NCBI RefSeq assembly: GCF_002872335.1
Contig: NZ_NJAG01000026.1
Coordinates: 20,025-84,024 of the forward strand
Length of the DNA: 64,000 nucleotides
Source: Siphonobacter sp. BAB-5405
GTDB taxonomy: Bacteria; Bacteroidota; Bacteroidia; Cytophagales; Spirosomataceae
Direction: 5' to 3'
The notes under the pieces were generated by a model that saw nothing but the letters and a program-made list of their open reading frames with translations, did no database searches and was not told the origin of the DNA. The translations under genes and the position numbers were made by a program. Position 1 is the stretch's first letter; each line of letters starts with the position of its first letter. Positions 1 to 64,000 of the stretch are shown here, in pieces.

Positions 1-1323
1 GGTGAACAGAGTATTGACCACTAGAAAGGCACAGAAGATCAGGAATAAGCCGGGTACAATTGGATACCCAATAACCTTATACGGACGGTTGACGTCCGGC
101 ATTTTTCTACGAAGAATGAATACCCCTAAAGTGGTAGCTCCGTAGAAAATGAAGGAGGCAAAAATGAGCATATCGGTTAATTGATCGAAAGTACCGGATA
201 AAATCAGCACCGAAGACCAGAAGCCCTGAATCCACAATGCCTTGGAGGGTGTGTTGAAAACTGGGTGAATGTAGTTAGCTGTTTTAAAGAATAAGCCGTC
301 TTTGGCCATGGCATAAAACAGACGGGAAGCCATGAGAATGGTACTGCTTGTACAGTTGAACGTTGTGACCAGGATTAGTAATGAGATGGCTAAACCTCCG
401 CCATTCCCCAAAAAGTGCTTCACAGCCACTACCGCAGCAATACCATTCTTGGATTGATGGACCGCAATAATGTCGTCAATTGGTAAAACGTAGAAGTAAA
501 CAAAGTTCATCAAGAGATAAATCGTCATGATGATGAGCGTGCCAATGGTCAACGCCCAGGGCAAGTTTCGCTGCGGGTTACGAATTTCACCGCCAATGTA
601 GCCAAGGTTATTCCATCCTTCGTACGCCCAGAAAGCACTTAAACACGCCAAGGCTAATGCACTCGCCAGTGTACCACCTGACATTTTATCGGCGTCGAAA
701 TTCACCGAAGGCTGTTCAATATTCGCCCAACTGCCCGTAGCGGAGAACAGACCTAGAACGATAATGACCAGCATGGTGGAAATCATGGCTACCGTCAGAA
801 TTCGGCTAATGGTTTCGCCCATTTTCAACCCCCGGGCATTGAGAAGCGTTAGAATCAGTACCAGTCCGATGGCTACCAGTTTGACACTCAGGTTATCCAG
901 TGGTTGTAAACCAAATACGTGTATGGCAGCGAGTGATTCAGGGGTAGCGGGCAACGTAATAAGCGAGCCTAACGACTGAGCAAAAACGTAGGAAATGGAA
1001 GCAATAGAGGCCGTTCGAATAACTGCGAAGTTGGTCCAGCCTAGTAAAAAAGCAAAAAATCGATTGTAGATCGTACGAAAATAAACGTATTCACCCCCTG
1101 AATCCACCAGCATACTGGCTACTTCAGCGTTACTGAGCGTTCCGGCCAGACTAATCATTCCGGCCAGTAACCAGGCCGCCAGTACCAGTCCTGGTGACTG
1201 CAATTCCGCCGACATGGGGGCGACTTTCTTAAACACGCCCGTTCCAATAACGGCACTAATCACGAAAACAATTCCGGAGACCAGACCAATCGAACGCCGA
1301 AGGTGACCCTGAGATTCAGGCAT
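1..1323 (-). CDS. APC-family amino acid permease (3' end cut by window edge)
   Basis: Seen: an open minus-strand frame from the ATG at 1321-1323 to the window edge, 441 residues, with about eleven hydrophobic segments. The N-terminus has the helix-breaking GTG at residues 27-29 within VIGTGVF, typical of the first unwound helix of APC/LAT transporters, followed by a second conserved stretch (WLLAGMISLAGTLSNAE, WTNFAVIR). Known: such proteins are inner-membrane secondary transporters for amino acids, often exchangers. The substrate cannot be told from sequence alone. The C-terminus, probably the last one or two helices, lies outside the window. The gene is transcribed away from purB. Confidence 0.9.
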   Translation of the reverse strand, partial: MPESQGHLRRSIGLVSGIVFVISAVIGTGVFKKVAPMSAELQSPGLVLAAWLLAGMISLAGTLSNAEVASMLVDSGGEYVYFRTIYNRFFAFLLGWTNFAVIRTASIASISYVFAQSLGSLITLPATPESLAAIHVFGLQPLDNLSVKLVAIGLVLILTLLNARGLKMGETISRILTVAMISTMLVIIVLGLFSATGSWANIEQPSVNFDADKMSGGTLASALALACLSAFWAYEGWNNLGYIGGEIRNPQRNLPWALTIGTLIIMTIYLLMNFVYFYVLPIDDIIAVHQSKNGIAAVVAVKHFLGNGGGLAISLLILVTTFNCTSSTILMASRLFYAMAKDGLFFKTANYIHPVFNTPSKALWIQGFWSSVLILSGTFDQLTDMLIFASFIFYGATTLGVFILRRKMPDVNRPYKVIGYPIVPGLFLIFCAFLVVNTLFT

Positions 1324-1396
1324 ACAAGCAAATTTTAGTTGGGAAAAGCGGTTAGATGAAAAAGCAAATTCGGAAAAAAATGGCGAAGTTGGTATA

Positions 1397-1624
1397 GTTT
1401 TCGGTTTAGAGTTTTCGTGTAGCCTAGCTGACTACCCGGTTTCTTACTGAGTGATAGACAAGTGTACACCATACCTATACTATGCTTCTGAGGTTACTTG
1501 TGATTAACCGCTTGGTTGCAAAAGCAGTTGGAAACTGCTTCATAGTAGGTACAGGTTTGGAAGCCTGCAACAGTGGATAACTCAAAACCCTAAACTCAAA
1601 ACCCAACCCGCAACCCTAAACCCG
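1397..1624. repeat. Heptamer-periodic tract, split G/T arm and A/C arm
   Basis: At 1397-1417 three consecutive heptamers read GTTTTCG, GTTTAGA, GTTTTCG. At 1583-1624 the sequence is built of A/C-rich sevens such as CTCAAAA and CCCTAAA. The two arms are roughly complementary in opposite orientation and enclose about 165 bp. The same architecture appears at 18.5 and 20.1 kb. Confidence 0.5.
1522..1540. repeat. 19-nt perfect hairpin (8-bp stem, 3-nt loop)
   Basis: AAGCAGTT, loop GGA, AACTGCTT. Same geometry (8+3+8) as the hairpins of the REP-like units at 41.6 kb, though the sequence differs. It is followed at 1549-1575 by an imperfect inverted repeat resembling the one at 48741-48770. Confidence 0.5.
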
Positions 1625-1634
1625 ATTCTCTATG

Positions 1635-1642
1635 TAACTTTG
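1635..1642 (+). promoter_or_regulatory. -7 promoter box TAACTTTG for purB
   Basis: Exact match to the Bacteroidota TAnnTTTG -7 consensus, 21 bp before the ATG at 1664. It overlaps the in-frame TTG at 1640, so that upstream start is excluded. No clear -33 TTG at the expected distance. Confidence 0.65.
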
Positions 1643-1663
1643 TCTTTTACGAAGCAAATCAGT

Positions 1664-3010
1664 ATGGCTCTTACTACCCTTACGGCTATTTCGCCCGTAG
1701 ATGGCCGCTATCGTCGGACTACGGAATCGCTGGCCCCCTTTTTCTCTGAATTTGGGTTAATACACTATCGGGTTCGGATAGAAATCGAATATTTTATCGC
1801 TCTTTGTGAGCTTCCCCTGCCCCAACTCGCTGGTTTTGACACCTCGCTGTTCGATCAGCTACGGTCTATTTACACCGAGTTTTCCGAAGCAGACGCCCTG
1901 CGAATTAAAGAAATTGAGAAGACGACCAACCACGATGTAAAGGCGGTTGAGTACTTTATCAAAGAAAAACTCGCCGATCTGTCCATTGAGCAGTACCTGG
2001 AGTTCATCCATTTCGGACTCACTTCGCAGGATGTGAATAACACCGCTATTCCCCTTTCGCTCAAAGAAGCGATGGATGCCGTCATCAATCCAGCTTTCGA
2101 GGAGGTTATCTATAAGCTGAGTTCACTAGCGGCTTTGTGGAAAGATATTCCATTACTAGCCCGTACGCACGGTCAGCCCGCGTCACCGACCCGCTTGGGA
2201 AAAGAACTACAGGTATTCGTCGAACGCTTGCAGCAACAGCGAAACCTGCTCGTTCAGATTCCCTATGCAGCAAAATTTGGTGGAGCGACGGGTAATTTTA
2301 ACGCTCACCACGTAGCCTATCCCGGCTTCGACTGGCCGGAATTCGGAAATGATTTCGTAAGTAGTTTGGGATTATCGCGGAGTCGGTATACCACGCAGAT
2401 CGAACATTACGATCATTTAGCAGCGATGCTGGATACGCTCAAACGTCTGAATACGATTCTCATCGATTTCTCACGGGATGTGTGGAGCTACGTATCCACC
2501 AATTACTTCAAGCAGAAAATCAAAGCGGGGGAAGTTGGTTCTTCCGCCATGCCGCATAAGGTCAACCCCATCGATTTCGAAAATGCGGAAGGAAACCTGG
2601 GTGTAGCGAATGCCCTGTACGAACACCTGTCGGCCAAGTTACCCATCTCTCGTTTGCAACGGGATCTTACGGATTCAACCGTACTGCGGAATCTGGGAAT
2701 GCCCCTGGCTCATACGCTTATCGCTTTGAAATCGCTGGTACGGGGTATGGACAAACTGGAGTTGAACGAAGCCGCTATCCACGCGGACCTTGAAGCCAAC
2801 TGGGCCGTAGTAGCTGAAGCGATTCAAACGGTATTACGTCGCGAAAGTTATCCACAACCGTACGAAGCATTGAAGGCTCTTACCCGAAAGAACGAAGCAA
2901 TCACGGCGAAGACCATTGCCGAGTTTATCGAGACGCTGGACGTAGCAGAGGTTATCAAAGCCGAATTACGGGCTATTTCGCCGTTTAATTACCTCGGTGT
3001 AATGGAATAA
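1664..3010 (+). CDS. purB: Adenylosuccinate lyase
   Basis: Cleaves SAICAR to AICAR and adenylosuccinate to AMP, releasing fumarate, in cytosolic purine synthesis. 448 residues, the usual length of the longer PurB type. It begins with the family start LTAISPVDGRY and carries the fumarate-lyase superfamily signature GSSAMPHKVNP at about residues 292-302, whose serine is the catalytic acid/base in characterised members. The TH segment ARTHGQPASPTRLGKE near residue 170 is a second conserved active-site region. The ATG at 1664 was chosen because a -7 box covers the upstream in-frame TTG. An exact DnaA box lies inside the gene at 2848-2856. The gene is monocistronic by context. Confidence 0.97.
   Translation: MALTTLTAISPVDGRYRRTTESLAPFFSEFGLIHYRVRIEIEYFIALCELPLPQLAGFDTSLFDQLRSIYTEFSEADALRIKEIEKTTNHDVKAVEYFIKEKLADLSIEQYLEFIHFGLTSQDVNNTAIPLSLKEAMDAVINPAFEEVIYKLSSLAALWKDIPLLARTHGQPASPTRLGKELQVFVERLQQQRNLLVQIPYAAKFGGATGNFNAHHVAYPGFDWPEFGNDFVSSLGLSRSRYTTQIEHYDHLAAMLDTLKRLNTILIDFSRDVWSYVSTNYFKQKIKAGEVGSSAMPHKVNPIDFENAEGNLGVANALYEHLSAKLPISRLQRDLTDSTVLRNLGMPLAHTLIALKSLVRGMDKLELNEAAIHADLEANWAVVAEAIQTVLRRESYPQPYEALKALTRKNEAITAKTIAEFIETLDVAEVIKAELRAISPFNYLGVME
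2848..2856 (+). promoter_or_regulatory. DnaA box TTATCCACA within purB
   Basis: Exact consensus 9-mer, the first of eight between 2.8 and 7.7 kb. Confidence 0.55.
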
Positions 3011-3036
3011 GGCTAAAAAGAGCGTTTCATTCGATT

Positions 3037-3076
3037 TGTGGACAAGGGATTTGAATGTGGAAAAAACTGTGGATAA
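3037..3076 (-). promoter_or_regulatory. DnaA box (exact) plus a one-mismatch box downstream of purB
   Basis: TGTGGATAA at 3068-3076 is an exact DnaA box on the minus strand. TGTGGACAA at 3037-3045 differs by one base. Both lie in the purB-sbcD intergenic region. Confidence 0.55.
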
Positions 3077-3134
3077 CTTGTTGACAATCAATTTTTAATC
3101 GACTGAAAATCGCTTGGAGTTAGCCACTGAGATT

Positions 3135-3162
3135 TTGATAGAAAAATGGAGCTGTACTTTTG
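3135..3162 (+). promoter_or_regulatory. Promoter (TTG, 17 bp, TACTTTTG)
   Basis: TACTTTTG at 3155-3162 matches TAnnTTTG exactly and TTG at 3135-3137 is a plausible -33 element. It points at a gene-free stretch that ends in a strong terminator at 3269, suggesting a short independent transcript. Confidence 0.6.
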
Positions 3163-3167
3163 TGCAG

Positions 3168-3269
3168 CTATAAATCATTCTCAGCGACCTCAAAAAGCCA
3201 TTTTGTAGAGCCGTTAACAAAATTTTGGCGAGAGCCCCGGTCGGTCATTCAGGCCCGCCGGGGTTTTTT
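3168..3269 (+). ncRNA. Candidate small RNA of about 100 nt upstream of sbcD
   Basis: Seen: a consensus promoter at 3135-3162, no convincing reading frame, an internal imperfect hairpin (GCCA-TTTTGT at 3198-3207 against ACAAAA-TTTTGGC at 3217-3229), and a GC-rich terminator at 3235-3269. The interval between likely start and U-tract is about 100 nt. It does not contain recognisable SRP RNA, RNase P or tmRNA motifs; a Bacteroidota 6S-like RNA is possible but unproven. Alternatively it is an attenuated leader of sbcD, whose ATG lies only 26 bp past the U-tract. Confidence 0.4.
3235..3269 (+). terminator. Rho-independent terminator before sbcD
   Basis: CCCCGG at 3235-3240 pairs with CCGGGG at 3258-3263, followed by six T. 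Confidence 0.8.
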
Positions 3270-3283
3270 CGTGGCGAATGTTT

Positions 3284-3291
3284 TATTTTTG
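3284..3291 (+). promoter_or_regulatory. -7 box TATTTTTG abutting the sbcD start
   Basis: Exact TAnnTTTG match ending 4 bp before the ATG at 3296. With the usual 4-7 bp to the start site, transcripts would begin at or within the start codon, i.e. be leaderless. Confidence 0.5.
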
Positions 3292-3295
3292 AAGA

Positions 3296-4501
3296 ATGAA
3301 GATTTTACACACGGCGGACTGGCATTTGGGAAAACGCCTGTATCAAACGGATTTGCTGGAAGACAGTCGCCGCTTTGTAGAGTGGCTGCTGGCAACGATT
3401 GAAGAACGACAGATTGATGTGCTGCTGGTGGCGGGCGATATTTTCGATACGGCTCACCCATCGGTGGAAGCCATGCAGGTATACTATGATTTTCTAAAAG
3501 GACTCATCGCTTCCAAGTGTCGCCTAGTCATTACGGGTGGCAATCACGATTCGGCGGCGGTCCTGAACGCTCCCCGTGAAATTCTGCGATTACTCGACGT
3601 TCACGTTATTGGTGGTGCCTGTGACGATTGTTGCGAGGAGGTACTGCCCCTACTCGACCGCCGGGGTAATCTACAGGCGGCCGTAGCGGCTGTACCTTTT
3701 CTGCGGGATCGAGATCTGAAGCGTTCAGTTGAGGGAGAAAGTTTTGAAGATCGCCGGATGGCCGTGCGAGCGGGTATTCAGCGTCGGTATGAGCAGGTGC
3801 ACGCCCACGGTCGGAAAACGTACGCAAGCGTACCTGTGTTGGGAATGGGGCATTTGTTTGTCAACGGCTCGGCTACATCGGACAACGACGAAAAACTGCA
3901 CAGCATCGGTACGCTGGATTTATTCGAAGTCAACTTGTTTCCAGCCTTCGATTATCTCGCTCTCGGACATATCCACCGACCCCAGATGCTGGGTAAAATG
4001 GAATACGTTCGGTACTCAGGCTCACCAACGGCCCTGAGTTTCAGCGAGCGGCTGGATGAAAAGCTAATTATTCAACTGGAAATCAAAAACCAGAAGGTTG
4101 TTGATATTCAAGAACTTAAAGTGCCGAAGTTTCGACAATTGCGGCGGTTTAGCGGTTCGTTTACCGAAATTGAAGCAGCCGTTCATGCCTACCAACATTC
4201 TGATGTGTTACGGACGCTGGCTGAAATTGAGATTCTGGAAGAACACCGCGATCCGATGCTGATTGACGTGGCCAAGAGCTATTTTCTCAAACTCAACCAT
4301 CCCTACCTATCCGTACTCAACTGGCGGTTCCGTTTTCAACAACAGTTAAAAACGACGGATGAATTGTTTGGTGAGACGATGGCCCTGCCCGAACTGGCTC
4401 CAACGGAGGTATTTGAACAATGGCTCCAGGAAAATGCGGAGACGGAAGAATCCAAAACCTTACTTACCGAAGCCTTTCAAGAATTACTACATAGTCTGTA
4501 A
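3296..4501 (+). CDS. sbcD: Exonuclease SbcCD, nuclease subunit D
   Basis: Mre11-type metallophosphoesterase that, with SbcC, opens DNA hairpins and processes blocked double-strand ends. 401 residues, normal for the family. Metal-binding motifs are in order: DWHLG (residues 8-12), GDIFD (about 48-52), GNHDS (about 82-86) and GHIHRPQ (about 222-228). The C-terminal part is the SbcC-binding and capping region. sbcC follows after 53 bp that contain two tandem DnaA boxes, so the pair is an operon. The ATG at 3296 gives the conserved family start MKILHTADWHLG and has no room for a leader if the adjacent -7 box is used. Confidence 0.96.
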   Translation: MKILHTADWHLGKRLYQTDLLEDSRRFVEWLLATIEERQIDVLLVAGDIFDTAHPSVEAMQVYYDFLKGLIASKCRLVITGGNHDSAAVLNAPREILRLLDVHVIGGACDDCCEEVLPLLDRRGNLQAAVAAVPFLRDRDLKRSVEGESFEDRRMAVRAGIQRRYEQVHAHGRKTYASVPVLGMGHLFVNGSATSDNDEKLHSIGTLDLFEVNLFPAFDYLALGHIHRPQMLGKMEYVRYSGSPTALSFSERLDEKLIIQLEIKNQKVVDIQELKVPKFRQLRRFSGSFTEIEAAVHAYQHSDVLRTLAEIEILEEHRDPMLIDVAKSYFLKLNHPYLSVLNWRFRFQQQLKTTDELFGETMALPELAPTEVFEQWLQENAETEESKTLLTEAFQELLHSL

Positions 4502-4504
4502 GAG

Positions 4505-4526
4505 TTATCCACATAAGTTATCCACA
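4505..4526 (+). promoter_or_regulatory. Tandem DnaA boxes between sbcD and sbcC
   Basis: Two exact TTATCCACA at 4505-4513 and 4518-4526, same strand, 13 bp apart start to start. They fill most of the sbcD-sbcC gap. Confidence 0.65.
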
Positions 4527-4554
4527 TTTTACAGCGGGGGGTTGATAAGATCGC

Positions 4555-7500
4555 ATGCGTATTCTAAAAGTATCTTTCGAAAATATAAATTCACTACGGG
4601 GACAGCATACCATTGATTTTCAGAACGAAACGGCCTTTCGTACGTCCAACCTGTTTGCGATTACCGGGCCAACGGGAGCGGGAAAGACCACGATTCTGGA
4701 TGTGATTACGCTGGCTCTATACCACCGTACCCCCCGATTAGGCGAAGTCAATACCAATTTGCTGGAAAAACTCGGCGGTATACTCACCCGTGATACACAC
4801 GTGGCTCAGGCCGAAGTGACGTTTTCCACACCCGGCGGTACGTATCGGGCCAAGTGGAGTTTAGAAAGAGATACTATTAGTAAAGGGATTAAGAAAGGGC
4901 AGTATAAGTTAGAAGAGTACTTCGAAATTGCCGATGTGGATAACAATGTTATACTGGCATCCAAGAAGAAAAAAGAAGTACAGGAAGAAATCAAAAAACG
5001 AATTGGACTGGATTACGAACAGTTCGTCAAGGCCATTTTGCTTTCGCAGGGTGATTTTGCGGCTTTTCTAAAAGCGAAACGGGAAGAACGAGCCGAGTTG
5101 CTGGAACGGATTACGGGCACGGAAATCTACCGAAAGCTCGGGATGGAAGCGTATGCCCGCTGGCATGATGGCTACAAAAGGGAAATTGAGCAGAAACAGC
5201 AATCGCTTGATTTACAGAAGCTTTTATCCGATGAAGACGTTACCGAATACGAAACGTTCATTAAAGAGTACGACGAGCTTTGCCGACAGGCCGAAGCTGG
5301 ACGCAAAGGCTTGGAAATTCAATTGCAGCGAAAAGTACGGATTAGTGAAATCTGGAAATCGCTGGAAGCCATCCGGCAAACGGAGTGGCCCACCTGGGAC
5401 CGCGAGCAACGGCAGTTCGACGAACAGCATACCCCCGCCCTGAGTCGGCACGAACGGGTACAGCAGTTTTCAGCCCAGTTAACGGAATATCAGATCCAGG
5501 AGCAAAACGTAAAAAATGCTCAGATCCAGGCGGAACGACTGGCCAACGAATATCAGCGGGCCCAGCAAAACCGTACGCAGCTGCTGGGAGATATTGCCAA
5601 ACTGACGGGTGAACTGGTAACGGATCAATCGGCTCAAAGTGGACTGGAACGGTTTCGGGAAACGGTTTCGGGACTGATTACCGCTCGTCAGGAAGTGGCT
5701 CAGCAGTGGCAATCGGCGAAAGAACAAGGGACGTACTGGCTCGATAAAACGGGTTCGGGGGAATTACAATCCCTCTGGAAACGGGAATCGTACGGCGATT
5801 GTCTGGGCAGTTCGCGGGAATTGTGGAAAGAAACGCAACGGCGTCAAACGGACATACGAACGCTGTATAACTGGGATACGCAGGCCAATCTGCCCGAAAT
5901 TCGCCAGCAATCGCAGGCTCGCCGCGATGCTTTACAACAACTGGAAACACAGGTTCGTCAGTACGAAACCGTTCGCCGACGATTGGCTGACTACGATCGT
6001 CAGGTAGACGAACAACGAAAGCTGATACGGGCTAATGAACCCGCTTTACAAACGGCTCAGCAGGCCGTTACAGAAGCTAAGAATTTAGTACAGATCGCTC
6101 AGGAAGAGCAACTTACCTTTATTCGGGAAACCTCTATTCCCCGGTTGCGTACGGAGTTACGTCCGGATGAACCCTGTCCCGTTTGTGGCTCTATGGATCA
6201 TCCCGCTGAAAATAGTAGCGATGATCATTTTAGCATCGAACGTTACTTGCAGGAATTAGCCAGTTTAAAAGCCCGTTTTGAAGCTCGTGAACGCTCGCTG
6301 AGTACGACGGAGCAGCAACTGCGGCAGGTCGAACTTGTGACCAAAGCTGCGGAAGCAACGATTCAAACCCTGGAGCGGGAGAAAACCCAGGCCCAGATGG
6401 AACTCCAGCCCATTGCGGAAGCGGTGGGAATGTGGAAAACTCAGTTAGCCATTGAAAAGATTGGTAAGTCAGAAGAAATAAAAGGCTGGGTACAGGCGGA
6501 GGTCGAACGATTCCAGTTGCTCGAAGAACTTATTCAGCTACAGGAACGGAGCGATAGTCTGGCTCATTTTGGGAAACACCTGAAAAATGGCCTCGAATTC
6601 TTCCAGAAACAGCAGGAATTCACCGCAGAGCTACAGAAACGCTATCCAAAAGACCCGAAATATCTAAACGCTGAGTGTGACGAACTGCTTCGCAAATTGG
6701 TACAAAAAACCTTTTCGCCGCAGCAGTATGAACCAGAGCTTGTGGAAAACAAAAGGCTCCTTCTGGATACGCAAGGAGTTTTCCACCAGTTGCAGACAAA
6801 GTTATCCACAGAGTTATCCACATCGGGCTTTGCCAGTGTGGAAGAAGCTCGGTCAGCTTTGTTGTCTACTGAGTTATACCGCACCCTGGTTGAGCGTAAA
6901 GACCAGCTCATTCGCCGGAGAACCCAACTGGAAACCCAGATGGAGAATCTGACGAAGGAAGTAGAAAGTCTGATTCAGGCCGACGATTCGGATTTGTCGA
7001 TTGATGTGTTGAAAAGTCGAATGGAGGATTACCGCAATTCTGAACGGGAGTATCTACAGAAAATTGGTGGCTGGAAGCAATCATTGAAGGATAATGAAAC
7101 GAGCCGGGCCGAAAATGCCCGCCGGATTGCGGAAATCGCGGATCTCGAACAACGCTATAAAAAATGGCGACTACTGGCCGAAGGGCTGGGTGACCGCGAA
7201 GGAAAGAAATTCAACCAGTTTGCTCAGAAATTAACCCTGGCGAATCTGGCCCGTTCGGCGAATAGTCGTTTGAAGGATTTGTCGGATCGGTACCTGCTCC
7301 TGCCACCCGAAGGCGATGAGGAAAACCTGTGGGTACTTGACCGGAATTTTGACGAACGCCGGGCGGTAGCTACGCTCTCGGGCGGAGAAACCTTTCTGGT
7401 AAGCTTGGCTTTGGCCTTGGGTCTCAGTGATATGGTATCGAAAAACGTCCGGATTGAAAGTCTGTTCATCGATGAAGGTTTCGGTACCCTTGATCCCGAT

Positions 7501-7662
7501 ACGCTGGAAATTGCTCTGGGAACGCTGGAAAAATTACAGGCCGAATCTAACCGCATGATCGGGATTATTTCCCACGTGGAAGCCCTGAAAGAACGAATCA
7601 CTACCCAAATCCGGCTTCGGAAACAGGCCAGCGGATTCAGTGAAATGGAAATTGTCGGGTAA
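4555..7662 (+). CDS. sbcC: Exonuclease SbcCD, ATPase subunit C
   Basis: Rad50-type SMC-like ATPase that pairs with SbcD to sense and cut DNA ends. 1035 residues, in the family range. Walker A GPTGAGKT is at residues 38-45; the Q-loop region QGDFAAFLKAK is near 170. Two long glutamine- and glutamate-rich coiled coils flank the zinc hook CPVC at 541-544. The C-terminal head has the ABC signature LSGGE at 941-945 and Walker B LFIDEGFGTLD from 970. The frame is intact throughout. Two exact DnaA boxes lie within the distal coiled-coil coding region. It is cotranscribed with sbcD. Confidence 0.97.
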   Translation: MRILKVSFENINSLRGQHTIDFQNETAFRTSNLFAITGPTGAGKTTILDVITLALYHRTPRLGEVNTNLLEKLGGILTRDTHVAQAEVTFSTPGGTYRAKWSLERDTISKGIKKGQYKLEEYFEIADVDNNVILASKKKKEVQEEIKKRIGLDYEQFVKAILLSQGDFAAFLKAKREERAELLERITGTEIYRKLGMEAYARWHDGYKREIEQKQQSLDLQKLLSDEDVTEYETFIKEYDELCRQAEAGRKGLEIQLQRKVRISEIWKSLEAIRQTEWPTWDREQRQFDEQHTPALSRHERVQQFSAQLTEYQIQEQNVKNAQIQAERLANEYQRAQQNRTQLLGDIAKLTGELVTDQSAQSGLERFRETVSGLITARQEVAQQWQSAKEQGTYWLDKTGSGELQSLWKRESYGDCLGSSRELWKETQRRQTDIRTLYNWDTQANLPEIRQQSQARRDALQQLETQVRQYETVRRRLADYDRQVDEQRKLIRANEPALQTAQQAVTEAKNLVQIAQEEQLTFIRETSIPRLRTELRPDEPCPVCGSMDHPAENSSDDHFSIERYLQELASLKARFEARERSLSTTEQQLRQVELVTKAAEATIQTLEREKTQAQMELQPIAEAVGMWKTQLAIEKIGKSEEIKGWVQAEVERFQLLEELIQLQERSDSLAHFGKHLKNGLEFFQKQQEFTAELQKRYPKDPKYLNAECDELLRKLVQKTFSPQQYEPELVENKRLLLDTQGVFHQLQTKLSTELSTSGFASVEEARSALLSTELYRTLVERKDQLIRRRTQLETQMENLTKEVESLIQADDSDLSIDVLKSRMEDYRNSEREYLQKIGGWKQSLKDNETSRAENARRIAEIADLEQRYKKWRLLAEGLGDREGKKFNQFAQKLTLANLARSANSRLKDLSDRYLLLPPEGDEENLWVLDRNFDERRAVATLSGGETFLVSLALALGLSDMVSKNVRIESLFIDEGFGTLDPDTLEIALGTLEKLQAESNRMIGIISHVEALKERITTQIRLRKQASGFSEMEIVG
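6802..6822 (+). promoter_or_regulatory. Tandem DnaA boxes inside sbcC
   Basis: Two exact TTATCCACA at 6802-6810 and 6814-6822, 12 bp apart. They encode part of the coiled coil (KLSTELST), so the boxes are kept in spite of coding constraint, or are chance products of the repeated LST codons. Confidence 0.5.
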
Positions 7663-7673
7663 ACTAATTCGAG

Positions 7674-7692
7674 TTATCCACAGTTATCCACA
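7674..7692 (+). promoter_or_regulatory. Tandem DnaA boxes between sbcC and map
   Basis: Two exact TTATCCACA at 7674-7682 and 7684-7692, 10 bp apart, i.e. about one helical turn, in the 62-bp sbcC-map gap. Confidence 0.65.
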
Positions 7693-7724
7693 AGCAATAC
7701 CTTTATTCACAAATTAGGAAACAT

Positions 7725-8489
7725 ATGTCGATTACCTCACAGGCCGAATTAGCGGGAATGCAACAGGTGAGCGAAGCCGTCGGGCTGACCCTCAAGGAAA
7801 TGCGAGCGTACGCCCGCCCCGGTCTCACGACGAAAGACCTGGATAATTTTGGTGGAAAGATTCTTAAGAAACTGGGAGCCCGCTCGGCTCCTCGCCTGAG
7901 TTACGGTTTTCCCGGCTGGACCTGCATCAGCGTGAATCACGAAGTAGCCCACGGCATTCCTACCGCCAAAAAAGTACTTCGCGAAGGTGACCTGATTAAT
8001 ATCGACGTATCCGCCGAGCTGAACGGCTTTTGGGCGGATAATGGCGGTTCATTCGTACTGGGACAGGATACCCGGAAGCACCAGCCGCTGGTCAATACGT
8101 CTAAAGAGATTTTACATAAGGCGATTCACCACATCAAAACGGGCGTACGCATTGCGGATGTTGGTTTACTGATCGAAACGGAAGCAAAAAAAGCGGGGTA
8201 CCGGGTGATTAAAAACCTGGCTGGTCACGGTATTGGCCGCAAATTACACGAGGAACCGAGCAGTATTCTGAATTGCTACGACCGTTTTAACAAGGCTCGT
8301 TTCAAGAAAAACTCGGTGGTAGCCATTGAAACGTTTATCGCCACGGACTCCATGTACGCTAACGAAACCAACGATGGCTGGACGCTGATTGGCAACCGGG
8401 GCGGATTTGTGGCTCAGCACGAGCATACCATTGTCGTTACGGATGATCAGCCGCTGATCCTTACGGCGATGAACGAAATCTGGAATTAA
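7725..8489 (+). CDS. map: Methionine aminopeptidase, type I
   Basis: Removes the initiator methionine from nascent proteins. 254 residues. The pita-bread fold's five metal ligands can be recognised: two Asp in INIDVS and WADNGG, His in GHGIG, Glu in VAIETF and Glu in QHEHT. The substrate-binding His lies in NHEVAHGIP. Note QHEHT instead of the more common QFEHT. It sits at the end of the sbcCD run, separated by two DnaA boxes, and converges on the next gene with a 5-bp gap. It may be a second, non-ribosomal-operon copy, which cannot be judged here. Confidence 0.95.
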   Translation: MSITSQAELAGMQQVSEAVGLTLKEMRAYARPGLTTKDLDNFGGKILKKLGARSAPRLSYGFPGWTCISVNHEVAHGIPTAKKVLREGDLINIDVSAELNGFWADNGGSFVLGQDTRKHQPLVNTSKEILHKAIHHIKTGVRIADVGLLIETEAKKAGYRVIKNLAGHGIGRKLHEEPSSILNCYDRFNKARFKKNSVVAIETFIATDSMYANETNDGWTLIGNRGGFVAQHEHTIVVTDDQPLILTAMNEIWN

Positions 8490-8494
8490 GAAAT

Positions 8495-8989
8495 TTAGTT
8501 TCGCCGCAATACGACACGTTGCAGATGATCGACGGAGTAGTTGACGACGGATTGCGGCGAACCTTTTTTCCCGGAAGTAACCTCAAAAATTAACTCATTT
8601 TCCCGCAGTTCATACGTGGAGGTGAGCACAATTCCTTCTGTTTCAAATACGCTATACAGCTTATTTCCAAAGCGATAGCTCGTTAACTCCGTTCCGTCGC
8701 GTTCGTCCACGAGGTACAGGCCCGTAGCGGCATCTTTCAATCGTAACCGGTAATCTTTGACGGCTGGCTGTTTTGCGGAAAGGTACTCGGTTTTCCAGGA
8801 CCAGCTTTCCAGCTCGGTAGTTTTTCCCACCGTCAGCCGAACGGTAACCGTATCGCGTAGTTTTCCACGAGCAAAGATTTCCATCCGGCCCGTCCACGTA
8901 CCTACGCAGGCTTCCCCAAACGGGACCTGAGCGGTGGTTGGCTGAAGAAAAATCCACAGGCAAGCGAGTGTACTCAAAAGCGTTTTCAT
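8495..8989 (-). CDS. Secreted hypothetical protein
   Basis: 164 residues with a clear signal peptide (residues 1-20, cleavage after TTAQ). The rest alternates polar and hydrophobic residues as in a small beta-barrel, with WTGRME near residue 32 and regular strands to the end; a lipocalin-like or calycin fold is a guess. No catalytic motif is recognised. It has a single-gene setting, convergent with map and 31 bp past tsaC's end on the same strand, so it lies upstream of nothing and may be the last gene after a weak promoter of its own. Confidence 0.6.
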   Translation of the reverse strand: MKTLLSTLACLWIFLQPTTAQVPFGEACVGTWTGRMEIFARGKLRDTVTVRLTVGKTTELESWSWKTEYLSAKQPAVKDYRLRLKDAATGLYLVDERDGTELTSYRFGNKLYSVFETEGIVLTSTYELRENELIFEVTSGKKGSPQSVVNYSVDHLQRVVLRRN

Positions 8990-9020
8990 GCCGTCAGTAG
9001 AAAGTAAAAAGCGAGTATTT

Positions 9021-9956
9021 TTACTCGGCCGCGGCTCTTCTGATCCGGTCGTTGATTGCAGTTCCCAAATCCCGTTCGGGTACTAATTCGGCGTAGATCC
9101 GGTCGAGGCCCAAAGCATCTAATCGTCGCATGGCGGCAAAAAGATTATGGGCTGCTTCGGCAAAATCACCCGTTACGGAGAGAATTTCCTGATGCAACCG
9201 GCCGTAATCATTCTGGAAACTAAGCACTCCTACTCGATCTGAGTTTGGTACCGAGGCAGAATCGTTTATCAAGGTCAGTGGCGTACGGGGGGCGTAATGA
9301 CTTTTCAACATGCCCGGAGCCTGTGGATTCGAGCTGGAATGAGCCCGTACCTCGACAGGGCCTACCAGTTGTTCAATGCGTTCGATGGGCGTACCTCCCT
9401 TGCGGTACACAATGACCTGATCGCCTTCAAAACCCACAATGGTTGACTCCACGCCTACCTCGCAGGCTCCCCCATCCAGAATATAAGCAATCTGCTCCCC
9501 CAGTTGCTGTTCGACGTGCTGAGCGGTGGTAGGACTGATGTATCCAAACGGATTTGCACTCGGAGCCGCCAGCGGAAAGTCTAGTTGACTCAACAGCGAA
9601 AGGCTTAGCTCGTGTCGGGGAATGCGTACGGCGACGGTATCCAGACCGCTGGTCACCAGATCAGGTACGGATTCGGCTTTGGGTAACAAAAATGTAATCG
9701 GACCCGGCGTTAAGTGTTCCGCCAGTACCAAAGCCTTCTCGGGGATTTCCCGCACAAACTCCCGCAAACGTTCAAAAGCGTTCGTATGCACAATGAGCGG
9801 ATCGAAGGCTGGACGGTTTTTTACCCGGAAAATAGATAGTACAGCCGCCGGGTCGAGGGCATTACCCGCTAGACCGTACACCGTTTCGGTGGGAATGGCG
9901 ACGAGTTCTCTCTGTTCCAAAAAGGCCTTTGCTTGCTGTATATCCGTACCAATCAT
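9021..9956 (-). CDS. tsaC: Threonylcarbamoyl-AMP synthase (Sua5 type)
   Basis: Makes threonylcarbamoyl-AMP from threonine, bicarbonate and ATP for the t6A37 modification of ANN-decoding tRNAs. 311 residues: an N-terminal YrdC domain (about 1-195) with AIPTETVYGLAGNA, PGPITFLLPK, VAVRIPRH and the APSAN loop, then the extra C-terminal Sua5 domain (about 200-311), so it is the longer Sua5 form rather than the short TsaC form. A -7 box (TATTTTTG on the minus strand, 10007-10014) lies 51 bp upstream of the ATG. Confidence 0.95.
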   Translation of the reverse strand: MIGTDIQQAKAFLEQRELVAIPTETVYGLAGNALDPAAVLSIFRVKNRPAFDPLIVHTNAFERLREFVREIPEKALVLAEHLTPGPITFLLPKAESVPDLVTSGLDTVAVRIPRHELSLSLLSQLDFPLAAPSANPFGYISPTTAQHVEQQLGEQIAYILDGGACEVGVESTIVGFEGDQVIVYRKGGTPIERIEQLVGPVEVRAHSSSNPQAPGMLKSHYAPRTPLTLINDSASVPNSDRVGVLSFQNDYGRLHQEILSVTGDFAEAAHNLFAAMRRLDALGLDRIYAELVPERDLGTAINDRIRRAAAE

Positions 9957-10006
9957 TCTTCTTAATTTTCAGTCTTTTGTTGCCGTTCACAGAGTAGGCT
10001 TTCCGA

Positions 10007-10014
10007 CAAAAATA
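10007..10014 (-). promoter_or_regulatory. -7 box TATTTTTG for tsaC
   Basis: Plus strand reads CAAAAATA; exact TAnnTTTG on the minus strand, 51 bp before the tsaC ATG. Confidence 0.55.
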
Positions 10015-10030
10015 CGGTTGACTTAGGTAC

Positions 10031-10061
10031 AAAACAAAGCTGCCAGCTTGGGGCTGGCAGC
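10031..10061 (-). terminator. Terminator downstream of the SIMPL gene
   Basis: 9-bp stem GCTGCCAGC / GCTGGCAGC with a 5-nt loop; on the minus strand it is followed by TTTGTTTT. Confidence 0.75.
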
Positions 10062-10084
10062 GAATGACTGAAAAGAAATAGCGA

Positions 10085-10804
10085 TTATTTGATTCGGAAA
10101 GTAACCTGAATGCGGGAGGTGAACTTTACTTTCTGGAATTCCAGATCACTTTGACCTACCTCCTCTGTATCAGCTTTTACCATACGAGCCATTGGCATTT
10201 GCATCATTTGATACGTTGGCGTATTATAACTGTCTTCAGTTTCACTGATTTCCAGCACTTCTCCTAATTTGTTACCCAGCGATTCGACCAAATACCCGGC
10301 TTTTTCCTTCGCATTTTGCAAAGCCTTAATTTTTACCTCTTTGCGTAACTGCTCTTTTTTGGAATAATCCACCCGGCTAATGTGGGTATTGGCAACGCCA
10401 CGGGAATCCACTTTTGAAAGCAAGTTATCCACATCGTACAACTTGGCTAATTTGAGCTGGTATTGTTTGCTTTCCAGAAACTGAGCCGGGTTTTTCTTTT
10501 TGCCAATGCTGTTCTGGTAACCCGTGATTCCCTGAATGGTCAGGGCGTCTTTGGGCAAACCCGCTCCCTGTACCGACTGAATCAATTGTTTTTCCAGAAT
10601 ATCGATGGTGACTTTATCTTTCTGGTTTTTCTCGTCTTTATAAAACTCTTTAAGGCTAATGGTCAGGTAAAATTCATCCGGATCGACTTCTACTTCGGAA
10701 GTTCCGGTTACTTCAATTTTACGAACGGGTTCTTTTTCCACGGTTTGAGCGAATGCGGCAGTGCTGAAAATGAAAGAAGCGGCAAGCAAAAGAATGTTTT
10801 TCAT
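10085..10804 (-). CDS. SIMPL-domain (DUF541) periplasmic protein
   Basis: 239 residues. Signal peptide at 1-19 (MKNILLLAASFIFSTAAFA), then a SIMPL/DUF541 domain (about 28-235) with the opening IEVTGTSEVEVDPDEFYL and the conserved ALQNAKEKAGYL helix near residue 160. Known: the family includes periplasmic OMP28-like and BP26 antigens of unclear function, possibly oligomeric channels or oxidative-stress factors. The ATG at 10804 was chosen over one 66 bp upstream because it begins the signal peptide. An exact DnaA box falls in the coding region (10425-10433), probably by chance. Confidence 0.88.
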   Translation of the reverse strand: MKNILLLAASFIFSTAAFAQTVEKEPVRKIEVTGTSEVEVDPDEFYLTISLKEFYKDEKNQKDKVTIDILEKQLIQSVQGAGLPKDALTIQGITGYQNSIGKKKNPAQFLESKQYQLKLAKLYDVDNLLSKVDSRGVANTHISRVDYSKKEQLRKEVKIKALQNAKEKAGYLVESLGNKLGEVLEISETEDSYNTPTYQMMQMPMARMVKADTEEVGQSDLEFQKVKFTSRIQVTFRIK

Positions 10805-11005
10805 GGCTTTGTAAGAATTAGTTTTTGAATCGTTTACACCCAGTAGATGCGATCGATCCAAAAATTCCATACGGAGAAGGTGTTAATGAAAGTTAAAGAT
10901 AAATTGGAAATGATAAGGTGAATAAAAAAGGTTGATAATGAATGATTTATGACTAAATTGAATTTTTGAAATTCCTATAAATACGAAAGAAACCGGGTGC
11001 TGTCT

Positions 11006-11488
11006 TTACACTTCCAGACGTAACACGCTTGAATTATCGGTGCATACGTCCAGTAATCGTTGCTGGGTTAGCTGTAACACGGGATGGATGAAATCGGGGG
11101 CAATCTCGGCCAGCGGTACCAGCGTAAAACGTCGTTCCGCCAGATAAGGGTGAGGAATACTCAGTTCTGGTTCGTTAATGACTTCCGTACCGTAGTACAA
11201 CAAATCAATATCGATCAGACGGGCTCCCCATTTTTCTTTTCGTACCCGACCCAATTCCATTTCAATGGCCTGCGTACGCCGGAGCAGCTCTAAAGGCTCC
11301 CATTCGGTATCTACTTCGATTACCTGATTCAAAAAGGCGGGTTGATCCGTCAAGCCCCAGGCGGCCGTTTCCCACAAACTCGACTCGACGCGGATGGGTC
11401 CGATCGTGTCTTCAATACGTTTCCGGGCTTGTTGAAACGTGGCTAGCCGATCGCCTAAGTTGGCTCCTAAAAGTAAGAATACGTTCAA
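11006..11488 (-). CDS. folK: 2-amino-4-hydroxy-6-hydroxymethyldihydropteridine diphosphokinase
   Basis: Transfers pyrophosphate from ATP to hydroxymethyldihydropterin in folate synthesis. 160 residues from the TTG at 11488, matching the usual length. Motifs: LLLGANLGDR at the N-terminus and the HPPK signature RLIDIDLLYYG near residues 92-102; NQVIEVDTEWEP is the substrate-side strand. No ATG exists in frame near the N-terminus; a TTG start is supported by a -7 box at 11519-11526 (TACATTTG) whose start site would fall just upstream. The frame stays open further upstream but that would put the promoter inside the coding sequence. Confidence 0.9.
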   Translation of the reverse strand: MNVFLLLGANLGDRLATFQQARKRIEDTIGPIRVESSLWETAAWGLTDQPAFLNQVIEVDTEWEPLELLRRTQAIEMELGRVRKEKWGARLIDIDLLYYGTEVINEPELSIPHPYLAERRFTLVPLAEIAPDFIHPVLQLTQQRLLDVCTDNSSVLRLEV

Positions 11489-11518
11489 AATACAGATTGA
11501 ATGGTCGTCGTATGCGTA

Positions 11519-11526
11519 CAAATGTA
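11519..11526 (-). promoter_or_regulatory. -7 box TACATTTG for folK
   Basis: Exact TAnnTTTG on the minus strand, 31 bp before the proposed TTG start; it fixes the folK N-terminus. Confidence 0.5.
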
Positions 11527-11576
11527 AAAATAGAGTACCGGGAAACACCAGTAACCGGAAAGAAGGGTACCCAAAT

Positions 11577-13115
11577 CTACGTTCCCCAGCTCTCCCGGTC
11601 CAGACTTCGGTACTGAATGGCCTCAGCCAAATGCTCAATTTTGATTTCGGGAGAGCCTGCCAAATCGGCGATGGTACGAGCTACCCGCAGAATCCGGTCG
11701 TACGCTCGGGCCGAAAGTTGCAATTTATTCATGGCTGTCTTCAGTAACATCTTACCCGCTTCACTGAGGTCACACACTTTCCGTACCAACTCCGACGGCA
11801 TCATCGCATTGCAATAAACGCCCGCATGTTCAGTGAACCGTTCCGTCTGTATTTCCCGAGCCTTAATCACCCGCTCACGAATGGCGGCACTCGCTTCCGA
11901 CTTGCGGGTAGAAGATAATTGCTCAAAATTGACCGGGGTCACTTCCACGTGTAAATCAATCCGATCCAGTAAAGGGCCGGATATGCGGCTCAGGTACTTG
12001 CTGACGCTACCGGGCGGGCAGGTGCATTCCTTTTCGGGATGATTGTAGTATCCACATGGACAAGGGTTCATACTGGCAATGAGCATGAAATTAGCCGGAA
12101 ATTCCACCGCCCACCGAGCCCTCGAAATACTGACGGTCCGCTCTTCCAGCGGTTGCCGCATGACTTCCAGAGCCGACCGCTTAAACTCAGGGAGTTCGTC
12201 CAGAAACAGGACACCATTGTGAGCCAGTGAAATCTCGCCGGGTTGCGGCATACCACCGCCACCCACCAGGGCGGCATCCGAAATCGTATGGTGCGGATTC
12301 CGGAAGGGGCGACGGGCAATGAGGGTGGCCCGACTGCCCAGCTTGCCCGCCACGGAGTGAATCTTCGTTGTTTCAAGAGCCTCGTGTAAAGACAAGGGCG
12401 GAAGTATACTGGGAAGGCGTTTGGCCAGCATGGTCTTTCCCGCCCCCGGTGGTCCGATCATGATCACGTTATGCCCACCGGCGGCGGCAATTTCCAGCGA
12501 GCGTTTGATATTTTCCTGGCCCTGTACGTCAGCAAAATCGGTTTCGTATTCGTTGAGGGTGGTCAGAAAAATGTCCCGTGTGTCGGATGTGGTAGGTTCA
12601 ATATCTAGCGTCCCCCTCAGAAAATCCACTGCCTCGCTGAGCGTATCGACGCCAATCACGTCGATATTATTGACAATGGAAGCCTCCGAAGCATTTTCTT
12701 TCGGTAAAATGAATCCTTTGAACTGGTTTTTGCGAGCTTCGATGGCAATGGGCAGTACTCCTTTGATGGGTCGCAATTTGCCGTCAAGTGAAAGCTCACC
12801 CATGATTAGGTATTCTTCCAGCTTTTTCAGGTTCGCCTGTTCCGAAGCGTGTAATACACACAAGGCAATGGGCAAATCATACGCGGAGCCTTCTTTACGT
12901 ACATCTGCCGGAGCCAGGTTGATTACGGTCTTTGTTCGGGGATAAAAGTAATCGTGATATTTGATGGCGGCTTCCACGCGTTGCACGCTCTCTTTCACTG
13001 CACTGTCGGGTAATCCCACCAAAAAAGTACCTGTACCCTGTCCTACCGTTACTTCAACGGTAACGAGGGTTGCATTCACGCCGAAAATGGCCGCTCCGTA
13101 AGTCTTTGCCAACAT
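11577..13115 (-). CDS. YifB/ComM-family Mg-chelatase-like AAA+ ATPase
   Basis: 512 residues. N-terminal ChlI-like S5-fold domain (about 20-145), AAA+ core with Walker A GPPGAGKT (about 218-225) and Walker B LFLDELPEF (about 301), a zinc-like CPCGYY...CTCPPG segment (about 350-367), and the Mg_chelatase C-terminal domain. Known: ComM in naturally transforming bacteria is a hexameric helicase that promotes branch migration; other members are uncharacterised. A perfect -7 box lies 26 bp upstream. Together with comF at 56.6 kb and the DNA-repair genes nearby this is compatible with DNA uptake or recombination, which is inference. Confidence 0.93.
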   Translation of the reverse strand: MLAKTYGAAIFGVNATLVTVEVTVGQGTGTFLVGLPDSAVKESVQRVEAAIKYHDYFYPRTKTVINLAPADVRKEGSAYDLPIALCVLHASEQANLKKLEEYLIMGELSLDGKLRPIKGVLPIAIEARKNQFKGFILPKENASEASIVNNIDVIGVDTLSEAVDFLRGTLDIEPTTSDTRDIFLTTLNEYETDFADVQGQENIKRSLEIAAAGGHNVIMIGPPGAGKTMLAKRLPSILPPLSLHEALETTKIHSVAGKLGSRATLIARRPFRNPHHTISDAALVGGGGMPQPGEISLAHNGVLFLDELPEFKRSALEVMRQPLEERTVSISRARWAVEFPANFMLIASMNPCPCGYYNHPEKECTCPPGSVSKYLSRISGPLLDRIDLHVEVTPVNFEQLSSTRKSEASAAIRERVIKAREIQTERFTEHAGVYCNAMMPSELVRKVCDLSEAGKMLLKTAMNKLQLSARAYDRILRVARTIADLAGSPEIKIEHLAEAIQYRSLDRESWGT

Positions 13116-13140
13116 AGTTTTCTTACCTAAAATCAGGTAG

Positions 13141-13148
13141 CAAACTTA
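13141..13148 (-). promoter_or_regulatory. -7 box TAAGTTTG for yifB/comM-like gene
   Basis: Plus strand CAAACTTA; exact TAnnTTTG on the minus strand, 26 bp before the ATG. Confidence 0.6.
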
Positions 13149-13202
13149 AGCGGTTTAGGAGTTATAGCGGATAGGGCCCGGTATTTAACCAGAACCAAAG
13201 CC

Positions 13203-13252
13203 ATAAAAAAGCAAGAACGCGTTGGTAATCAATTGATTACCAACGCGTTCTT
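13203..13252 (-). terminator. Terminator built on a perfect 40-bp palindrome
   Basis: Positions 13213-13252 are perfectly self-complementary with no loop (centre AATT). On the minus strand it is followed by GCTTTTTTA, so it terminates the topoisomerase gene. A 20-bp stem is far longer than the other terminators here. Confidence 0.8.
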
Positions 13253-13297
13253 CGTGTACATGCTAACTAATGTCGAATACATATTTAGGGAACGGTA

Positions 13298-14401
13298 CTA
13301 GACCGTTGCCTCCAGCAATTGCTTCACTTTCATTTCCAGCGGAGACAAAGACGAAGGATCTGCCGTTTCACTGGGAGCCGTATCCAGTCCTTCGCAATAG
13401 CCCCAAAGTTTTTCGGATTCATAAGCCGTAATTACTTTGGGATGTACGTAGTATTTCTTGCTGACGGCCCGAGTATTACCCAAAGCCTCAGCTACCAGAT
13501 CATAACAGCGGTTGATATTACGTTTACAGGCCGTAGGCGTATCGAATAATCCCAAAGACTGGAAAGCCTCGAAAGCTCCCAGTGTACCTCGCCAGGTACG
13601 AAAGTCCTTAGCCGTAAATTCTTCACCCGTAATCTCACGTAGATACGTATTGACGTCACCAGAGCCGACACTACGGTGGTTACCTTCGTTGTCTACATAC
13701 TGGAAAAGCTCCTCGCCGGGTACATCCTTACACCGCTGAATCAGTTTAGCCAGCCGTTTATCTTTCAGGCTGATTTCGTGGAAAACACCCTTCTTCCCTT
13801 TGAAACGAAAGGTAACTTTTGATCCTTCGATGTCAGCGTGTTCGTCCTGCATGGTGGTAAGACCATACGAGCCATTTTGCTTCTTATACTCTTCGTTACC
13901 CACCCGAATGCTAGTCTTTTCCATAAGCCGAACAATGAGTGCCAGTACTTTCTCGTACGGTAGTCCCGGGCGACGTAAGTCTTTTTCAACCTGCTCCCGA
14001 ATCTTAGGTAGTACTTCAGCGAACTCTACCAGCCGGTAAAACTTGGTTTCATTGCGAATGGCATTCCAGTCCGGATGATACCGATACTGCTTACGACCCT
14101 TCGTATCGAAACCTGTAGCCTGTAAGTGACCATTAGATAACGGACTTATCCACACTTTTTCCCAAGCCGGCGGTATAACCAGTGAACGGATTCGCCGTAG
14201 CGTATCCAGATCGCGTATCGGCTTTTTATCAGCGTCGACATACCGAAACGATTTATTATGGCGTAAGCGATGAATACCCGGTTGATCGTCGGTCGTGTAG
14301 ACCAACCCTGCCACCTTGGCCGACCGCTTTGGATCTTTTGACCAAAGACGGGTACGGCGGCGACGGGTGGCTTTCGAAGGAGGTAGTGCAACAGCACTCA
14401 T
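13298..14401 (-). CDS. DNA topoisomerase IB (poxvirus/bacterial type)
   Basis: Relaxes supercoils through a 3'-phosphotyrosyl intermediate without ATP. 367 residues. The N-terminal domain includes PGIHRLRHNKSFRYVD and LVIPPAWEKVWI; the catalytic domain has the Arg of KTSIRVGNE (about 160), the segment DFRTWRGTLGA (about 268-278) and the nucleophile Tyr318 in SKKYYVHP. The basic N-terminal extension RRRRTR is typical of bacterial TopIB. A near-consensus -7 box (GATATTTG, minus) lies 43 bp upstream. An exact DnaA box lies in the coding region at 14146-14154. Confidence 0.94.
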   Translation of the reverse strand: MSAVALPPSKATRRRRTRLWSKDPKRSAKVAGLVYTTDDQPGIHRLRHNKSFRYVDADKKPIRDLDTLRRIRSLVIPPAWEKVWISPLSNGHLQATGFDTKGRKQYRYHPDWNAIRNETKFYRLVEFAEVLPKIREQVEKDLRRPGLPYEKVLALIVRLMEKTSIRVGNEEYKKQNGSYGLTTMQDEHADIEGSKVTFRFKGKKGVFHEISLKDKRLAKLIQRCKDVPGEELFQYVDNEGNHRSVGSGDVNTYLREITGEEFTAKDFRTWRGTLGAFEAFQSLGLFDTPTACKRNINRCYDLVAEALGNTRAVSKKYYVHPKVITAYESEKLWGYCEGLDTAPSETADPSSLSPLEMKVKQLLEATV

Positions 14402-14456
14402 AAAGTTAAAGGGTTGTGGGTTTCAGAGAAGGTATCACCTTCCCAACAAATATCAA

Positions 14457-14756
14457 TTACAGCAGCGGATCGTCTTCCTTAATCGGAGCTTCGTCATGCT
14501 GGCTATGGCGATCGGCGTCCTGCTGGTGGCGGTCGGCCCGGTCAACACTTCCCCGTTCGCGAATATTTACTTCTGTTTCCATATCAGTTGGATCAAACTC
14601 GCCCTTTTCGTTCTCAAAGGATTGTTCGTAATTCTCAACCCCTTCACTTTCCAGAGCCTTCAGTTCAGAGGGGTTCAGGCCCAGATATAACTTTTCCGGC
14701 TCCTGCTTCTCCGTGTTTTCTCTCAGTCCACTGTTTTCTTTCGGTTCGGTATTCAT
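14457..14756 (-). CDS. Small acidic hypothetical protein
   Basis: 99 residues, rich in Glu, Asp and Gln, no Cys, no signal or membrane segment; predicted largely disordered. A possible short helix is LYLGLNPSELKALESEGVEN. Not recognised. It sits 55 bp upstream of topoisomerase IB on the same strand and may be cotranscribed. Its low complexity makes coding status less sure than its neighbours. Confidence 0.5.
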   Translation of the reverse strand: MNTEPKENSGLRENTEKQEPEKLYLGLNPSELKALESEGVENYEQSFENEKGEFDPTDMETEVNIRERGSVDRADRHQQDADRHSQHDEAPIKEDDPLL

Positions 14757-14911
14757 GGCTGTTGGCTATTATTTTGAGCATGAAATAGGATAAAAAAGAG
14801 TGCCTTCATGAATTTCCCCCGAATCTAAAGCCCTTTGATGTAGAAAATATTCCCTTGTTTTTCTGATTTCAACCCTGTTCAGGAAACTAGTTATTATGCT
14901 TGCATACTATT

Positions 14912-14939
14912 TTGATAATGGTATCTTTGCTAGAGTAAA
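14912..14939 (+). promoter_or_regulatory. Promoter (TTG, 17 bp, TATCTTTG) of the Fe-S operon
   Basis: TATCTTTG at 14932-14939 is an exact -7 match with TTG at 14912-14914; the ATG follows 29 bp later. Confidence 0.65.
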
Positions 14940-14968
14940 TTGATTTTTTCGAGCAAAACAAAGAAGAT

Positions 14969-16291
14969 ATGCAACTCCTACCGCAAGTAGTCTTTGCATT
15001 AGTAGTAGGATTGGTTGGCTGGATGATGGTTCGACGGATTCGAAACATTCAGCAAACGATTCAACTTGGCCGGGCCGAGGATTTGACGGATCAGCCGGGT
15101 CTTCGCTGGCGTACCATGCTCCGGATCGCGTTTGGGCAGCAACGCATGTTCGATCGACCGCTGGTGGGTATACTGCACCTGCTGGTGTACGCGGGTTTTC
15201 TGTTGATCAACATTGAAGTGCTGGAGATTGTACTGGATGGCTTACTCGGCACGCACCGAATTTTTGCTCCGGTACTGGGCGGTTTTTATCCGTTCCTGAT
15301 TGATTTTTTTGAGGTATTGGCACTGGGCGTACTCGTAGCCTGTATCCTTTTTCTGATTCGCCGGGATGCCCGGCTGATTCCCCGTTTGCAAGCCCGTCAG
15401 CACCGGGAATTGAAGGGCTGGCCCGTGCTGGATGCCAACGTTATTCTGATTACCGAGATCGTACTGATGGTGGCCATTCTGAGTATGAATGCTGCTGATA
15501 GCTTGTTACAGGAACGCGGACAGGCCCATTATCCGCTTGTGGGTGATTTTGTCATCAGCCAGTTTTTGAAGCCTATTTTTGCGGGTTTTAGTACGGAAGC
15601 TTTGCTCGTCATCGAACGGGTCTCCTGGTGGTTTCATATTCTGGGCATTTTTGCCTTTGCCGTATACGTTACCTATTCCAAACACCTGCACATCTTTCTG
15701 GCTTTTCCCAATACCTATTTTACCCGAATTCAGCCGCAGGGAACCATGGATGCTATGCCTGCCGTCACGCGGGAAGTAAAACTAATGCTCGGTACCGAAA
15801 CGGATACGGGAACGCCGCCGGAAGCGGGCAGATTTGGAGCTAAAGACGTCATGGATCTTTCCTGGAAAAACCTCCTAGACGCCTATTCCTGTACCGAGTG
15901 CGGACGATGTACGGCAGCTTGTCCGGCAAACCTGACCGGGAAAAAACTTTCGCCCCGGAAAATCATGATGGATACCCGGGATCGGCTGGAAGACCTGGGA
16001 AGAAACCTGCAAACCAACGGCGGCGAGCTGAAGGACGATGGAAAATCTCTACTGGGCGACTATATCCAGACGGAAGAATTACGAGCCTGTACAACCTGTC
16101 AGGCTTGCGTACAGGCCTGCCCTATTCTGATCAATCCGCTTGACATTATTCTGCAATTGCGTCGGTATCAGGCCATGGAGGAATCCAACGCTCCGGCCGC
16201 CTGGAATGCCATGTTCCAGAATGTGGAAAACAATCAGGCTCCGTGGAAATTCTCGCCCGGCGACCGCTTTAACTGGGCCGAGCAGTTGTAA
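14969..16291 (+). CDS. Membrane-anchored (Fe-S)-binding protein, HdrC/NarI-like
   Basis: 440 residues. An N-terminal membrane part (about 1-250) has five or six helices and His residues in helices (HLLVYAGF, WWFHILGIFAF, HLHIFLAF) that could bind haem b as in NarI-type quinol sites. The C-terminal part carries two 4Fe-4S motifs, CTECGRCTAACP (about 310) and CTTCQACVQACP (about 373). Known: this architecture moves electrons between quinones and soluble CCG-domain partners. The next gene, 21 bp downstream, is such a partner. Found widely in Bacteroidota; the physiological donor is not known from sequence. Confidence 0.88.
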   Translation: MQLLPQVVFALVVGLVGWMMVRRIRNIQQTIQLGRAEDLTDQPGLRWRTMLRIAFGQQRMFDRPLVGILHLLVYAGFLLINIEVLEIVLDGLLGTHRIFAPVLGGFYPFLIDFFEVLALGVLVACILFLIRRDARLIPRLQARQHRELKGWPVLDANVILITEIVLMVAILSMNAADSLLQERGQAHYPLVGDFVISQFLKPIFAGFSTEALLVIERVSWWFHILGIFAFAVYVTYSKHLHIFLAFPNTYFTRIQPQGTMDAMPAVTREVKLMLGTETDTGTPPEAGRFGAKDVMDLSWKNLLDAYSCTECGRCTAACPANLTGKKLSPRKIMMDTRDRLEDLGRNLQTNGGELKDDGKSLLGDYIQTEELRACTTCQACVQACPILINPLDIILQLRRYQAMEESNAPAAWNAMFQNVENNQAPWKFSPGDRFNWAEQL

Positions 16292-16312
16292 CCATTTCAA
16301 AGCAATTCGTGT

Positions 16313-17104
16313 ATGAGTATGGACTATAAAGTACCTACCATGGCCGAACTGATGGCTCATGGAGATACGCCCGAGGTATTGTTCTGGGTGGGTTGTGCGG
16401 GCAGTTTCGACGATCGCTACAAACGCGTAACCGTTGCTTTCGCCAAGATTCTCAATCAGGCGGGAATCAAATTTGCGGTGCTGGGTACGGAAGAAAGCTG
16501 TACGGGTGATCCGGCTCGTCGGGCCGGAAATGAGTTTCTGTTTCAGATGCAGGCCTTAACCAATATTGAAGTGCTAAACGGCTACGGCGTACAGAAAATC
16601 GTGACGGCCTGTCCCCACTGCTTCAATACGCTGAAAAACGAATATCCGGCTCTGGGCGGCACATACGAAGTCATTCATCATTCTACCTTTCTCCAGCAGT
16701 TGCTCGATGAAGGCCGCCTGACCGTACAGGGCGGAGCCTTTCGTGGCCAGCGAATCACGTATCACGATTCCTGTTACCTGGGGCGGGCAAATGGCGTATA
16801 CGAAGCTCCACGAACCCTTATTCAGGCTCTGGATGCTGATTTAGTGGAAATGAAGCGTTCCCGGAAAAACGGCCTCTGCTGCGGGGCGGGTGGTGCCCAG
16901 ATGTTCAAGGAACCCGAACCCGGTAGAAAAGACATCAACATCGAACGAACGGAAGAAGCCCTGGGTACTGGAGCGAAAACCATTGCCGTCGCCTGTCCCT
17001 TCTGTATGGTGATGATGACGGATGGCGTCAAAGCCAAAGAAAAAGAAGACCAGATCAAAGTCCTGGATCTGGCCGAACTGATCAGTCAGTCGAACGGCTG
17101 GTGA
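16313..17104 (+). CDS. CCG-domain (HdrB-like) Fe-S protein
   Basis: 263 residues with two CCG domains, the fold that binds a non-cubane [4Fe-4S] cluster in HdrB, and is related to GlpC and LutA. Cysteine motifs: VGCAGSFDDRY (about 24-34), EESCTGDPARRAGNE (about 62), TACPHCFNTLKNEY (about 100), the CCGAGGAQMF pair (about 188) and ACPFCMVMMTDG (about 226). It lacks FAD or NAD domains, so it needs a partner; the membrane protein just upstream is the obvious one. It ends 3 bp from the converging SDR gene with no terminator between them. Confidence 0.88.
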   Translation: MSMDYKVPTMAELMAHGDTPEVLFWVGCAGSFDDRYKRVTVAFAKILNQAGIKFAVLGTEESCTGDPARRAGNEFLFQMQALTNIEVLNGYGVQKIVTACPHCFNTLKNEYPALGGTYEVIHHSTFLQQLLDEGRLTVQGGAFRGQRITYHDSCYLGRANGVYEAPRTLIQALDADLVEMKRSRKNGLCCGAGGAQMFKEPEPGRKDINIERTEEALGTGAKTIAVACPFCMVMMTDGVKAKEKEDQIKVLDLAELISQSNGW

Positions 17105-17107
17105 GCC

Positions 17108-17896
17108 TTACGGAAACGCCAGCGGATCGGGGTACTGGAACGTGTACGCCAGTTGAGTGATCAGTTTTTCCGAAGAAATTACCTTAAACGGGACGGGTGC
17201 TTCCGGTGTCTTGAATATGGGCGGAGCCCAGCCGTGTTGTTCCGCGTTTCGTTCGTAAATGGCCCGCCGTACCGGATGCTCGGGAGCTACTACGTTGAAG
17301 GTTTCATTCCAGACGTCTTGTTGTAAGAGGGTCTCAATAATGCCAATGACGTCGTCACGGTGCACAAAGTTGACGGGTACATCTCCGGTATCTACCGTTT
17401 TCCCGATGAAGTACTTCCCGGCAATCCGGTCATAGCCCATTAGGCCGCCGCAGCGGAGTACGGTCAGCGGAAACGTGCTTTCCTGTAGCAGATGTTCAAC
17501 GGTAACCAAAGGATGATTTTCCAGCGTTGGTCCGTATTCATCGAGTTCCGTACTGGTTTCGGGATACACGGAAGTCGAGGAAATGTAGATCAGTTTTCCC
17601 CGGAAATCGGTCATCTGGTGCAGTAACTGGCGAATCTGTTGCGGATGAAAATCGTCGCCCTGCGAGCTGGCCCGGGGTGGAATACTAATGATCAGTACCT
17701 CTGCATTTAGCAAAGCAGCTAAATCCCCTGTTGGTTCGGGATTGAAATTCAGAAGCACGGGCTGAATGCCCGCCTGAGCCAGCAATGTAAGTTTTGCTTC
17801 CGAAGTGGTCGTTCCGATCACCGTATGCCCTTGTTCGGCCAGTGCTTTGCCCAGCGGTAAGCCCAGCCAGCCGCAACCCAGAATACTAACGTTCAT
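17108..17896 (-). CDS. NAD(P)-binding epimerase/reductase-like protein (YeeZ type)
   Basis: 262 residues of atypical extended-SDR fold. Rossmann motif GCGWLGLPLG (residues 7-16) uses GxGxxG with an unusual Trp, as in YeeZ-like proteins; ISSTSVYP (about 106) holds the strand-end Ser and Tyr, and VNFVHRDDVIG (about 177) is the conserved substrate-lid strand. The catalytic YxxxK is not evident, so reductase activity is unproven. It starts 4 bp after nadD's stop, so it is translationally coupled to nadD. Confidence 0.8.
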   Translation of the reverse strand: MNVSILGCGWLGLPLGKALAEQGHTVIGTTTSEAKLTLLAQAGIQPVLLNFNPEPTGDLAALLNAEVLIISIPPRASSQGDDFHPQQIRQLLHQMTDFRGKLIYISSTSVYPETSTELDEYGPTLENHPLVTVEHLLQESTFPLTVLRCGGLMGYDRIAGKYFIGKTVDTGDVPVNFVHRDDVIGIIETLLQQDVWNETFNVVAPEHPVRRAIYERNAEQHGWAPPIFKTPEAPVPFKVISSEKLITQLAYTFQYPDPLAFP

Positions 17897-17900
17897 TCCT

Positions 17901-18473
17901 TTAGACGTAAAATTTTTTCCAGCGAATATAGGCTTCTACTTCTTCGGGGACCATATACCGAATGGTTCGTTCGGCCTTGATTTGTGCCCGGATGAATGTA
18001 GCCGAAATATCCAACAGGGGTGATTCCACCAGCCGGACGTTGGGATGATCCACCAGATCGCTCGGCTCGGCATTGGGCCGGGGATAGACGTATAGGCCAA
18101 ATTCACTCAGAATTTGCTCGTGTTCTTTCCAATTTGGAAACTGGCCCAGGTTATCGCCACCGATGATGAGTCGAAAGGTATGCTGGGGAAACTTCTCCTG
18201 TAGCTTCAGCAGCGTATCGATGGTATAACTCGGACGCGGCATGGTAAACTCCACATCACTGACTTTGAACTTGGAATTGTTCTGAATGGCCAGCGAAACC
18301 AGTTTGTACCGATCTTCCTCGTGCAGGAGTTGCTTATTTTTTTTGAAGGGATTCTGGGGAGAAACCACAAACCAAACCTGATCCAGATCGGTCGTCTCGG
18401 CCATAACATTCGCTACAATCAAATGGCCGATATGAATGGGATTAAACGAACCGAAAAAGAGACCAATGTTCAT
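17901..18473 (-). CDS. nadD: Nicotinate-nucleotide adenylyltransferase
   Basis: Transfers AMP from ATP to nicotinate mononucleotide in NAD synthesis. 190 residues. The nucleotidyltransferase motif is GSFNPIHIGHL at residues 8-18, followed by WFVVSPQNPFKK, and the C-terminal ISATFIRAQI gives the ISSTxIR motif. The frame is open for another 25 codons upstream, but those would encode an Asn/Gln/Leu/Lys-rich repeat made entirely by the heptamer tract, so the ATG at 18473 is preferred. Confidence 0.94.
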   Translation of the reverse strand: MNIGLFFGSFNPIHIGHLIVANVMAETTDLDQVWFVVSPQNPFKKNKQLLHEEDRYKLVSLAIQNNSKFKVSDVEFTMPRPSYTIDTLLKLQEKFPQHTFRLIIGGDNLGQFPNWKEHEQILSEFGLYVYPRPNAEPSDLVDHPNVRLVESPLLDISATFIRAQIKAERTIRYMVPEEVEAYIRWKKFYV

Positions 18474-18570
18474 GTTGTTATTAGTTTTTAGTTGATCGTT
18501 ATGGGTTTTTAGTTGTTCGTTACTGAGCAAATTATCAACAACCAACAACTAAAAACCAACAACCAATCTC
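18474..18570. repeat. Heptamer-periodic inverted tract between nadD and rmuC
   Basis: From 18480 the sequence reads in sevens (ATTAGTT, TTTAGTT, GATCGTT, ATGGGTT, TTTAGTT, GTTCGTT), and from 18535 in A/C-rich sevens (ATCAACA, ACCAACA, ACTAAAA, ACCAACA). The arms are complementary: the 14-mer at 18504-18517 is the exact reverse complement of 18544-18557. It fills the whole gap between rmuC's end and nadD's start. Confidence 0.7.
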
Positions 18571-19833
18571 TTACTCTTCTGCCTGATCCAGCCACGATTT
18601 CGGTAACTCCTTGGTAGCCCGGGCTCCGAGTGTACGGATTTTTTCGGCTGTGCGAATCAGATTGCCCTTGCCTTCGTAGAGTTTCTTGACGGCCTCGTCG
18701 TAAGCGGATTGAGAAGATTTTAGCGTATCACCTACCTTCTGTAAGTCGCGGATAAAGCCTTCAAATTTGTCGTACAGTTCACCACTCAAGCGGGCAATTT
18801 CCAGTGAATTCTTACTCTGTTTTTCGAATTTCCAGAGGCTTGATACTGTACGCAAGGTAGCCAGCAAGGTAGTAGGACTGACGAGTACAATCCGCCGTTC
18901 CCAGGCAAAGTTAAACAATTCGGCATCCGACTGAATGGCCAGACTGAAGGCCGGCTCAATCGGCATGAAGAGCAATACAAAATCGGGGGAAATCAGGCCC
19001 TGAGCCGTTTCGTAACGTTTTTCGGCCAGAATCCGGATGTGACTGCGAACGGAAGTCAAGTGAGCCGAGAGGTACTTATGCCGCTCGGTTTCGTCATCAC
19101 AGCCAATGCAGCGTTCGTAGGCGACCAGCGAAACTTTGGCATCCACGATCAGGTGCTTGTTATCGGGTAAACAGATGACTACATCGGGCCGGATGATGCT
19201 GTTATCCACATTCTGGGTCAGTACCTGCGTCAGGTACTCCTTGCCTTTGACCAGACCGGAACGTTCCAGTACTTTTTCCAGAATCACTTCGCCCCAGTTA
19301 CCCTGCTGTTTCGTATCGCCCTTGAGGGCTTTGGCAAGGTTATCAGCGTCCTGACTGAGTCGCTGGCTTAAGTCGTGCAACTTGCGTACTTCGGCGAGCA
19401 AACTGACTTTATCCCGTAGTTCCTCCTTGTAATTTTCTTCGATTTTCCGTTCGAACGCCTGAATCTTCTCGCCCAGCGGATGCAGAATCTGGTGCAGATT
19501 AACCTGATTCTGTTCCGTAAAGCGACGCGATTTTTCTTCGAGTAAGTCGTTGGCCAAGAGCCGGAATTGGGCGGAGAGTTCTTCCTGCTGGAAGTGAAGT
19601 TTATCTTCCAGATTGCGGTAATCAGCTTCCAGAGCCGCCAGTTGACGGTTCAGATCCAGCGTACTACCGCGTTCTTTTTCCAGAGCGGTTCGGAGCTGGC
19701 CGTTCTCGTCACGAGCGGTTTTCAGCGAAGCTTCCGCCACCCGTACCTGCGAACCACTTTGCCCTTTGGCAACCAGCCACGCAGCCACGGCTCCAATCGC
19801 CAGCCCGAGAAAAAGAAAGAGAAAATCGCTCAA
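18571..19833 (-). CDS. rmuC: DNA recombination protein RmuC
   Basis: 420 residues: one N-terminal membrane helix (about 3-20, FLFLFLGLAIGAVAAWLVA), a long coiled coil (about 25-150), then the RmuC nuclease-like core with GNWGEVILEKVLERSGL (about 178), RPDVVICLP, LIVDAKVSL (about 231) and FMPIEPAF. Known: RmuC limits DNA inversions and recombination in E. coli; its core belongs to the PD-(D/E)xK-like group and the Asp/Lys of VDAK fit this. A 66-residue gene precedes it by 19 bp and is probably cotranscribed. An exact DnaA box occurs in the coding region (19202-19210). Confidence 0.94.
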   Translation of the reverse strand: MSDFLFLFLGLAIGAVAAWLVAKGQSGSQVRVAEASLKTARDENGQLRTALEKERGSTLDLNRQLAALEADYRNLEDKLHFQQEELSAQFRLLANDLLEEKSRRFTEQNQVNLHQILHPLGEKIQAFERKIEENYKEELRDKVSLLAEVRKLHDLSQRLSQDADNLAKALKGDTKQQGNWGEVILEKVLERSGLVKGKEYLTQVLTQNVDNSIIRPDVVICLPDNKHLIVDAKVSLVAYERCIGCDDETERHKYLSAHLTSVRSHIRILAEKRYETAQGLISPDFVLLFMPIEPAFSLAIQSDAELFNFAWERRIVLVSPTTLLATLRTVSSLWKFEKQSKNSLEIARLSGELYDKFEGFIRDLQKVGDTLKSSQSAYDEAVKKLYEGKGNLIRTAEKIRTLGARATKELPKSWLDQAEE

Positions 19834-19852
19834 GAATCAGCCGATTAAAAAC

Positions 19853-20053
19853 TTAATTCAAATGGGGTTTCAGTATGTTCGACACACGAACATTAGCTTC
19901 CTGCTGTAACAGGGGGAAAGCCTCAATCAACTCCGCCGGAGCCACTGGTTGGCTGGCTTCAACGGTTTCCGTAATGGTAACAAAAGGCAAATGATCCAGT
20001 AACTGCTTCATAAAAACAGCCTGATCTTCGGGGATATCAATTGTAATTTTCAT
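19853..20053 (-). CDS. Small hypothetical protein, antitoxin-like
   Basis: 66 residues starting MKITIDIPEDQAVFMKQLLD, a beta strand then helix as in short Bacteroidota antitoxin-like proteins with an N-terminal ribbon-helix-helix-like look. No toxin gene is adjacent: the next gene, 19 bp away, is rmuC. I do not assign a function. Codon use and position before rmuC argue that it is real. Confidence 0.55.
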   Translation of the reverse strand: MKITIDIPEDQAVFMKQLLDHLPFVTITETVEASQPVAPAELIEAFPLLQQEANVRVSNILKPHLN

Positions 20054-20066
20054 GACTTCACGCTTC

Positions 20067-20296
20067 TCGTTTAACGTTTGATGGGTTTGAGGTTTGATCG
20101 CACTTCAACTAATATTCGACAATCATTCAGGTTTGAGCTGAGTTTAAGGTTTGAATTCGTTTGAAGTTTGATGGCAGCCCACCCATTCCAAACGTATGAA
20201 ACCTTAAACCCTTACAAATCAGTTCACAAAAACTCAAACTTTAAACTTTCAAACCTTGTACTTTAAACCCTCAAACTTTCTCAAACCCATCAACCA
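20067..20296. repeat. Heptamer-periodic inverted tract between prfA and the small gene
   Basis: A G/T-rich arm (20067-20175, repeats of GTTTGA within sevens) faces an A/C-rich arm (20190-20296, sevens such as CTCAAAC, TTTAAAC, TTTCAAA). Exact complementary pairs: 20080-20091 with 20280-20291 (12 bp) and 20146-20154 with 20249-20257 (9 bp). The whole can fold as one long imperfect hairpin. Confidence 0.7.
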
Positions 20297-20300
20297 ACCT

Positions 20301-21371
20301 TTACACCGCTCCTTCTTTCAAACGTTCGGCGTTTTCGGCGATTCGCAATTGTTCGATGAAATCACCAATCTCTCCGTCCATAACGGCCGGAAGGTTATAC
20401 ACGGTATAGCCAATGCGGTGATCCGTCACGCGGGATTGTGGATAATTATACGTCCGGATTTTGTCGGAACGGTCGCCGGAGCCTACCATGCTCTTACGGG
20501 CACCCGAAATCTCGGCCTGTTGCTTGGCCAGTTCCATTTCGTAGAGGCGTGACCGCAGTACGGTCATGGCTTTCTCAAAGTTCTTGATCTGCGAACGTTC
20601 GTCCTGACACTGCACGACCAGTCCCGTGGGCAAGTGCGTCACCCGAACGGCCGAGTACGTGGTGTTTACAGACTGTCCACCCGCACCCGACGAACAGAAG
20701 GTATCCTTCCGAATATCGTTCATGTTGATCTGTACGTCCACTTCTTCCGCTTCGGGCAGTACCGCTACGGATGCGGCTGAGGTGTGAATACGGCCCTGCG
20801 TTTCGGTCGCGGGTACGCGTTGAACGCGGTGTACGCCCGACTCGAATTTGAGTTTTCCGTATACGTCTTCCCCCTGTACCGAAACGATGATTTCCTTGAA
20901 ACCACCCGAGCTACCTTCGGTCTGGTCCATGATCTGGAACTGCCAGCCCTGATTCTGGGCAAAACGCTGGTACATCCGGAAAATGTCTCCGGCAAAAATG
21001 GCCGCTTCGTCACCACCCGTACCGCCGCGAACTTCGAGGATGATGTTCCGGCTGTCGTTAGGGTCTTTCGGAATCAGTAATTCTTTCAGCTCCTGTTCGA
21101 GTACTTCCTGATTGGGCTCGAGTTCATCGAGTTCCATCTTGGCCATTTCCCGAAACTCTTCGTCTTTTTCTGTCGTCAGTACTTCTTTAGCCGAGGCGAT
21201 TTGTCCCAGCAGCAATTGGTACTCTTCGTATTTCTTGACGATTTTTTCCAGATCTTTGTACTCTTTACTCAGGGTTTTATATCGTTTCACATCGCTGGCC
21301 ACTTCGGGCTGAACGATCTGCTGGGATACTTCGTGGAAGCGTTCGCGTATGGCTTCTAATTGCTCAAGCAT
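20301..21371 (-). CDS. prfA: Peptide chain release factor 1
   Basis: Reads UAA and UAG and triggers peptide release. 356 residues. The GGQ motif sits in SSGAGGQSVNT (about 226-236), and the RF1-type codon-reading element is PAT in RVPATETQG (about 183), not the SPF of RF2. The N-terminal domain is a helical bundle. A -7 box (TATCTTTG, minus, 21440-21447) lies 69 bp upstream. The heptamer tract begins only 5 bp after the stop. Confidence 0.97.
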   Translation of the reverse strand: MLEQLEAIRERFHEVSQQIVQPEVASDVKRYKTLSKEYKDLEKIVKKYEEYQLLLGQIASAKEVLTTEKDEEFREMAKMELDELEPNQEVLEQELKELLIPKDPNDSRNIILEVRGGTGGDEAAIFAGDIFRMYQRFAQNQGWQFQIMDQTEGSSGGFKEIIVSVQGEDVYGKLKFESGVHRVQRVPATETQGRIHTSAASVAVLPEAEEVDVQINMNDIRKDTFCSSGAGGQSVNTTYSAVRVTHLPTGLVVQCQDERSQIKNFEKAMTVLRSRLYEMELAKQQAEISGARKSMVGSGDRSDKIRTYNYPQSRVTDHRIGYTVYNLPAVMDGEIGDFIEQLRIAENAERLKEGAV

Positions 21372-21439
21372 AAGGATACTATGAATAGGTTTTCCCTACT
21401 AACGGAAAACGTTGCTTTTAAACAAGGACAAATTTTCCA

Positions 21440-21447
21440 CAAAGATA
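21440..21447 (-). promoter_or_regulatory. -7 box TATCTTTG for prfA
   Basis: Plus strand CAAAGATA; exact -7 consensus on the minus strand, 69 bp before the prfA ATG. Confidence 0.6.
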
Positions 21448-21556
21448 ACTATAATAAGATGTACCAACGACAGAACCTAAAGCAAAGGCTTCGTGTTGAG
21501 TAAGATAAGTACCGCTGATTTCTAATTCTTTTTTGAGAACTTCTTACATTTACTGC

Positions 21557-21934
21557 GTGAAATTCTTCAAAAGCATAGGAGTTTTTTGTTTGCTGGTACT
21601 GAGCGTGCATTCCGCTTGGGCCATCGATATTCCTTTGTTCGGAAAAACCCGAAAAGTTGTCATCAATGGACAGGTGGTGCGGGTACGGCGAGCAAACGTC
21701 ATTTTGAAAGTGAGTCCGGACGTACGGATCACTGCTTTTAATACACCCTGGGGTCGTCGGCAATTTGACAAGCTGAGCGAATTTGTGAATTTACCCTTCT
21801 TACGGGCGGATCGGGTCTTTGCCCCTCCCTCGTATCTTCGAGTGCTCACTCCGGCCCCGAACGAAGTCCCCGACTTTACCTCTTTTTCCACGCCGGCTCT
21901 TTCAAAGAAATTCCCCCAGCTGGCTGCCCGTTAA
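21557..21934 (+). CDS. Secreted hypothetical protein
   Basis: 125 residues from the GTG at 21557, which begins a signal peptide (VKFFKSIGVFCLLVLSVHSAWA); an in-frame TTG at 21533 would add eight residues that spoil it. The mature part is basic (KTRKVVINGQVVRVRRANVI) with a Pro-rich end. No family recognised. The next gene, a lipoprotein, starts 16 bp downstream, so the two likely form an operon. Confidence 0.5.
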   Translation: MKFFKSIGVFCLLVLSVHSAWAIDIPLFGKTRKVVINGQVVRVRRANVILKVSPDVRITAFNTPWGRRQFDKLSEFVNLPFLRADRVFAPPSYLRVLTPAPNEVPDFTSFSTPALSKKFPQLAAR

Positions 21935-21949
21935 CGAAGCACACCGATT

Positions 21950-22525
21950 ATGAAACGAGTAGCAAGTGTACTTGTAGTAAGTACGCTCCTGATTACGTCC
22001 TGCGAATTCAAACGCCTGGATACTGCTAAAATGCAGCAGGAAATACAAAATCAGAAGATTAAGCACGTGACCAGTGCTCAGGTTTCTACCCTGGCTACTG
22101 AGCAGGGGGATGCCATAGGCCGGGTCATGGAGCGTCAACCTGTACGGGCTTTAATGACCAAAGCTTTGGTGGATTCGCTCGCTCAGGCGTACGGAGCCCG
22201 TATTGAATTTGTACCGGTTTCTCAATGGAATCAGCCCCGCTTTGATGCCAAGACGAAAGAAGTCTTCGCGGCGTATCAGTACAATGCCGAAAAACAATTG
22301 CCGCAGGAAAATAACATCCAGAAAATTGGCGATGGCAGCGAATGGCTGTATACGATTCCAGTAGTCATGACGCCGGAATTGACAACAGCATTTAACCAAA
22401 AGCAGCTTCCTGGTCTTCAACCGCAAAGAGAAAAGGAATTGCTGGGTTTGTGGGCGGTTCATTTAAGTCGGAAAGAAATTGTACGGCGAATTGATCCAAA
22501 AACGCTGGAAAAAGGTAAATTGTAA
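21950..22525 (+). CDS. Hypothetical lipoprotein
   Basis: 191 residues with lipobox LITSC (Cys18). The mature chain is soluble and mixed alpha/beta, with QGDAIGRVMERQPVR near residue 52. This resembles the helical start of DUF3365-like periplasmic sensors, but the haem CxxCH is absent, so the similarity is weak. No function assigned. A terminator follows at 22548. Confidence 0.65.
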   Translation: MKRVASVLVVSTLLITSCEFKRLDTAKMQQEIQNQKIKHVTSAQVSTLATEQGDAIGRVMERQPVRALMTKALVDSLAQAYGARIEFVPVSQWNQPRFDAKTKEVFAAYQYNAEKQLPQENNIQKIGDGSEWLYTIPVVMTPELTTAFNQKQLPGLQPQREKELLGLWAVHLSRKEIVRRIDPKTLEKGKL

Positions 22526-22547
22526 GACCTTGCATCGCCTCTACCTG

Positions 22548-22580
22548 AAAAAACGTTTCTAATGCTGGAAACGTTTTTTT
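22548..22580 (+). terminator. Terminator after the lipoprotein gene
   Basis: AAAAAACGTTTC pairs with GAAACGTTTTTT across an 8-nt loop; A-tract and T-tract make it bidirectional. Confidence 0.8.
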
Positions 22581-22613
22581 GATACCATAACGGCATTATT
22601 TAGCTTATCCTTC

Positions 22614-24266
22614 ATGGAAAATCATTCTGATAAAAACATCCGCAACAGTACGTCGATGATTCGCTTGCCGATGTTACTGGCGGCTACGCTGGCCGGAGGT
22701 ATCCTAATTGGAGCGACCTTTTTTGGGGGCCGTACCCGCTATTCAGGCGATCTGGTACGCAACCTCAATAAGTTTCGGGAAGTACTGACTTACATTGATA
22801 ACGCCTACGTCGATTCCGTAAATACGGATACACTGGTAGACTACTCCCTGGAAAAAATGATGACGCACCTGGACCCCCACAGCGTCTATATTCCCAAGAA
22901 GGAGGTAGCGGCGGCCAAAGCTCAGCTCGAATCAGGCTTTGACGGCATTGGCGTTGAGTTCAATATTTTTAACGATACAGTTTTTGTGATCAATGCCATT
23001 CCCGGCGGACCGGCGGCTACGGCAGGCATGCGTTCGGGGGATCGGTTGATTCGGGCGGATGGTACGCCGTTGACCGGTAAAAAAGTGGATAACCAGCTGA
23101 TCTTTAGTAAACTCCGGGGGCCGGGTGGTTCGGCGGTGAAGCTGGAGATTCAGCGGCGGGGCGAAAAAAACCTGCTGAATTTTAACGTAACCCGGGGCCG
23201 GATTCCTTCCTATTCCGTTTCGGCCAGCTATCTTATTGACGGCAATACGGGCTATATCAAAATTGATCGTTTCGCGGAATCGACTTACAATGAATTCCGT
23301 AGTCAGCTGGCTTCGCTTAAAAAGCAGGGAATGAGTCGGCTGGTACTGGACTTACGCGGCAACGGGGGCGGCTTCAAGGATCGGGCGACGGATATTGTGG
23401 ACGAATTACTGGGTGGTAATAAGCTCATTGTCAAAACGGACGGCAAGGGTACGCAGTTCGACGATGAAACGTACGCCCGCAAGGAAGGTCTCTTTGAAAA
23501 AGGAGCCGTCGTCTTATTGATTGACGAAAACTCGGCGTCGGCATCTGAAATCGTAGCCGGAGCCTTGCAGGATCATGACCGGGCATTACTCGTAGGCCGT
23601 CGTACGTTTGGAAAAGGACTGGTACAGACGCCCATCGATTTGTCGGATGGTTCACAGATTCGAATCACGGTTTCGCGGTATTACACGCCCAGTGGCCGTT
23701 GCATTCAGAAACCTTACGCCATTTACGAGTCAGATGATCGGTACAAAGACGGCGAGCTATTCGTAGCAGATAGTATCAAATTCGACAAAAATCAGGCGTT
23801 TAAAACGGATAACGGTCGGGCAGTCTACGGCGGTGGCGGTATTATTCCCGATATTTTTGTTTCGGTGGATACGAGTTATCGTACCAAATATCTGTATCAG
23901 CTAGCCGCTCGTAACGTTATTGCGGAGTACGCCTTCCGGTATGCTCTGGACAATCGGGCCAAATTGAGCGAACAAACGTTTAAGGACTACTTACAGAAAT
24001 TTACGGTAAGCGATGCGATGATCAACGAAGTAGCCACGATGGCTGCCGCCTCAGGAATCAAGCGAAACGAGGCCGACCTGAGCCGTTCTAAACGCTACAT
24101 TCAGGATCAGGTGAAAGCTTTGGTAGCGAGTTATATCTGGGAAAAGCGTTCGAGTACGGCGGGGCTGCGGAATGAATTGTATCAGGTTCTGAACGCGAAC
24201 GATGCCTTGTATAAAAAAGCGTTAATGTATTTCCCGCAGGCAGATCAAATGGCGGCCAAGCAGTAA
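22614..24266 (+). CDS. S41-family C-terminal processing protease (CtpA/Prc type)
   Basis: 550 residues. A single N-terminal membrane anchor (about 18-36), a PDZ domain (about 95-170, with GFDGIGVEFN), and the S41 protease core. The catalytic dyad is Ser309 in NSASASEIVAGAL and Lys334 in RTFGKGLVQ, 25 residues apart as in E. coli Prc. The C-terminal helical region (about 420-550) is Bacteroidota-typical. Acts in the periplasm on the C-termini of secreted or envelope proteins. Terminators on both sides make it a single-gene unit. Confidence 0.94.
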   Translation: MENHSDKNIRNSTSMIRLPMLLAATLAGGILIGATFFGGRTRYSGDLVRNLNKFREVLTYIDNAYVDSVNTDTLVDYSLEKMMTHLDPHSVYIPKKEVAAAKAQLESGFDGIGVEFNIFNDTVFVINAIPGGPAATAGMRSGDRLIRADGTPLTGKKVDNQLIFSKLRGPGGSAVKLEIQRRGEKNLLNFNVTRGRIPSYSVSASYLIDGNTGYIKIDRFAESTYNEFRSQLASLKKQGMSRLVLDLRGNGGGFKDRATDIVDELLGGNKLIVKTDGKGTQFDDETYARKEGLFEKGAVVLLIDENSASASEIVAGALQDHDRALLVGRRTFGKGLVQTPIDLSDGSQIRITVSRYYTPSGRCIQKPYAIYESDDRYKDGELFVADSIKFDKNQAFKTDNGRAVYGGGGIIPDIFVSVDTSYRTKYLYQLAARNVIAEYAFRYALDNRAKLSEQTFKDYLQKFTVSDAMINEVATMAAASGIKRNEADLSRSKRYIQDQVKALVASYIWEKRSSTAGLRNELYQVLNANDALYKKALMYFPQADQMAAKQ

Positions 24267-24298
24267 CGGGGAACGCAATTTTCTCAGGTGCATTTTAC

Positions 24299-24331
24299 AA
24301 AAAAGGAGGAGCAGGACGCTCCTCCTTTTTT
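24299..24331. terminator. Bidirectional terminator between convergent genes
   Basis: GGAGGAGC, 5-nt loop, GCTCCTCC, flanked by A6 and T6; serves the protease gene and the minus-strand gene beyond. Confidence 0.9.
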
Positions 24332-24335
24332 GTGA

Positions 24336-24809
24336 TTATTCCGTAACGACGGGTTCTGTTTTCCGTAGTTGCCAGGTTACCCCCAGCCAGCTACGGAAAT
24401 TACCCGTTTTGAAATCCTGACGTGAATACGGCGTCAGCTCAAAGGAGATACCCAGCTGAGGGACTTTAACCAGTGGCGTAACCCGCGTACCAACGCTGAG
24501 AAAATAACCCTGCACCAACCGCGTTTTGGAATCGACCAGCTTGCCTACAATTCCCATATTTGCCCCTACACCGGCATAAAACAAATGCTGGGGCTTACGA
24601 ACAAACGTTACCATTGGAGCCAGTTCGGTGTTGAGGGAAGAAAAAATGGAATTTGTCTGAAAACGAGCTTCCCCCCAGATCCGATGACGGGGATTACTAC
24701 TGACCGTCAATACACTGTTAAAGGGATAATAGCCGACTACGACCTGAGCACACAGCGACTGAAAAGCCGACGTCAGCAGCAGTCCACTCACCAGGTAAAG
24801 AAATTTCAT
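24336..24809 (-). CDS. Secreted or outer-membrane hypothetical protein
   Basis: 157 residues from the ATG at 24809, which starts a clean signal peptide (MKFLYLVSGLLLTSAFQSLCA); an ATG six codons upstream is possible. The mature part alternates as in an eight-strand beta-barrel (GYYPFNSVLTVSSN, FYAGVGANMGIVG, ISFELTPYSRQDF) and ends in a short tail. Not assigned to a named family. Confidence 0.65.
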   Translation of the reverse strand: MKFLYLVSGLLLTSAFQSLCAQVVVGYYPFNSVLTVSSNPRHRIWGEARFQTNSIFSSLNTELAPMVTFVRKPQHLFYAGVGANMGIVGKLVDSKTRLVQGYFLSVGTRVTPLVKVPQLGISFELTPYSRQDFKTGNFRSWLGVTWQLRKTEPVVTE

Positions 24810-24886
24810 ACGTGAACGTTTTATCAAAAGTACGATTCTCTGGTCCTCATTAGCTAGGGATTTGGGAATTTGGCTCTTGCCTTGCC

Positions 24887-24894
24887 TACCTTTG
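24887..24894 (+). promoter_or_regulatory. -7 box TACCTTTG for the flippase gene
   Basis: Exact TAnnTTTG. It overlaps a possible upstream in-frame coding extension and so places the start at the ATG at 24939. Confidence 0.55.
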
Positions 24895-24938
24895 CGGAAC
24901 GTACACGAGAATATTCTGCCAGGTACGGAAAGACTTGT

Positions 24939-26474
24939 ATGGGTGTTTTGAAGAAACTAGCCAGTGACACGGCTCTGTATGGTGTCAGCAGTATTCTGGG
25001 TCGGGTGATTGGCTATCTGCTGGTACCTCTGCACACGGCCGTATTTGGTCCCGGACCTTTGGCTGAACAGGTAACGTACTTTCTTTGGGTGGCCTTACTC
25101 AATGTCATTTACGTTTTCGGGATGGAGACTACCTTTTTCCGTTTTGCTTCCCGGGAGAAGGAACGTTTTCAGGAATTCTACAACCTGTCGATTACGGCCA
25201 TTCTGACGATCAGCTGCATTGGCTCGGGGATGATCATTCTGCTTTCTTCATCCATTGCCAATGAATTTGGGTATCCGGGCCGGGGGCAGCTGGTTTCCTG
25301 GCTAGCCATTATTATGGTCATCGATGCTCTGGTCGCCATCCCCTACGCCCGGATCCGACTCGGAAAACGTCCCCGGAAGTTCGTCGCCATTCGCGTTTCC
25401 AATATCGTCCTCAACGTGGGGCTGAATTTCTATTTTCTCTGGTTTTGTCGAAACATTCACGAAGGTAATTTTCTGCCTTTTCTGAAAGGCACCTGGTTGT
25501 TTAATTACAATCCTGCGTTAGGGGTAGGTTATATCGTTTTCGCGAATCTTATTGCCAATCTGGCCACGATTCCCATGTTATGGGGAGAGCTTCGGGATTT
25601 TCGATTTCGCTGGGACTGGAATGCCTTCAAGCCCATGTGGATCTACGCGTACCCTATCCTTATTCTGGGCCTGGCGGGTAATTTCAATCAGCTTTTTGAC
25701 CGACTGGTGCTCGAACGCTGGTTGCCCTCAGGATTCTATCCGGGGCGCACTTCGAAGGAAGCTTTAGGAATTTACGGCAATGTATACAAGCTTTCCATTT
25801 TTATGAGTCTGGTGATTCAGTCATTCCGTTACGCGGCTGAACCCTTCTTTTTTTCCAAAGCGGAAGATAAAAATGCTCCGAGTGTATTTGCGGATGTCAT
25901 GAAATGGTTTGTGATCGTCTCGGTAGTAATCTGGGTAGTTGTTTCGCTGAATCTGGATCTGGTGGCTCATTTGTTCCTGCGGCGGAAAGAATACTGGGAA
26001 GGTTTGCCCGTCGTACCCGTTTTATTGCTGGCGAACCTGTTTCTGGGCGTGTACTACAACTTAACGGTCTGGTTCAAACTTTCGGATAAAACGCAATACG
26101 GTACCCTACTAACGTTCATTGGAGCGGCGGTTACCCTGGTTGCGAACTTTGTGCTGATTCCCTGGCTTGGCTATTTAGGTTGTGCGATTGCTTTTGCTCT
26201 TTCCTGCCTGGTGATGATGGTAACCTGTTATGTGTTGGGCGACAAATATTATCCCATTCCGTATCACGTCGCTTCAGCCGTGGGGTATATCGGGGCAGGT
26301 GGATTATTAATTGGACTCTCTTCCTTATATACGTTCTCTAATCTCTTCGTTTCTGCCCTGGTGCATGGCCTGTTAGTGGTAGGCTTTCTGGTGGGTATAC
26401 TGGTTGTCGAGCAAAATGCGTTACCACCCACCATCCGGAAAAAATTAAAGTTTTTACCCGCTAAAAATGGGTAA
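24939..26474 (+). CDS. Polysaccharide flippase (MOP superfamily, Wzx-like)
   Basis: 511 residues with about fourteen hydrophobic segments over the whole length, ending in a basic tail. The opening KKLASDTALYGVSSILGRVIG is characteristic of Wzx/RfbX-type exporters in Bacteroidota; TTFFRFAS near residue 65 and the long cytoplasmic loops fit the MATE-like fold. It would flip lipid-linked glycans across the inner membrane. The substrate is unknown, and no glycosyltransferases are adjacent. The start at 24939 is set by the -7 box at 24887. Confidence 0.88.
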   Translation: MGVLKKLASDTALYGVSSILGRVIGYLLVPLHTAVFGPGPLAEQVTYFLWVALLNVIYVFGMETTFFRFASREKERFQEFYNLSITAILTISCIGSGMIILLSSSIANEFGYPGRGQLVSWLAIIMVIDALVAIPYARIRLGKRPRKFVAIRVSNIVLNVGLNFYFLWFCRNIHEGNFLPFLKGTWLFNYNPALGVGYIVFANLIANLATIPMLWGELRDFRFRWDWNAFKPMWIYAYPILILGLAGNFNQLFDRLVLERWLPSGFYPGRTSKEALGIYGNVYKLSIFMSLVIQSFRYAAEPFFFSKAEDKNAPSVFADVMKWFVIVSVVIWVVVSLNLDLVAHLFLRRKEYWEGLPVVPVLLLANLFLGVYYNLTVWFKLSDKTQYGTLLTFIGAAVTLVANFVLIPWLGYLGCAIAFALSCLVMMVTCYVLGDKYYPIPYHVASAVGYIGAGGLLIGLSSLYTFSNLFVSALVHGLLVVGFLVGILVVEQNALPPTIRKKLKFLPAKNG

Positions 26475-26765
26475 AAGTCTAAATAATGGATTTATTGTAC
26501 TATTTTTGTGATTCTTCACAAAAAAATAATACAAAGATTTAAGGCTTATCTTCCAAATTAGATTTGGTGAAGGAGGGGTTTTCAGCTCTATTTTTTGAAA
26601 GTATTGTTAAAATCTGTTAAAACCGCGTCAGAAGGGCTCCGGCACGGCTTAACGTTTTTGGTATTTTGCTGGAAGAGATTAATTTTGAATGCTACAATAA
26701 AAAAAAAACACGGATAGGAGATACTACATGAAGCACAGCTTTACGTTAACTAAACTGGAAAGTAA
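26475..26765. other. AT-rich leader region upstream of the sigma factor gene
   Basis: About 290 bp with TATTTTTG near 26501 (exact -7 box), a poly-A run at 26699-26708, and a short reading frame with a Shine-Dalgarno-like AGGAG (see 26728-26844). A long leader is implied if the 26501 box is used. Confidence 0.4.
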
Positions 26766-26844
26766 ATGGCAAAAGTCCAATTTAGCGACAGTGAGCTGGT
26801 TTCGCTGTACATCCGTGGAAATGAGCGTGCCTTTGAGCATTTAG
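26728..26844 (+). CDS. Possible upstream short ORF overlapping the sigma factor start
   Basis: 38 codons from the ATG at 26728 to TAG at 26842-26844, in a different frame from the sigma gene that begins at 26766. AGGAG at 26716-26720 is 7 nt before the ATG, unusual here. The peptide (MKHSFTLTKLESKWQKSN...) is not recognised. It may be a translational control element rather than a functional peptide, or chance. Confidence 0.3.
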   Translation: MKHSFTLTKLESKWQKSNLATVSWFRCTSVEMSVPLSI

Positions 26845-27365
26845 TCAATCGCTATAAATCGAAGGTTTACACGACTATTTACCTCATCGTTAAGGATTCA
26901 TTCGTTGCAGAAGATCTGACACAGGATACCTTTATTAAGGCTGTGGATACGCTGCAATCGGGTAAATACAACGAAGAAGGTAAATTTCTTCCCTGGATCG
27001 TCCGAATCGCCCATAACCTCGCTATTGATTACTTCCGCCGGGAGAAACGCTACCCTGAAGTGGTGTTCGAGGACGGCAGCAATGTGTTCAATACGCTGGA
27101 ATTTGCGGACGATTCAATCGAGTCGGCCACGATTCGAAAAGAAACGTATGAACACCTGAAAGAACTCATTACGCGGCTTCCCGAGCCGCAACGTGAAGTG
27201 CTGGTGATGCGGCATTACGAAGACATGAGTTTTCAGGAAATTGCTGACGCCACGGGCGTTAGTATTAACACCGCCTTAGGCCGTATGCGTTATGCTCTCA
27301 TTAACTTACGGAAAATGATGAGTAAACACGTTCGGACGTATGATACAAACCTTTACACAAAATGA
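26766..27365 (+). CDS. ECF-type sigma-70 family RNA polymerase sigma factor
   Basis: 199 residues. Sigma region 2 (about 10-85) includes YKSKVYTTIYLIVKD, AEDLTQDTFIKA and the promoter-melting helix WIVRIAHNLAIDYFRREKR; region 4 (about 130-190) has LPEPQREVLVMRHYEDMSFQEIA and the helix-turn-helix TGVSINTALGRMRYAL. The start MAKVQFSDSELVSLYI is highly typical of a conserved Bacteroidota group. The stop overlaps the next gene by 26 bp, implying translational coupling with a possible regulator. Confidence 0.93.
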   Translation: MAKVQFSDSELVSLYIRGNERAFEHLVNRYKSKVYTTIYLIVKDSFVAEDLTQDTFIKAVDTLQSGKYNEEGKFLPWIVRIAHNLAIDYFRREKRYPEVVFEDGSNVFNTLEFADDSIESATIRKETYEHLKELITRLPEPQREVLVMRHYEDMSFQEIADATGVSINTALGRMRYALINLRKMMSKHVRTYDTNLYTK

Positions 27366-27591
27366 CATTCTTCGGTACGCATACGAAGAAACCAGCACGG
27401 AAGAAAACCAGCAGATCGAAGAACTGCTCATGCACGACCATGAGTTACTGCTCTTCTATCTGGATATCATGGATCTGAAAGCCGGCTTAAATAAAGTAGA
27501 GCTGCAGCCATCCACCCGCGTTACTGATACTATTCTGGAATACTCGCGAGTGAGTCGCCAGAAGAACCAATCCCGTCAGCAATCGTACTGA
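27340..27591 (+). CDS. Small protein coupled to the sigma factor (possible anti-sigma)
   Basis: 83 residues: an acidic helical N-terminus (ILRYAYEETSTEENQQIEELL) and a basic C-terminus. The YxYxETS...E...IE pattern with a following helical hairpin resembles the N-terminal sigma-binding part of short anti-sigma factors, but there is no zinc-binding HxxxCxxC motif and no membrane segment. It begins inside the sigma gene (26-bp overlap). Its stop lies in the loop of the operon terminator. Anti-sigma function is inference from position. Confidence 0.6.
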   Translation: MIQTFTQNDILRYAYEETSTEENQQIEELLMHDHELLLFYLDIMDLKAGLNKVELQPSTRVTDTILEYSRVSRQKNQSRQQSY

Positions 27592-27612
27592 TTCAGCGGG
27601 ATTGGTTTTTTA
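27567..27612 (+). terminator. Terminator of the sigma factor operon
   Basis: CCAATCCCG (27567-27575) pairs with CGGGATTGG (27597-27605), then TTTTTTATT. The stem's 5' half is coding and the stop codon is in the loop. Confidence 0.75.
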
Positions 27613-27613
27613 T

Positions 27614-27658
27614 TATCTTCGCGTACCCCCTCTCTCTTCGGGAGTCGGGGTTTTTTTG
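27614..27658 (+). promoter_or_regulatory. Promoter box followed by a terminator-like hairpin just before nth
   Basis: TATCTTCG at 27614-27621 is a one-mismatch -7 box. It is followed by an imperfect hairpin (CCCC at 27627-27630 with GGGG at 27647-27650, inner CTC/GAG) and seven T ending 4 bp before the nth ATG. A transcript from this promoter would start with this hairpin and U-tract. Confidence 0.45.
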
Positions 27659-27661
27659 CTT

Positions 27662-28333
27662 ATGACCAAGAAAGAACGTTACGCTGGTGTACTGGCGTAC
27701 TTTACCGAACATTTTCCCCAGCCCGAAACCGAGCTGAATTACCGAAATCCTTACGAGCTGCTCGTATCCGTAATCTTGTCAGCCCAGTGTACCGACAAAC
27801 GCGTCAATTTGGTGACGCCTGCTCTGTTCGAGCAGTTTCCAACGCCCGAATTGCTGGCTCTGGCTTCGGCCGATGAGGTCTTTACGTACATTCGATCCAT
27901 TTCGTATCCAAACAATAAGGCCAAACATTTGGTTGGAATGGCAAGGATACTGGTCGAAGAGTTTGGAGCGGAAGTGCCCGTCCGGATTGAAGATTTACAG
28001 AAAATGCCGGGCGTGGGTCGGAAGACAGCAAATGTGATTGCCTCGGTTATTTATAACCAGCCAACCATGGCGGTCGACACCCACGTGTTTCGGGTATCGC
28101 ACCGGATAGGGTTGGTTAGCAAAACGGCTACGACGCCTTTAGCCGTTGAAAAAGAGCTGATGAAGTACATTGCCAAGGAGCTGGTCCCGAGGGCTCATCA
28201 CTGGCTGATTTTGCACGGGCGATACGTTTGCGTAGCCCGTTCGCCCAAGTGCCTGGAATGCCCGCTGACGGAATTTTGTCAGTACTTTCAGAAAAATCTC
28301 CTGGTACCTGGCGGAAGGAAGTTAAACGAATAA
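27662..28333 (+). CDS. nth: Endonuclease III
   Basis: DNA glycosylase/AP lyase for oxidised pyrimidines. 223 residues. The helix-hairpin-helix is LQKMPGVGRKTANVI with the catalytic Lys; the catalytic Asp is in VDTHVFRV; the [4Fe-4S] ligands follow the exact C-x6-C-x2-C-x5-C spacing in the CVARSPKCLECPLTEFC segment. The ATG at 27662 gives the family N-terminus; the frame is open upstream but runs through the terminator hairpin. Confidence 0.95.
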   Translation: MTKKERYAGVLAYFTEHFPQPETELNYRNPYELLVSVILSAQCTDKRVNLVTPALFEQFPTPELLALASADEVFTYIRSISYPNNKAKHLVGMARILVEEFGAEVPVRIEDLQKMPGVGRKTANVIASVIYNQPTMAVDTHVFRVSHRIGLVSKTATTPLAVEKELMKYIAKELVPRAHHWLILHGRYVCVARSPKCLECPLTEFCQYFQKNLLVPGGRKLNE

Positions 28334-28406
28334 TTGCTGAAGGAGAACGGTTTTTTGTGCACTTTTGCCGAAGTCCGATTTATCTACAAGCGTACGCATA
28401 CATCCT

Positions 28407-29189
28407 ATGTTTAATCTTACACCGGCCGTACGAATTATCCTGATTCTTAATGTAGCGGTATTTGCTGCTCAGAACCTGTTAGTACCCAATCTGGATGAAT
28501 TGCTGGGACTGCACAATTTCAGTTCTCCGCTTTTCAATCCGATTCAGATGGTTTCGCACATGTTCCTGCATGGCAATCTAGGGCATATTTTCAGTAATAT
28601 GTTCGCCCTGATTATGTTTGGTCCAGGACTGGAGCAATTGTGGGGTACCAAACGATTTACCTTTTTTTATCTATTTACGGGAATTGGAGCAGGCCTACTG
28701 TATTCGGGAATCAACTACTATGAGATAAGCCAGTTGAAAGAAGCGGCTCTGTTGTTCATTCAAGACCCCGATCCCACAAACTTCGTAGGTTTTGTGAACG
28801 ATTACGCCCCTCAGCTCAATTCAATACCTGAAGTGCGACGGTACCTGGAAAATCCGGACGTAGCTCTGTACCAAAATCAGTGTATTTATTTGACGAAGCA
28901 GTACGTGAGCTTAGCGTTAAATGCTCCGATGGTGGGGGCTTCCGGAGCTATTTTCGGATTACTAATGGCCTTTGGGATGTTGTTCCCAAATACTACGTTG
29001 TTTTTGTTATTCATTCCCTTTCCAATCAAGGCTAAATATTTTGTAGCTTTATATGGAATATTTGAGTTATACTCTGGTTTACACCGCACTCCCGGCGATA
29101 ACGTGGCACACTTTGCTCACATCGGCGGAATGCTTTTTGCTTTTATTTTAATTCGGTACTGGGCCGGGCAACGGAAAAATTTCTATTGA
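28407..29189 (+). CDS. Rhomboid-family intramembrane serine protease
   Basis: 260 residues, six or seven membrane helices. Catalytic Ser in GASGAIFG and His in HFAHIGG; the HGNLGHIFSNM segment in helix 2 is also conserved. A soluble insert of about 60 residues (DPDPTNFVGFVNDY...) lies between helices 3 and 4, common in Bacteroidota paralogues. The ATG at 28407 is preferred because an upstream in-frame TTG overlaps a near-consensus -7 box (CACTTTTG at 28360-28367). A second rhomboid gene follows in the same direction. Confidence 0.92.
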   Translation: MFNLTPAVRIILILNVAVFAAQNLLVPNLDELLGLHNFSSPLFNPIQMVSHMFLHGNLGHIFSNMFALIMFGPGLEQLWGTKRFTFFYLFTGIGAGLLYSGINYYEISQLKEAALLFIQDPDPTNFVGFVNDYAPQLNSIPEVRRYLENPDVALYQNQCIYLTKQYVSLALNAPMVGASGAIFGLLMAFGMLFPNTTLFLLFIPFPIKAKYFVALYGIFELYSGLHRTPGDNVAHFAHIGGMLFAFILIRYWAGQRKNFY

Positions 29190-29289
29190 TCAGGCATTAT
29201 TTTTTTCAAGATTTACAGGAGCCGTATGCGTTAGCTTTCATGACTAACTATAGGGTAACCATGGGAACTATTAACGCTATTTTTTAGCT

Positions 29290-30195
29290 ATGAGCGGCTT
29301 TGTCGACGATATCAAGGAGGCTTTTTCCAGAAGAGACAATGGGTTGATTCAGTTGATTCTGATCAACGTTTTTGTATTCTTGGTTTTGTTAGTAATTCAG
29401 GTAAGCTTTAGTCTGGCCGGAAAACCGGGTATCTACGGGATGATTCTCGACCAGATAGCGATGAAACCTAATCTAGGCCACATTCTCTATAAACCCTGGA
29501 CCCTACTGACGTACTGCTTCGTCCATCAGCAGGTACTGCATATTTTATTCAATATGCTGTTTCTCTTCTGGTTTGGTCAACTGGTGCAGGAGTATCTGGG
29601 AAGCCGTCGGCTGGTGAGTATTTACCTGCTGGGCGGCATTTTTGGTGGCTTGATCTATCTGACCTTATACAATGTAGTTCCTTATTTTCAGGCCAATCTG
29701 GAAGAACTGAACATTGGAGCTTCGGGAGCGGTATACGCCGTAATGCTCGGAGCGGCCACACTGTTACCAAACTATACCTTTCACGTATTGATTATTGGTC
29801 CCGTTCGGATCAAATACATTGCAGCTTTCTGCGTCATTGTTTCGTTTGCCCAGATTCCGGGTACGAATGCGGGCGGAAACATTGCTCACCTGAGCGGAGC
29901 TTTATTTGGTTATTTGTACATCCGAATGCTACGTCGGGGCATTGATCTGGGTCAGCCTGTCGAAGCCGTACTGGATTTTTTCAAACGCCTGTTTGCCCGC
30001 GAACCTCGCCCCACGATGCAGGTCAAGTACCGATCACAAACGCGGACGAGCTTCACAACGTATAGTACCACTACGGAGGATTATCCCGGCGATGAAGAAA
30101 TAGACGCGATTCTGGACAAGATCTCGAAATCCGGCTACGAAAGTCTTACGCGGGAAGAAAAGCAGAAGCTTTACAAAGCCAGTCAGAAGAATTAA
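29290..30195 (+). CDS. Rhomboid-family protease with C-terminal cytoplasmic tail
   Basis: 301 residues. A rhomboid domain (about 18-225) with catalytic Ser in NIGASGAVYA and His in NIAHLSGALFG; the helix-2 motif is HQQVLHILFNM. After the last helix comes a linker and a small C-terminal domain ending EEIDAILDKISKSGYESLTREEKQKLY, a helical module often fused to Bacteroidota rhomboids. It is about 100 bp downstream of the first rhomboid and may be cotranscribed. A clear terminator follows. Confidence 0.92.
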   Translation: MSGFVDDIKEAFSRRDNGLIQLILINVFVFLVLLVIQVSFSLAGKPGIYGMILDQIAMKPNLGHILYKPWTLLTYCFVHQQVLHILFNMLFLFWFGQLVQEYLGSRRLVSIYLLGGIFGGLIYLTLYNVVPYFQANLEELNIGASGAVYAVMLGAATLLPNYTFHVLIIGPVRIKYIAAFCVIVSFAQIPGTNAGGNIAHLSGALFGYLYIRMLRRGIDLGQPVEAVLDFFKRLFAREPRPTMQVKYRSQTRTSFTTYSTTTEDYPGDEEIDAILDKISKSGYESLTREEKQKLYKASQKN

Positions 30196-30203
30196 AGGAA
30201 GCA

Positions 30204-30227
30204 CCCCTCGCCTAACGAGGGGTTTTT
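30204..30227 (+). terminator. Terminator after the rhomboid pair
   Basis: CCCCTCG, 5-nt loop, CGAGGGG, TTTTT. Confidence 0.85.
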
Positions 30228-30274
30228 CAATGCGGGATACGAAGGATTATACGGTACCTAACCGGTTTTTACCG

Positions 30275-30282
30275 TACCTTTG
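30275..30282 (+). promoter_or_regulatory. -7 box TACCTTTG for dxs
   Basis: Exact consensus, about 140 bp before the dxs ATG; the leader has no recognised riboswitch. Confidence 0.55.
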
Positions 30283-30423
30283 TCCTCGTTTTTACCAAAA
30301 CCCACGTTAGCCTACGAAACATTTCGTGACTTTCAAGGGTTTAAGACTCACAGTTCATCTATGAATCATGGAATGAGCGAGTGCTAACGAGTAACTCATT
30401 CAGTTCCTGAATCCCCTTATGCA

Positions 30424-32352
30424 ATGCTTATTACGCCTGGTCCTTTGCTAGCTCAAATTGACACCCCTGAGGAATTGCGGAAGTTGGATAAATCGCAGTT
30501 GGTTCAGGTCTGCCAGGAGTTACGTCAATTCATTGTTGATAATGTCTCCGTCTACGGCGGACACTTTGGAGCTAGCTTAGGAGTCGTAGAGCTCACGGTA
30601 GCCCTGCACTACGCCCTGCATACGCCCGAAGATCAGATTGTTTTTGACGTGGGGCACCAGGCTTACGGCCATAAAATTCTTACCGGTCGCCGTAATCGCT
30701 TTCATACCAACCGTTTCTACGGGGGGCTTTCGGGTTTTCCCAAACGCAAGGAAAGCCACTATGATGCCTTTGGTGTGGGACACTCTTCTACGTCGATTTC
30801 AGCGGCCTTGGGCATGTCGGTAGGAGCCTTGCACAACGGCAATACCCAACAGCAGCATGTAGCCATTATTGGCGATGGGGCTCTGACGGGAGGTATGGCC
30901 TTCGAGGCCATGAACCACGCAGGTTCGCTGAAGGACACGAATTTGCTGATTGTCCTCAATGACAATTGCATGAGTATCGATCCGAACGTAGGAGCTCTGA
31001 AGGATTATCTAACCGATATTACCACGTCTCATACCTACAATCGGGTCAAAGATGAAGTCTGGAACCTGCTCGGTAAAATGAGTAACTTCGGACGGACGGC
31101 TCAAGAGATCGTTTCGAAAATCGAAAACGGTCTTAAAGCGACGCTACTGCATCAGAGTAATCTTTTCGAATCCCTGAATTTACGGTATTTCGGTCCCGTA
31201 GACGGGCATGATGTCGATCATCTGACCGAAATTTTCTCGGATCTGAAAGCCATTCCGGGGCCCAAAATCCTGCACTGCGTAACCGTCAAGGGCAAAGGAT
31301 ACGGTCCGGCCGAGAAGGATCAGACTAAATGGCACGCTCCCGGAAAATTCGACAAGATTACCGGAGAGATTTTCAAGAAAGTATACGAGAAACCTCAACC
31401 ACCGAAATATCAGGAAGTCTTTGGTAATACTTTGGTGGAACTGGCGGAACAGAATGCTAAAATCGTAGGCGTAACCCCCGCCATGCCGAGTGGTTCTTCC
31501 ATGAATATCATGATGAAGGCCATGCCGGAACGGGCGTTCGATGTGGGCATTGCGGAACAGCATGCGGTTACGTTTTCAGCGGGTATGGCCACGCAGGGCC
31601 TGACGGTATTCTGTAACATCTATAGTACCTTCATGCAACGGGCCTACGATCAGGTCGTACACGACGTTTGTATTCAGGAGTTACCCGTCGTTTTCTGTCT
31701 GGACCGGGCTGGTTTTGCCGGAGCCGACGGACCGACGCACCACGGAGCGTACGACATCGCTTTTATGCGTTGCATTCCCAATATGATCGTAGCCTCTCCG
31801 ATGAACGAACAGGAGCTACGGAACCTGATGTATACCGCTCAAAGTGACAGCGTACAATCCGGTACTCAATCCATCACAATCCGGTATCCCCGGGGCGAAG
31901 GCGTGATGCCCGACTGGCGTACGCCCTTCGAACTGATCGAAATCGGTAAAGGTCGTAAGGTACAGGATGGCGAAGAAGTTGCGATTCTGACCATCGGTCC
32001 GATTGGTAATTACGTATCTAGTGCCTGTCAGCTACTCGAAAAAGAGGGCTTGACCCCCGCTCATTACGATCTGCGTTTTGTGAAGCCGTTAGACGAAGCT
32101 CTGTTACACGAAGTGTTCCAGAAGTTTGATAAAGTCATTACGGTAGAAGATGGCTGTCTGATGGGAGGTATGGGTTCAGCCGTAGTGGAATTTATGACAG
32201 AACATGGGTATACGGCTAAAGTAAAACGACTGGGCATTCCGGATCGCATCGTTGAACACGGCGAGCAGCTTGAATTGCACCGGGAATGTGGGTTTGATCC
32301 CGAGGGAATCGCCCGAGCCGTACGCGAACTGGCGGTTTTGACTTTAGTCTAA
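30424..32352 (+). CDS. dxs: 1-deoxy-D-xylulose-5-phosphate synthase
   Basis: Condenses pyruvate and glyceraldehyde 3-phosphate, using thiamine diphosphate, as the first step of the MEP isoprenoid pathway. 642 residues, full length. Motifs: GGHFGASLGVVELT and VGHQAYGHKILTGR at the N-terminus; GDGALTGGMAFEAMN with the ThDP motif and its NDN partner (about 148-185); the catalytic Glu in DVGIAEQHAVTFSAG (about 375); GADGPTHHGAYD (about 433). It has its own promoter and terminator. Confidence 0.97.
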   Translation: MLITPGPLLAQIDTPEELRKLDKSQLVQVCQELRQFIVDNVSVYGGHFGASLGVVELTVALHYALHTPEDQIVFDVGHQAYGHKILTGRRNRFHTNRFYGGLSGFPKRKESHYDAFGVGHSSTSISAALGMSVGALHNGNTQQQHVAIIGDGALTGGMAFEAMNHAGSLKDTNLLIVLNDNCMSIDPNVGALKDYLTDITTSHTYNRVKDEVWNLLGKMSNFGRTAQEIVSKIENGLKATLLHQSNLFESLNLRYFGPVDGHDVDHLTEIFSDLKAIPGPKILHCVTVKGKGYGPAEKDQTKWHAPGKFDKITGEIFKKVYEKPQPPKYQEVFGNTLVELAEQNAKIVGVTPAMPSGSSMNIMMKAMPERAFDVGIAEQHAVTFSAGMATQGLTVFCNIYSTFMQRAYDQVVHDVCIQELPVVFCLDRAGFAGADGPTHHGAYDIAFMRCIPNMIVASPMNEQELRNLMYTAQSDSVQSGTQSITIRYPRGEGVMPDWRTPFELIEIGKGRKVQDGEEVAILTIGPIGNYVSSACQLLEKEGLTPAHYDLRFVKPLDEALLHEVFQKFDKVITVEDGCLMGGMGSAVVEFMTEHGYTAKVKRLGIPDRIVEHGEQLELHRECGFDPEGIARAVRELAVLTLV

Positions 32353-32380
32353 TCGATAAGAAATTAGTAGAATGCTGTGA

Positions 32381-32408
32381 AAGCCCGTTCCTTAGGAATG
32401 GGCTTTTT
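32381..32408 (+). terminator. Terminator after dxs
   Basis: AAGCCCGTTCC, 3-nt loop, GGAATGGGCTT, then T. Confidence 0.85.
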
Positions 32409-32451
32409 ACTTGGTATTTAATACATTTGAAGTAGAAGAAGCTCAATTGCC

Positions 32452-33150
32452 ATGGAACAGTCACCCGACGAAAAACTGGAGCGTATCATCGAAGCCCGGA
32501 TGAAGCTTAAAGCCCGGTTCGAAGAACGCATGAACAATACACCGTCCATCGCTGACGAACGGCCGCAGGGAAAGGGCCCGACGAATCGCCACGGAATGCC
32601 GCAAGCCCCTGTTGGACAAACCATTACGCAAAAGTGGCCCGTACTGGATTTAGGTTACCACCCCGATATTTCACTGGATCGCTGGCGATTGACCATCGAC
32701 GGTGAAGTGGAACATCCCGTTGTACTGAAATGGGACGATTTCATGGCGTTGCCGCAAACGGAAGATACCTCCGATTTTCACTGTGTAACGACCTGGTCGA
32801 AGCTGGACATGGTCTGGAAAGGCGTTCGGCTCATGGATTTGGCGGCTCTGGTACAACCCAGGGAAACGGCTACGCATCTGTTGTGCTACGGCTACGACAC
32901 TTACACCACGAACGTTTCGTTGGAGGAAGCCCTGAAACCCGACGTATTGCTGGCACATACCGTATACGACGAACCGCTCGCCCTCGAACATGGCGGTCCG
33001 GTCCGGATGATTACGCCCCAGCTGTACGCCTGGAAAGGATCGAAATGGATCAAACGGATTCAGTTTTTACCGCAGAATAAATTAGGTTTTTGGGAAGAGC
33101 GGGGGTATTCCAATACGGCTTATCCCTGGCGTAACGACCGCTATAGCTGA
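32452..33150 (+). CDS. Sulfite-oxidase-type molybdopterin-dependent oxidoreductase
   Basis: 232 residues, a single oxidoreductase molybdopterin-binding (SUOX) domain without the C-terminal dimerisation domain of sulfite oxidase. The Mo-ligating Cys is in DFHCVTTWS (about residue 107), followed by WKGVRLMDLAAL and the pterin-binding HGGPVRMITPQLYAWKG (about 182-198). There is no Tat signal, so the protein is probably cytoplasmic, unlike MsrP. The substrate is unknown. Its stop overlaps the start of the next gene (TGATG), so the inhibitor-like protein is made in coupling with it. Confidence 0.88.
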   Translation: MEQSPDEKLERIIEARMKLKARFEERMNNTPSIADERPQGKGPTNRHGMPQAPVGQTITQKWPVLDLGYHPDISLDRWRLTIDGEVEHPVVLKWDDFMALPQTEDTSDFHCVTTWSKLDMVWKGVRLMDLAALVQPRETATHLLCYGYDTYTTNVSLEEALKPDVLLAHTVYDEPLALEHGGPVRMITPQLYAWKGSKWIKRIQFLPQNKLGFWEERGYSNTAYPWRNDRYS

Positions 33151-33497
33151 TGAAACAATGGAGCCTGATGGGAGCCTTACTGCTCCTGAGTGTAGGAGCC
33201 TGGGCTCAGGGACCGGGTAGATTGACGTTGGGGGTAGGAAACAGCCGTGAAATTCGTCTGGGAAGTAATCCTGAGATGGGTCATCAATGGACCTACGCGT
33301 TGAGCGACTCAAGCGTAGTGAAGATTACCAGTAAGTATCAGGCCAATAAGCCGCCTCGCCCCGGTGCTGGCGGTGAACAGATCTATAGGGTCAAGGGCTT
33401 ACGAAAAGGAACGACACTGTGGATTCTTAACTATGTCCCCTCCGACCCTACGCAAAAGCCCGCTCGTACGGTTCATTATCTGATTACCGTACACTAA
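33150..33497 (+). CDS. Chagasin-like (I42) cysteine-protease inhibitor homologue
   Basis: 115 residues with a signal peptide (1-19, ending GAWA). The mature part fits the I42 immunoglobulin-like inhibitor fold: loop L4-type NPEMGHQW (40-47, compare NPTTGxxW), the second loop near GAGGEQIY (72-79) and beta strands RVKGLRKGTTLWIL. The RPW-type third loop is not recognisable (NYVPSDP in its place), so inhibition is unproven. Known members inhibit papain-like proteases. It is exported while its coupled upstream neighbour seems not to be, which is odd. Confidence 0.7.
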   Translation: MKQWSLMGALLLLSVGAWAQGPGRLTLGVGNSREIRLGSNPEMGHQWTYALSDSSVVKITSKYQANKPPRPGAGGEQIYRVKGLRKGTTLWILNYVPSDPTQKPARTVHYLITVH

Positions 33498-33635
33498 GGA
33501 ATCGTGCTATTTTTCGTACCTTGCGGCCCCAACCGAAGCCGCTTTGGCTCGGGTACACCTAAGAAAAAAAGCTGATTCGCTGTTAAAGGGCGTACGAAAG
33601 CCCGGACAGTCGATTGTTTCTCAAGATTTAGCCCT

Positions 33636-34295
33636 ATGACCATCCACCGAGAAGGTATTGCTACGTTGTCCCTGGCTCTGGCCATCTTGCTGGCCATTAA
33701 TGCTACGATTGCCTACTTATTTCCGACCCAGACTTTGACCCGTCAGGTCGTGATCGTGGTGAGTATTATTGTCTACTTAATCATTCTACAGTTTTTCAGA
33801 AGTCCCCGCCGTAAAACGGTTCAGGATTCCAAGCATATCATTGCCCCGGCGGACGGAAAAGTAGTAGTGATTGAAGAAACGGTTGAAACGGAGTACTTCA
33901 ACGGTCCCCGCCGGCAGGTGAGTATCTTTATGTCGCCGATTAATGTGCACGTGAATCGTAGCCCGCTTTCCGGCATGGTTTCTTTTTTCAAGTATCATCC
34001 CGGAAAATACCTGGTAGCTTGGCATCCCAAGTCCTCGACGGAAAACGAACGTACGACCATCGTGGTACGGCATGAATCTGGCGTGGAAGTCATGTTTCGT
34101 CAGATTGCCGGAGCTTTGGCCCGCCGCATTTGCTGGTACGTAAAAGAAGGCGACGCGGTCACGCAGGGCGAAGAATTTGGCTTCATCAAGTTCGGTAGCC
34201 GGGTGGATATTTTTCTCCCCTTAGACGCTAAGATTCTGGTTAAACTAGGCGATAAACCCGTGTCTGGTCAAACGGTAATTGCCGAGCTAGCCTAG
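33636..34295 (+). CDS. psd: Phosphatidylserine decarboxylase (short type)
   Basis: Converts phosphatidylserine to phosphatidylethanolamine at the inner membrane. 219 residues, the short PSD class. Two membrane helices (about 8-30 and 37-54), APADGKVVVIEE, MSPINVHVNRSP (about 99-110) and the self-cleavage site Gly187-Ser188 in KFGSRVD, where Ser becomes the pyruvoyl group. Single gene with its own terminator. Confidence 0.94.
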   Translation: MTIHREGIATLSLALAILLAINATIAYLFPTQTLTRQVVIVVSIIVYLIILQFFRSPRRKTVQDSKHIIAPADGKVVVIEETVETEYFNGPRRQVSIFMSPINVHVNRSPLSGMVSFFKYHPGKYLVAWHPKSSTENERTTIVVRHESGVEVMFRQIAGALARRICWYVKEGDAVTQGEEFGFIKFGSRVDIFLPLDAKILVKLGDKPVSGQTVIAELA

Positions 34296-34320
34296 TTTCG
34301 CTTTTCATATATTCCTCTAA

Positions 34321-34347
34321 AGAGCAGCTTTAGGCTGCTCTTTTTTT
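34321..34347 (+). terminator. Terminator after psd
   Basis: AGAGCAGC, 5-nt loop, GCTGCTCT followed by T6. Confidence 0.9.
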
Positions 34348-34491
34348 GTGCTTATGCCTGAAAAGTCGGGGTCTTAACGTTTTTTAAGTAAACTTTTTTG
34401 AAAAAACTTTTTTGCCTTTCCAACTTTCTGGTCTTCAAGAGGGTCTTTACCATACCTTTCCTGTAAAAGCCAATTTTTAAAATGAATAGTT

Positions 34492-34875
34492 ATGAAACGC
34501 ATACTCGCTCTGGGAGGGCTTTTGCTGATTTTAGTATCCTGTGAAAAAGAGAAAATTTACCGGGATGACAGCGAGCGACTTCGTGGAATGGAGCAGGAGA
34601 TTCTTGCCTTTATTCAGGACAAAGCCTGTCAGAGCGAGCGAGTGTGCGGTAGTATTGCCTTTGGTAGCAAACCCTGCGGTGGCCCCTGGAAATATCTGGT
34701 GTATTCATTGAAAACCGCCGACGTGGCCCGACTGGAAGAGAAAGTACAGAGTTACAATGAGTTAGAAAAGGAAGTAAATATCCGGGAAGGAAAAATCTCG
34801 GATTGCGTACAGGTAACTCCGGTAACGGTAGACTGCATTGATGGGCAATGCCTGCCTTATACAGTAAAGGACTGA
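34492..34875 (+). CDS. Cysteine-rich lipoprotein of unknown function
   Basis: 127 residues with lipobox LVSC (Cys17). Six further Cys in the mature chain (CQSERVC, KPCGG, SDC, DCIDGQC) suggest three disulfides. The pattern GSKPCGGPWKYLVYS, then LxxxVxxYN and SDC...P...C..GxC recurs in unnamed Bacteroidota envelope proteins as far as I remember; no function is known to me. A one-mismatch -7 box (TACCTTTC) lies about 35 bp upstream. The LVIVD lipoprotein gene follows after 126 bp. Confidence 0.75.
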   Translation: MKRILALGGLLLILVSCEKEKIYRDDSERLRGMEQEILAFIQDKACQSERVCGSIAFGSKPCGGPWKYLVYSLKTADVARLEEKVQSYNELEKEVNIREGKISDCVQVTPVTVDCIDGQCLPYTVKD

Positions 34876-35001
34876 GTGACAGGTAGGTAAGGTAAACCGG
34901 AAATCATCCAATAAAGAAGTAGTAATCGGCTGTTCCTGCTGGAGCAACCCGGATCTTCGCGTCTTTAACCCTTCATTCACCTTATATCCTACGACTACTC
35001 G

Positions 35002-36327
35002 ATGAAAAAGCCTCTACTCGTATTCTTTCTGGCGGCATTTGGTCTTAGCTCCTGCGAAGACCAGTGTCAGCAAACCCGTGTATACCGCCAGCTTTCCCCC
35101 TTTCAGGTTTCCTTGAGTGAATTACGCCAGAATGGGGTAGCCATTAAGGAAGCTACGGGTTTAGAAAATCCTGGTAAAATCTACGCCAAGGATAACTTTC
35201 TCTTCATCAATGAAGTAAAAAAGGGTATTCACATCATTGACAATACGGACCCGGCCAACCCCGTCAATGTATCCTTTATTAGTATTTTGGGTAATGCCGA
35301 TATGGCGGTGAAAGGCAACACGTTGTATGCCGACAGTTATACGGATTTCTTGGTTTTTGATATTTCCAACCCCCGGCAACCGCTTCAATTGCAACGGATT
35401 ACGAATGCTTTTCAGAGCGGTATGGTAGAAGGGATTAGCTGGTCTACAAACGCAGTGAATTGGGGAAATAGCCAGCAGGAGGCTACGACGATTATCGATT
35501 ACACCCCTAACCTCATCACTCAGGTGACGGAAACGGACTGCGAAGGCAATACAACGAATCCAGGGGGTTGGGGCGGCTGGATGAATTTCGCTTCGTCTTC
35601 CATGTATTCCGATAGTAAAAGTTCCGGAGGAGGTCAGGGAAGCGGTACGGGTGGCTCGATGGCTCGTTTTGCCATTGTGAATAATATTCTGTACGCCGTT
35701 ACGAACCAGAATATGCAGCTTTTCGACATTACGCAACCTAAAAATCCGCAAAAAGGCAATGTCGTTACGCTAGGCTGGGGCATTGAAACCATTTATCCGT
35801 ATAAAGACCGCCTGTACGTAGGTTCTACGACGGGTATGCACATTCTTTCCAATGCCGATCCGAATAATCCCGTTCGCGTATCTACGCTAAGCCACGTGCG
35901 AGCCTGCGATCCGGTCGTAGTACACGATACGTATGCTTTTGTGACTCTACGGGCTCAACAGGGCAGTGCGACGTGTGGACCGGCCCAGAATAACCAACTG
36001 GATGTGATCGACGTCTCGAACATGTATAGCCCGAAACTACTGAAAAGCTTTCCCATGCAGGAGCCTTACGGGCTGGGCGTGGATCACCCAACCCTGTTCG
36101 TTTGCGAAGGCAAGTACGGCCTGAAAAGCTATGATGTGAGCGATCCTTTACAACTGGATAAAAAATTGCTCAACCACTTCAAGGGCATGGATGCGTACGA
36201 TGTGATTCCGCTCAATAGCAAAGTGCTGATGCTGATTGGAAAGGATGGTTTCTATCAATACGATTACAGTAATCGGAACAATCCCAAACTGATAAGCAAA
36301 ATTCCCGTACGACGTAAAGACCTCTAA
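35002..36327 (+). CDS. LVIVD-repeat beta-propeller lipoprotein
   Basis: 441 residues with lipobox LSSC (Cys18). The rest consists of LVIVD-type propeller blades, each with a D-(I/V)-S/T-(N/D)-P-x-x-P turn: DNTDPANPVN, DISNPRQPL, DITQPKNPQ, NADPNNPVR, DVSNMYSPK, DVSDPLQLD, DYSNRNNPK. A Gly/Ser-rich low-complexity insert (about 190-220) interrupts the propeller between blades. Such proteins are usually surface or periplasmic. The following gene begins 8 bp later, so they are an operon. Confidence 0.9.
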   Translation: MKKPLLVFFLAAFGLSSCEDQCQQTRVYRQLSPFQVSLSELRQNGVAIKEATGLENPGKIYAKDNFLFINEVKKGIHIIDNTDPANPVNVSFISILGNADMAVKGNTLYADSYTDFLVFDISNPRQPLQLQRITNAFQSGMVEGISWSTNAVNWGNSQQEATTIIDYTPNLITQVTETDCEGNTTNPGGWGGWMNFASSSMYSDSKSSGGGQGSGTGGSMARFAIVNNILYAVTNQNMQLFDITQPKNPQKGNVVTLGWGIETIYPYKDRLYVGSTTGMHILSNADPNNPVRVSTLSHVRACDPVVVHDTYAFVTLRAQQGSATCGPAQNNQLDVIDVSNMYSPKLLKSFPMQEPYGLGVDHPTLFVCEGKYGLKSYDVSDPLQLDKKLLNHFKGMDAYDVIPLNSKVLMLIGKDGFYQYDYSNRNNPKLISKIPVRRKDL

Positions 36328-36335
36328 TTAGCCTT

Positions 36336-37085
36336 ATGAAACATTTAGTGTGGCTAGTACTGCTAACTACTGGGTTTGCTCAGGGGCAGACGAATCAGTT
36401 GTACCTACGCGGCGGATTGAGCCGATCGCACTTTACGGGAGAAAGTGCTTCTTCAAAAACGCAACTCTGGACGAGTAATGAAATAAATTACCCCGGTATT
36501 TGGCCTGCTCAAATGACCCGTGCAAGCAACTTTTTAGGGAATAGGTTTAAATCCGGATTTACGGGCGGCCTGGGCTGGCGGCATCGGTTGAGTACGCACT
36601 GGGCCTTTCGTACGGAGCTGAATTACGAACAAGCCGGAGGAAGAATTGATCAATTGCGGAATACGCCAACGAAACAGATCGCCTACGGCCCACCGATCCG
36701 TTTCATGCGGGATCTCATCAGCCTACCCCTACTGGCCGAATACAATCAGCCCCTGAGTTCCCGCTGGCGGCTGTATGGATTCGCAGGACTACAAATAGCG
36801 TATCAATTAAAGGCTTTGGAAAAAGGAAGAATTGACGAACCCTGGAGGTCCAGTCTGCCTACATTTTACGAATACATGTATAACCGGAATGAAACCTACC
36901 GACAGACGGATTTTGGCGGCCTTCTGGGCCTGGGTACGCAGGGCGAATGGTTTGGTCAGCAGGTGGGCTTGGAAATTCGGTACCAGACTGGTTTGTTAAA
37001 CGTGGTTAGTCCCAACATGACCGGAAAGCAACGGGGTCGTATGGAATCCTTTCAGGCCTCTGTCCTTTACTACCTACCCTTATGA
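36336..37085 (+). CDS. Outer-membrane beta-barrel protein (PorT-like)
   Basis: 249 residues, signal peptide 1-17 (ending AQG), then amphipathic strands with aromatic girdles and long loops: LYLRGGLSRSHF, GFTGGLGWRHRLS, FRTELNYEQAGG, LYGFAGLQIAYQLK, LEIRYQTGLLNV. The length and strand count fit an eight- to ten-stranded PorT/OmpW-like barrel. Its stop overlaps the next start by 4 bp (ATGA). Function unknown; probably works with the LVIVD lipoprotein upstream (inference). Confidence 0.8.
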   Translation: MKHLVWLVLLTTGFAQGQTNQLYLRGGLSRSHFTGESASSKTQLWTSNEINYPGIWPAQMTRASNFLGNRFKSGFTGGLGWRHRLSTHWAFRTELNYEQAGGRIDQLRNTPTKQIAYGPPIRFMRDLISLPLLAEYNQPLSSRWRLYGFAGLQIAYQLKALEKGRIDEPWRSSLPTFYEYMYNRNETYRQTDFGGLLGLGTQGEWFGQQVGLEIRYQTGLLNVVSPNMTGKQRGRMESFQASVLYYLPL

Positions 37086-37633
37086 AGCAAATTCTATTCT
37101 TTATCCTGCTGAGTAGCTCCGTGTATGCTCAGGTGAACCAACGCCGAGGGTATACGAACCATACGGAGATGGGTATATTACTGGGCCGGGTAGCGTTCAA
37201 CAACCAGCCGGCCATAAGCAAGGCCAGTTTTTCAGCACTGACTTTTAACGGATACCGATTTATTCCCGCTTTGGCCGTAGGACTTACCGTGGGCGTTGAC
37301 GCGTATCGAACGCAAATGATTGTGCCGCTATCGCTCGGCTTACGGGGCGATTTCCTGAAAAATCAAAAAGTAACGCCTTTTTATGCACTCGACGTGGGAA
37401 AAGGCATGACCGGGCTGATCAAAAACAATACGCTTTCGTACAAGCGAGGCGGTCTTCACCTGAATCCGGCTCTGGGCTTACGCTTTGCTACCGGAGGCGG
37501 TTCGAGTTTGAGCTGGAGTGTAGGGTACAAACGTCAGTTGTTATCCAGCGGTATTGAAAACGGCTACGGCGAAGGAGTATATTACGACTATGCTTATAAT
37601 CGCTTTTCGATGCGAATGGGGATGAGCTTTTGA
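37082..37633 (+). CDS. Outer-membrane beta-barrel-like hypothetical protein
   Basis: 183 residues with a signal peptide (1-16, MKQILFFILLSSSVYA). The mature part alternates as barrel strands (NGYRFIPALAVGLTVGVDAY, ALDVGKGMTGL, LNPALGLRFATGG, SWSVGYKRQ) and ends with an aromatic C-terminus (MGMSF) as outer-membrane proteins do. Translationally coupled to the preceding barrel gene. Unassigned family. Confidence 0.75.
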   Translation: MKQILFFILLSSSVYAQVNQRRGYTNHTEMGILLGRVAFNNQPAISKASFSALTFNGYRFIPALAVGLTVGVDAYRTQMIVPLSLGLRGDFLKNQKVTPFYALDVGKGMTGLIKNNTLSYKRGGLHLNPALGLRFATGGGSSLSWSVGYKRQLLSSGIENGYGEGVYYDYAYNRFSMRMGMSF

Positions 37634-37634
37634 A

Positions 37635-37661
37635 TAAAAAAGAGCCGGCATAAACCGGCTC
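37635..37661 (-). terminator. Terminator for the minus-strand M28 gene
   Basis: GAGCCGG / CCGGCTC hairpin; on the minus strand it is followed by TTTTTTATT. Confidence 0.6.
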
Positions 37662-37693
37662 CTGTTGACTTTTTATTTGGTGTTAAGGCGAAC

Positions 37694-37720
37694 AAGCCCG
37701 GAGTCTTTGCTCCGGGTTTT
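37694..37720 (+). terminator. Terminator for the plus-strand envelope operon
   Basis: CCCGGAG, 6-nt loop, CTCCGGG, then TTTT. It lies beyond the minus-strand terminator, so the two transcripts overlap before ending. Confidence 0.65.
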
Positions 37721-37727
37721 GTATTGC

Positions 37728-39185
37728 TTACCAACGCCATTCTTTGCCGAGCATAAGTTCGTCCTTCAAACCCTGTTTTTCCAGAAACGCTTTCGTTTGT
37801 TCGGAAGTGAGTTTACGAGTCGGAAGTTCGGGAGCATTCGCCAGGGCGTACAACATCATGGCCGTGTAGCGAACCGTATTCCGCAAGCCTTCTTTATCCA
37901 CTTTATCAAACGTATCCAGATTGGTATGGTACGTACGACCTACCGTTGGCGGTAAGTGGCCCAGCGGTGTTAGCGTGGGAATACCTTCCAGCATAAAGGG
38001 CTGATGATCGGAATGCAAACCGGCCCGGTTCATGATTTCATTTTTGTAATTGGGCTCTACAGCCTGAATCTGACTGCCAACCTGGTTGCAAAAAGCTTCC
38101 ATGGCATCCCAGCCAGAAATATTCATCCCGGAAGGCTGATTGGTCATATCCAGATTAATCATGTACTGAATACGGTCCAGCGTGTTGGCCTGTTTGGCAG
38201 CTTTCACGTACGCTTTTGAACCCAGTAATCCCTGTTCTTCACCCATAAATAAGACGAATTCAATCGTTCGACGAGGCTTCAGGTTGAGTTTTTTCAGCGT
38301 ACGGGCAATGTCCATAATCGCAAACGATCCCAGGCCGTTGTCAATAGCTCCCGTAGCCAGATCCCAGCTGTCGAGGTGGGCTCCGATCACAATTTTATCT
38401 TTACTTCTTCCCTTGAGCGTCGCGACAATATTTCGGGCCTGTACTTTCCGGCTGTTGTTTCGCATATCAACCAGAGCCATAAGCTTTTCTTCCGCCATCC
38501 ATTCCCGAATTCGTTGTCCGCTTTCCAGTGAAATACAAACAGCAGGAATGGTAATCAGCGAACCGGTTACGGAAGCAGTACCCGTTAGCAGTACATTTCC
38601 CGGAACCGTGTTTACCATTACAATGCCCGCGGCCCCATACCGGCTGGCCAGAGCCGTTTTTTCCGAGCGGTGCAGATTTTTCGTTCCTGGAGCAGCTCCC
38701 AGTAATCCAAGGTTAGCCAGTACCACCCGACCCGAGATGCGGGCTTTCTGAGCTTCAAAATCGGCTTCCAGACCATTGCCAACGTCAACCAGATCCGCAC
38801 TTACATTCGCCTCCAGGGGTGAATGAGCCAGAGCTACGACGGGAATGTCCTGAAAATTGTCGCTTTTGCGGGGGGCAATGGCCAGGGTTACGGTATCACG
38901 ACTCCAGGCTTCGAGATCAAAAGGCTGGTACGATACGTCACGAAAGCCGTAACTTCTGAGCAGATCGTACGCATAAGTTTCCGCTTTTTGCCCGTTGGAA
39001 CTACCCGTAAGACGATGTCCAATCAGGCGAGTCGCCTCACCTAGTTTTTCGTACGCTTGAGAACGGGTTTCTACTTCCGTGTTAATTCGACTAAATACAC
39101 TACCAAGCTCATCAGGAATAAGGGTTGATGTCAGACAAACCAGCACCACTGCGACCCAAGCGTAGCGGTAGAAAGGGGATTTCAT
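37728..39185 (-). CDS. M28-family zinc aminopeptidase with PA insert
   Basis: 485 residues. Signal-anchor or signal peptide at 1-23; a protease-associated domain (about 125-215); then the M28 zinc peptidase with metal-site segments GAHLDSWD (about 268), NGLGSFAIMDIAR, FVLFMGEEQGLLGS with the catalytic Glu pair, INLDMTN and a late SDHQPF His. Such enzymes are secreted or periplasmic aminopeptidases or carboxypeptidases. The ATG at 39185 is preferred over one six codons upstream because the signal sequence starts there. Confidence 0.92.
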   Translation of the reverse strand: MKSPFYRYAWVAVVLVCLTSTLIPDELGSVFSRINTEVETRSQAYEKLGEATRLIGHRLTGSSNGQKAETYAYDLLRSYGFRDVSYQPFDLEAWSRDTVTLAIAPRKSDNFQDIPVVALAHSPLEANVSADLVDVGNGLEADFEAQKARISGRVVLANLGLLGAAPGTKNLHRSEKTALASRYGAAGIVMVNTVPGNVLLTGTASVTGSLITIPAVCISLESGQRIREWMAEEKLMALVDMRNNSRKVQARNIVATLKGRSKDKIVIGAHLDSWDLATGAIDNGLGSFAIMDIARTLKKLNLKPRRTIEFVLFMGEEQGLLGSKAYVKAAKQANTLDRIQYMINLDMTNQPSGMNISGWDAMEAFCNQVGSQIQAVEPNYKNEIMNRAGLHSDHQPFMLEGIPTLTPLGHLPPTVGRTYHTNLDTFDKVDKEGLRNTVRYTAMMLYALANAPELPTRKLTSEQTKAFLEKQGLKDELMLGKEWRW

Positions 39186-39367
39186 TGTGGGTATACCGTT
39201 CAATCGTTAAAGAATAAGATTAAGCTTGTGACAAAAACCGTGCTTGCGGATAGGAAAGTTCGCTCGTTTGCTTCCATGGATGAACAAAAATAAACATTAC
39301 AACTAGCTTATACAGAGGATTGAACGGGATTCTCAAAAATAAATTTTCAAAAAAAGTAAGCAAAACC

Positions 39368-39398
39368 TTGACGAGGGGACCTCTTTGTGCTACTTTTG
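39368..39398 (+). promoter_or_regulatory. tRNA promoter (TTG, 20 bp, TACTTTTG)
   Basis: TTG at 39368-39370 and exact -7 box at 39391-39398, 19 bp before the mature tRNA 5' end. Confidence 0.75.
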
Positions 39399-39417
39399 CA
39401 ATCCCAAAGCCAAAGAT

Positions 39418-39504
39418 ACCGAAGTGGTGGAATTGGTAGACACGCACGTTTCAGGGGCGTGTGTCTTTACGGACATGCGGGTTCGAGTCCCGCCTTCGGT
39501 ACCA
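39418..39504 (+). tRNA. tRNA-Leu (CAG)
   Basis: 87 nt. Acceptor ACCGAAG pairs with CTTCGGT, discriminator A and encoded CCA at 39502-39504. The anticodon loop TTCAGGG gives CAG, reading CUG. A long variable arm (TGTC, loop, GGACA) confirms a class II leucine tRNA; the T arm contains GTTCGAGTC. Confidence 0.95.
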
Positions 39505-39513
39505 CTTTACGAG

Positions 39514-39537
39514 AAGCCCGCTCCAAGCGGGCTTTTT
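39514..39537 (+). terminator. Terminator after tRNA-Leu
   Basis: AAGCCCGCT, 3-nt loop, AGCGGGCTT, T-tract. Confidence 0.85.
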
Positions 39538-39564
39538 GTTTGTTAGGCCCCTCTCCTGGGTGCA

Positions 39565-39595
39565 ATAAAAAAGCTGTCAGCGAGAAGCTGACAGC
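39565..39595 (-). terminator. Terminator after mqo
   Basis: GCTGTCAGC, 5-nt loop, GCTGACAGC; on the minus strand followed by TTTTTT. Confidence 0.85.
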
Positions 39596-39626
39596 CTGGT
39601 ATATGTACTGCATTAGAAGCGTCTTT

Positions 39627-41138
39627 CTATACTTCTACCCCATTTAATCCCAAAGCACGAGCCGTGCGATCGCGGGATTTTTCCAATAGAGCTGCATCTT
39701 TAGCTAGTGATTTTCCGTAAGAAGGAATCATTTCCTGTAGCTTCTTCTGCCAAGCTTCGGAGTTTGATTTTTCCGCAAAACAACGCTTGAGCAAGTCGAG
39801 CATAATGGCTACGGAAGTAGAAGCCCCCGGAGAAGCTCCCAAAAGGGCCGCAATGGAGCCATCAGCGGCACTAACGACCTCCGTGCCGAATTCCAGAATT
39901 CCGCCTTTCTTGGGGTCTTTTTTGATCACCTGTACCCGTTGACCAGCCACTTCGAGTTTCCAGTCTTCCAGACGGGCCGAGGGCATATAATCTTTGAGAG
40001 CGTTCAGACGATCTTCCGGTGACTGACGTACCTGATCAATCAGATATTTGGTCAGCGGAATATTTTGAATACCTGCCGCCATCATAGGACCAATGTTATT
40101 CAGCTTGATTGATTTGGGTAAATCGAGGTACGACCCGTTTTTCAAAAACTTCGTCGAGAAACCGGCGTAAGGTCCGAAAAGCAATGCTTTCTTCCCATCA
40201 ATTACCCGCGTATCCAGGTGAGGCACCGACATCGGAGGCGAACCTACGGCTGCTTTGCCGTATACTTTAGCCTGGTGACGTTCGATGATAGCCGGATCCG
40301 TACAAACCAGCCACTGACCGCTTACGGGGAATCCACCGAAGCCTTTTCCCTCCTTGATTCCTGATTTTTCGAGTAGATGCAGCGAACCGCCACCCGCTCC
40401 GATGAATACGAAAGGCGTTAGTAAGTCACGCTTTTTACCGCCTTTACGGTTTTTTACTTCAATTTTCCAGCGACCGTCGCGTTGGCGATCAATATCCCGA
40501 ACTTCATGATTGAGTGAAAGCGATACGCCGGGCAAACCCTTCAAATAGTTAAAGATACGGCGGGTAAGTTCACCGAAATTGACATCGGTACCAATGTCCA
40601 TTCGGGTAGCGGCGATTTTTTCATTCGGGTCACGCCCTTCCGTAATAAGCGGGGCCCACTCGCCAATCTCCGCAGGATCTTCGGAGTAGAGCATGCCCTT
40701 GAAGAGGTGATTCTTCGTCAGGGCCTGATACCGCTTCTTCAGGTAATCCACATTGTCATTCCCCCAGACAAAGCTCATGTGCGGTGTATTGACAATGAAG
40801 TCCTGCGGTGATGTAACAATATTTTTTTCCACCAAATACGCCCAGAATTCGCGAGATAATTCAAACGACTCGGCAATTTTAATGGCTTTGTTAATTTCAA
40901 CGGAGCCGTCGGGTTTTTGCGGCGTATAGTTCAATTCGCAGAAGGCCGAGTGACCCGTACCCGCGTTGTTCCAGGCATCGGAACTCTCCGCAGTCACTAC
41001 ATCCAGGCGTTCAAAGATTTCAATCGTCAGGTCGGGTTGCAATTCTTTGAGCATCATCCCCAGGGTGGCACTCATAATCCCGGCACCAATCAATACGACG
41101 TCAGGGTCATTATTTACAGATTTTTTACTGGTATTCAT
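39627..41138 (-). CDS. mqo: Malate:quinone oxidoreductase
   Basis: Membrane-associated FAD enzyme oxidising malate to oxaloacetate and reducing the quinone pool. 503 residues, normal length. FAD-binding motif VVLIGAGIMSATLG (about 14-27), then ERLDVVTAESSDAWNNAGTGHSA, the MQO-defining TGHSAFCELNYTP region (about 61-73), HLDTRVIDGK and LLGASPGASTSVAIML near the C-terminus. A consensus -7 box lies 145 bp upstream. Whether an NAD-type Mdh also exists is unknown. Confidence 0.97.
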   Translation of the reverse strand: MNTSKKSVNNDPDVVLIGAGIMSATLGMMLKELQPDLTIEIFERLDVVTAESSDAWNNAGTGHSAFCELNYTPQKPDGSVEINKAIKIAESFELSREFWAYLVEKNIVTSPQDFIVNTPHMSFVWGNDNVDYLKKRYQALTKNHLFKGMLYSEDPAEIGEWAPLITEGRDPNEKIAATRMDIGTDVNFGELTRRIFNYLKGLPGVSLSLNHEVRDIDRQRDGRWKIEVKNRKGGKKRDLLTPFVFIGAGGGSLHLLEKSGIKEGKGFGGFPVSGQWLVCTDPAIIERHQAKVYGKAAVGSPPMSVPHLDTRVIDGKKALLFGPYAGFSTKFLKNGSYLDLPKSIKLNNIGPMMAAGIQNIPLTKYLIDQVRQSPEDRLNALKDYMPSARLEDWKLEVAGQRVQVIKKDPKKGGILEFGTEVVSAADGSIAALLGASPGASTSVAIMLDLLKRCFAEKSNSEAWQKKLQEMIPSYGKSLAKDAALLEKSRDRTARALGLNGVEV

Positions 41139-41282
41139 AGGGAAATACGGTTACTTTCAATGGAATGAATCGGAGCCTTTCCGTTATGCTAACAAGTTTG
41201 TAATCAATCAAGTAAAGAAGTTCGTGCCAGGTTTTATCCCTGCTAACGATTCCTCAGGCAGAAAGCATTTGAAATGAGCTTT

Positions 41283-41303
41283 CAAAAATATCGGTTATCC
41301 ACA
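41283..41303 (-). promoter_or_regulatory. mqo -7 box with adjacent DnaA box
   Basis: CAAAAATA at 41283-41290 is TATTTTTG on the minus strand. An exact TTATCCACA (plus strand) follows at 41295-41303, inside the promoter spacer, so DnaA binding could affect mqo transcription (inference). Confidence 0.5.
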
Positions 41304-41615
41304 AAATTTTACTCCTTTTACCGCAGGATGTTGGTATTTTGTTATAGTTTCTCCTGAAAAAAGGCTTGTAGACCTTCTTGAATACGGTTTAAATTAGACG
41401 TATACACGCGTCAAAAGAAAAACCAAGTATTCAACTTTCCTTGATAAGGAAGAGTTTTCGAAAACGCTAATAAATACATACCAGCTTCCTGTTGGTAGCC
41501 GTGGATTCTTACTCCCAAGCACCTGATTATCACAAATTGTAGACGTTGAAAGTTCCGGGAAACCCTGGAAAAAAAGAGGAGTTTTGAGTTGTTAGTTCAG
41601 AGCTTACCGATTGTA

Positions 41616-41734
41616 CCATGGGTGTAACCCATGGCTAATCCTATTGAACCCCTCTGGGGTTAGCATGCTCAGTTGTATCGTATTACCCAAACCCGAAGGG
41701 GTTCAATAGGATTAGCCCCGTATGCAATGCGGGG
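41616..41734. repeat. BIME-like pair of inverted REP-type units
   Basis: Two units face each other. Unit on plus (41690-41734): AACCC-GAA-GGGGTT hairpin, 12-nt linker CAATAGGATTAG, 19-nt hairpin with CCCCG/CGGGG ends. Unit on minus (41616-41661): AACCCC-AGA-GGGGTT hairpin, same linker, 19-nt hairpin 41616-41634 (CCATGGGT/ACCCATGG). The arms 41633-41653 and 41697-41717 are perfect 21-bp reverse complements, while the outer hairpins share geometry but not sequence. A third unit is at 48795-48841. Confidence 0.8.
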
Positions 41735-41760
41735 ATCAAGGGTGAATTTAAACCTGAAAC

Positions 41761-41797
41761 AAAAAAACTCCCTTCCAAATCGCTTTGAAAGGGAGTT
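41761..41797 (-). terminator. Terminator after lpdA
   Basis: AACTCCCTT / AAGGGAGTT stem; on the minus strand followed by T7. Confidence 0.8.
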
Positions 41798-41820
41798 CAG
41801 TATGGAATGCAAAACCAATC

Positions 41821-43224
41821 TTATAAGTCGATGGCTTCGCCGTAGGCTGCTTCGGTAGCACCTTTCACCGCTTCTGACATCGTCGGGTGCGGGTGAACCG
41901 TACGCAGGATTTCGTGAGCCGTTGTTTCAAGTTTACGAGCCGCTACTACTTCAGCGATCATTTCCGTAACGTTGGTACCGATCATGTGAGCACCCAGCCA
42001 CTCGCCGTATTTGGCATCGTAAATAACTTTTACGAAACCATCGCGGGCACCCGCTGCGGTTGCCTTACCAGAAGCTGCGAAGGGGAATTTACCCACTTTC
42101 ACGTCGTAACCCAGTTCACGGGCTTTCTTCTCGGTTAAACCAACGGAAGCAATCTCGGGTGAGCAGTAGGTACAGCCCGGAATGTTACCGTAGTCCAACG
42201 CTTCGGTATGGTGACCGGCAATGTGCTCGGCACAGATGATGCCTTCAGCAGTAGCTACGTGAGCCAAAGCCTGACCGGGTACACAGTCGCCAATCGCGAA
42301 GAAACCCGGAACATTGGTTTCATACCACTGATTAACCGTGATTTTACCTTTATCCGTAGCGATACCTACGTCTTCCAGACCAATGTTTTCAATATTAGCT
42401 ACGACACCAGCTGCAGAAAGTACCACGTCTACGTCGAAGGATTTCTCTCCATCCGGCGTTTTTACTTTCACTTTGCAACCTTCACCACTCGTATCCACTG
42501 ATTCAACGGCCGAGTTGGTATAGATGTCGATACCAAGTTTTTTGTATTGCTTGGCGAGTTCTTTCGATACGTCTTCGTCCTCCACGGGAACAACGCTCGG
42601 CAGAAACTCTACGATGGTTACTTTCGTACCCATGCTGGCGTATACGTAAGCAAACTCCACACCGATAGCCCCTGAACCAATAACCAGCATTGATTTAGGT
42701 TGATTTTCGAGGGACATGGCCTTGCGGTATTCAATTACCTTTTCGCCGTCAATTTTGATGTTAGGCAATTCACGAGCCCGGCCACCCGTAGCGATTACCA
42801 CGCCTTTCGTAGCCGTATAGTCCGTTTTTGCTCCGTCAGCGGCCGTTACTTCAACCGTTTTGTTGGCTTTTACTTTGCCGTAACCCATGATGACGTCGAT
42901 TTTATTCTTCTTCATCAGGAAAGCTACGCCTTTGCTCATGGAAGTAGCAACACCCCGTGAACGGCTAATAACAGCACTGAAATCAGCGTTGTAAGATCCG
43001 TCCTGAATCGTAATGCCGTAATCTTTGGCGTGTTTAATATATTCAAAAACCTGAGCAGACTTTAAAAGAGCTTTTGTCGGAATACAACCCCAGTTGAGGC
43101 AGATCCCTCCGAGGCTTTCTTTCTCTACAATTGCGACTTTCATGCCCAGTTGGGAAGCACGTATGGCAGTAGGATAACCGCCAGGGCCACTTCCTACTAC
43201 GATCAAATCATACTGTTGAGCCAT
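41821..43224 (-). CDS. lpdA: Dihydrolipoyl dehydrogenase (E3)
   Basis: FAD disulfide oxidoreductase that reoxidises lipoyl groups of 2-oxoacid dehydrogenase complexes and the glycine cleavage system. 467 residues. FAD motif VVGSGPGGYPTAIRAS (about 9-24), redox-active pair in CLNWGC (about 43-48), NAD motif VIGSGAIGVEFAYVYAS (about 180), FAIGDC (about 307) and the C-terminal active-site His in HPHPTMSEA. The complex partners are not in the window. Own promoter and terminator. Confidence 0.96.
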   Translation of the reverse strand: MAQQYDLIVVGSGPGGYPTAIRASQLGMKVAIVEKESLGGICLNWGCIPTKALLKSAQVFEYIKHAKDYGITIQDGSYNADFSAVISRSRGVATSMSKGVAFLMKKNKIDVIMGYGKVKANKTVEVTAADGAKTDYTATKGVVIATGGRARELPNIKIDGEKVIEYRKAMSLENQPKSMLVIGSGAIGVEFAYVYASMGTKVTIVEFLPSVVPVEDEDVSKELAKQYKKLGIDIYTNSAVESVDTSGEGCKVKVKTPDGEKSFDVDVVLSAAGVVANIENIGLEDVGIATDKGKITVNQWYETNVPGFFAIGDCVPGQALAHVATAEGIICAEHIAGHHTEALDYGNIPGCTYCSPEIASVGLTEKKARELGYDVKVGKFPFAASGKATAAGARDGFVKVIYDAKYGEWLGAHMIGTNVTEMIAEVVAARKLETTAHEILRTVHPHPTMSEAVKGATEAAYGEAIDL

Positions 43225-43264
43225 TGTTGCGAAATCTTTTTAAAAGGTTTGGGCCGAAGCCACA

Positions 43265-43272
43265 CAAAAATA
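43265..43272 (-). promoter_or_regulatory. -7 box TATTTTTG for lpdA
   Basis: Plus strand CAAAAATA; exact consensus on the minus strand, 41 bp before the lpdA ATG. Confidence 0.6.
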
Positions 43273-43477
43273 GAAGAAAACCCGCTGGAAAGAGACTTCC
43301 TATTGGAAGTTTCCCAGGAGAGGAAAATCAGAGATATGGTATAAAGGCGTTTTTTCAGCGACAAACCCCTAGAAAATACCTTTCCTTTTAACAGCAAAAG
43401 TAGGTAAAAAGGTTTCCTTCACTCACCCGTACAAGGTAGGGCGATCCGTGCTGAAAACCATCGACTTAGGTAAATCG

Positions 43478-44512
43478 TTAGAACTTGGGACAGGCCAGTT
43501 CCCGCTTGCGTTTACGCGGATAGGGCTTGGGATCGAAGAAGGCGTCGAGCGTATACGAAATGGACAACTCGTGGGCTCCACCCGAAGCCATACTGAGAGT
43601 AGAAATGGTGGCGTCGTAACTGTAGCCAATGGAAAAATTGTCTTGTCGGTAACCTACCAGAAAGACCAGGGCATCGTGATTGTTCAGGCCGAGATCATAC
43701 TGCTTGATGGGAATACCCCGGTACCAGACACCCAGCGTCAGCGGATCGTAGGTCATATACAACCCTAAATCCAGCTGATCGAATTTACCCTGTTTTTTGT
43801 ACAAAATGGCGGGGGAAAGGCTGCGTTCACGTCCCATGTCGGCTCCGAGTCCATTACCCAGCTCCCAGCCCATCAGCGGAATTTTAAAGCCACCCTGCAA
43901 ACTGATTTTCATGGGTAACCGCTCGGGTGAAGCCGAGAAGGACTGATTCGGACGGTTAAGATGGTGAACCGATATACCCGCCCAGAACTGATCGGAATAG
44001 GTTAGTAAACCACCCGAAAAATCCAGGTAGTTGATCCGGGGACCCGTATCGGCTACGGGATCATTGTAGATGGGCGTAACACCGCCGGTACCATTCAGAT
44101 CGTAGTTAAAAACCAGGTTGTAATAATTGACGCTCCGGTTCACGTACGAAGCCTGAATACCCGCCCGTAACCGTACAAATTCACTCAGGCGAGCCTGGTA
44201 CGCGTATTGTAAGCCTACATCCAGGGTACGCAGGTTACTAAACTGAGCGTCGTTCATGACCATCAGACCTACGCCGGAATTGATCTTGTCCAGATATGTA
44301 TCCACACTGGCAATGGTCGTTACGTAGTTGGCGTTGAGGGCAGGCCACTGATTACGGTAATTGAGGGTAGCACGCGGAGCCAGGGCCGAGCCCGCAAATG
44401 CCGGATTCAGATACAGCGGAGCCGCGTAGAACTGCGACAGCTGCGGATCCTGGGCCTGCGTTTGCAGTATACTCAACAGCACAACGGCGACTATAAGGAG
44501 ATGTTTTATCAT
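43478..44512 (-). CDS. PorP/SprF-family outer-membrane protein
   Basis: 344 residues with signal peptide MIKHLLIVAVVLLSILQTQA. Mature start DPQLSQFYAAPLYLNPAFAG is the diagnostic PorP/SprF opening, then barrel strands with RNQWPALNANYVTT, GLQYAYQARLSEFVRLRAG and the late VGYRQDNFSIGYSYD. Known: PorP/SprF proteins sit in the outer membrane and attach or help secrete partner proteins with type B C-terminal signals through the type IX system. The partner candidate is the divergent gene at 44880. The ATG at 44512 is chosen over one 9 bp upstream for signal-peptide fit. Confidence 0.93.
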   Translation of the reverse strand: MIKHLLIVAVVLLSILQTQAQDPQLSQFYAAPLYLNPAFAGSALAPRATLNYRNQWPALNANYVTTIASVDTYLDKINSGVGLMVMNDAQFSNLRTLDVGLQYAYQARLSEFVRLRAGIQASYVNRSVNYYNLVFNYDLNGTGGVTPIYNDPVADTGPRINYLDFSGGLLTYSDQFWAGISVHHLNRPNQSFSASPERLPMKISLQGGFKIPLMGWELGNGLGADMGRERSLSPAILYKKQGKFDQLDLGLYMTYDPLTLGVWYRGIPIKQYDLGLNNHDALVFLVGYRQDNFSIGYSYDATISTLSMASGGAHELSISYTLDAFFDPKPYPRKRKRELACPKF

Positions 44513-44521
44513 GGCGTACAA

Positions 44522-44879
44522 CCAAAAACCAGACTCACTCAGATTAAGGGGTCATTCAGGTTCGGTAGAAAGTTGGAGCGTGCGGGAAATCGGTTTCCTA
44601 AAAAATCCGATCTAGCGAAAAAATTTCAAAAGTTCAGCAAGTTGCATAAACCTTCACAAAATTTGTAGCAGAAGTTTCCGTTAATTTCCAGGGAATTGAT
44701 CCACGAAAAAGTAGCCGTTCGAACCAACCTCTCACCGAGCGTGTCTTCTTCATCGAAGGTTAAGAAACCAACGTCGAAAATTTCAACGTACTCATCTCGT
44801 GATTCGTCTCTTGCTACCGCCACCGCAAAGACCTTTCCCGATCTACGTCGTTTAAAACGTAAATAAAGCCACATCGGGT
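44522..44879. other. Divergent intergenic region between porP-like gene and its partner
   Basis: About 360 bp between two divergent starts. I see no convincing gene or -7 box. A frame of 82 codons on the minus strand is judged spurious. This must hold both promoters. Confidence 0.5.
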
Positions 44880-47795
44880 ATGATTCGAAAGATATATTTT
44901 ACGGTGCTTCTATGGATTACCTGCTTTCTGGTCGCCCAGGCTCAGACGGTCAAGCCGTCGATTCGGGTAACCGGTCGCAAGTGCGAGCCCGAACAGGGCT
45001 GCGGTGGGGACTCCACTCGCTTTGAAGTAACGGGCGTGACGGCTACCAGCTGGCAGTGGACCTTTGAGGATCCCAATACTTCTGATCCGCAGGCGAAGAG
45101 TTCAACGAAAGCCAAACCCGCCCACCTGTATTTACAGCAGGGTTCGTACCGGGTTTCGGTACGGGGAAAACTAGCTTCCGGAGCCGACTACGCAACGGAT
45201 ACAACCATTAAAATCTCTACCCTTCCCCCCGCTTTTGAGTTTTTTCAGGGCAAAGAAGATACAACGATCTGTAAGGGCAGCGAGTTAGTACTCGATCCTT
45301 ACGACTCGCGTTTTTTTCAGGGTACGCCTCCGGCCGAAGGTTCCGTCAAGTATTTATGGTATCCTACCGGTGATACTACTCGTACGATAACGGTGACGGA
45401 AAAGGGCTGTTATTCAGTGGAAGTAATGAACGGCGATAGTTGCACCGTAACGGATCGCATCAACGTCAAGATTTGTGGGGAATCCGACCAGCAGGCTTCC
45501 AAATGGTACTTTGGTTCGAACGCCGGGATTAGCTTTGAAGGAGGGCAGCCGACGGTCATTACGGACGGAAAGATTAATACGCCCGAAGGAAGTTCATCGA
45601 TTTCCGACCGGAAAGGCAACCTGCTCTTTTATACCGACGGACGAAAAATTTACGACAAAGACGGTAACGTCATGACGTCCCGTGATGCCAGCGATACCAC
45701 GAGTTTGAGCGGTAGTCCGAATTCGACGCAGGCGGCCTTAATCGTTCCGCAGCCGAGTTGTCGGGGTTGTGAGACTATTTACTACGTTTTTACTACCCGA
45801 GACGTAAACGATTCAACCCGATGTCTGGAATACACGCGAGTCGATATGCGGGGCAACGGCGGAAAAGGGGTGATTCTGGACAAGAATATACAGACGGGAG
45901 AATGTAACGTAAGTGAACGTCTAACCTCGATCGAAAATCCGAAGGATTCTACGTATTGGGTACTTTCCCACGGGGTGGGCAATAATAAATTCATTCTAAA
46001 ACGTCTGACCAAAAGTGGTCTGGAAGATGCGGATTCGCCGGAAATTGGTATTCCGCATGAATCAAAGTATCAGGGCGAAGGCCAAATCAAATTTGCCAGC
46101 TCGGGTGGTAAAATGGGTGTAGTGATTCCGGGGGGTGAAAAGCACCGCAACTACGCTGAAATCTATACTTTCAATGATTCTACGGGTGCTATCACGCCAC
46201 CGCCAATTACGCTGGATTTAGGCCCTGCCCCACCCTCCGCATACGGGATTGAGTTTTCACCCGATGGGAAGCAGGTCTACGTTTCCCTGCGGGGCAATGA
46301 CAGTACCGAATCCATTCTGTATCAGTATGACATTAGTAATACGGATTCAACCATCATCGCTTCAACCCGTATTGAAGTAGCTCGTTCCGAAAAAGAATTT
46401 GGTGCCTTACAATATGCTCCCGATGGTAAAATCTACATGGCCGTCAAAGGCAGTCAGTACCTGGGCGTGATTACGCCGCCTTCGGCCGATTCGACCGACG
46501 TAGAGTTTGAGTTGGACGGCTTTAACCTCGGGGGAAAATTAAGTCAGCTGGGTTTACCCAACTTCGTACAAAGTATCATTGAACCACCTTCGGGGCCGGG
46601 TATCAACGTGGCGGATGTCTGCTTTGGTGAGCCTATTGAATTTGGTACCAGTCCCATTTGCGACCCGCTCGAAGATAAATACGAATGGGATTTTGGTGAT
46701 GGAAAAGGAAAATCGACCCAGCAATCGGGTCAATATACCTACGCCGCCGCGGGTACGTATACGATTACGCTACGGCAATACAACGCCTGTAAAGACACGA
46801 CGATGAGCCAGCAGGTAACGGTAAATCCAACGCCCATTGCTAATCTGGGACAGGATTTGAATGTGTGTGCTAAAAGTGTCGTACTGGATTCCAAAAACAA
46901 TTTCCCCAACAGTCAGTACATCTGGCAACGCAATGGCCGGATTCTAACCGTAGATAGCACTGCTTCCAGCATTCGGGTGGATTCTTCAGGACAGTATGTA
47001 GTGATCGTGCTCGTGGGCGATTGTTTTAGCTCCGATACTATTCAGGTAACCCTGGAAACGCCGCCCAACTACAGCCTGGGGCCGGATCAGAAGCTCTGTA
47101 CCGGAAGTACGCTTCAACTGGATGCTCTGCCGGGCGGTACGTCGTACCTGTGGAATACCGGAGCCAATACACAGCAGATTACGGTTGATCAGGCGGGCAA
47201 TTACTCGGTGGTCGTTACGATTCCGCGAACGAATGCGATTAGCTGTGAAGTATCGGATACCGTGCGGGTGAACCTGTTGCCCCTGCCGAATGTGAATGTG
47301 ATTCCCAAAACGTCGTTATGTCAGCCCAATAACCAGACCATTACGCTTGCCGCTGGTACAAATGACCGGTTTTTGTATCGATGGTTACCTAATCGGGAAA
47401 CGACTCGTACGATTTCCGTAAATCGAATAGGCACCTACACCGTAGAAGTGACTACACCAGAAGGATGTGCAGAGGTTCACAACATTGAAGTCATCGACCT
47501 GTGCGACCCGCAGATTCTGGTACCGGATGCCTTCTCTCCCAATGGCGATGGGCAGAATGATCGCCTGCAAGTCATTACCAATCATATTTCGGATCAGGAT
47601 TATGAATTTCGGGTGTACGACCGCTGGGGCGAGATGATATTCCGTACGACGGACCGCAAGGAAACCTGGGACGGAACCTACAAAGGCCGCACCTATCCGC
47701 CGCAGAGTTATGCATGGGTAGTGCAATATCGCAGTACCTACTACCCCGAGCGAGGCATCAGTACCCAGCGGGGAGCGGTGCTATTGGCTAAATAA
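44880..47795 (+). CDS. Large secreted protein with PKD domains and type B T9SS C-terminal signal
   Basis: 971 residues: signal peptide (1-21), an Ig/PKD-like domain (about 25-110), a beta-propeller-like middle (about 200-570, with FSPDGKQVYVSLRG and YAPDGKIYMAVKG repeats), a PKD domain (about 585-670, YEWDFGDGKGKS...AAGTYTITL), two or three Ig-like modules each with a WxxxG or YLWNTG pattern (about 675-870), and a gliding-motility-type CTD from about 880 with PDAFSPNGDGQND, YDRWGEMIF and ETWDGTYKG. The CTD marks export by the type IX system, type B. It lies divergent to the PorP-like gene, its likely outer-membrane partner. Confidence 0.93.
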   Translation: MIRKIYFTVLLWITCFLVAQAQTVKPSIRVTGRKCEPEQGCGGDSTRFEVTGVTATSWQWTFEDPNTSDPQAKSSTKAKPAHLYLQQGSYRVSVRGKLASGADYATDTTIKISTLPPAFEFFQGKEDTTICKGSELVLDPYDSRFFQGTPPAEGSVKYLWYPTGDTTRTITVTEKGCYSVEVMNGDSCTVTDRINVKICGESDQQASKWYFGSNAGISFEGGQPTVITDGKINTPEGSSSISDRKGNLLFYTDGRKIYDKDGNVMTSRDASDTTSLSGSPNSTQAALIVPQPSCRGCETIYYVFTTRDVNDSTRCLEYTRVDMRGNGGKGVILDKNIQTGECNVSERLTSIENPKDSTYWVLSHGVGNNKFILKRLTKSGLEDADSPEIGIPHESKYQGEGQIKFASSGGKMGVVIPGGEKHRNYAEIYTFNDSTGAITPPPITLDLGPAPPSAYGIEFSPDGKQVYVSLRGNDSTESILYQYDISNTDSTIIASTRIEVARSEKEFGALQYAPDGKIYMAVKGSQYLGVITPPSADSTDVEFELDGFNLGGKLSQLGLPNFVQSIIEPPSGPGINVADVCFGEPIEFGTSPICDPLEDKYEWDFGDGKGKSTQQSGQYTYAAAGTYTITLRQYNACKDTTMSQQVTVNPTPIANLGQDLNVCAKSVVLDSKNNFPNSQYIWQRNGRILTVDSTASSIRVDSSGQYVVIVLVGDCFSSDTIQVTLETPPNYSLGPDQKLCTGSTLQLDALPGGTSYLWNTGANTQQITVDQAGNYSVVVTIPRTNAISCEVSDTVRVNLLPLPNVNVIPKTSLCQPNNQTITLAAGTNDRFLYRWLPNRETTRTISVNRIGTYTVEVTTPEGCAEVHNIEVIDLCDPQILVPDAFSPNGDGQNDRLQVITNHISDQDYEFRVYDRWGEMIFRTTDRKETWDGTYKGRTYPPQSYAWVVQYRSTYYPERGISTQRGAVLLAK

Positions 47796-47812
47796 GTTAG
47801 AAAGTCTTTTAG

Positions 47813-47848
47813 AAACGGTCAGCTTTTTCGCTGGCCGTTTTTATTTTT
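47813..47848 (+). terminator. Terminator after the type B secreted protein gene
   Basis: AACGGTCAGC / GCTGGCCGTT stem, loop of T's, T-rich tail; the tail overlaps the next promoter box. Confidence 0.8.
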
Positions 47849-47849
47849 G
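47842..47849 (+). promoter_or_regulatory. -7 box TATTTTTG for the GH16 gene
   Basis: Exact consensus formed by the terminator tail, 27 bp before the ATG at 47877. Confidence 0.55.
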
Positions 47850-47876
47850 AGTGGATCATTTACTCCTGCTAAACCG

Positions 47877-48677
47877 ATGAAGCGTATTCTTTCTTTTCTG
47901 CTACTGGTTATCATCAGTACCTCTTTTATGCCGTCCCGAAAACTGGTATGGGCTGATGAATTTAATACCGACGGAGCCCCGAACCCTAAAAACTGGACGT
48001 TTGAACAGGGCTTTGTTCGGAATGAAGAGTTGCAGTGGTATCAACCCGATAATGCTTATTGCAAAAAAGGATTACTGATTATTGAAGCCCGGAAAGAAAA
48101 TAAGCCCAATCCGAACTACGAAGCAGGTAGTACCGAATGGCGAAAAAGTCGCAAGACGATTGACTATACCGCCGCCTGTCTGATTACCAAAGGTCTGCAT
48201 CAATGGCAGTACGGGCGTTTTGAAATGCGGGGAAAAATTAATGTAGAGCCGGGAATGTGGCCTGCGTTCTGGACGCTGGGCGTCAAGGGCGAATGGCCTT
48301 CCAACGGTGAAATCGATATTATGGAATATTACCGCAATACGTTACTGGCCAATGTCGCCTGGGCCACGCCAACGCGGTACAAAGCCAACTGGAATTCAAC
48401 GAAAGTGCCGATCAGTGATTTCAAGAAAAACTGGGCCAATCAGTTTCACATCTGGCGAATGGACTGGGATGAGAAAACGATCAAACTGTACGTAGACGAT
48501 CGCTTGCTACTGACGTCCGACTCGCAGAAAACCGTTAACCCCGACGGCTCCCACCCCTTTGATCAGCCGCATTACCTGCTGCTGAACCTGGCTATTGGTG
48601 GACAAAATGGCGGAGATCCTTCCCAGACGACCTTCCCCGCCCGCTTTGAAGTGGATTACGTGCGAGTGTATCAGTAG
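47877..48677 (+). CDS. Glycoside hydrolase family 16 protein
   Basis: 266 residues. Signal peptide 1-19 or so, then one GH16 domain: VWADEFNTDGAPNPKNW at the start and the catalytic ExDxxE motif EIDIME at 145-150 (nucleophile Glu145, acid/base Glu150). The extra Met in the motif puts it with laminarinase/lichenase-type beta-bulge members. Likely acts on beta-1,3 or beta-1,3/1,4 glucans; agar or carrageenan cannot be fully excluded. There are no SusC/D or regulator genes nearby. A promoter overlaps the upstream terminator, so it is a separate unit. Confidence 0.92.
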   Translation: MKRILSFLLLVIISTSFMPSRKLVWADEFNTDGAPNPKNWTFEQGFVRNEELQWYQPDNAYCKKGLLIIEARKENKPNPNYEAGSTEWRKSRKTIDYTAACLITKGLHQWQYGRFEMRGKINVEPGMWPAFWTLGVKGEWPSNGEIDIMEYYRNTLLANVAWATPTRYKANWNSTKVPISDFKKNWANQFHIWRMDWDEKTIKLYVDDRLLLTSDSQKTVNPDGSHPFDQPHYLLLNLAIGGQNGGDPSQTTFPARFEVDYVRVYQ

Positions 48678-48690
48678 CATTTCGTAACGG

Positions 48691-48718
48691 ATCCGGACGC
48701 AAAGGATCACGTCCGGAT
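48691..48718 (+). terminator. Hairpin downstream of GH16 gene, weak terminator
   Basis: ATCCGGACG and CGTCCGGAT pair perfectly (9 bp) across a 10-nt loop, but there is no T-tract after it. Confidence 0.4.
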
Positions 48719-48740
48719 TAGAAAAGTAAACCCATGCATT

Positions 48741-48770
48741 ACTGGTGCAGATTTCCAAACCTGCACCAGT
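48741..48770. repeat. Perfect 10-bp inverted repeat, dispersed family
   Basis: ACTGGTGCAG, 10-nt loop, CTGCACCAGT. On the minus strand the core GGTGCAGGTTTGGAAATCTG resembles GGTACAGGTTTGGAAGCCTG at 1549-1568. The two share the loop and most of the stem. Confidence 0.55.
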
Positions 48771-48794
48771 GTTCTCTGCTTCAATTGTATATCC

Positions 48795-48841
48795 TAACTC
48801 CGAAGGAGTTCAACCTACTTAGCCCCGTATGCAATACGGAG
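48795..48841 (+). repeat. Single REP-like unit (third copy)
   Basis: AACTCC-GAA-GGAGTT hairpin, 12-nt linker CAACCTACTTAG, 19-nt hairpin ending CGGAG. It matches the plus-strand unit at 41690-41734 in order, spacing and most bases. The A-for-G change in GGAGTT is compensated by a T in AACTCC. Confidence 0.7.
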
Positions 48842-48892
48842 AATCGAACCTGTATCTACCATCCCACAGGCATCACAACACCCGCAACCTAC

Positions 48893-49648
48893 TTAGAACC
48901 CAATCGAATTTCCCCCATCTACCGGGAGCGATACACCCGTGATGTACGCAGCCGCTTCGGAAGCCAGAAAAACGGCGGCGTAACCAATATCACTGGGCTT
49001 ACCGAAACGATTCATAGGGGTACGACGTAAAGCCCGGTTCATCCGATCCGGATCGCCACTCATGGCCGTTTTCATCATGGCCGTTTCAATGAAACCGGGA
49101 GCAATGGCGTTGATCCGTACGTTATGCGGCGAAAACTCCGAAGCCAGAATTTTAATCAGTCCCGATACGGCCGTCTTGGAAGCTCCATAGGCCGCCACAC
49201 GATCAATGCCGTAATACGCGGCCATCGACGTGATCATGATGATGCTACCGCTTTCGCGGGCAATCATTCGGCGGGCACATTCGCGGGTAAGCGAAAAAAC
49301 GGCATTCAGGTTGGTTTGAATGATTCGCTGAAATTCCTCATCCGTAACCTCCAACGCCGGTTTTTTCATGTTGATACCCGCGTTATTGACCAGAATATCA
49401 ATCGGACCCACCTGGGCCTCAATGTCCTCTACTAATTGAGGAAGGTTGCTCAGGTCGGTTACGTCATTCACAAAGTAATACGCTCCTTCGCCCAGCTCCT
49501 GTACGGTCTGGCGGAGTACTTCTTCCCGCCGTCCGGTGATGACTACCGTGGCCCCGGCTTCTTTCAGACAACGCGTAATTTCCAGTCCGATGCCACTGCC
49601 GCCGCCCGTAATGAGGGCAATTTTATTGCTTAATGAGAAAACCTGCAT
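48893..49648 (-). CDS. SDR-family oxidoreductase, probably sugar acid
   Basis: 251 residues, classical short-chain dehydrogenase. Cofactor motif TGGGSGIG (about 14-21), NNAG (about 88-91), catalytic Ser in MITSMAAYYG and Tyr-Lys in YGASK (about 155-159), C-terminal GVSLPVDGG. The Arg-rich turn after strand 2 (VITGRREE) suggests NADP use. It lies 42 bp downstream of uxuA on the same strand, so the likely role is reduction of fructuronate to mannonate or a related step, an SDR substituting for UxuB; this is inference from context. Confidence 0.88.
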   Translation of the reverse strand: MQVFSLSNKIALITGGGSGIGLEITRCLKEAGATVVITGRREEVLRQTVQELGEGAYYFVNDVTDLSNLPQLVEDIEAQVGPIDILVNNAGINMKKPALEVTDEEFQRIIQTNLNAVFSLTRECARRMIARESGSIIMITSMAAYYGIDRVAAYGASKTAVSGLIKILASEFSPHNVRINAIAPGFIETAMMKTAMSGDPDRMNRALRRTPMNRFGKPSDIGYAAVFLASEAAAYITGVSLPVDGGNSIGF

Positions 49649-49690
49649 ACTTCAGAACGAATAGAAATTAGAGGATAAAATAAAAGTCAT

Positions 49691-50896
49691 TTACGCGAGC
49701 AGCGACTGGAGAATGGCGTACTCAACGCCGCGTAATTCAGCCAGTCCACGTAATCGGCCAATGGCCGAATAGCCCGGATACGTTCGTTTATTGAGATCAT
49801 CCAGCATCTGATGGCCGTGATCCGGTCGCATGGGCAGAGCGGTTTCTCCCTGTCCCGTTTTCTGACGCCGCTTTTGTTCCAGCGTTAAGGCCCGAATGAC
49901 CGCTACCATGTCGACATCACCCGACAAATGATCGGCTTCGTGAAAATTCAAAGGATTATCTTCGCGTTTCGTGGCCCGTAAATGCACGAAATGAATCCGT
50001 GAACCCAGCCGCTGAACGATTCCCGCCAGATCATTATCGGGGCGTACGCCCAGCGAACCCGTACAGAAAGTAATGCCATTGGCTACGGAATCGTAGGCCT
50101 GGCAAAGTTGTACTAAATCATCTTCGGTACTCACGACTCGAGGTAAGCCCAACAAGGGTTTTGGCGGATCGTCAGGGTGAATACAGAGCCTGATGCCTAC
50201 TTCTTCGGCAACCGGAGCTACTTTCCGAATGAATTCGTAGAGATTCGCCCGTAGCTCGGGGTCACCAATGTTTTTATATGCATCAAGTTTGCTTTGGAAA
50301 GTTGCCAGTTCGAAGGCTTCTTCAGAACCAGGTAAACCGAGCAAAACCGTATTGGTCAATCGGGTGCGTTCTTCGACCGACAAACGCTGGAATCGTTCGT
50401 AAGCACGTTGCCGGACGTCAGGTTCATAGTAGTTTTCGGCACCCGGTCGTTGAAGAATATACAGATCGAACAAGGCAAAATCTTCCCACACGAAGCGTAA
50501 AGCTCGCGAGCCGTCGGGCATCTGGTAATCAACATCCGTTCGAGACCAGTCAAGTACGGGCATGAAGTTGTAACAAACGGTCGAAATCCCACAAGTAGCC
50601 AGGTTTCGCAACGAAGTCTTGTAGTTTTCAAGATACGCATGACGGGAAGGTAAGCCTTTCTTGATGTCTTCGTGTACGGGCAAACTTTCGACAACGGCCC
50701 AATGCAGCGGGGTATATCGGTCATTATCCGCTTCAATGCGTTGTTTCCGCTCCAGAATCGCCTCCACCGGCCAGACTTCACCTACCGGAATCTGATGCAG
50801 AGCGGTGACAATGCCCGTGCAACCCGCCTGCCGGATGTCCATGAGCGAAACGGGATCCTGCGGCCCGAACCACCGCATGGTTTGTATGAAAGCCAT
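49691..50896 (-). CDS. uxuA: Mannonate dehydratase
   Basis: Dehydrates D-mannonate to 2-keto-3-deoxygluconate in glucuronate breakdown. 401 residues of TIM-barrel fold. Conserved points: MRWFGPQDPVSLMDIRQAGCTGIVTALH at the start in two parts, CYNFMPVLDWSRTD (about 126-139), CIHPDDPP (about 238-245), FCTGSLGV, HFVHLRATKR (about 316) and RPDHGHQ near the C-terminus, whose Cys/His residues hold the metal. First gene of the uxuA-SDR pair. The KDG kinase and aldolase are not in the window. Confidence 0.95.
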   Translation of the reverse strand: MAFIQTMRWFGPQDPVSLMDIRQAGCTGIVTALHQIPVGEVWPVEAILERKQRIEADNDRYTPLHWAVVESLPVHEDIKKGLPSRHAYLENYKTSLRNLATCGISTVCYNFMPVLDWSRTDVDYQMPDGSRALRFVWEDFALFDLYILQRPGAENYYEPDVRQRAYERFQRLSVEERTRLTNTVLLGLPGSEEAFELATFQSKLDAYKNIGDPELRANLYEFIRKVAPVAEEVGIRLCIHPDDPPKPLLGLPRVVSTEDDLVQLCQAYDSVANGITFCTGSLGVRPDNDLAGIVQRLGSRIHFVHLRATKREDNPLNFHEADHLSGDVDMVAVIRALTLEQKRRQKTGQGETALPMRPDHGHQMLDDLNKRTYPGYSAIGRLRGLAELRGVEYAILQSLLA

Positions 50897-51100
50897 AACT
50901 TAGTTTCTGTTTATAGCAAAGACCGGTTTTTTCAGTCCTCACCTTACTCATATGATAGAACGAGCCAAGGAAGGTCAACTACAGAACAACCCGAACCGTA
51001 TACAGCATTAGTCCCCCAGCCCGTAAATTTCTGATAAACAAAAAGGAAATAAGCCAAATTTAAACGGCAAAAGCAGGTATTGCAAAAGAAATAAACTAGC

Positions 51101-51120
51101 TATATAACAAGTGTTATATA
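51101..51120. promoter_or_regulatory. 20-bp palindrome, possible operator
   Basis: TATATAACA, 2-nt spacer, TGTTATATA: perfect 9-bp arms. It lies 205 bp upstream of uxuA and 56 bp downstream of the pentapeptide gene. It could be an operator of a dimeric regulator for uxuA. Confidence 0.35.
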
Positions 51121-51175
51121 TACTAAAAGTATTGATGTTCGGATCGCTAGTAATTTGAGATTTAGCGTAAGAATT

Positions 51176-51748
51176 TTACTCAATCTTTAAGTCATATTTA
51201 CGCAGCAATCCGGCTAAACTTTCGGATGAAAATCTAGCTTTTTTAACCACGTTCTGTTCGGGATCAATCGTGAAGTTATACGCCGTTACAAAATTGACCT
51301 GATCGAGTTTAGTTTGTGAAAAAATAGCATTCTCCAGATCGCAATCCTGAAAATGACTACCGGTTAGTACACTCCCCGAAAAATCAACACCTTTTAAAGA
51401 ACATCTGCTGAATAACGTCTTGATTATCTTTTTGTTACTGAACAAAGCGAAGTCTAGTTTACACGCTTGAAAGCTTACATTAAACATACTACTTTCGCAG
51501 GCACTAAAGTTTATACCAATCAGCTTACAATCCCGAAACGTAACCCCATTTAATACCGAACGATTCAGCGGTACTAAGGCCATATTACAACCTGTAAAGG
51601 TACAATCCGTAAAGCGATTACCCGAAAAATTACTTTCCGAGAAATCACATTGCTGAAAAACACAATTTTCAAATTCTTTATTGCGTATCTCCTGCCCCGA
51701 AAAGCTGCGTTTTTCAAAAATTTCGTCCTGATAAAAATCTAAGTCCAT
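51176..51748 (-). CDS. Pentapeptide-repeat protein
   Basis: 190 residues, from the ATG at 51748. Nearly the whole chain is pentapeptide repeats of A(D/N)LXX type: FENCVFQQCDFSESNF, FTDCTFTGCN, FRDCKLIGINFSAC, FSRCSLKGVDFSGSVL, FQDCDLENAIF. This gives a right-handed quadrilateral beta-helix with a capping C-terminal helix, similar in length to Qnr-like and other MfpA-type proteins, though no DNA gyrase link can be read from sequence. The gene is visibly more AT-rich than its neighbours, and its stop is followed by no terminator. Confidence 0.88.
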   Translation of the reverse strand: MDLDFYQDEIFEKRSFSGQEIRNKEFENCVFQQCDFSESNFSGNRFTDCTFTGCNMALVPLNRSVLNGVTFRDCKLIGINFSACESSMFNVSFQACKLDFALFSNKKIIKTLFSRCSLKGVDFSGSVLTGSHFQDCDLENAIFSQTKLDQVNFVTAYNFTIDPEQNVVKKARFSSESLAGLLRKYDLKIE

Positions 51749-51791
51749 TTCAAAAAAAAATTTCTTGAAGCGAAGCTTCAAAGGTCAGACA

Positions 51792-51820
51792 TAAAAAACC
51801 CGCAACGCTGGGCTGCGGGT
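51792..51820 (-). terminator. Terminator after nrdB
   Basis: ACCCGCA / TGCGGGT stem; minus-strand T-tract (TTTTTTAT). Confidence 0.8.
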
Positions 51821-51849
51821 CTTTATATACAATCAAACAGGATATACGC

Positions 51850-52842
51850 TTAGAAATCTTCGTCCAGAGCGAATTTGTTCGCATCTTTTTCCTGCTGGTT
51901 TGCCATGACGCCAGCCTTCTGGTACTCACCTACGCGTTTTTCGAAGAAGTTGGTTTTGCCCTGCAGTGAAATCATTTCCATGAAATCAAAGGGATTCGTT
52001 GCGTTAAACTGCTTCTCAAGTCCTAAGGCTAACAGCAAACGATCCGCTACGAACTCAATGTATTGATTCATCAAGACTGCGTTCATACCGATCAGCGATA
52101 CGGGCAGAGCGTCGGTTACGAACTCTTTTTCAATCGCTACGGCGTCCAGAATGATGTCGTAAACGCGTTCTTTCGGCAGCTTGTTAATAATGTGATTCGT
52201 GTAAAGCATACAGGCGAAATCACAATGCAATCCCTCATCCCGGGAAATCAGCTCGTTGGAGAAGGAAAGACCCGGCATCAAACCCCGTTTCTTCAACCAG
52301 AAAATGGAACAGAACGAACCCGAGAAGAAAATCCCTTCTACGGCCGCAAAGGCAATCAGACGTTCCGTAAAATTGTCACTGTTGATCCACTTGAGTGCCC
52401 ATTCCGCTTTTTTCTGCACGCATTCAATCGTATCGATCGCCCGCAGCATCTTATCTTTTTCAGTGGGGTTCTTGATGTAGGTATCAATCAGTAACGAATA
52501 AGTTTCTGAGTGGATGTTTTCCATCATGACCTGAAAACCGTAGAAGCACTTGGCTTCTGCGTATTGCACTTCGCTAAGGAAGTTAACGGCCAGGTTTTCG
52601 TTGACAATCCCGTCGGAAGCCGCGAAGAAGGCCAGTACGTGTGAGATGAAGTGACGTTCACCGTCGTTCAGGTTTTCCCAGTCCTTCAGGTCCTGGCCCA
52701 GGTCAATTTCCTCGGCTGTCCAGAAAGAGGCTTCGTGCTTTTTGTACATCTCCCAGATGTCATGATGTTTGATGGGAAACAGTACAAATCGCATGGGATC
52801 TTCTACCAGTAGCGGTTCATTACCAATATGCTCCTGAGCCAT
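51850..52842 (-). CDS. nrdB: Ribonucleotide reductase small subunit (class Ia type)
   Basis: Carries the diiron-tyrosyl radical used to make deoxyribonucleotides. 330 residues, strikingly similar to eukaryotic R2: [19 protein letters not shown], the Glu/His ligands in [14 protein letters not shown] (Glu108, His111), the radical Tyr115, [15 protein letters not shown], and [12 protein letters not shown]. Asp47 is the first ligand. The tail FALDEDF is the R1-docking peptide. nrdA is not next to it: a terminator and an unrelated gene follow. Confidence 0.96.
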
Positions 52843-52935
52843 AGCAGTTCAATTAAATGTTTAAGAAGTTTTTATCAGACGTGTTACACTATGGCGGCAA
52901 GTAAAACGCTGATAATCAAAGTTGGACTGTAGCCA

Positions 52936-52960
52936 TTAAAAACGGCCTCATTCAGGCCGT
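52936..52960 (-). terminator. Terminator after nagA
   Basis: ACGGCCT / AGGCCGT stem, T-tract on the minus strand. Confidence 0.7.
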
Positions 52961-52964
52961 CAGG

Positions 52965-52984
52965 GTTCAGCACCGGTGCTGAAC
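52965..52984. promoter_or_regulatory. Perfect 20-bp palindrome, unknown operator
   Basis: GTTCAGCACC followed by its exact complement GGTGCTGAAC. It is immediately upstream (in minus sense) of the nagA terminator and lies about 120 bp before nrdB, so it might be a repressor site or extra terminator stem. Confidence 0.4.
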
Positions 52985-53158
52985 TGTCAACAAAATTAGG
53001 GCTTTCAGCGGGGGATACAAGGAATTTTTTAAAGAAGAAAAATGCATTTTCGGGAACCTTTTCGCAAGGCCCAAAGGGTGTGGGAATTACTATTGCCGTT
53101 TCTTTCCATAAACGTAAAAATATCTTTTTCGTGCGTGTCCGTTCAGCCAGGGATAAGG

Positions 53159-54283
53159 CTATACGAAGGGCCGGTATGCTCCCTGGGTATATACGCCCTG
53201 CAAAACAAAATGGGGATCAAACAAAACAAAACTGGCCTCGTACCCGGCCGCGATACGCCCCAATTGATGGTCCTTGCCAATAATCTGGGCCGGATACAGA
53301 GAAGCCATCCGTAAGGCTTCCTCCAGCGGAATACCCACGTGTTCAACGGCGTTGGCAACGGCCTGCATCAGCGTAAGTGACGAACCGGAAAGGGTGCCGC
53401 TTTCATCCTCAAACCGCCGTGTAGTCGGGTTGAAACTAAACTTGTACTCGCCCCGCGTATCTTCCGTAACTGCGTCCGTAATGAAAAACAGCCGATCACC
53501 CATGATCTTGTGAGCAATGCGTACGCTGGCAAAATCGACGTGAATACCATCGACAATGATACTAGCCCGTACGGATGAATCGAAAGCCGCTCCGAGTAGA
53601 CCGGGTTCGCGACTGTTGAAGGGCGACATCGCATTGAACAGGTGCGTTACAAGTCCTATCCCCTGTTGAAAAGCCTGCATTGCCTGTGGATACGTAGCAC
53701 TGGAATGCCCTGCGGAAAGTATGATTGGACTTTGCAAGAGCCAGTCCAGTACTTCCGGGTCTGCTTCTTCGGGAGCCAGCGTCAGAAAGAGAGGTAGATC
53801 ACCCGCCGCTTCGACGAGTTGTTCGAGTTCAGCAATGGTCGCTTTCCGGATGTAGGAAAGTAAATGGGCCCCGCGTTTGACTGGATTGAAGTAAGGACCT
53901 TCGAGATGAAGCCCTATCAAGCCCTGACCACCCTGTTGCCGATACGTACGACAGGCGGCAATGGCGGCCAGCATGCCCGTTAAAGGGCCGGTATGGTAAG
54001 TAATCTGGAAATGAGTGGTTCCGCCAGCCAGATGTTCTTCATAGTTCTTTTGAATGGCTTCGGGCGTAGGTTCGGTTGTGAATAAAGTGCCTTGCCCGCC
54101 GTACACCTGAAGTTCGACAAAACCCGGAGCGAGTACAGCCTGCTGACCGTCGATTACGGTAGCCGTTTCAGGAATGGAATCGCTTAAACCAAGAATGGTC
54201 TGGTCTTCGACCAGCAGATGTTGATGCTCAATAAAGGCAGAGCCCGTGAAGATACGGACGTTTGTAAAGGCAAAGAGGCTCAT
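53159..54283 (-). CDS. nagA: N-acetylglucosamine-6-phosphate deacetylase
   Basis: Removes acetate from GlcNAc-6-P, feeding cell-wall recycling or chitin breakdown. 374 residues of amidohydrolase fold. Motifs: APGFVELQVYGGQG (metal-site strand; the usual His-x-His of some relatives is QVYG here), GLHLEGPYFNPVKRGAH (about 129), GHSSATY (His ligand, about 189), THLFNAMSPF (about 210), GIHV and ITDAV (catalytic Asp). The start at 54283 is used because the region upstream is unlike the family. NagB is not adjacent. Confidence 0.94.
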   Translation of the reverse strand: MSLFAFTNVRIFTGSAFIEHQHLLVEDQTILGLSDSIPETATVIDGQQAVLAPGFVELQVYGGQGTLFTTEPTPEAIQKNYEEHLAGGTTHFQITYHTGPLTGMLAAIAACRTYRQQGGQGLIGLHLEGPYFNPVKRGAHLLSYIRKATIAELEQLVEAAGDLPLFLTLAPEEADPEVLDWLLQSPIILSAGHSSATYPQAMQAFQQGIGLVTHLFNAMSPFNSREPGLLGAAFDSSVRASIIVDGIHVDFASVRIAHKIMGDRLFFITDAVTEDTRGEYKFSFNPTTRRFEDESGTLSGSSLTLMQAVANAVEHVGIPLEEALRMASLYPAQIIGKDHQLGRIAAGYEASFVLFDPHFVLQGVYTQGAYRPFV

Positions 54284-54343
54284 AACCACCGTGTAGTTGA
54301 GCCTCAAAGAACGTATGTAAAAGGGATTTTTTAATCCAGAAAA

Positions 54344-54529
54344 TTAGAAAATAATGTAAATCAGGTAGGTCATCAGGGCCAGCCACAAGAAAGTAACCAG
54401 CGGTACACCAACGATCCAAACAACAACATTAAGCCAATTGTACGGGCGAGGCTTTTTTCTTGCTTTTTTCATTGGAATACTAACCGATTGATTGTTTTTA
54501 AGGTCGATGTAGGTAGGTGCCGTTACCAT
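54344..54529 (-). CDS. Small membrane protein
   Basis: 61 residues: a short polar start, a basic patch (MKKARKKPRPYNW) and one C-terminal membrane helix, probably two short ones (VVVWIVGVPLVTFLWLALMTYLIYIIF). An exact -7 box TAACTTTG lies 8 bp upstream of the ATG at 54529, so the mRNA would be leaderless, or translation starts at the internal ATG at 54472. Codon use and the promoter make it credible; function unknown. Confidence 0.6.
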   Translation of the reverse strand: MVTAPTYIDLKNNQSVSIPMKKARKKPRPYNWLNVVVWIVGVPLVTFLWLALMTYLIYIIF

Positions 54530-54536
54530 GGCAGAG

Positions 54537-54544
54537 CAAAGTTA
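54537..54544 (-). promoter_or_regulatory. -7 box TAACTTTG for the small membrane protein
   Basis: Plus strand CAAAGTTA; exact consensus on the minus strand, ending 7 bp before the ATG at 54529. Confidence 0.5.
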
Positions 54545-54800
54545 AAACGTGAGAAAACCAGCTTCGTAGATCAATGTTACAGCGTTTTTCAGGTACCGAA
54601 AATTGCTTTCGATGAATCACCATTTTCCACGGAAAACGTAAGAAAACGCCTTCCAATGGAAAAGCTACGTGAAACGTCGAACCCCAAATGAAGATACCAA
54701 TGTGATGAACGAGGCGAAGATCGTCCCGTTGAAGGCCCTGAATGCTACAACTGAGTGGCGGCCAGTAAATAGAAGGAAAGCCTCTGCAAGATATAAAATT

Positions 54801-56552
54801 CTACTTAATTAAAACTACTGAACTTAAGGAAGATACTCCAGTTTCATTAAAAGCCTCAATGGCAAAACTATACGATACGCCCACGTTTAAAGCTCGTAGT
54901 TCCAGGGCATTCGGTTGGTCATGCCAGATCTGGTACGTTTGGTATAATTTGTCTGGTGTAATGCCCCAGCGAATGTTGTATCCCACGGCTCCGGGTACTT
55001 TTTCCCAGCGGATATCGGCATTTCGCTCATCTTTTTGCCGTACAACCCGCAAGTTTCCCGGAGTAGCCGGTTGTTTTCCGCTTCCTTTTCCAAACACCCG
55101 CATATCGCTAATGGCCAGATTGGGGCCAGCCGTATAGCCGTGTTCGTACCGAATGTGCCGTGTGCGAATGGCCTGGGGCAATTCAACGTACGCACAAGCC
55201 CGATCCCGTTTCTTTTCTTTTGCTAAATCCGTGAGCAACTGCCAGTTCTTTCCGTCGAGTGAATGGAGCAATTTAAACTGCGTATAAACGGTCGAATCGC
55301 TGTTATAGACGTTATTTTTATAGTCAGTATAATTGATCTGTACCGCCTGTACTTCCGAGGGTTGCTGTAAGTCAATCGTTAGCCACTCACCGGCCCGGTT
55401 CTGGCGAGCCACCCAGTAGGTACGCGGGTTTTCATCCGTAACGTATTCGGCTCGTAGCGTATCCTTTACCGAAGAGGCTGTTACGGGTTTGCGGTACGAA
55501 AGCAGCATCCAGCCCGTAAATAGCTCGTCTTTACGCTGCCATTTCCTGGTAGGCAAATAGTGAGGGAAATCGCCGAAACGTGTATTGGCGTACATCTGGT
55601 CGTCGGCATCAAAGCCCGCCGGAAACATAGCCAGCCGGCGTTCCATGGGCCAGTTTACGCCAATCCAGGGTGTTCCGGTATTCCAGTAATTGCCGTAGTT
55701 ATCCTGAAACGTATTTCCGTGACCCGCTCCGTTCATGAAACCGCCGGGCTTGTACGAAATCGGATTGTAGGGAGCGTACTCCCAGGGGCCTAGCGGATCG
55801 TTGCCCACGTAAGTACCGGTAGCATATACGTTGTACTCGGTGCCGGGTGCTCCGTACTGTAAATAATACTTTTTATTATACTTGGTCATCCAGGCTCCTT
55901 CCACAAAAGGCTTCATTAGATCGGCGTGATTCGGACCGAAACGTTCCCAGCCGTGCTTCCAGGGATCAAGCCAGAACATGGATTGGTAGGGACCTGCGTA
56001 AGTCAACCGCCGCTTGGGATCGAGTTCGGCTCCGAAAATGGGATACACATTCGACGAACCCCAGTACATGAACCACTTGTCGGTATCTTCATCGTGAAAA
56101 AGGGCCGGGTCCCAGGGACCAATGTCTTTGGGTAAACGCGGTAACCAGCGGTTATAGAATTGGAGTTTCCCTTTTTCGGGGGCTACGGAATACAGAATAG
56201 GCCGTTGTTCAAACGTAGACTGAAAGAGAAAAAGCGTATCCCGGACCGACAGGGCCGCCGGAGCACACATATCCTCAAAAGGCCACTTGTCGGGCGTTAC
56301 AAAGTCCCAGTGTGACAAATCTTTGGAATGCCAGTATCCGCCCGAAATGGTTACGAACAGATAGTACTCACTTTTATGATTGACAATCACCGGGTCGGCT
56401 CCCGAGCGGTACGAAATCTGTTCGTTGAGCTGTTCGAAATTGTAGCGATAACCAATGTCCATCGGATTACAGTACGTACGCTGGGCATCACTTGAAAAGC
56501 TGCTGAACAGTAGGAACGTTGTAGCGAGCAAAATGGCTAGGAAGCGAAGCAT
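54801..56552 (-). CDS. Family 43 glycoside hydrolase with discoidin and FnIII domains
   Basis: 583 residues. Signal peptide 1-23; GH43 five-bladed propeller (about 25-345) with the base Asp in SGADPVIV, the second Asp in GPWDPALF and the acid Glu in EGAWMTKYN; an F5/8-type (CBM32-like) domain (about 350-490, VTASSVKDTLRAEYVTDENP...ITYIRYEHGY); and a C-terminal fibronectin III module (about 497-583, PGNLRVVRQKDERNADIRWE). Secreted glycan hydrolase acting on arabinose, xylose or galactose side chains; exact specificity not evident. It is the first gene of its strand run. Confidence 0.9.
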   Translation of the reverse strand: MLRFLAILLATTFLLFSSFSSDAQRTYCNPMDIGYRYNFEQLNEQISYRSGADPVIVNHKSEYYLFVTISGGYWHSKDLSHWDFVTPDKWPFEDMCAPAALSVRDTLFLFQSTFEQRPILYSVAPEKGKLQFYNRWLPRLPKDIGPWDPALFHDEDTDKWFMYWGSSNVYPIFGAELDPKRRLTYAGPYQSMFWLDPWKHGWERFGPNHADLMKPFVEGAWMTKYNKKYYLQYGAPGTEYNVYATGTYVGNDPLGPWEYAPYNPISYKPGGFMNGAGHGNTFQDNYGNYWNTGTPWIGVNWPMERRLAMFPAGFDADDQMYANTRFGDFPHYLPTRKWQRKDELFTGWMLLSYRKPVTASSVKDTLRAEYVTDENPRTYWVARQNRAGEWLTIDLQQPSEVQAVQINYTDYKNNVYNSDSTVYTQFKLLHSLDGKNWQLLTDLAKEKKRDRACAYVELPQAIRTRHIRYEHGYTAGPNLAISDMRVFGKGSGKQPATPGNLRVVRQKDERNADIRWEKVPGAVGYNIRWGITPDKLYQTYQIWHDQPNALELRALNVGVSYSFAIEAFNETGVSSLSSVVLIK

Positions 56553-56613
56553 AGGTATTGGTATTCAAAGGATTTAGCTTTTAAAATTACGAATTTTTTA
56601 GATTGAATCCGTT

Positions 56614-57297
56614 TCAAAGAGCAGTCGCCAGCGTCCAGATGTGTACTTCCCGGCAACCCTTTTCAAGCAGAACCTGAGCACAGGCTTCCAGCGTAGAGCC
56701 CGTCGTCACGACATCATCAATCAGGGCGATTCGCTGATTTTGTATGAATTCAGGCTGCGTGACGGTAAAGACATTGGCGACGTTCTGAACGCGTTCCCAG
56801 CGGGTTTTTCGGGTTTGGCTGGCCGTAGCCGTTTCTTTCTTCAACAGTTGATTCGACCAGGGAATTTCCAGTACCTGGGAAAGTCCTTCGGCAATGCTGT
56901 CGCTCTGGTTGTAGCCCCGTTGTCGCTGGCGACTTTCGTGCAGTGGAACAGGCAGTAACAAGTCCGCAGTTAGGCCCGCTGCTTTCAATTCCACCGCGAA
57001 CAGACGGCCCAGCAAGGCCCCAACTTCGGGTTCGTTGTTGTACTTGAGCTGGTGTAATAGATGCTGGACTTTCCCTCCCTTGCGAAACTTGAGGTAGGCA
57101 TGAGCACTGGCCACGGGGATTCTTCCGGCGAACTTGTCAGCTACGACCGAATCGCCCGTTTGCCAGCTACGGGTAACGGGCAAATCAAAGCGGCAGGTGG
57201 TACAGAGCAGGTCTTCACCTTCGGCCAGCGTTTGCTGACAGCCCAGACAAATGCGTGGAAATAACAGCGTCCAGAACGCCTGCCAGTAGCTTTTCAT
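56614..57297 (-). CDS. comF: ComF-family phosphoribosyltransferase-like protein
   Basis: 227 residues. N-terminal zinc-finger-like CLGCQQTLAEGE...CTTC pattern (residues 18-36), an PRTase-like domain with LLPVPLHESRQRQRGYNQS (about 116) and the PRPP-binding loop IALIDDVVTTGSTL (about 189-202). Known: ComF is needed for natural transformation in several bacteria, probably cytoplasmic and linked to the recombination machinery. In this genome it is compatible with the yifB/comM-like gene at 11.6 kb. Confidence 0.92.
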   Translation of the reverse strand: MKSYWQAFWTLLFPRICLGCQQTLAEGEDLLCTTCRFDLPVTRSWQTGDSVVADKFAGRIPVASAHAYLKFRKGGKVQHLLHQLKYNNEPEVGALLGRLFAVELKAAGLTADLLLPVPLHESRQRQRGYNQSDSIAEGLSQVLEIPWSNQLLKKETATASQTRKTRWERVQNVANVFTVTQPEFIQNQRIALIDDVVTTGSTLEACAQVLLEKGCREVHIWTLATAL

Positions 57298-57411
57298 AAT
57301 TGGGGTGAGTTTTTCGGCTAACTTCGCCGGGAAAATCAGGAGAAGCCGTACCGTTCAGTAAATGAAACGGGTAACCTTCTGACCATCACGCTTCACAATC
57401 AATCAACAGAC

Positions 57412-57759
57412 ATGGCATTAGTTGAACAATTCGACGAATACCGCAGCCGGATGAACGAACGCATTTTGGGCTCGGACAATCTGATTATCAAACGCTTATT
57501 TAACCTCGATACGAATACCTACGCCGAAGGAGCTTTAAACAGTAAGACCAAAGAACTGATTGGCCTGGCCTGCTCGATGGTACTGCGTTGCGATGATTGC
57601 GTAAAGTACCACCTGGGCAAGTGTCACGAACTAGGAGTTACCGAGGCCGAAATGCAGGAAGTATTCTCCATCGCTACAATCATTGGTGGTACGATCGTCA
57701 TTCCGCACCTGCGGCGAGCCGTTGAATATTGGGACGAATTGCAGAAAGGTACCGAGTAA
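57412..57759 (+). CDS. Carboxymuconolactone-decarboxylase-family (AhpD-like) protein
   Basis: 115 residues, all-helical. The CxxC of the AhpD-like group is CDDC at about residues 61-64, with His in VKYHLGKCHE (CxxxxH pattern). Known relatives are alkylhydroperoxidases or lactone decarboxylases; no specific role can be given. It begins 115 bp after the divergent comF start with a plausible -7-like TAACTTCG near 57325, and is followed by an unrelated small gene. Confidence 0.85.
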   Translation: MALVEQFDEYRSRMNERILGSDNLIIKRLFNLDTNTYAEGALNSKTKELIGLACSMVLRCDDCVKYHLGKCHELGVTEAEMQEVFSIATIIGGTIVIPHLRRAVEYWDELQKGTE

Positions 57760-57803
57760 CGTTTTTCCGAACGTTTCGAGCCGTTTTTACTGTTAGCAAG
57801 GGT

Positions 57804-58151
57804 ATGAAACAAGAATTAGAAGATCAGGATTGGGAACAGTTGCTGGATCAGCTGGAAGGCATGATCGGCAAGCGTCCGGCGGATTTGAATGGCGTCCTGT
57901 TTTTGATTGGCGTACAGGAACTGGGCAAAGGCCATCAGTTCTTTACGAAAGAACAAAAACAGGATTTGATGCACATCGCGGTTTGTAAGGTATTGAGCTA
58001 CAGTGGCTATTACGAACTCGAAGGGCTGGATGCGGATGGCTGGCCGCACTGGAAGCTGGTACAACCCCTGCCCTTTGTCGACTTGCTTAATCAGGAAACC
58101 CTGCTCAAACAGCACGTACTGGAATACTTCGAACGCGAAGGCATTATATAG
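57804..58151 (+). CDS. Conserved hypothetical protein
   Basis: 115 residues, soluble, no Cys motif. The family-like start MKQELEDQDWEQLLDQLEGM and the ELGKG and WPHWKLVQPLPF segments resemble unnamed Bacteroidota proteins in my memory. The ATG at 57804 is preferred since the frame upstream runs into the end of the preceding gene. Forty-four bp after the CMD gene, so probably cotranscribed. Confidence 0.65.
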   Translation: MKQELEDQDWEQLLDQLEGMIGKRPADLNGVLFLIGVQELGKGHQFFTKEQKQDLMHIAVCKVLSYSGYYELEGLDADGWPHWKLVQPLPFVDLLNQETLLKQHVLEYFEREGII

Positions 58152-58153
58152 CT

Positions 58154-58180
58154 ACGGAAGAGAGAAATCTCTTCCGTTTT
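58154..58180 (+). terminator. Terminator before xth
   Basis: ACGGAAGAGA, 4-nt loop, TCTCTTCCGT, then TTTT. It ends 14 bp before the xth ATG. Confidence 0.8.
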
Positions 58181-58194
58181 CCATTTTTCCCCCT

Positions 58195-58968
58195 ATGAAA
58201 TTACTTACGTACAACGTCAACGGCATTCGTTCAGCCCTGACGAAAGGTTTTGCGGAATGGCTACAGAGTACTAACGCCGATGTGGTAGCTCTGCAGGAAG
58301 TAAAATCGGAGATTCATCAGTTTGATCGCACCATCTTCGAAGACCTGGGTTATCAGCTGTACTGGTATCCGGCGGTGAAAAAAGGGTACTCCGGCGTTGC
58401 CATTCTATCCAAGCACACGCCCAAACACGTGGCATACGGTTGTGGAAACGCGATCTATGACGACGAAGGCCGCATCCTGCGGGCGGATTTTGATGATTTC
58501 TCGTTTATGAGTCTGTACCTGCCTTCGGGATCAAGTGGAGACATGCGGCAGGCGTTCAAAATGGAGTTCTTGTCTGATTTTCAGGATTACATTGATGACC
58601 TGAAAAAGGTGGTACCTAACCTGATTATTTCGGGGGATTACAACATTTGCCACCAGCCGATTGATATTCATAACCCGAAGTCCAACGCCAATTCGTCCGG
58701 CTTTCTGCCCGAAGAGCGGGCCTGGATGGGTCGTTTTCTGGAAAGTGGATTCATTGATACCTTCCGGCACTTTCATCCCGAGCCGCATCAGTATACCTGG
58801 TGGAGCTTTCGGGCCGGAGCCCGTAGCAAAAATCTGGGCTGGCGGATTGACTACCAACTGGCTACGGAATCGTTACGCGAACGATTGAAAGACGCAGCCA
58901 TCTGGTCAGACATTAAACACTCCGACCATTGTCCCGTCATGCTGGAGTTAACGACGAATCACGCGTAG
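58195..58968 (+). CDS. xth: Exodeoxyribonuclease III (AP endonuclease)
   Basis: Mg-dependent AP endonuclease and 3'-phosphodiesterase in base-excision repair. 257 residues. Motifs: LLTYNVNGIRSAL, DVVALQEVKSE with the metal Glu, KKGYSGVAILSK, SGDYNICH (Asp/Asn pair, about 140), GWRIDYQLAT and the catalytic His in HSDHCPVM at the C-terminus. The ATG at 58195 is used; the frame is open much further upstream, but that part is the antisense of the neighbour. With nth it gives two BER enzymes in the window. Confidence 0.95.
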   Translation: MKLLTYNVNGIRSALTKGFAEWLQSTNADVVALQEVKSEIHQFDRTIFEDLGYQLYWYPAVKKGYSGVAILSKHTPKHVAYGCGNAIYDDEGRILRADFDDFSFMSLYLPSGSSGDMRQAFKMEFLSDFQDYIDDLKKVVPNLIISGDYNICHQPIDIHNPKSNANSSGFLPEERAWMGRFLESGFIDTFRHFHPEPHQYTWWSFRAGARSKNLGWRIDYQLATESLRERLKDAAIWSDIKHSDHCPVMLELTTNHA

Positions 58969-58972
58969 CCAG

Positions 58973-59329
58973 CTAGTACCCATCCACAACGGTTAAGGCC
59001 AAGGCCGCCGTATACGCAAAGCCAATGGTGAGCAGTACGATGCCCGTACCCGCCAGCAGGCCCGTAACCAGCCGAAGCGGATTATTGCTTTCCCGCCACT
59101 GCCAGTATTGCGTGAAGCTATCGATGAGCAGGGGAATGATCAGTACTACCGACCAGAAGGAAGCGAGCGGTCCCAGCCAGAGGCTCAAGAGGAGGCCTAT
59201 TCCGTAACCCACATATAATCCTGTACAACGGGCACATACGGGAAAAGGACGACCTTTCCAGAAAAAGGAACGATCAGGGCGACGATGGCAGGCGAACCAC
59301 ATAGGATGTACAAGACTTTTTAGAATCAA
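58973..59329 (-). CDS. DUF2085-family membrane protein
   Basis: 118 residues with three membrane helices. The defining motif is the N-terminal HPMWFACHRRPDRSFF followed by the PVCARCTGLYVGY Cys pair (C-x2-C), all in the family arrangement. Function unknown; the conserved Cys/His set hints at metal or disulfide chemistry at the membrane. It converges on xth with a 4-bp gap. Confidence 0.85.
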   Translation of the reverse strand: MILKSLVHPMWFACHRRPDRSFFWKGRPFPVCARCTGLYVGYGIGLLLSLWLGPLASFWSVVLIIPLLIDSFTQYWQWRESNNPLRLVTGLLAGTGIVLLTIGFAYTAALALTVVDGY

Positions 59330-59419
59330 ACGTTAAGCAATTAAAAAATCTTTGATGTAGAATCGGTTTACTGCGGAAAAACTTCTATATCGCCAATGGT
59401 TCCTTTGCTCTAGCCCGTT

Positions 59420-60961
59420 ATGAATCGTACCGCATTTTTCAATCAGTTAACTACGCAAACCTTTGATGTTTGTATCATTGGCGGAGGAGCCACCGGAGCG
59501 GGCTGTGCTCTTGACGCTGCTTTACGGGGCCTCAGCGTGTGTCTGATTGAAAAAGAAGATTTCGCGGCTCAAACGTCTTCCAAATCTACAAAGCTGATTC
59601 ACGGCGGCGTTCGGTATCTCGAACAGGCCGTCAAGCAATTGAGTCCGGATCAGTTTCGAATGGTTCGTAAAGCCCTGCACGAGCGGCGTACCCTCCTGCA
59701 GAATGCTCCACACCTGACCCGATCTCTGCCGTTACTAACGCCCTGCCGAAGCTGGCTGGAAGGCATGTATTACAGCATCGGGCTGAAAATATACGATTGG
59801 ATGGCGGGCTCGCGAAATATTCAGCCGAGCCGCTGGTTATCCAAAACACAGGTACTCGAACACGTGCCCCAACTTCAAACCGAACGTTTACACAGTGCCG
59901 TCTTGTACTACGATGGTCAGCTGGACGATGCCCGTTTTGCACTGGCTCTCATCAAATCGGCGGCAAAAGAAGGAGCGGTCGTACTTAACCATACGGAAGC
60001 TCTGGCCTTTGGCTATTCAAAATCCGGTAAAGTGCGGAAGCTGGAAGTCAAGGATACCCTTAATGGCCATACCTACGACATTCAGGCGAAGGTATTCGTG
60101 AATGCAACGGGCCCTTTTTCGGATCAGATCCGTACCATGGCCAATGCGAAGTCACGACCGCGTATCCGCGTGAGTCGGGGTTCCCATATTGTACTGGAAA
60201 AAAGCCATCTGCCGGGGAATACGGCTATTCTGGTACCTAAAACCGACGATGGGCGGGTACTATTTCTCATTCCCTGGAAGGATCAGGTTTTGGTAGGTAC
60301 TACCGATCTGGAAGATGAACTGAGCGATACACCACGTCCAACACTGGCGGAGGAGAAATACCTGATGAGTTACGTTAATCGGTATCTGAAGACACCCATT
60401 ACGGAAGCGGATATTCGGGCGGGTTTCACGGGGCAACGCCCCTTGATTGAAGCCATTTTTGCCAAGGATACGAAATCGCTGGTACGCGATCATGAGGTAG
60501 AGGTAGATGATAAAACCAAGCTTATCAGTATTTTGGGCGGCAAATGGACGACCTATCGCCTCATGGCCAGCGATACGATCGACGCGGTTTGTGAGCAATT
60601 GAAGGTGAAGAAGGACTGTTCCACCGAACAGTACCGGCTGGCGGGTGGTGAAGCCTATACACCCGATTTATTTCTGAAACTCCAGCAAACGTATGGTTTA
60701 ACGGAAGAAGTGTCCCGGCATCTGGCCCGTACCTACGGAACGGAAGCAATGGATGTACTGGCCTTAACGCAGGAAAATCCGGATTGGAAACAACCGCTGG
60801 CGGCTCCGCACCCGTTTATTCAGGCCGAGGTAATCTTCGCCCGCAGACAGGAAATGGCCTGTACGCCCGAAGATCTGTTGTACCGTCGCCTGGGGCTGGG
60901 TTTAATCGATGCGGAAGCTACCCAACGCGTGTACCCATTGGTCGAGCGGTTATTGCAATAA
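59420..60961 (+). CDS. glpD: Aerobic glycerol-3-phosphate dehydrogenase
   Basis: FAD enzyme at the inner membrane that oxidises G3P to DHAP and reduces quinone. 513 residues. FAD motif GGGATGAGCALDAALRG (about 20-36), the SSKSTKLIHGGVRYLEQ segment (about 54-70), DLEDELSDTPRP, and the C-terminal GGKWTTYR (about 374-381) followed by the DAO_C domain. A one-mismatch -7 box (TTCCTTTG) ends 13 bp before the ATG. No GlpK or GlpF nearby. With Mqo it is a second quinone-linked dehydrogenase. Confidence 0.96.
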   Translation: MNRTAFFNQLTTQTFDVCIIGGGATGAGCALDAALRGLSVCLIEKEDFAAQTSSKSTKLIHGGVRYLEQAVKQLSPDQFRMVRKALHERRTLLQNAPHLTRSLPLLTPCRSWLEGMYYSIGLKIYDWMAGSRNIQPSRWLSKTQVLEHVPQLQTERLHSAVLYYDGQLDDARFALALIKSAAKEGAVVLNHTEALAFGYSKSGKVRKLEVKDTLNGHTYDIQAKVFVNATGPFSDQIRTMANAKSRPRIRVSRGSHIVLEKSHLPGNTAILVPKTDDGRVLFLIPWKDQVLVGTTDLEDELSDTPRPTLAEEKYLMSYVNRYLKTPITEADIRAGFTGQRPLIEAIFAKDTKSLVRDHEVEVDDKTKLISILGGKWTTYRLMASDTIDAVCEQLKVKKDCSTEQYRLAGGEAYTPDLFLKLQQTYGLTEEVSRHLARTYGTEAMDVLALTQENPDWKQPLAAPHPFIQAEVIFARRQEMACTPEDLLYRRLGLGLIDAEATQRVYPLVERLLQ

Positions 60962-60985
60962 AAAAGGCCCGAATCAATCGGGCCT
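60960..60985 (-). terminator. Terminator after the DUF2795-like gene
   Basis: AGGCCCGA / TCGGGCCT stem; T6 on the minus strand. On the plus strand it lacks a T-tract, so it would not serve glpD well. Confidence 0.75.
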
Positions 60986-61011
60986 AGTAATACCTATGGT
61001 TCAACAAAGAA

Positions 61012-61233
61012 TCAATATTCGTCTTCGTTGAAGAAGAAATCATCTTTTGTCGGATAATCCGGCCAGATTTCTTCAATGCTTTCGTAAGGTTGACCGTCGT
61101 CTTCGAGTTCTTGAAGGTTCTCAACTACTTCCAGCGGAGCACCCGTCCGAATGGCATAGTCAATAAGCTCGTCTTTCGTTGCAGGCCACGGAGCATCCTC
61201 CAGATAGGAAGCAAGTTCAAGGGTCCAGTACAT
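61012..61233 (-). CDS. DUF2795-type small acidic protein
   Basis: 73 residues: MYWTLELASYLEDAPWPATKDELIDYA, then VVENLQELEDDGQ and an acidic end with a DY motif. This is the short Bacteroidota member of the DUF2795 group as I recall it, with one helix-turn-helix-like core. It has an exact -7 box (TACTTTTG, minus, 61277-61284) and a strong Shine-Dalgarno AGGAGGG, which is unusual here. Function unknown. Confidence 0.82.
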   Translation of the reverse strand: MYWTLELASYLEDAPWPATKDELIDYAIRTGAPLEVVENLQELEDDGQPYESIEEIWPDYPTKDDFFFNEDEY

Positions 61234-61240
61234 GCGTTTT

Positions 61241-61247
61241 CCCTCCT
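61241..61247 (-). promoter_or_regulatory. Strong Shine-Dalgarno AGGAGGG
   Basis: Seven bases complementary to the 16S 3' end, 7 nt before the ATG at 61233. Most genes in the window lack any such site. Confidence 0.7.
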
Positions 61248-61276
61248 ATGGAATAATGGGTTCAGAAAAATGACTG

Positions 61277-61284
61277 CAAAAGTA
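61277..61284 (-). promoter_or_regulatory. -7 box TACTTTTG for the DUF2795-like gene
   Basis: Plus strand CAAAAGTA; exact consensus on the minus strand, 44 bp before the ATG. Confidence 0.65.
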
Positions 61285-61414
61285 AGTCTTTTTTGCATTG
61301 CTTGGAGACTTACCGCTATTTTTCGCTTGAATAAAATAAAAAACGTTCCAAAAAAGATCGTTCTTTCGAAAAAAAATATAATTGATTTTAATTTTTACCC
61401 GTAATAATCTGACT

Positions 61415-62185
61415 ATGAACGTATTGGAAGGTGGAATGGAACGTGTTTTGAGAAAGGTTGAAGTTTGTTCGTATTCACTGGAATCATGTTTGGCGGCTGA
61501 AAAAGCCGGAGCTGACCGAATTGAGTTATGTGCTTCCCCTTTTGAGGGCGGAACGACCCCATCTTTGGGCGTAGTACAGGCTTCTTTGAAGCATGTTTCC
61601 TTACCGATTAACGTCATGGTACGGCCTCGAGGAGGTGATTTTTGCTACGATGATCTTGAGTTTGAGGTAATGAAAGCCGAAATTGAAACATTCAAAGCAG
61701 CGGGCGTACAGGGTATTGTGCTGGGTATTTTGTTACCTGATGGACGCGTAGACGTCGAGCGTACCCGTGAACTCGTACAAGTGGCTGCCCCCCTGCCCGT
61801 TACGTTTCACCGGGCCATCGATTTTGCCCAGGACCTTGCTGAGGCGGTTGAAGACGTCATTGCGACGGGTTGTCGGATTATTCTTACCTCGGGCGGAGCC
61901 GATAAAGCTCCGGACGGTACAGCAGAATTAAAGCGAATGGTACAGCAGGCTGCTCGTCGGATCGAGATCATGGCGGGTAGTGGAGTCAATGCGGCAAATG
62001 CCGATGCCTTACTGGAAACGGGCGTACACGCGTTGCACCTGACGGGCAAAGTGAGCCGGGATAGCCGAATGGAGTACCGAAAAGAAGGGATTGCTTTGGG
62101 AGGCGTAGCCGCCGTACCGGAATACGACATTGCCTATACGGATTGGGCACGCGTAGCTCAAGTCGTCGAACGGGTGAAAAAATAG
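61415..62185 (+). CDS. cutC: CutC-family copper homeostasis protein
   Basis: 256 residues of TIM-barrel fold. N-terminal KVEVCSYSLESCLAAEKAGADRIELC in two parts, then EGGTTPSLG, VMVRPRGGDFCY (about 79-90), FHRAIDFAQD (about 131), ILTSGGADKAPDG and IMAGSGVNA (about 186). Known: linked to copper tolerance in E. coli and human, but the true reaction is uncertain. An ATG at 61436 would give a shorter start; the ATG at 61415 keeps the family length. Confidence 0.93.
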   Translation: MNVLEGGMERVLRKVEVCSYSLESCLAAEKAGADRIELCASPFEGGTTPSLGVVQASLKHVSLPINVMVRPRGGDFCYDDLEFEVMKAEIETFKAAGVQGIVLGILLPDGRVDVERTRELVQVAAPLPVTFHRAIDFAQDLAEAVEDVIATGCRIILTSGGADKAPDGTAELKRMVQQAARRIEIMAGSGVNAANADALLETGVHALHLTGKVSRDSRMEYRKEGIALGGVAAVPEYDIAYTDWARVAQVVERVKK

Positions 62186-62269
62186 GTTACTTCGGTCTGT
62201 ATTTTGTTGGAACTAAAGGCCGGATACTAGCATTTTCAAACCTAAAACCCTTTTTCCACTCAAAGTTTG

Positions 62270-62277
62270 TACTTTTG
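62270..62277 (+). promoter_or_regulatory. -7 box TACTTTTG for the GGGP synthase gene
   Basis: Exact consensus, about 114 bp upstream of the ATG at 62391; the leader shows no known riboswitch. Confidence 0.55.
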
Positions 62278-62390
62278 GCATAGGATCAACAAACACTACT
62301 GCCATGTTTGTGGTTCGTACCAATGGAATGTGCAAGGGGAATAGCCGGCTATCTTAAGGGCCGTTTCTGCTTTAACCGAATAAAATTCTC

Positions 62391-63158
62391 ATGATAAAAC
62401 CGATTCTTAATCAGTTCATTACGTATCGGGAACAAGGTCGAAAGGCATTTGCGGTTTTGATTGATCCGGACGATGTACGTTTGGATGAATTTCCTTTATT
62501 ATTACAGCGGGCTCAACAGGAGCAAGTGGATTTTTTCTTTCTCGGAGGTAGTCTGATCACTCAATTTCAGATGGGTGACATCATTGCTCTCATTCGAGAA
62601 TACACAACGATTCCGGTCGTATTGTTTTTAGGAAGCAATATGCACGTGCATCCGGCTGCGGATGCAGTTCTGTTTTTATCTCTGATTTCGGGTAGAAACC
62701 CAGAATATCTGATTGGACAACAGGTAGTCGCGGCTCCAATGCTGAAAAAATCAGGTCTGGAAATTCTACCGACCGGCTATTTACTGATCGATGCGGGGCA
62801 GCAAACCACGGCTTCGTACATGTCGCACACCACCCCTATTCCCAACAATAAACCAGCCGTAGCGGCGTGTACGGCGATGGCAGGAGAAATGCTGGGCTTG
62901 CGACTGACGTATCTGGATGCGGGTAGTGGAGCACTGAAAAGTATCACGCCCGAAATGATTGCCGCCGTACGCCAGAGCGTAGATACGCCGATTATTGTAG
63001 GCGGCGGTATTGATTCAACGCAAAAAGCAAAAATGGCTTTACAGGCCGGAGCCGATGTAATTGTGGTGGGGAATGGAATCGAAAAGAATCCGGATTTATT
63101 ACCTGAAATCGCGGCTACGGTACGAAAATGCAATGAAGCCCTCGCCATTAATTGGTGA
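62391..63158 (+). CDS. Geranylgeranylglyceryl (or heptaprenylglyceryl) phosphate synthase
   Basis: 255 residues of PcrB/GGGPS TIM-barrel fold. N-terminal FAVLIDPDDV, FLGGSLIT (about 52-59), PVVLFLGSN, TGYLLIDAG, then YLDAGSGA (about 176-183) and the phosphate-binding GGGIDS / GNGIEKN (about 204-209 and 228-234). Group II GGGPS-like proteins transfer a prenyl chain to glycerol-1-phosphate, as in archaeal ether lipids; Bacteroidota members have been shown to make such G1P ethers, but which chain length this one uses is not readable. A bidirectional terminator follows. Confidence 0.92.
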   Translation: MIKPILNQFITYREQGRKAFAVLIDPDDVRLDEFPLLLQRAQQEQVDFFFLGGSLITQFQMGDIIALIREYTTIPVVLFLGSNMHVHPAADAVLFLSLISGRNPEYLIGQQVVAAPMLKKSGLEILPTGYLLIDAGQQTTASYMSHTTPIPNNKPAVAACTAMAGEMLGLRLTYLDAGSGALKSITPEMIAAVRQSVDTPIIVGGGIDSTQKAKMALQAGADVIVVGNGIEKNPDLLPEIAATVRKCNEALAINW

Positions 63159-63172
63159 GCGGCGTAATCAAT

Positions 63173-63207
63173 AAAAAGCCCGAATGCTTTACAGCGTTCG
63201 GGCTTTT
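63173..63207. terminator. Bidirectional terminator between GGGP synthase and nfu-like genes
   Basis: AAAAGCCCGAATGC pairs with GCGTTCGGGCTTTT; A and T tracts on both sides. Confidence 0.9.
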
Positions 63208-63249
63208 GCTTTCTTGGGGAAAAGGAAAGTCTGAAAAGACTGATTGATA

Positions 63250-63849
63250 TTATACGCCTTCGGCTTCAACCAGTTTTACTTCCGGAACCATGCGGGTCAG
63301 CAGATTTTCAATGCCTGCTTTCAGCGTCATGGTAGAAGAAGGACATCCGCTACAGGAGCCCTGTAATAAAAGCTTAACGATACCGGTATCTTCCTGAAAC
63401 GAAGAGAACGTAATGGCTCCACCGTCCATTTCTACGGCAGGCTTCACGTATTGATCGAGTACCGCTTTAATCTTGATAATCGTATCACTGTCCTGCTCAG
63501 CATTGATGGCTTCGTGCTGCGTCTCGGCAGCAGCCTTCGTCAGCACCGGTTTACCACTATCCATGTACCGTTTAATCAATTGTTTGGTATCGAACAGTAC
63601 TTCTTCCCATTCCGTTTCGTCGTGCTTGGTGACGGTAACAAAATTGTAGGAAATGAACACGCGTTGTACCCAGTCATATCCGAACAGCTCAACGGCCAAT
63701 GGAGAATTTTTCTCCGGTGAAATAGCCTCAGAAGGAGAAGCAAAATCAAATGAAACACCTTCGGGTACCAATTCGAAGTTGATAACAAACTTCATTGAAT
63801 TTGGGTTCGGAGTGGTTTCCGTATAAATAAGTACCTGCGGTCGGAGCAT
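63250..63849 (-). CDS. NifU-like Fe-S cluster scaffold or carrier (Nfu type)
   Basis: 199 residues: Nfu N-terminal domain (about 5-90, ETTPNPNSMKF, SPLAVELFGYDWV) and a NifU C-terminal domain (about 122-190) whose CSGCPSS (CxxC) binds the bridging [4Fe-4S] cluster. Delivers clusters to apo-proteins; useful targets in the window include Nth and the HdrB-like pair. The ATG at 63849 is preferred over a TTG 42 bp upstream, since a near -7 box (CGCTTTTG) at about 63889-63896 overlaps that TTG. Confidence 0.94.
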   Translation of the reverse strand: MLRPQVLIYTETTPNPNSMKFVINFELVPEGVSFDFASPSEAISPEKNSPLAVELFGYDWVQRVFISYNFVTVTKHDETEWEEVLFDTKQLIKRYMDSGKPVLTKAAAETQHEAINAEQDSDTIIKIKAVLDQYVKPAVEMDGGAITFSSFQEDTGIVKLLLQGSCSGCPSSTMTLKAGIENLLTRMVPEVKLVEAEGV

Positions 63850-63922
63850 AATGCTGGGAGTTTCTAATGTATAGGTGTTAGGGTAACGCAAAAGCGGGCA
63901 TTTGAGTTTCCGGAGTGTGCGG

Positions 63923-63985
63923 TTTTGGGTTTTGGGTTTTCCGTTTTCCGTTTTCCGTTTTCCGTTTTCCGTTTTCCGTTTTACG
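63923..63985 (+). repeat. Nine-unit perfect heptamer array
   Basis: Two TTTTGGG, six TTTTCCG and one TTTTACG in unbroken 7-bp register, 63 bp. It lies upstream of the nfu-like gene; the facing arm, if any, is beyond the window. Confidence 0.85.
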
Positions 63986-64000
63986 ATTCGTTAACGTTCG

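What the first reader, a model, noticed from the sequence alone, without database searches (positions are those of the whole stretch)
2848..7692. Cluster of eight exact DnaA boxes across purB, sbcD, sbcC and map
TTATCCACA (either strand) occurs at 2848, 3068 (minus), 4505, 4518, 6802, 6814, 7674 and 7684, i.e. eight in 4.9 kb, where chance predicts about 0.08. Six are in three direct-repeat pairs spaced 13, 12 and 10 bp, and four lie in the short gaps around sbcC. This could be a DnaA titration (datA-like) site, a part of the origin, or DnaA control of sbcCD. Four further boxes are scattered in the other 56 kb (10425, 14146, 19202, 41295), so the count outside is also above chance.
Basis: partly seen in the sequence, partly recalled or inferred. 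Interest (0 to 1): 0.78.

Follow-up and report, generated by a model that had tools for sequence, protein, structure and literature searches.

The report
Origin-side sponge for replication starter DnaA
Beside the predicted replication origin of Siphonobacter bacteria, about 25 kb of ordinary genes carries 15 to 23 perfect copies of the binding word of the replication starter DnaA, which likely soak up DnaA and would help keep the chromosome from being copied again too soon.

Summary
The cluster is the centre of a belt of 15 exact boxes, 2.3 to 26 kb to one side of a predicted oriC that lies 5.2 kb left of the window, in a 0.57-kb lipoprotein-TPR gap near mnmG. That gap is packed with box variants but holds no exact box in this genome; dnaA is elsewhere. 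Five of 6 Siphonobacter genomes have the belt (15, 15, 23, 22, 23 boxes); S. aquaeclarae has 0 but keeps purB-sbcD-sbcC-map. Most boxes lie inside genes, beyond synonymous-codon shuffles, and are conserved far above other 9-mers, yet places differ between clades. A second genus has 17 boxes in 16 kb beside the same gap, with thrC after fadD and no sbcCD in that contig. So density goes with the origin, not with sbcCD. Best reading: an origin-proximal DnaA titration belt. Such enrichment is known in E. coli and B. subtilis; this compact, one-sided, largely intragenic form is a new variant. Most other genera examined show only a short halo. DnaA binding and any effect on initiation are untested.

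The parts
1..20445 (.). Window part of the belt, which runs from +2.28 to +25.96 kb of the oriC centre. oriC itself is outside, at G000:C84:14221-14799, i.e. 5804 to 5226 bases left of the window start; two further belt boxes are left of the window at C84:16779 and 16984. The window box at 41295 lies outside the belt.
2848..2856 (+). exact DnaA box, inside purB; shared by 5 of 6 Siphonobacter genomes
3068..3076 (-). exact DnaA box, purB-sbcD gap; shared by 4 of 6; one-mismatch boxes at 3037 and 3056 beside it
4505..4526 (+). pair of exact boxes 13 apart, sbcD-sbcC gap; only in G000 and G001
6802..6822 (+). pair of exact boxes 12 apart, inside sbcC in frame (Leu-Ser-Thr-Glu-Leu-Ser-Thr); second box shared by 5 of 6, first only in G000 and G001
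7674..7692 (+). pair of exact boxes 10 apart, sbcC-map gap; only in G000 and G001; one-mismatch box at 7703
10425..10433 (+). exact box inside the ORF 10085-10870; shared by 5 of 6
14146..14154 (+). exact box inside the ORF 13298-14401; shared by 5 of 6
19202..19210 (+). exact box inside the ORF 18571-19833; shared by 5 of 6

Best explanation
The boxes belong to a belt of 15 exact DnaA boxes in about 25 kb on one side of a predicted replication origin, and they likely act as a high-affinity sponge that would hold the initiator DnaA away from that origin until the sponge is full. Shown by the sequence: the belt, its conservation as a 9-mer, its place beside a 0.57-kb gap packed with imperfect boxes, and its independence of sbcCD. 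Inferred: that the gap is oriC; that DnaA binds the belt more tightly than oriC because the belt boxes are exact and the oriC boxes of this species are all one or two bases off; that newly made DnaA would fill the belt first and oriC last; and that the fork would copy the belt within the first 26 kb of replication, adding 15 to 23 empty high-affinity sites (21 to 34% of all exact boxes) at once and lowering free DnaA, so that the new origins would not fire again.
For: Enrichment: 15 of 71 exact boxes in 25.5 kb, no reversed-9-mer match there; sharp edges, +2.3 to +23.5-26 kb, then no exact box before +47 to +52 kb in 5 of 5 belted contigs; TTATCCACA is the commonest canonical 9-mer of the belt in those 5. 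Origin: lipoprotein-TPR gap with 12-21 box-like 9-mers (up to 2 mismatches) in each of 6 species; order mreB, rnr, ybeY, mnmG, lipoprotein, TPR kept in 6 of 6; cumulative GC-skew minimum 3-13 kb from the gap in 3 of 3 contigs examined; at least 4 boxes with up to 1 mismatch in the 1.6 kb around the start of the TPR gene in 19 of 20 loci from other genera, the 20th contig ending inside the gene. Selection on the word: boxes in ORFs 9, 9, 21, 20, 20 against synonymous-shuffle means 0.58-1.71, none of 200 shuffles reaching them; 9 of 15 boxes identical between G000 and G003 against 8.8% of all 9-mers, 21 of 23 between G002 and G003 against 21.5%. Not tied to single genes: 8 box places common to the five, 6 only in G000/G001, 16 only in the G002/G003/G005 clade, 12 of these in all three; G015, another genus, has 17 boxes in 16 kb beside the same gap, followed by thrC, an SNF2-type helicase gene and a comEC-like gene, with no tblastn match to purB, sbcD, sbcC or map. 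DnaA of G000 and G004 keep the domain-IV stretches PRQ and GGRDHSTV (that these read the box is recalled). Theory: for E. coli, changing number or affinity of titration sites did not prevent premature re-initiation at high growth rates, only placing them near the origin would (PMC9640692, passages). No match over the Hda cut-off in 6 of 6 genomes.
Against: No binding or cell-cycle data exist. S. aquaeclarae (G004) has 0 exact boxes in the same stretch although it keeps the genes and nearly the same DnaA C-terminus, so the belt is not needed in every species; its genome-wide total (76) is as high as the others (64-75), the boxes lying elsewhere. Of 20 loci from other genera, exact counts were 1 to 17 per 7.7-20 kb, mostly at the gap and in the TPR gene; G006 has 17, but 16 of them within 5 kb. 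G074 has fewer exact boxes (40) than reversed controls (60) genome-wide. The skew minimum is 12-13 kb off the gap in G001 and G003, and the third-position minimum of G004 is about 40 kb off. In the single-contig genome G039 the switch at the TPR locus is one of two negative-to-positive switches among 20 samples. The three close pairs on which the finding rests are in G000/G001 only, apart from one box of the middle pair. SeqA, DiaA and YabA were not searched.
Confidence: 0.62

Rival explanations
1. The boxes are sites of DnaA acting as a transcription factor on purB, sbcD, sbcC and map.
For: Six of 14 window boxes lie outside ORFs, and pairs sit 5' of sbcC and of map.
Against: In G002, G003 and G005 20-21 of 22-23 belt boxes are inside ORFs; the sbcC and map pairs are absent there and in G004; G015 has the density with other genes.
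Confidence: 0.08
2. The belt is a set of datA- or DARS-like sites that switch DnaA between ATP and ADP forms, not a passive sink.
For: Close same-strand pairs 10-13 apart recur in belt and oriC; no Hda over cut-off in 6 of 6, so another inactivation route might be needed.
Against: datA is a locus of about 1 kb that needs IHF (passage in PMC5295017); the belt is spread over about 24 kb, mostly in genes, with partly changing places. IHF sites were not sought.
Confidence: 0.12
3. The belt is part of an extended origin: DnaA bound there loops back to oriC and helps unwinding.
For: It starts 2.3 kb from the centre of the predicted oriC, on one side; B. subtilis has a bipartite origin (passage in PMC5295017).
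Against: Boxes with up to one mismatch number 10 in the 0.58-kb gap but 30 in 25.5 kb of belt in G000; the belt reaches 26 kb; it is absent in G004.
Confidence: 0.08
4. Another origin-domain function, such as a nucleoid or segregation anchor made by DnaA or by a protein that reads the same word.
For: The ParB gene is about 700 kb from oriC in G004, on the same contig, and the parS consensus tried had no match in 6 of 6 genomes.
Against: The word is the exact consensus DnaA box and variants of it fill the predicted oriC; a divergent parS was not sought.
Confidence: 0.07
5. Chance or base-composition artefact.
For: None found.
Against: Shuffles, reversed 9-mer, scan statistic, synonymous shuffles and conservation all reject it.
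Confidence: 0.01

Closest known systems
Origin-proximal enrichment of DnaA boxes in E. coli and Salmonella (Olivi et al. 2025, PMC12371093; abstract, section 6 and the first part of section 11 read)
   Same: DnaA boxes above expectation beside oriC, proposed to titrate DnaA and to be duplicated early.
   Different: There an enrichment counted in windows of 2 to 10 centisomes, with about 900 boxes of looser motifs per genome; here a one-sided belt of about 24 kb of the exact 9-mer, 21-34% of all exact boxes, mostly inside genes.
oriC-proximal DnaA-box clusters (DBCs) of Bacillus subtilis (Okumura et al. 2012; seen only as described and cited in PMC5295017; the paper is not held)
   Same: Box clusters outside oriC whose joint removal gave early initiation, i.e. 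a distributed DnaA sink.
   Different: Six clusters there; here a quasi-continuous belt with partial turnover of box places. No deletion data here.
datA of E. coli (passage in PMC5295017)
   Same: Cluster of high-affinity DnaA boxes outside oriC that restrains initiation.
   Different: datA is one locus of about 1 kb with five boxes and IHF; the belt is dispersed over about 24 kb and largely coding.

Membership tests
Initiator-titration region near oriC (E. coli type) | DnaA boxes above composition-based expectation | tested here: met
Initiator-titration region near oriC (E. coli type) | located beside the replication origin | tested here: met
   nearest belt box 2.3 kb from the centre of the predicted oriC; the origin itself is a prediction
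Initiator-titration region near oriC (E. coli type) | binds DnaA and lowers free DnaA in vivo | not testable with these tools
   needs ChIP and tracking or marker-frequency data
B. subtilis DnaA-box clusters | several box clusters outside oriC | tested here: met
B. subtilis DnaA-box clusters | removal gives early initiation | not testable with these tools
   bench work
datA | one compact locus of about 1 kb | tested here: not met
   belt spans about 24 kb, 9 of 15 boxes in ORFs in G000
datA | IHF site required | not tested
   no IHF search was made
oriC (the belt itself) | dense box array in one short intergenic stretch near the skew minimum | tested here: not met
   met by the lipoprotein-TPR gap outside the window, not by the belt
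DnaA regulon promoter sites | boxes at fixed positions 5' of the regulated gene | tested here: not met
   places differ between clades and most boxes are in ORFs

The most novel reading that the evidence does not exclude
Siphonobacter times replication mainly by origin-proximal titration: a sponge of exact DnaA boxes, shifting in evolution, written into the genes beside oriC, the one titration layout that modelling says would hold at fast growth, without Hda; and it arose more than once in the family (Siphonobacter crown and the genus of G015).
Probability: 0.25. Interest if true: 0.78.

Novelty: new variant of a known kind. Interest (0 to 1): 0.62.

Why it matters
Whether bacteria can time replication by DnaA titration is a long-standing question. 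Modelling for E. coli says titration fails at fast growth unless the sites sit near the origin, and sets that layout aside as not matching E. coli (PMC9640692, passages). This belt is such a layout found in nature, and a close relative, S. aquaeclarae, keeps the genes without the belt: a ready comparison. The work also predicts an oriC for a whole family, and shows gene sequences bent to hold a regulatory word.

Tried and rejected
Rejected: chance (shuffles, scan statistic); sbcCD regulation (box turnover, G015, G004); the cluster as oriC (the dense array is in the lipoprotein-TPR gap). I first took a four-box cluster near purH to be kept in G004 because of similar spacings; ORF listing showed that the G004 cluster lies at gatC and a C-N hydrolase, so the claim was dropped. 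A parS consensus found nothing in 6 of 6 genomes while ParB is over its cut-off in 6 of 6, so the consensus tried is probably not the local one. Skew sampling of G039 gave a composite pattern with two negative-to-positive switches: weak support only. The tree of 27 TPR proteins puts G015 with G006, G065 and G010, apart from Siphonobacter; the fork among G006, G065 and G015 is drawn open, and gain against loss in G004 was not tested. Of 59 genomes with the TPR protein (28 genera) I fetched the locus of 20, one per genus, picked by hand for contig length. One search was a useless alignment against a 10-base dummy; only its print of the gap was of use. In one search the ORF picked for the G004 DnaA was a wrong (antisense) one; corrected. 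Prior description was sought; I saw listings and abstract starts, and none of those describes such a belt in Bacteroidota; 0 papers held both 'Siphonobacter' and 'DnaA'. DoriC, subscription papers and preprints were not searched.

Full report
Observation. Dinucleotide shuffles expect 0.46 with a maximum of 3 in 100. With one mismatch allowed there are 37 against 12.85. The whole genome, 6.49 Mb in 246 contigs, has 71 exact boxes and 26 of the reversed 9-mer; 18 of the 71 are on the 84-kb contig C84 that holds the window. Two thousand uniform draws of 71 points never gave more than 6 in any 25.5 kb.

Organism and genes. The four named loci found for SbcC are all Siphonobacter; equal contig lengths identify G002 as SORGH_AS_0500, G003 and G005 as two uncultured bins and G004 as S. 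aquaeclarae DSM 21668. purB, sbcD, sbcC and map lie in this order in 6 of 6 genomes, S. aquaeclarae included.

Where the origin is. dnaA is on another contig, G000:C58. Cumulative GC skew has its minimum at about 48 kb in G001:C8, 64 kb in G003:C8 and 68 kb in the first 200 kb of G004:C18; a gap between a lipoprotein gene and a TPR gene lies at 61.2-61.8, 75.9-76.5 and 64.2-64.7 kb there, so 13, 12 and 3 kb away. The gap, 0.53-0.58 kb, holds 12 to 21 box-like 9-mers with up to two mismatches in each of six species and is 54 to 64% A+T. Two genes separate it from mnmG; ybeY, rnr and mreB lie further left, in the same order in 6 of 6. A family-wide search found the TPR protein in 59 of 61 genomes. 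I fetched 20 of these loci, one per genus: 19 reach into the gap, and all 19 have at least four boxes with up to one mismatch in the 1.6 kb around it; the 20th contig (G012) ends inside the gene. On the single-contig genome G042, 9 of 49 exact boxes lie within 14 kb at this locus; in G074 it is 5 of 40. I take the gap as oriC (inferred). In G000 it is at C84:14221-14799, 5.2 kb left of the window. Limits: the third-position skew minimum of G004 is about 40 kb away, and G039 shows two negative-to-positive switches in 20 samples, one of them at this locus.

The belt. Counted from the oriC centre, exact boxes between +1 and +26.5 kb number 15 (G000), 15 (G001), 23 (G002), 22 (G003), 23 (G005) and 0 (G004); the reversed 9-mer gives 0, 1, 0, 0, 0, 0. 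The edges are sharp: first box at +2.28 kb in 5 of 5, last at +23.5 to +26.0 kb, then none before +46.8 to +52.6 kb. The left side is sparse: one or two boxes at -5.4 kb in 4 of 6 genomes (G004 included), a single one near -17 to -18.5 kb in 3, and 2 to 4 at -30 to -33 kb in all 5 contigs that reach there. TTATCCACA ranks first among all canonical 9-mers of the belt in 5 of 5 belted genomes. It makes up 21 to 34% of all exact boxes of those genomes.

Selection. ORFs cover 87-91% of the stretch and hold 9, 9, 21, 20 and 20 of the boxes; shuffling synonymous codons within each ORF gives means of 0.58 to 1.71 and none of 200 shuffles reaches the observed number. On a 27-kb alignment 9 of 15 boxes of G000 are identical in G003 against 8.8% of all 9-mers, and 21 of 23 boxes of G002 in G003 against 21.5%; none is shared with G004, where 3.5-4.3% of 9-mers are. 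Still, 16 box places are found only in the G002/G003/G005 clade (12 in all three) and 6 only in G000/G001; 8 are in all five. The word is kept, the density is kept, the places partly turn over. That is expected if dose matters, not if single promoters do.

A second genus. G015 (88% complete) has 104 exact boxes in 3.7 Mb against 21 controls. Its 16-kb contig C455 carries 17, with lipoprotein end, gap, TPR, hypothetical and fadD as in Siphonobacter (39.6, 54.8, 33.6 and 64.5% identity for the four proteins), then thrC, an SNF2-type helicase gene and a comEC-like gene; purB, sbcD, sbcC and map have no tblastn match in the contig. The 9-mer ranks first there too, and 13 of the 17 boxes are in ORFs against a shuffle mean of 1.51. 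A tree of 27 TPR proteins groups G015 with G006, G065 and G010 rather than with Siphonobacter, so the long belt may have two origins or have been lost repeatedly; this was not tested. In the 20 loci of other genera exact counts run from 1 to 17 per 7.7-20 kb, mostly at the gap and in the TPR gene; G006 has 17, 16 of them within 5 kb. Twenty sampled 20-kb stretches of G039 away from the locus had none.

Belt and oriC. In G000 and G001 oriC has no exact box and the belt 15; G002, G003 and G005 have 1, 1 and 2 in oriC; G004 has 2 in oriC and 0 in the belt. With so few lineages this inverse relation is only suggestive. Genome totals of exact boxes are 64-76 in all six; those of G004 simply lie elsewhere.

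Mechanism (inferred). Exact boxes are expected to bind DnaA more tightly than boxes with one or two mismatches (recalled). New DnaA would then fill the belt first and oriC last. The fork would copy the belt in the first 26 kb, adding 15-23 free sites at once. Berger and ten Wolde state that neither number nor affinity of titration sites prevents premature re-initiation at high growth rates and that only placing the sites near the origin would, which they set aside for E. coli (PMC9640692, passages). Olivi et al. then reported origin-proximal enrichment in 56 E. coli strains and one Salmonella (PMC12371093, section 6). No protein over the Hda cut-off was found in 6 of 6 genomes, the best match being DnaA itself below it; the control search passed the cut-off in 1 of 14 genomes. 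SeqA, DiaA and YabA were not searched. DnaA of G000 and G004 share the stretches PRQ and GGRDHSTV of domain IV, so a changed DnaA does not readily explain the missing belt.

Compared with the known. It works like the E. coli and B. subtilis origin-proximal sinks. It is not datA (not compact) and not oriC. It differs by its tightness, one-sidedness, use of the exact 9-mer, and placement inside genes. I call it a new variant of a known kind. Binding and function are untested.

Noticed in passing
G000:C84:14221-14799 and the same gap in 19 loci of other genera: A family-wide predicted oriC in a lipoprotein-TPR gap near mnmG, not beside dnaA in Siphonobacter.
   Followed up: partly
G000:C91:16463-16919; G001:C8:30614-31070; G002:C29:14572-16537; G003:C8:43934-46104; G005:C49:28252-30422; G004:C18:31764-31911: Two to four exact boxes about 30-33 kb on the other side of oriC, at the 5-formyltetrahydrofolate cyclo-ligase gene where checked (G000, G001), kept even in S. 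aquaeclarae; G042 has three exact boxes about 28.6 kb on that side of its TPR gene.
   Followed up: partly
G000:C84:9063-9083; G001:C8:56062-56082; G003:C8:70800; G004:C18:59087: One or two exact boxes just 5' of ybeY, 5.4 kb left of oriC, in 4 of 6 Siphonobacter genomes including S. aquaeclarae.
   Followed up: partly
G001:C12:42243-42293; G004:C18:280054-280338; G015:C455:6652-7194: Exact boxes on the 5' side of thrC in Siphonobacter, and inside thrC beside oriC in G015.
   Followed up: no
G000:C126:15750-16087; G001:C3:22239-22576; G004:C19:17076-17468: Cluster of 4-5 exact boxes in and beside a C-N hydrolase gene next to gatC.
   Followed up: no
G000:C197:67422-67810 and G000:C197:36425-36952: Four exact boxes 3' of purH, about 30 kb from the ParB gene; in G004 ParB lies about 700 kb from oriC on one contig.
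   Followed up: no
G002:C29:56578-59686: sbcC of G002 is matched in three pieces with stops in two of them (frameshifts or assembly errors).
   Followed up: no
oriC gaps and window 4505-7692: Same-strand box pairs 10, 12 and 13 apart recur in oriC and in the belt, about one helical turn.
   Followed up: partly
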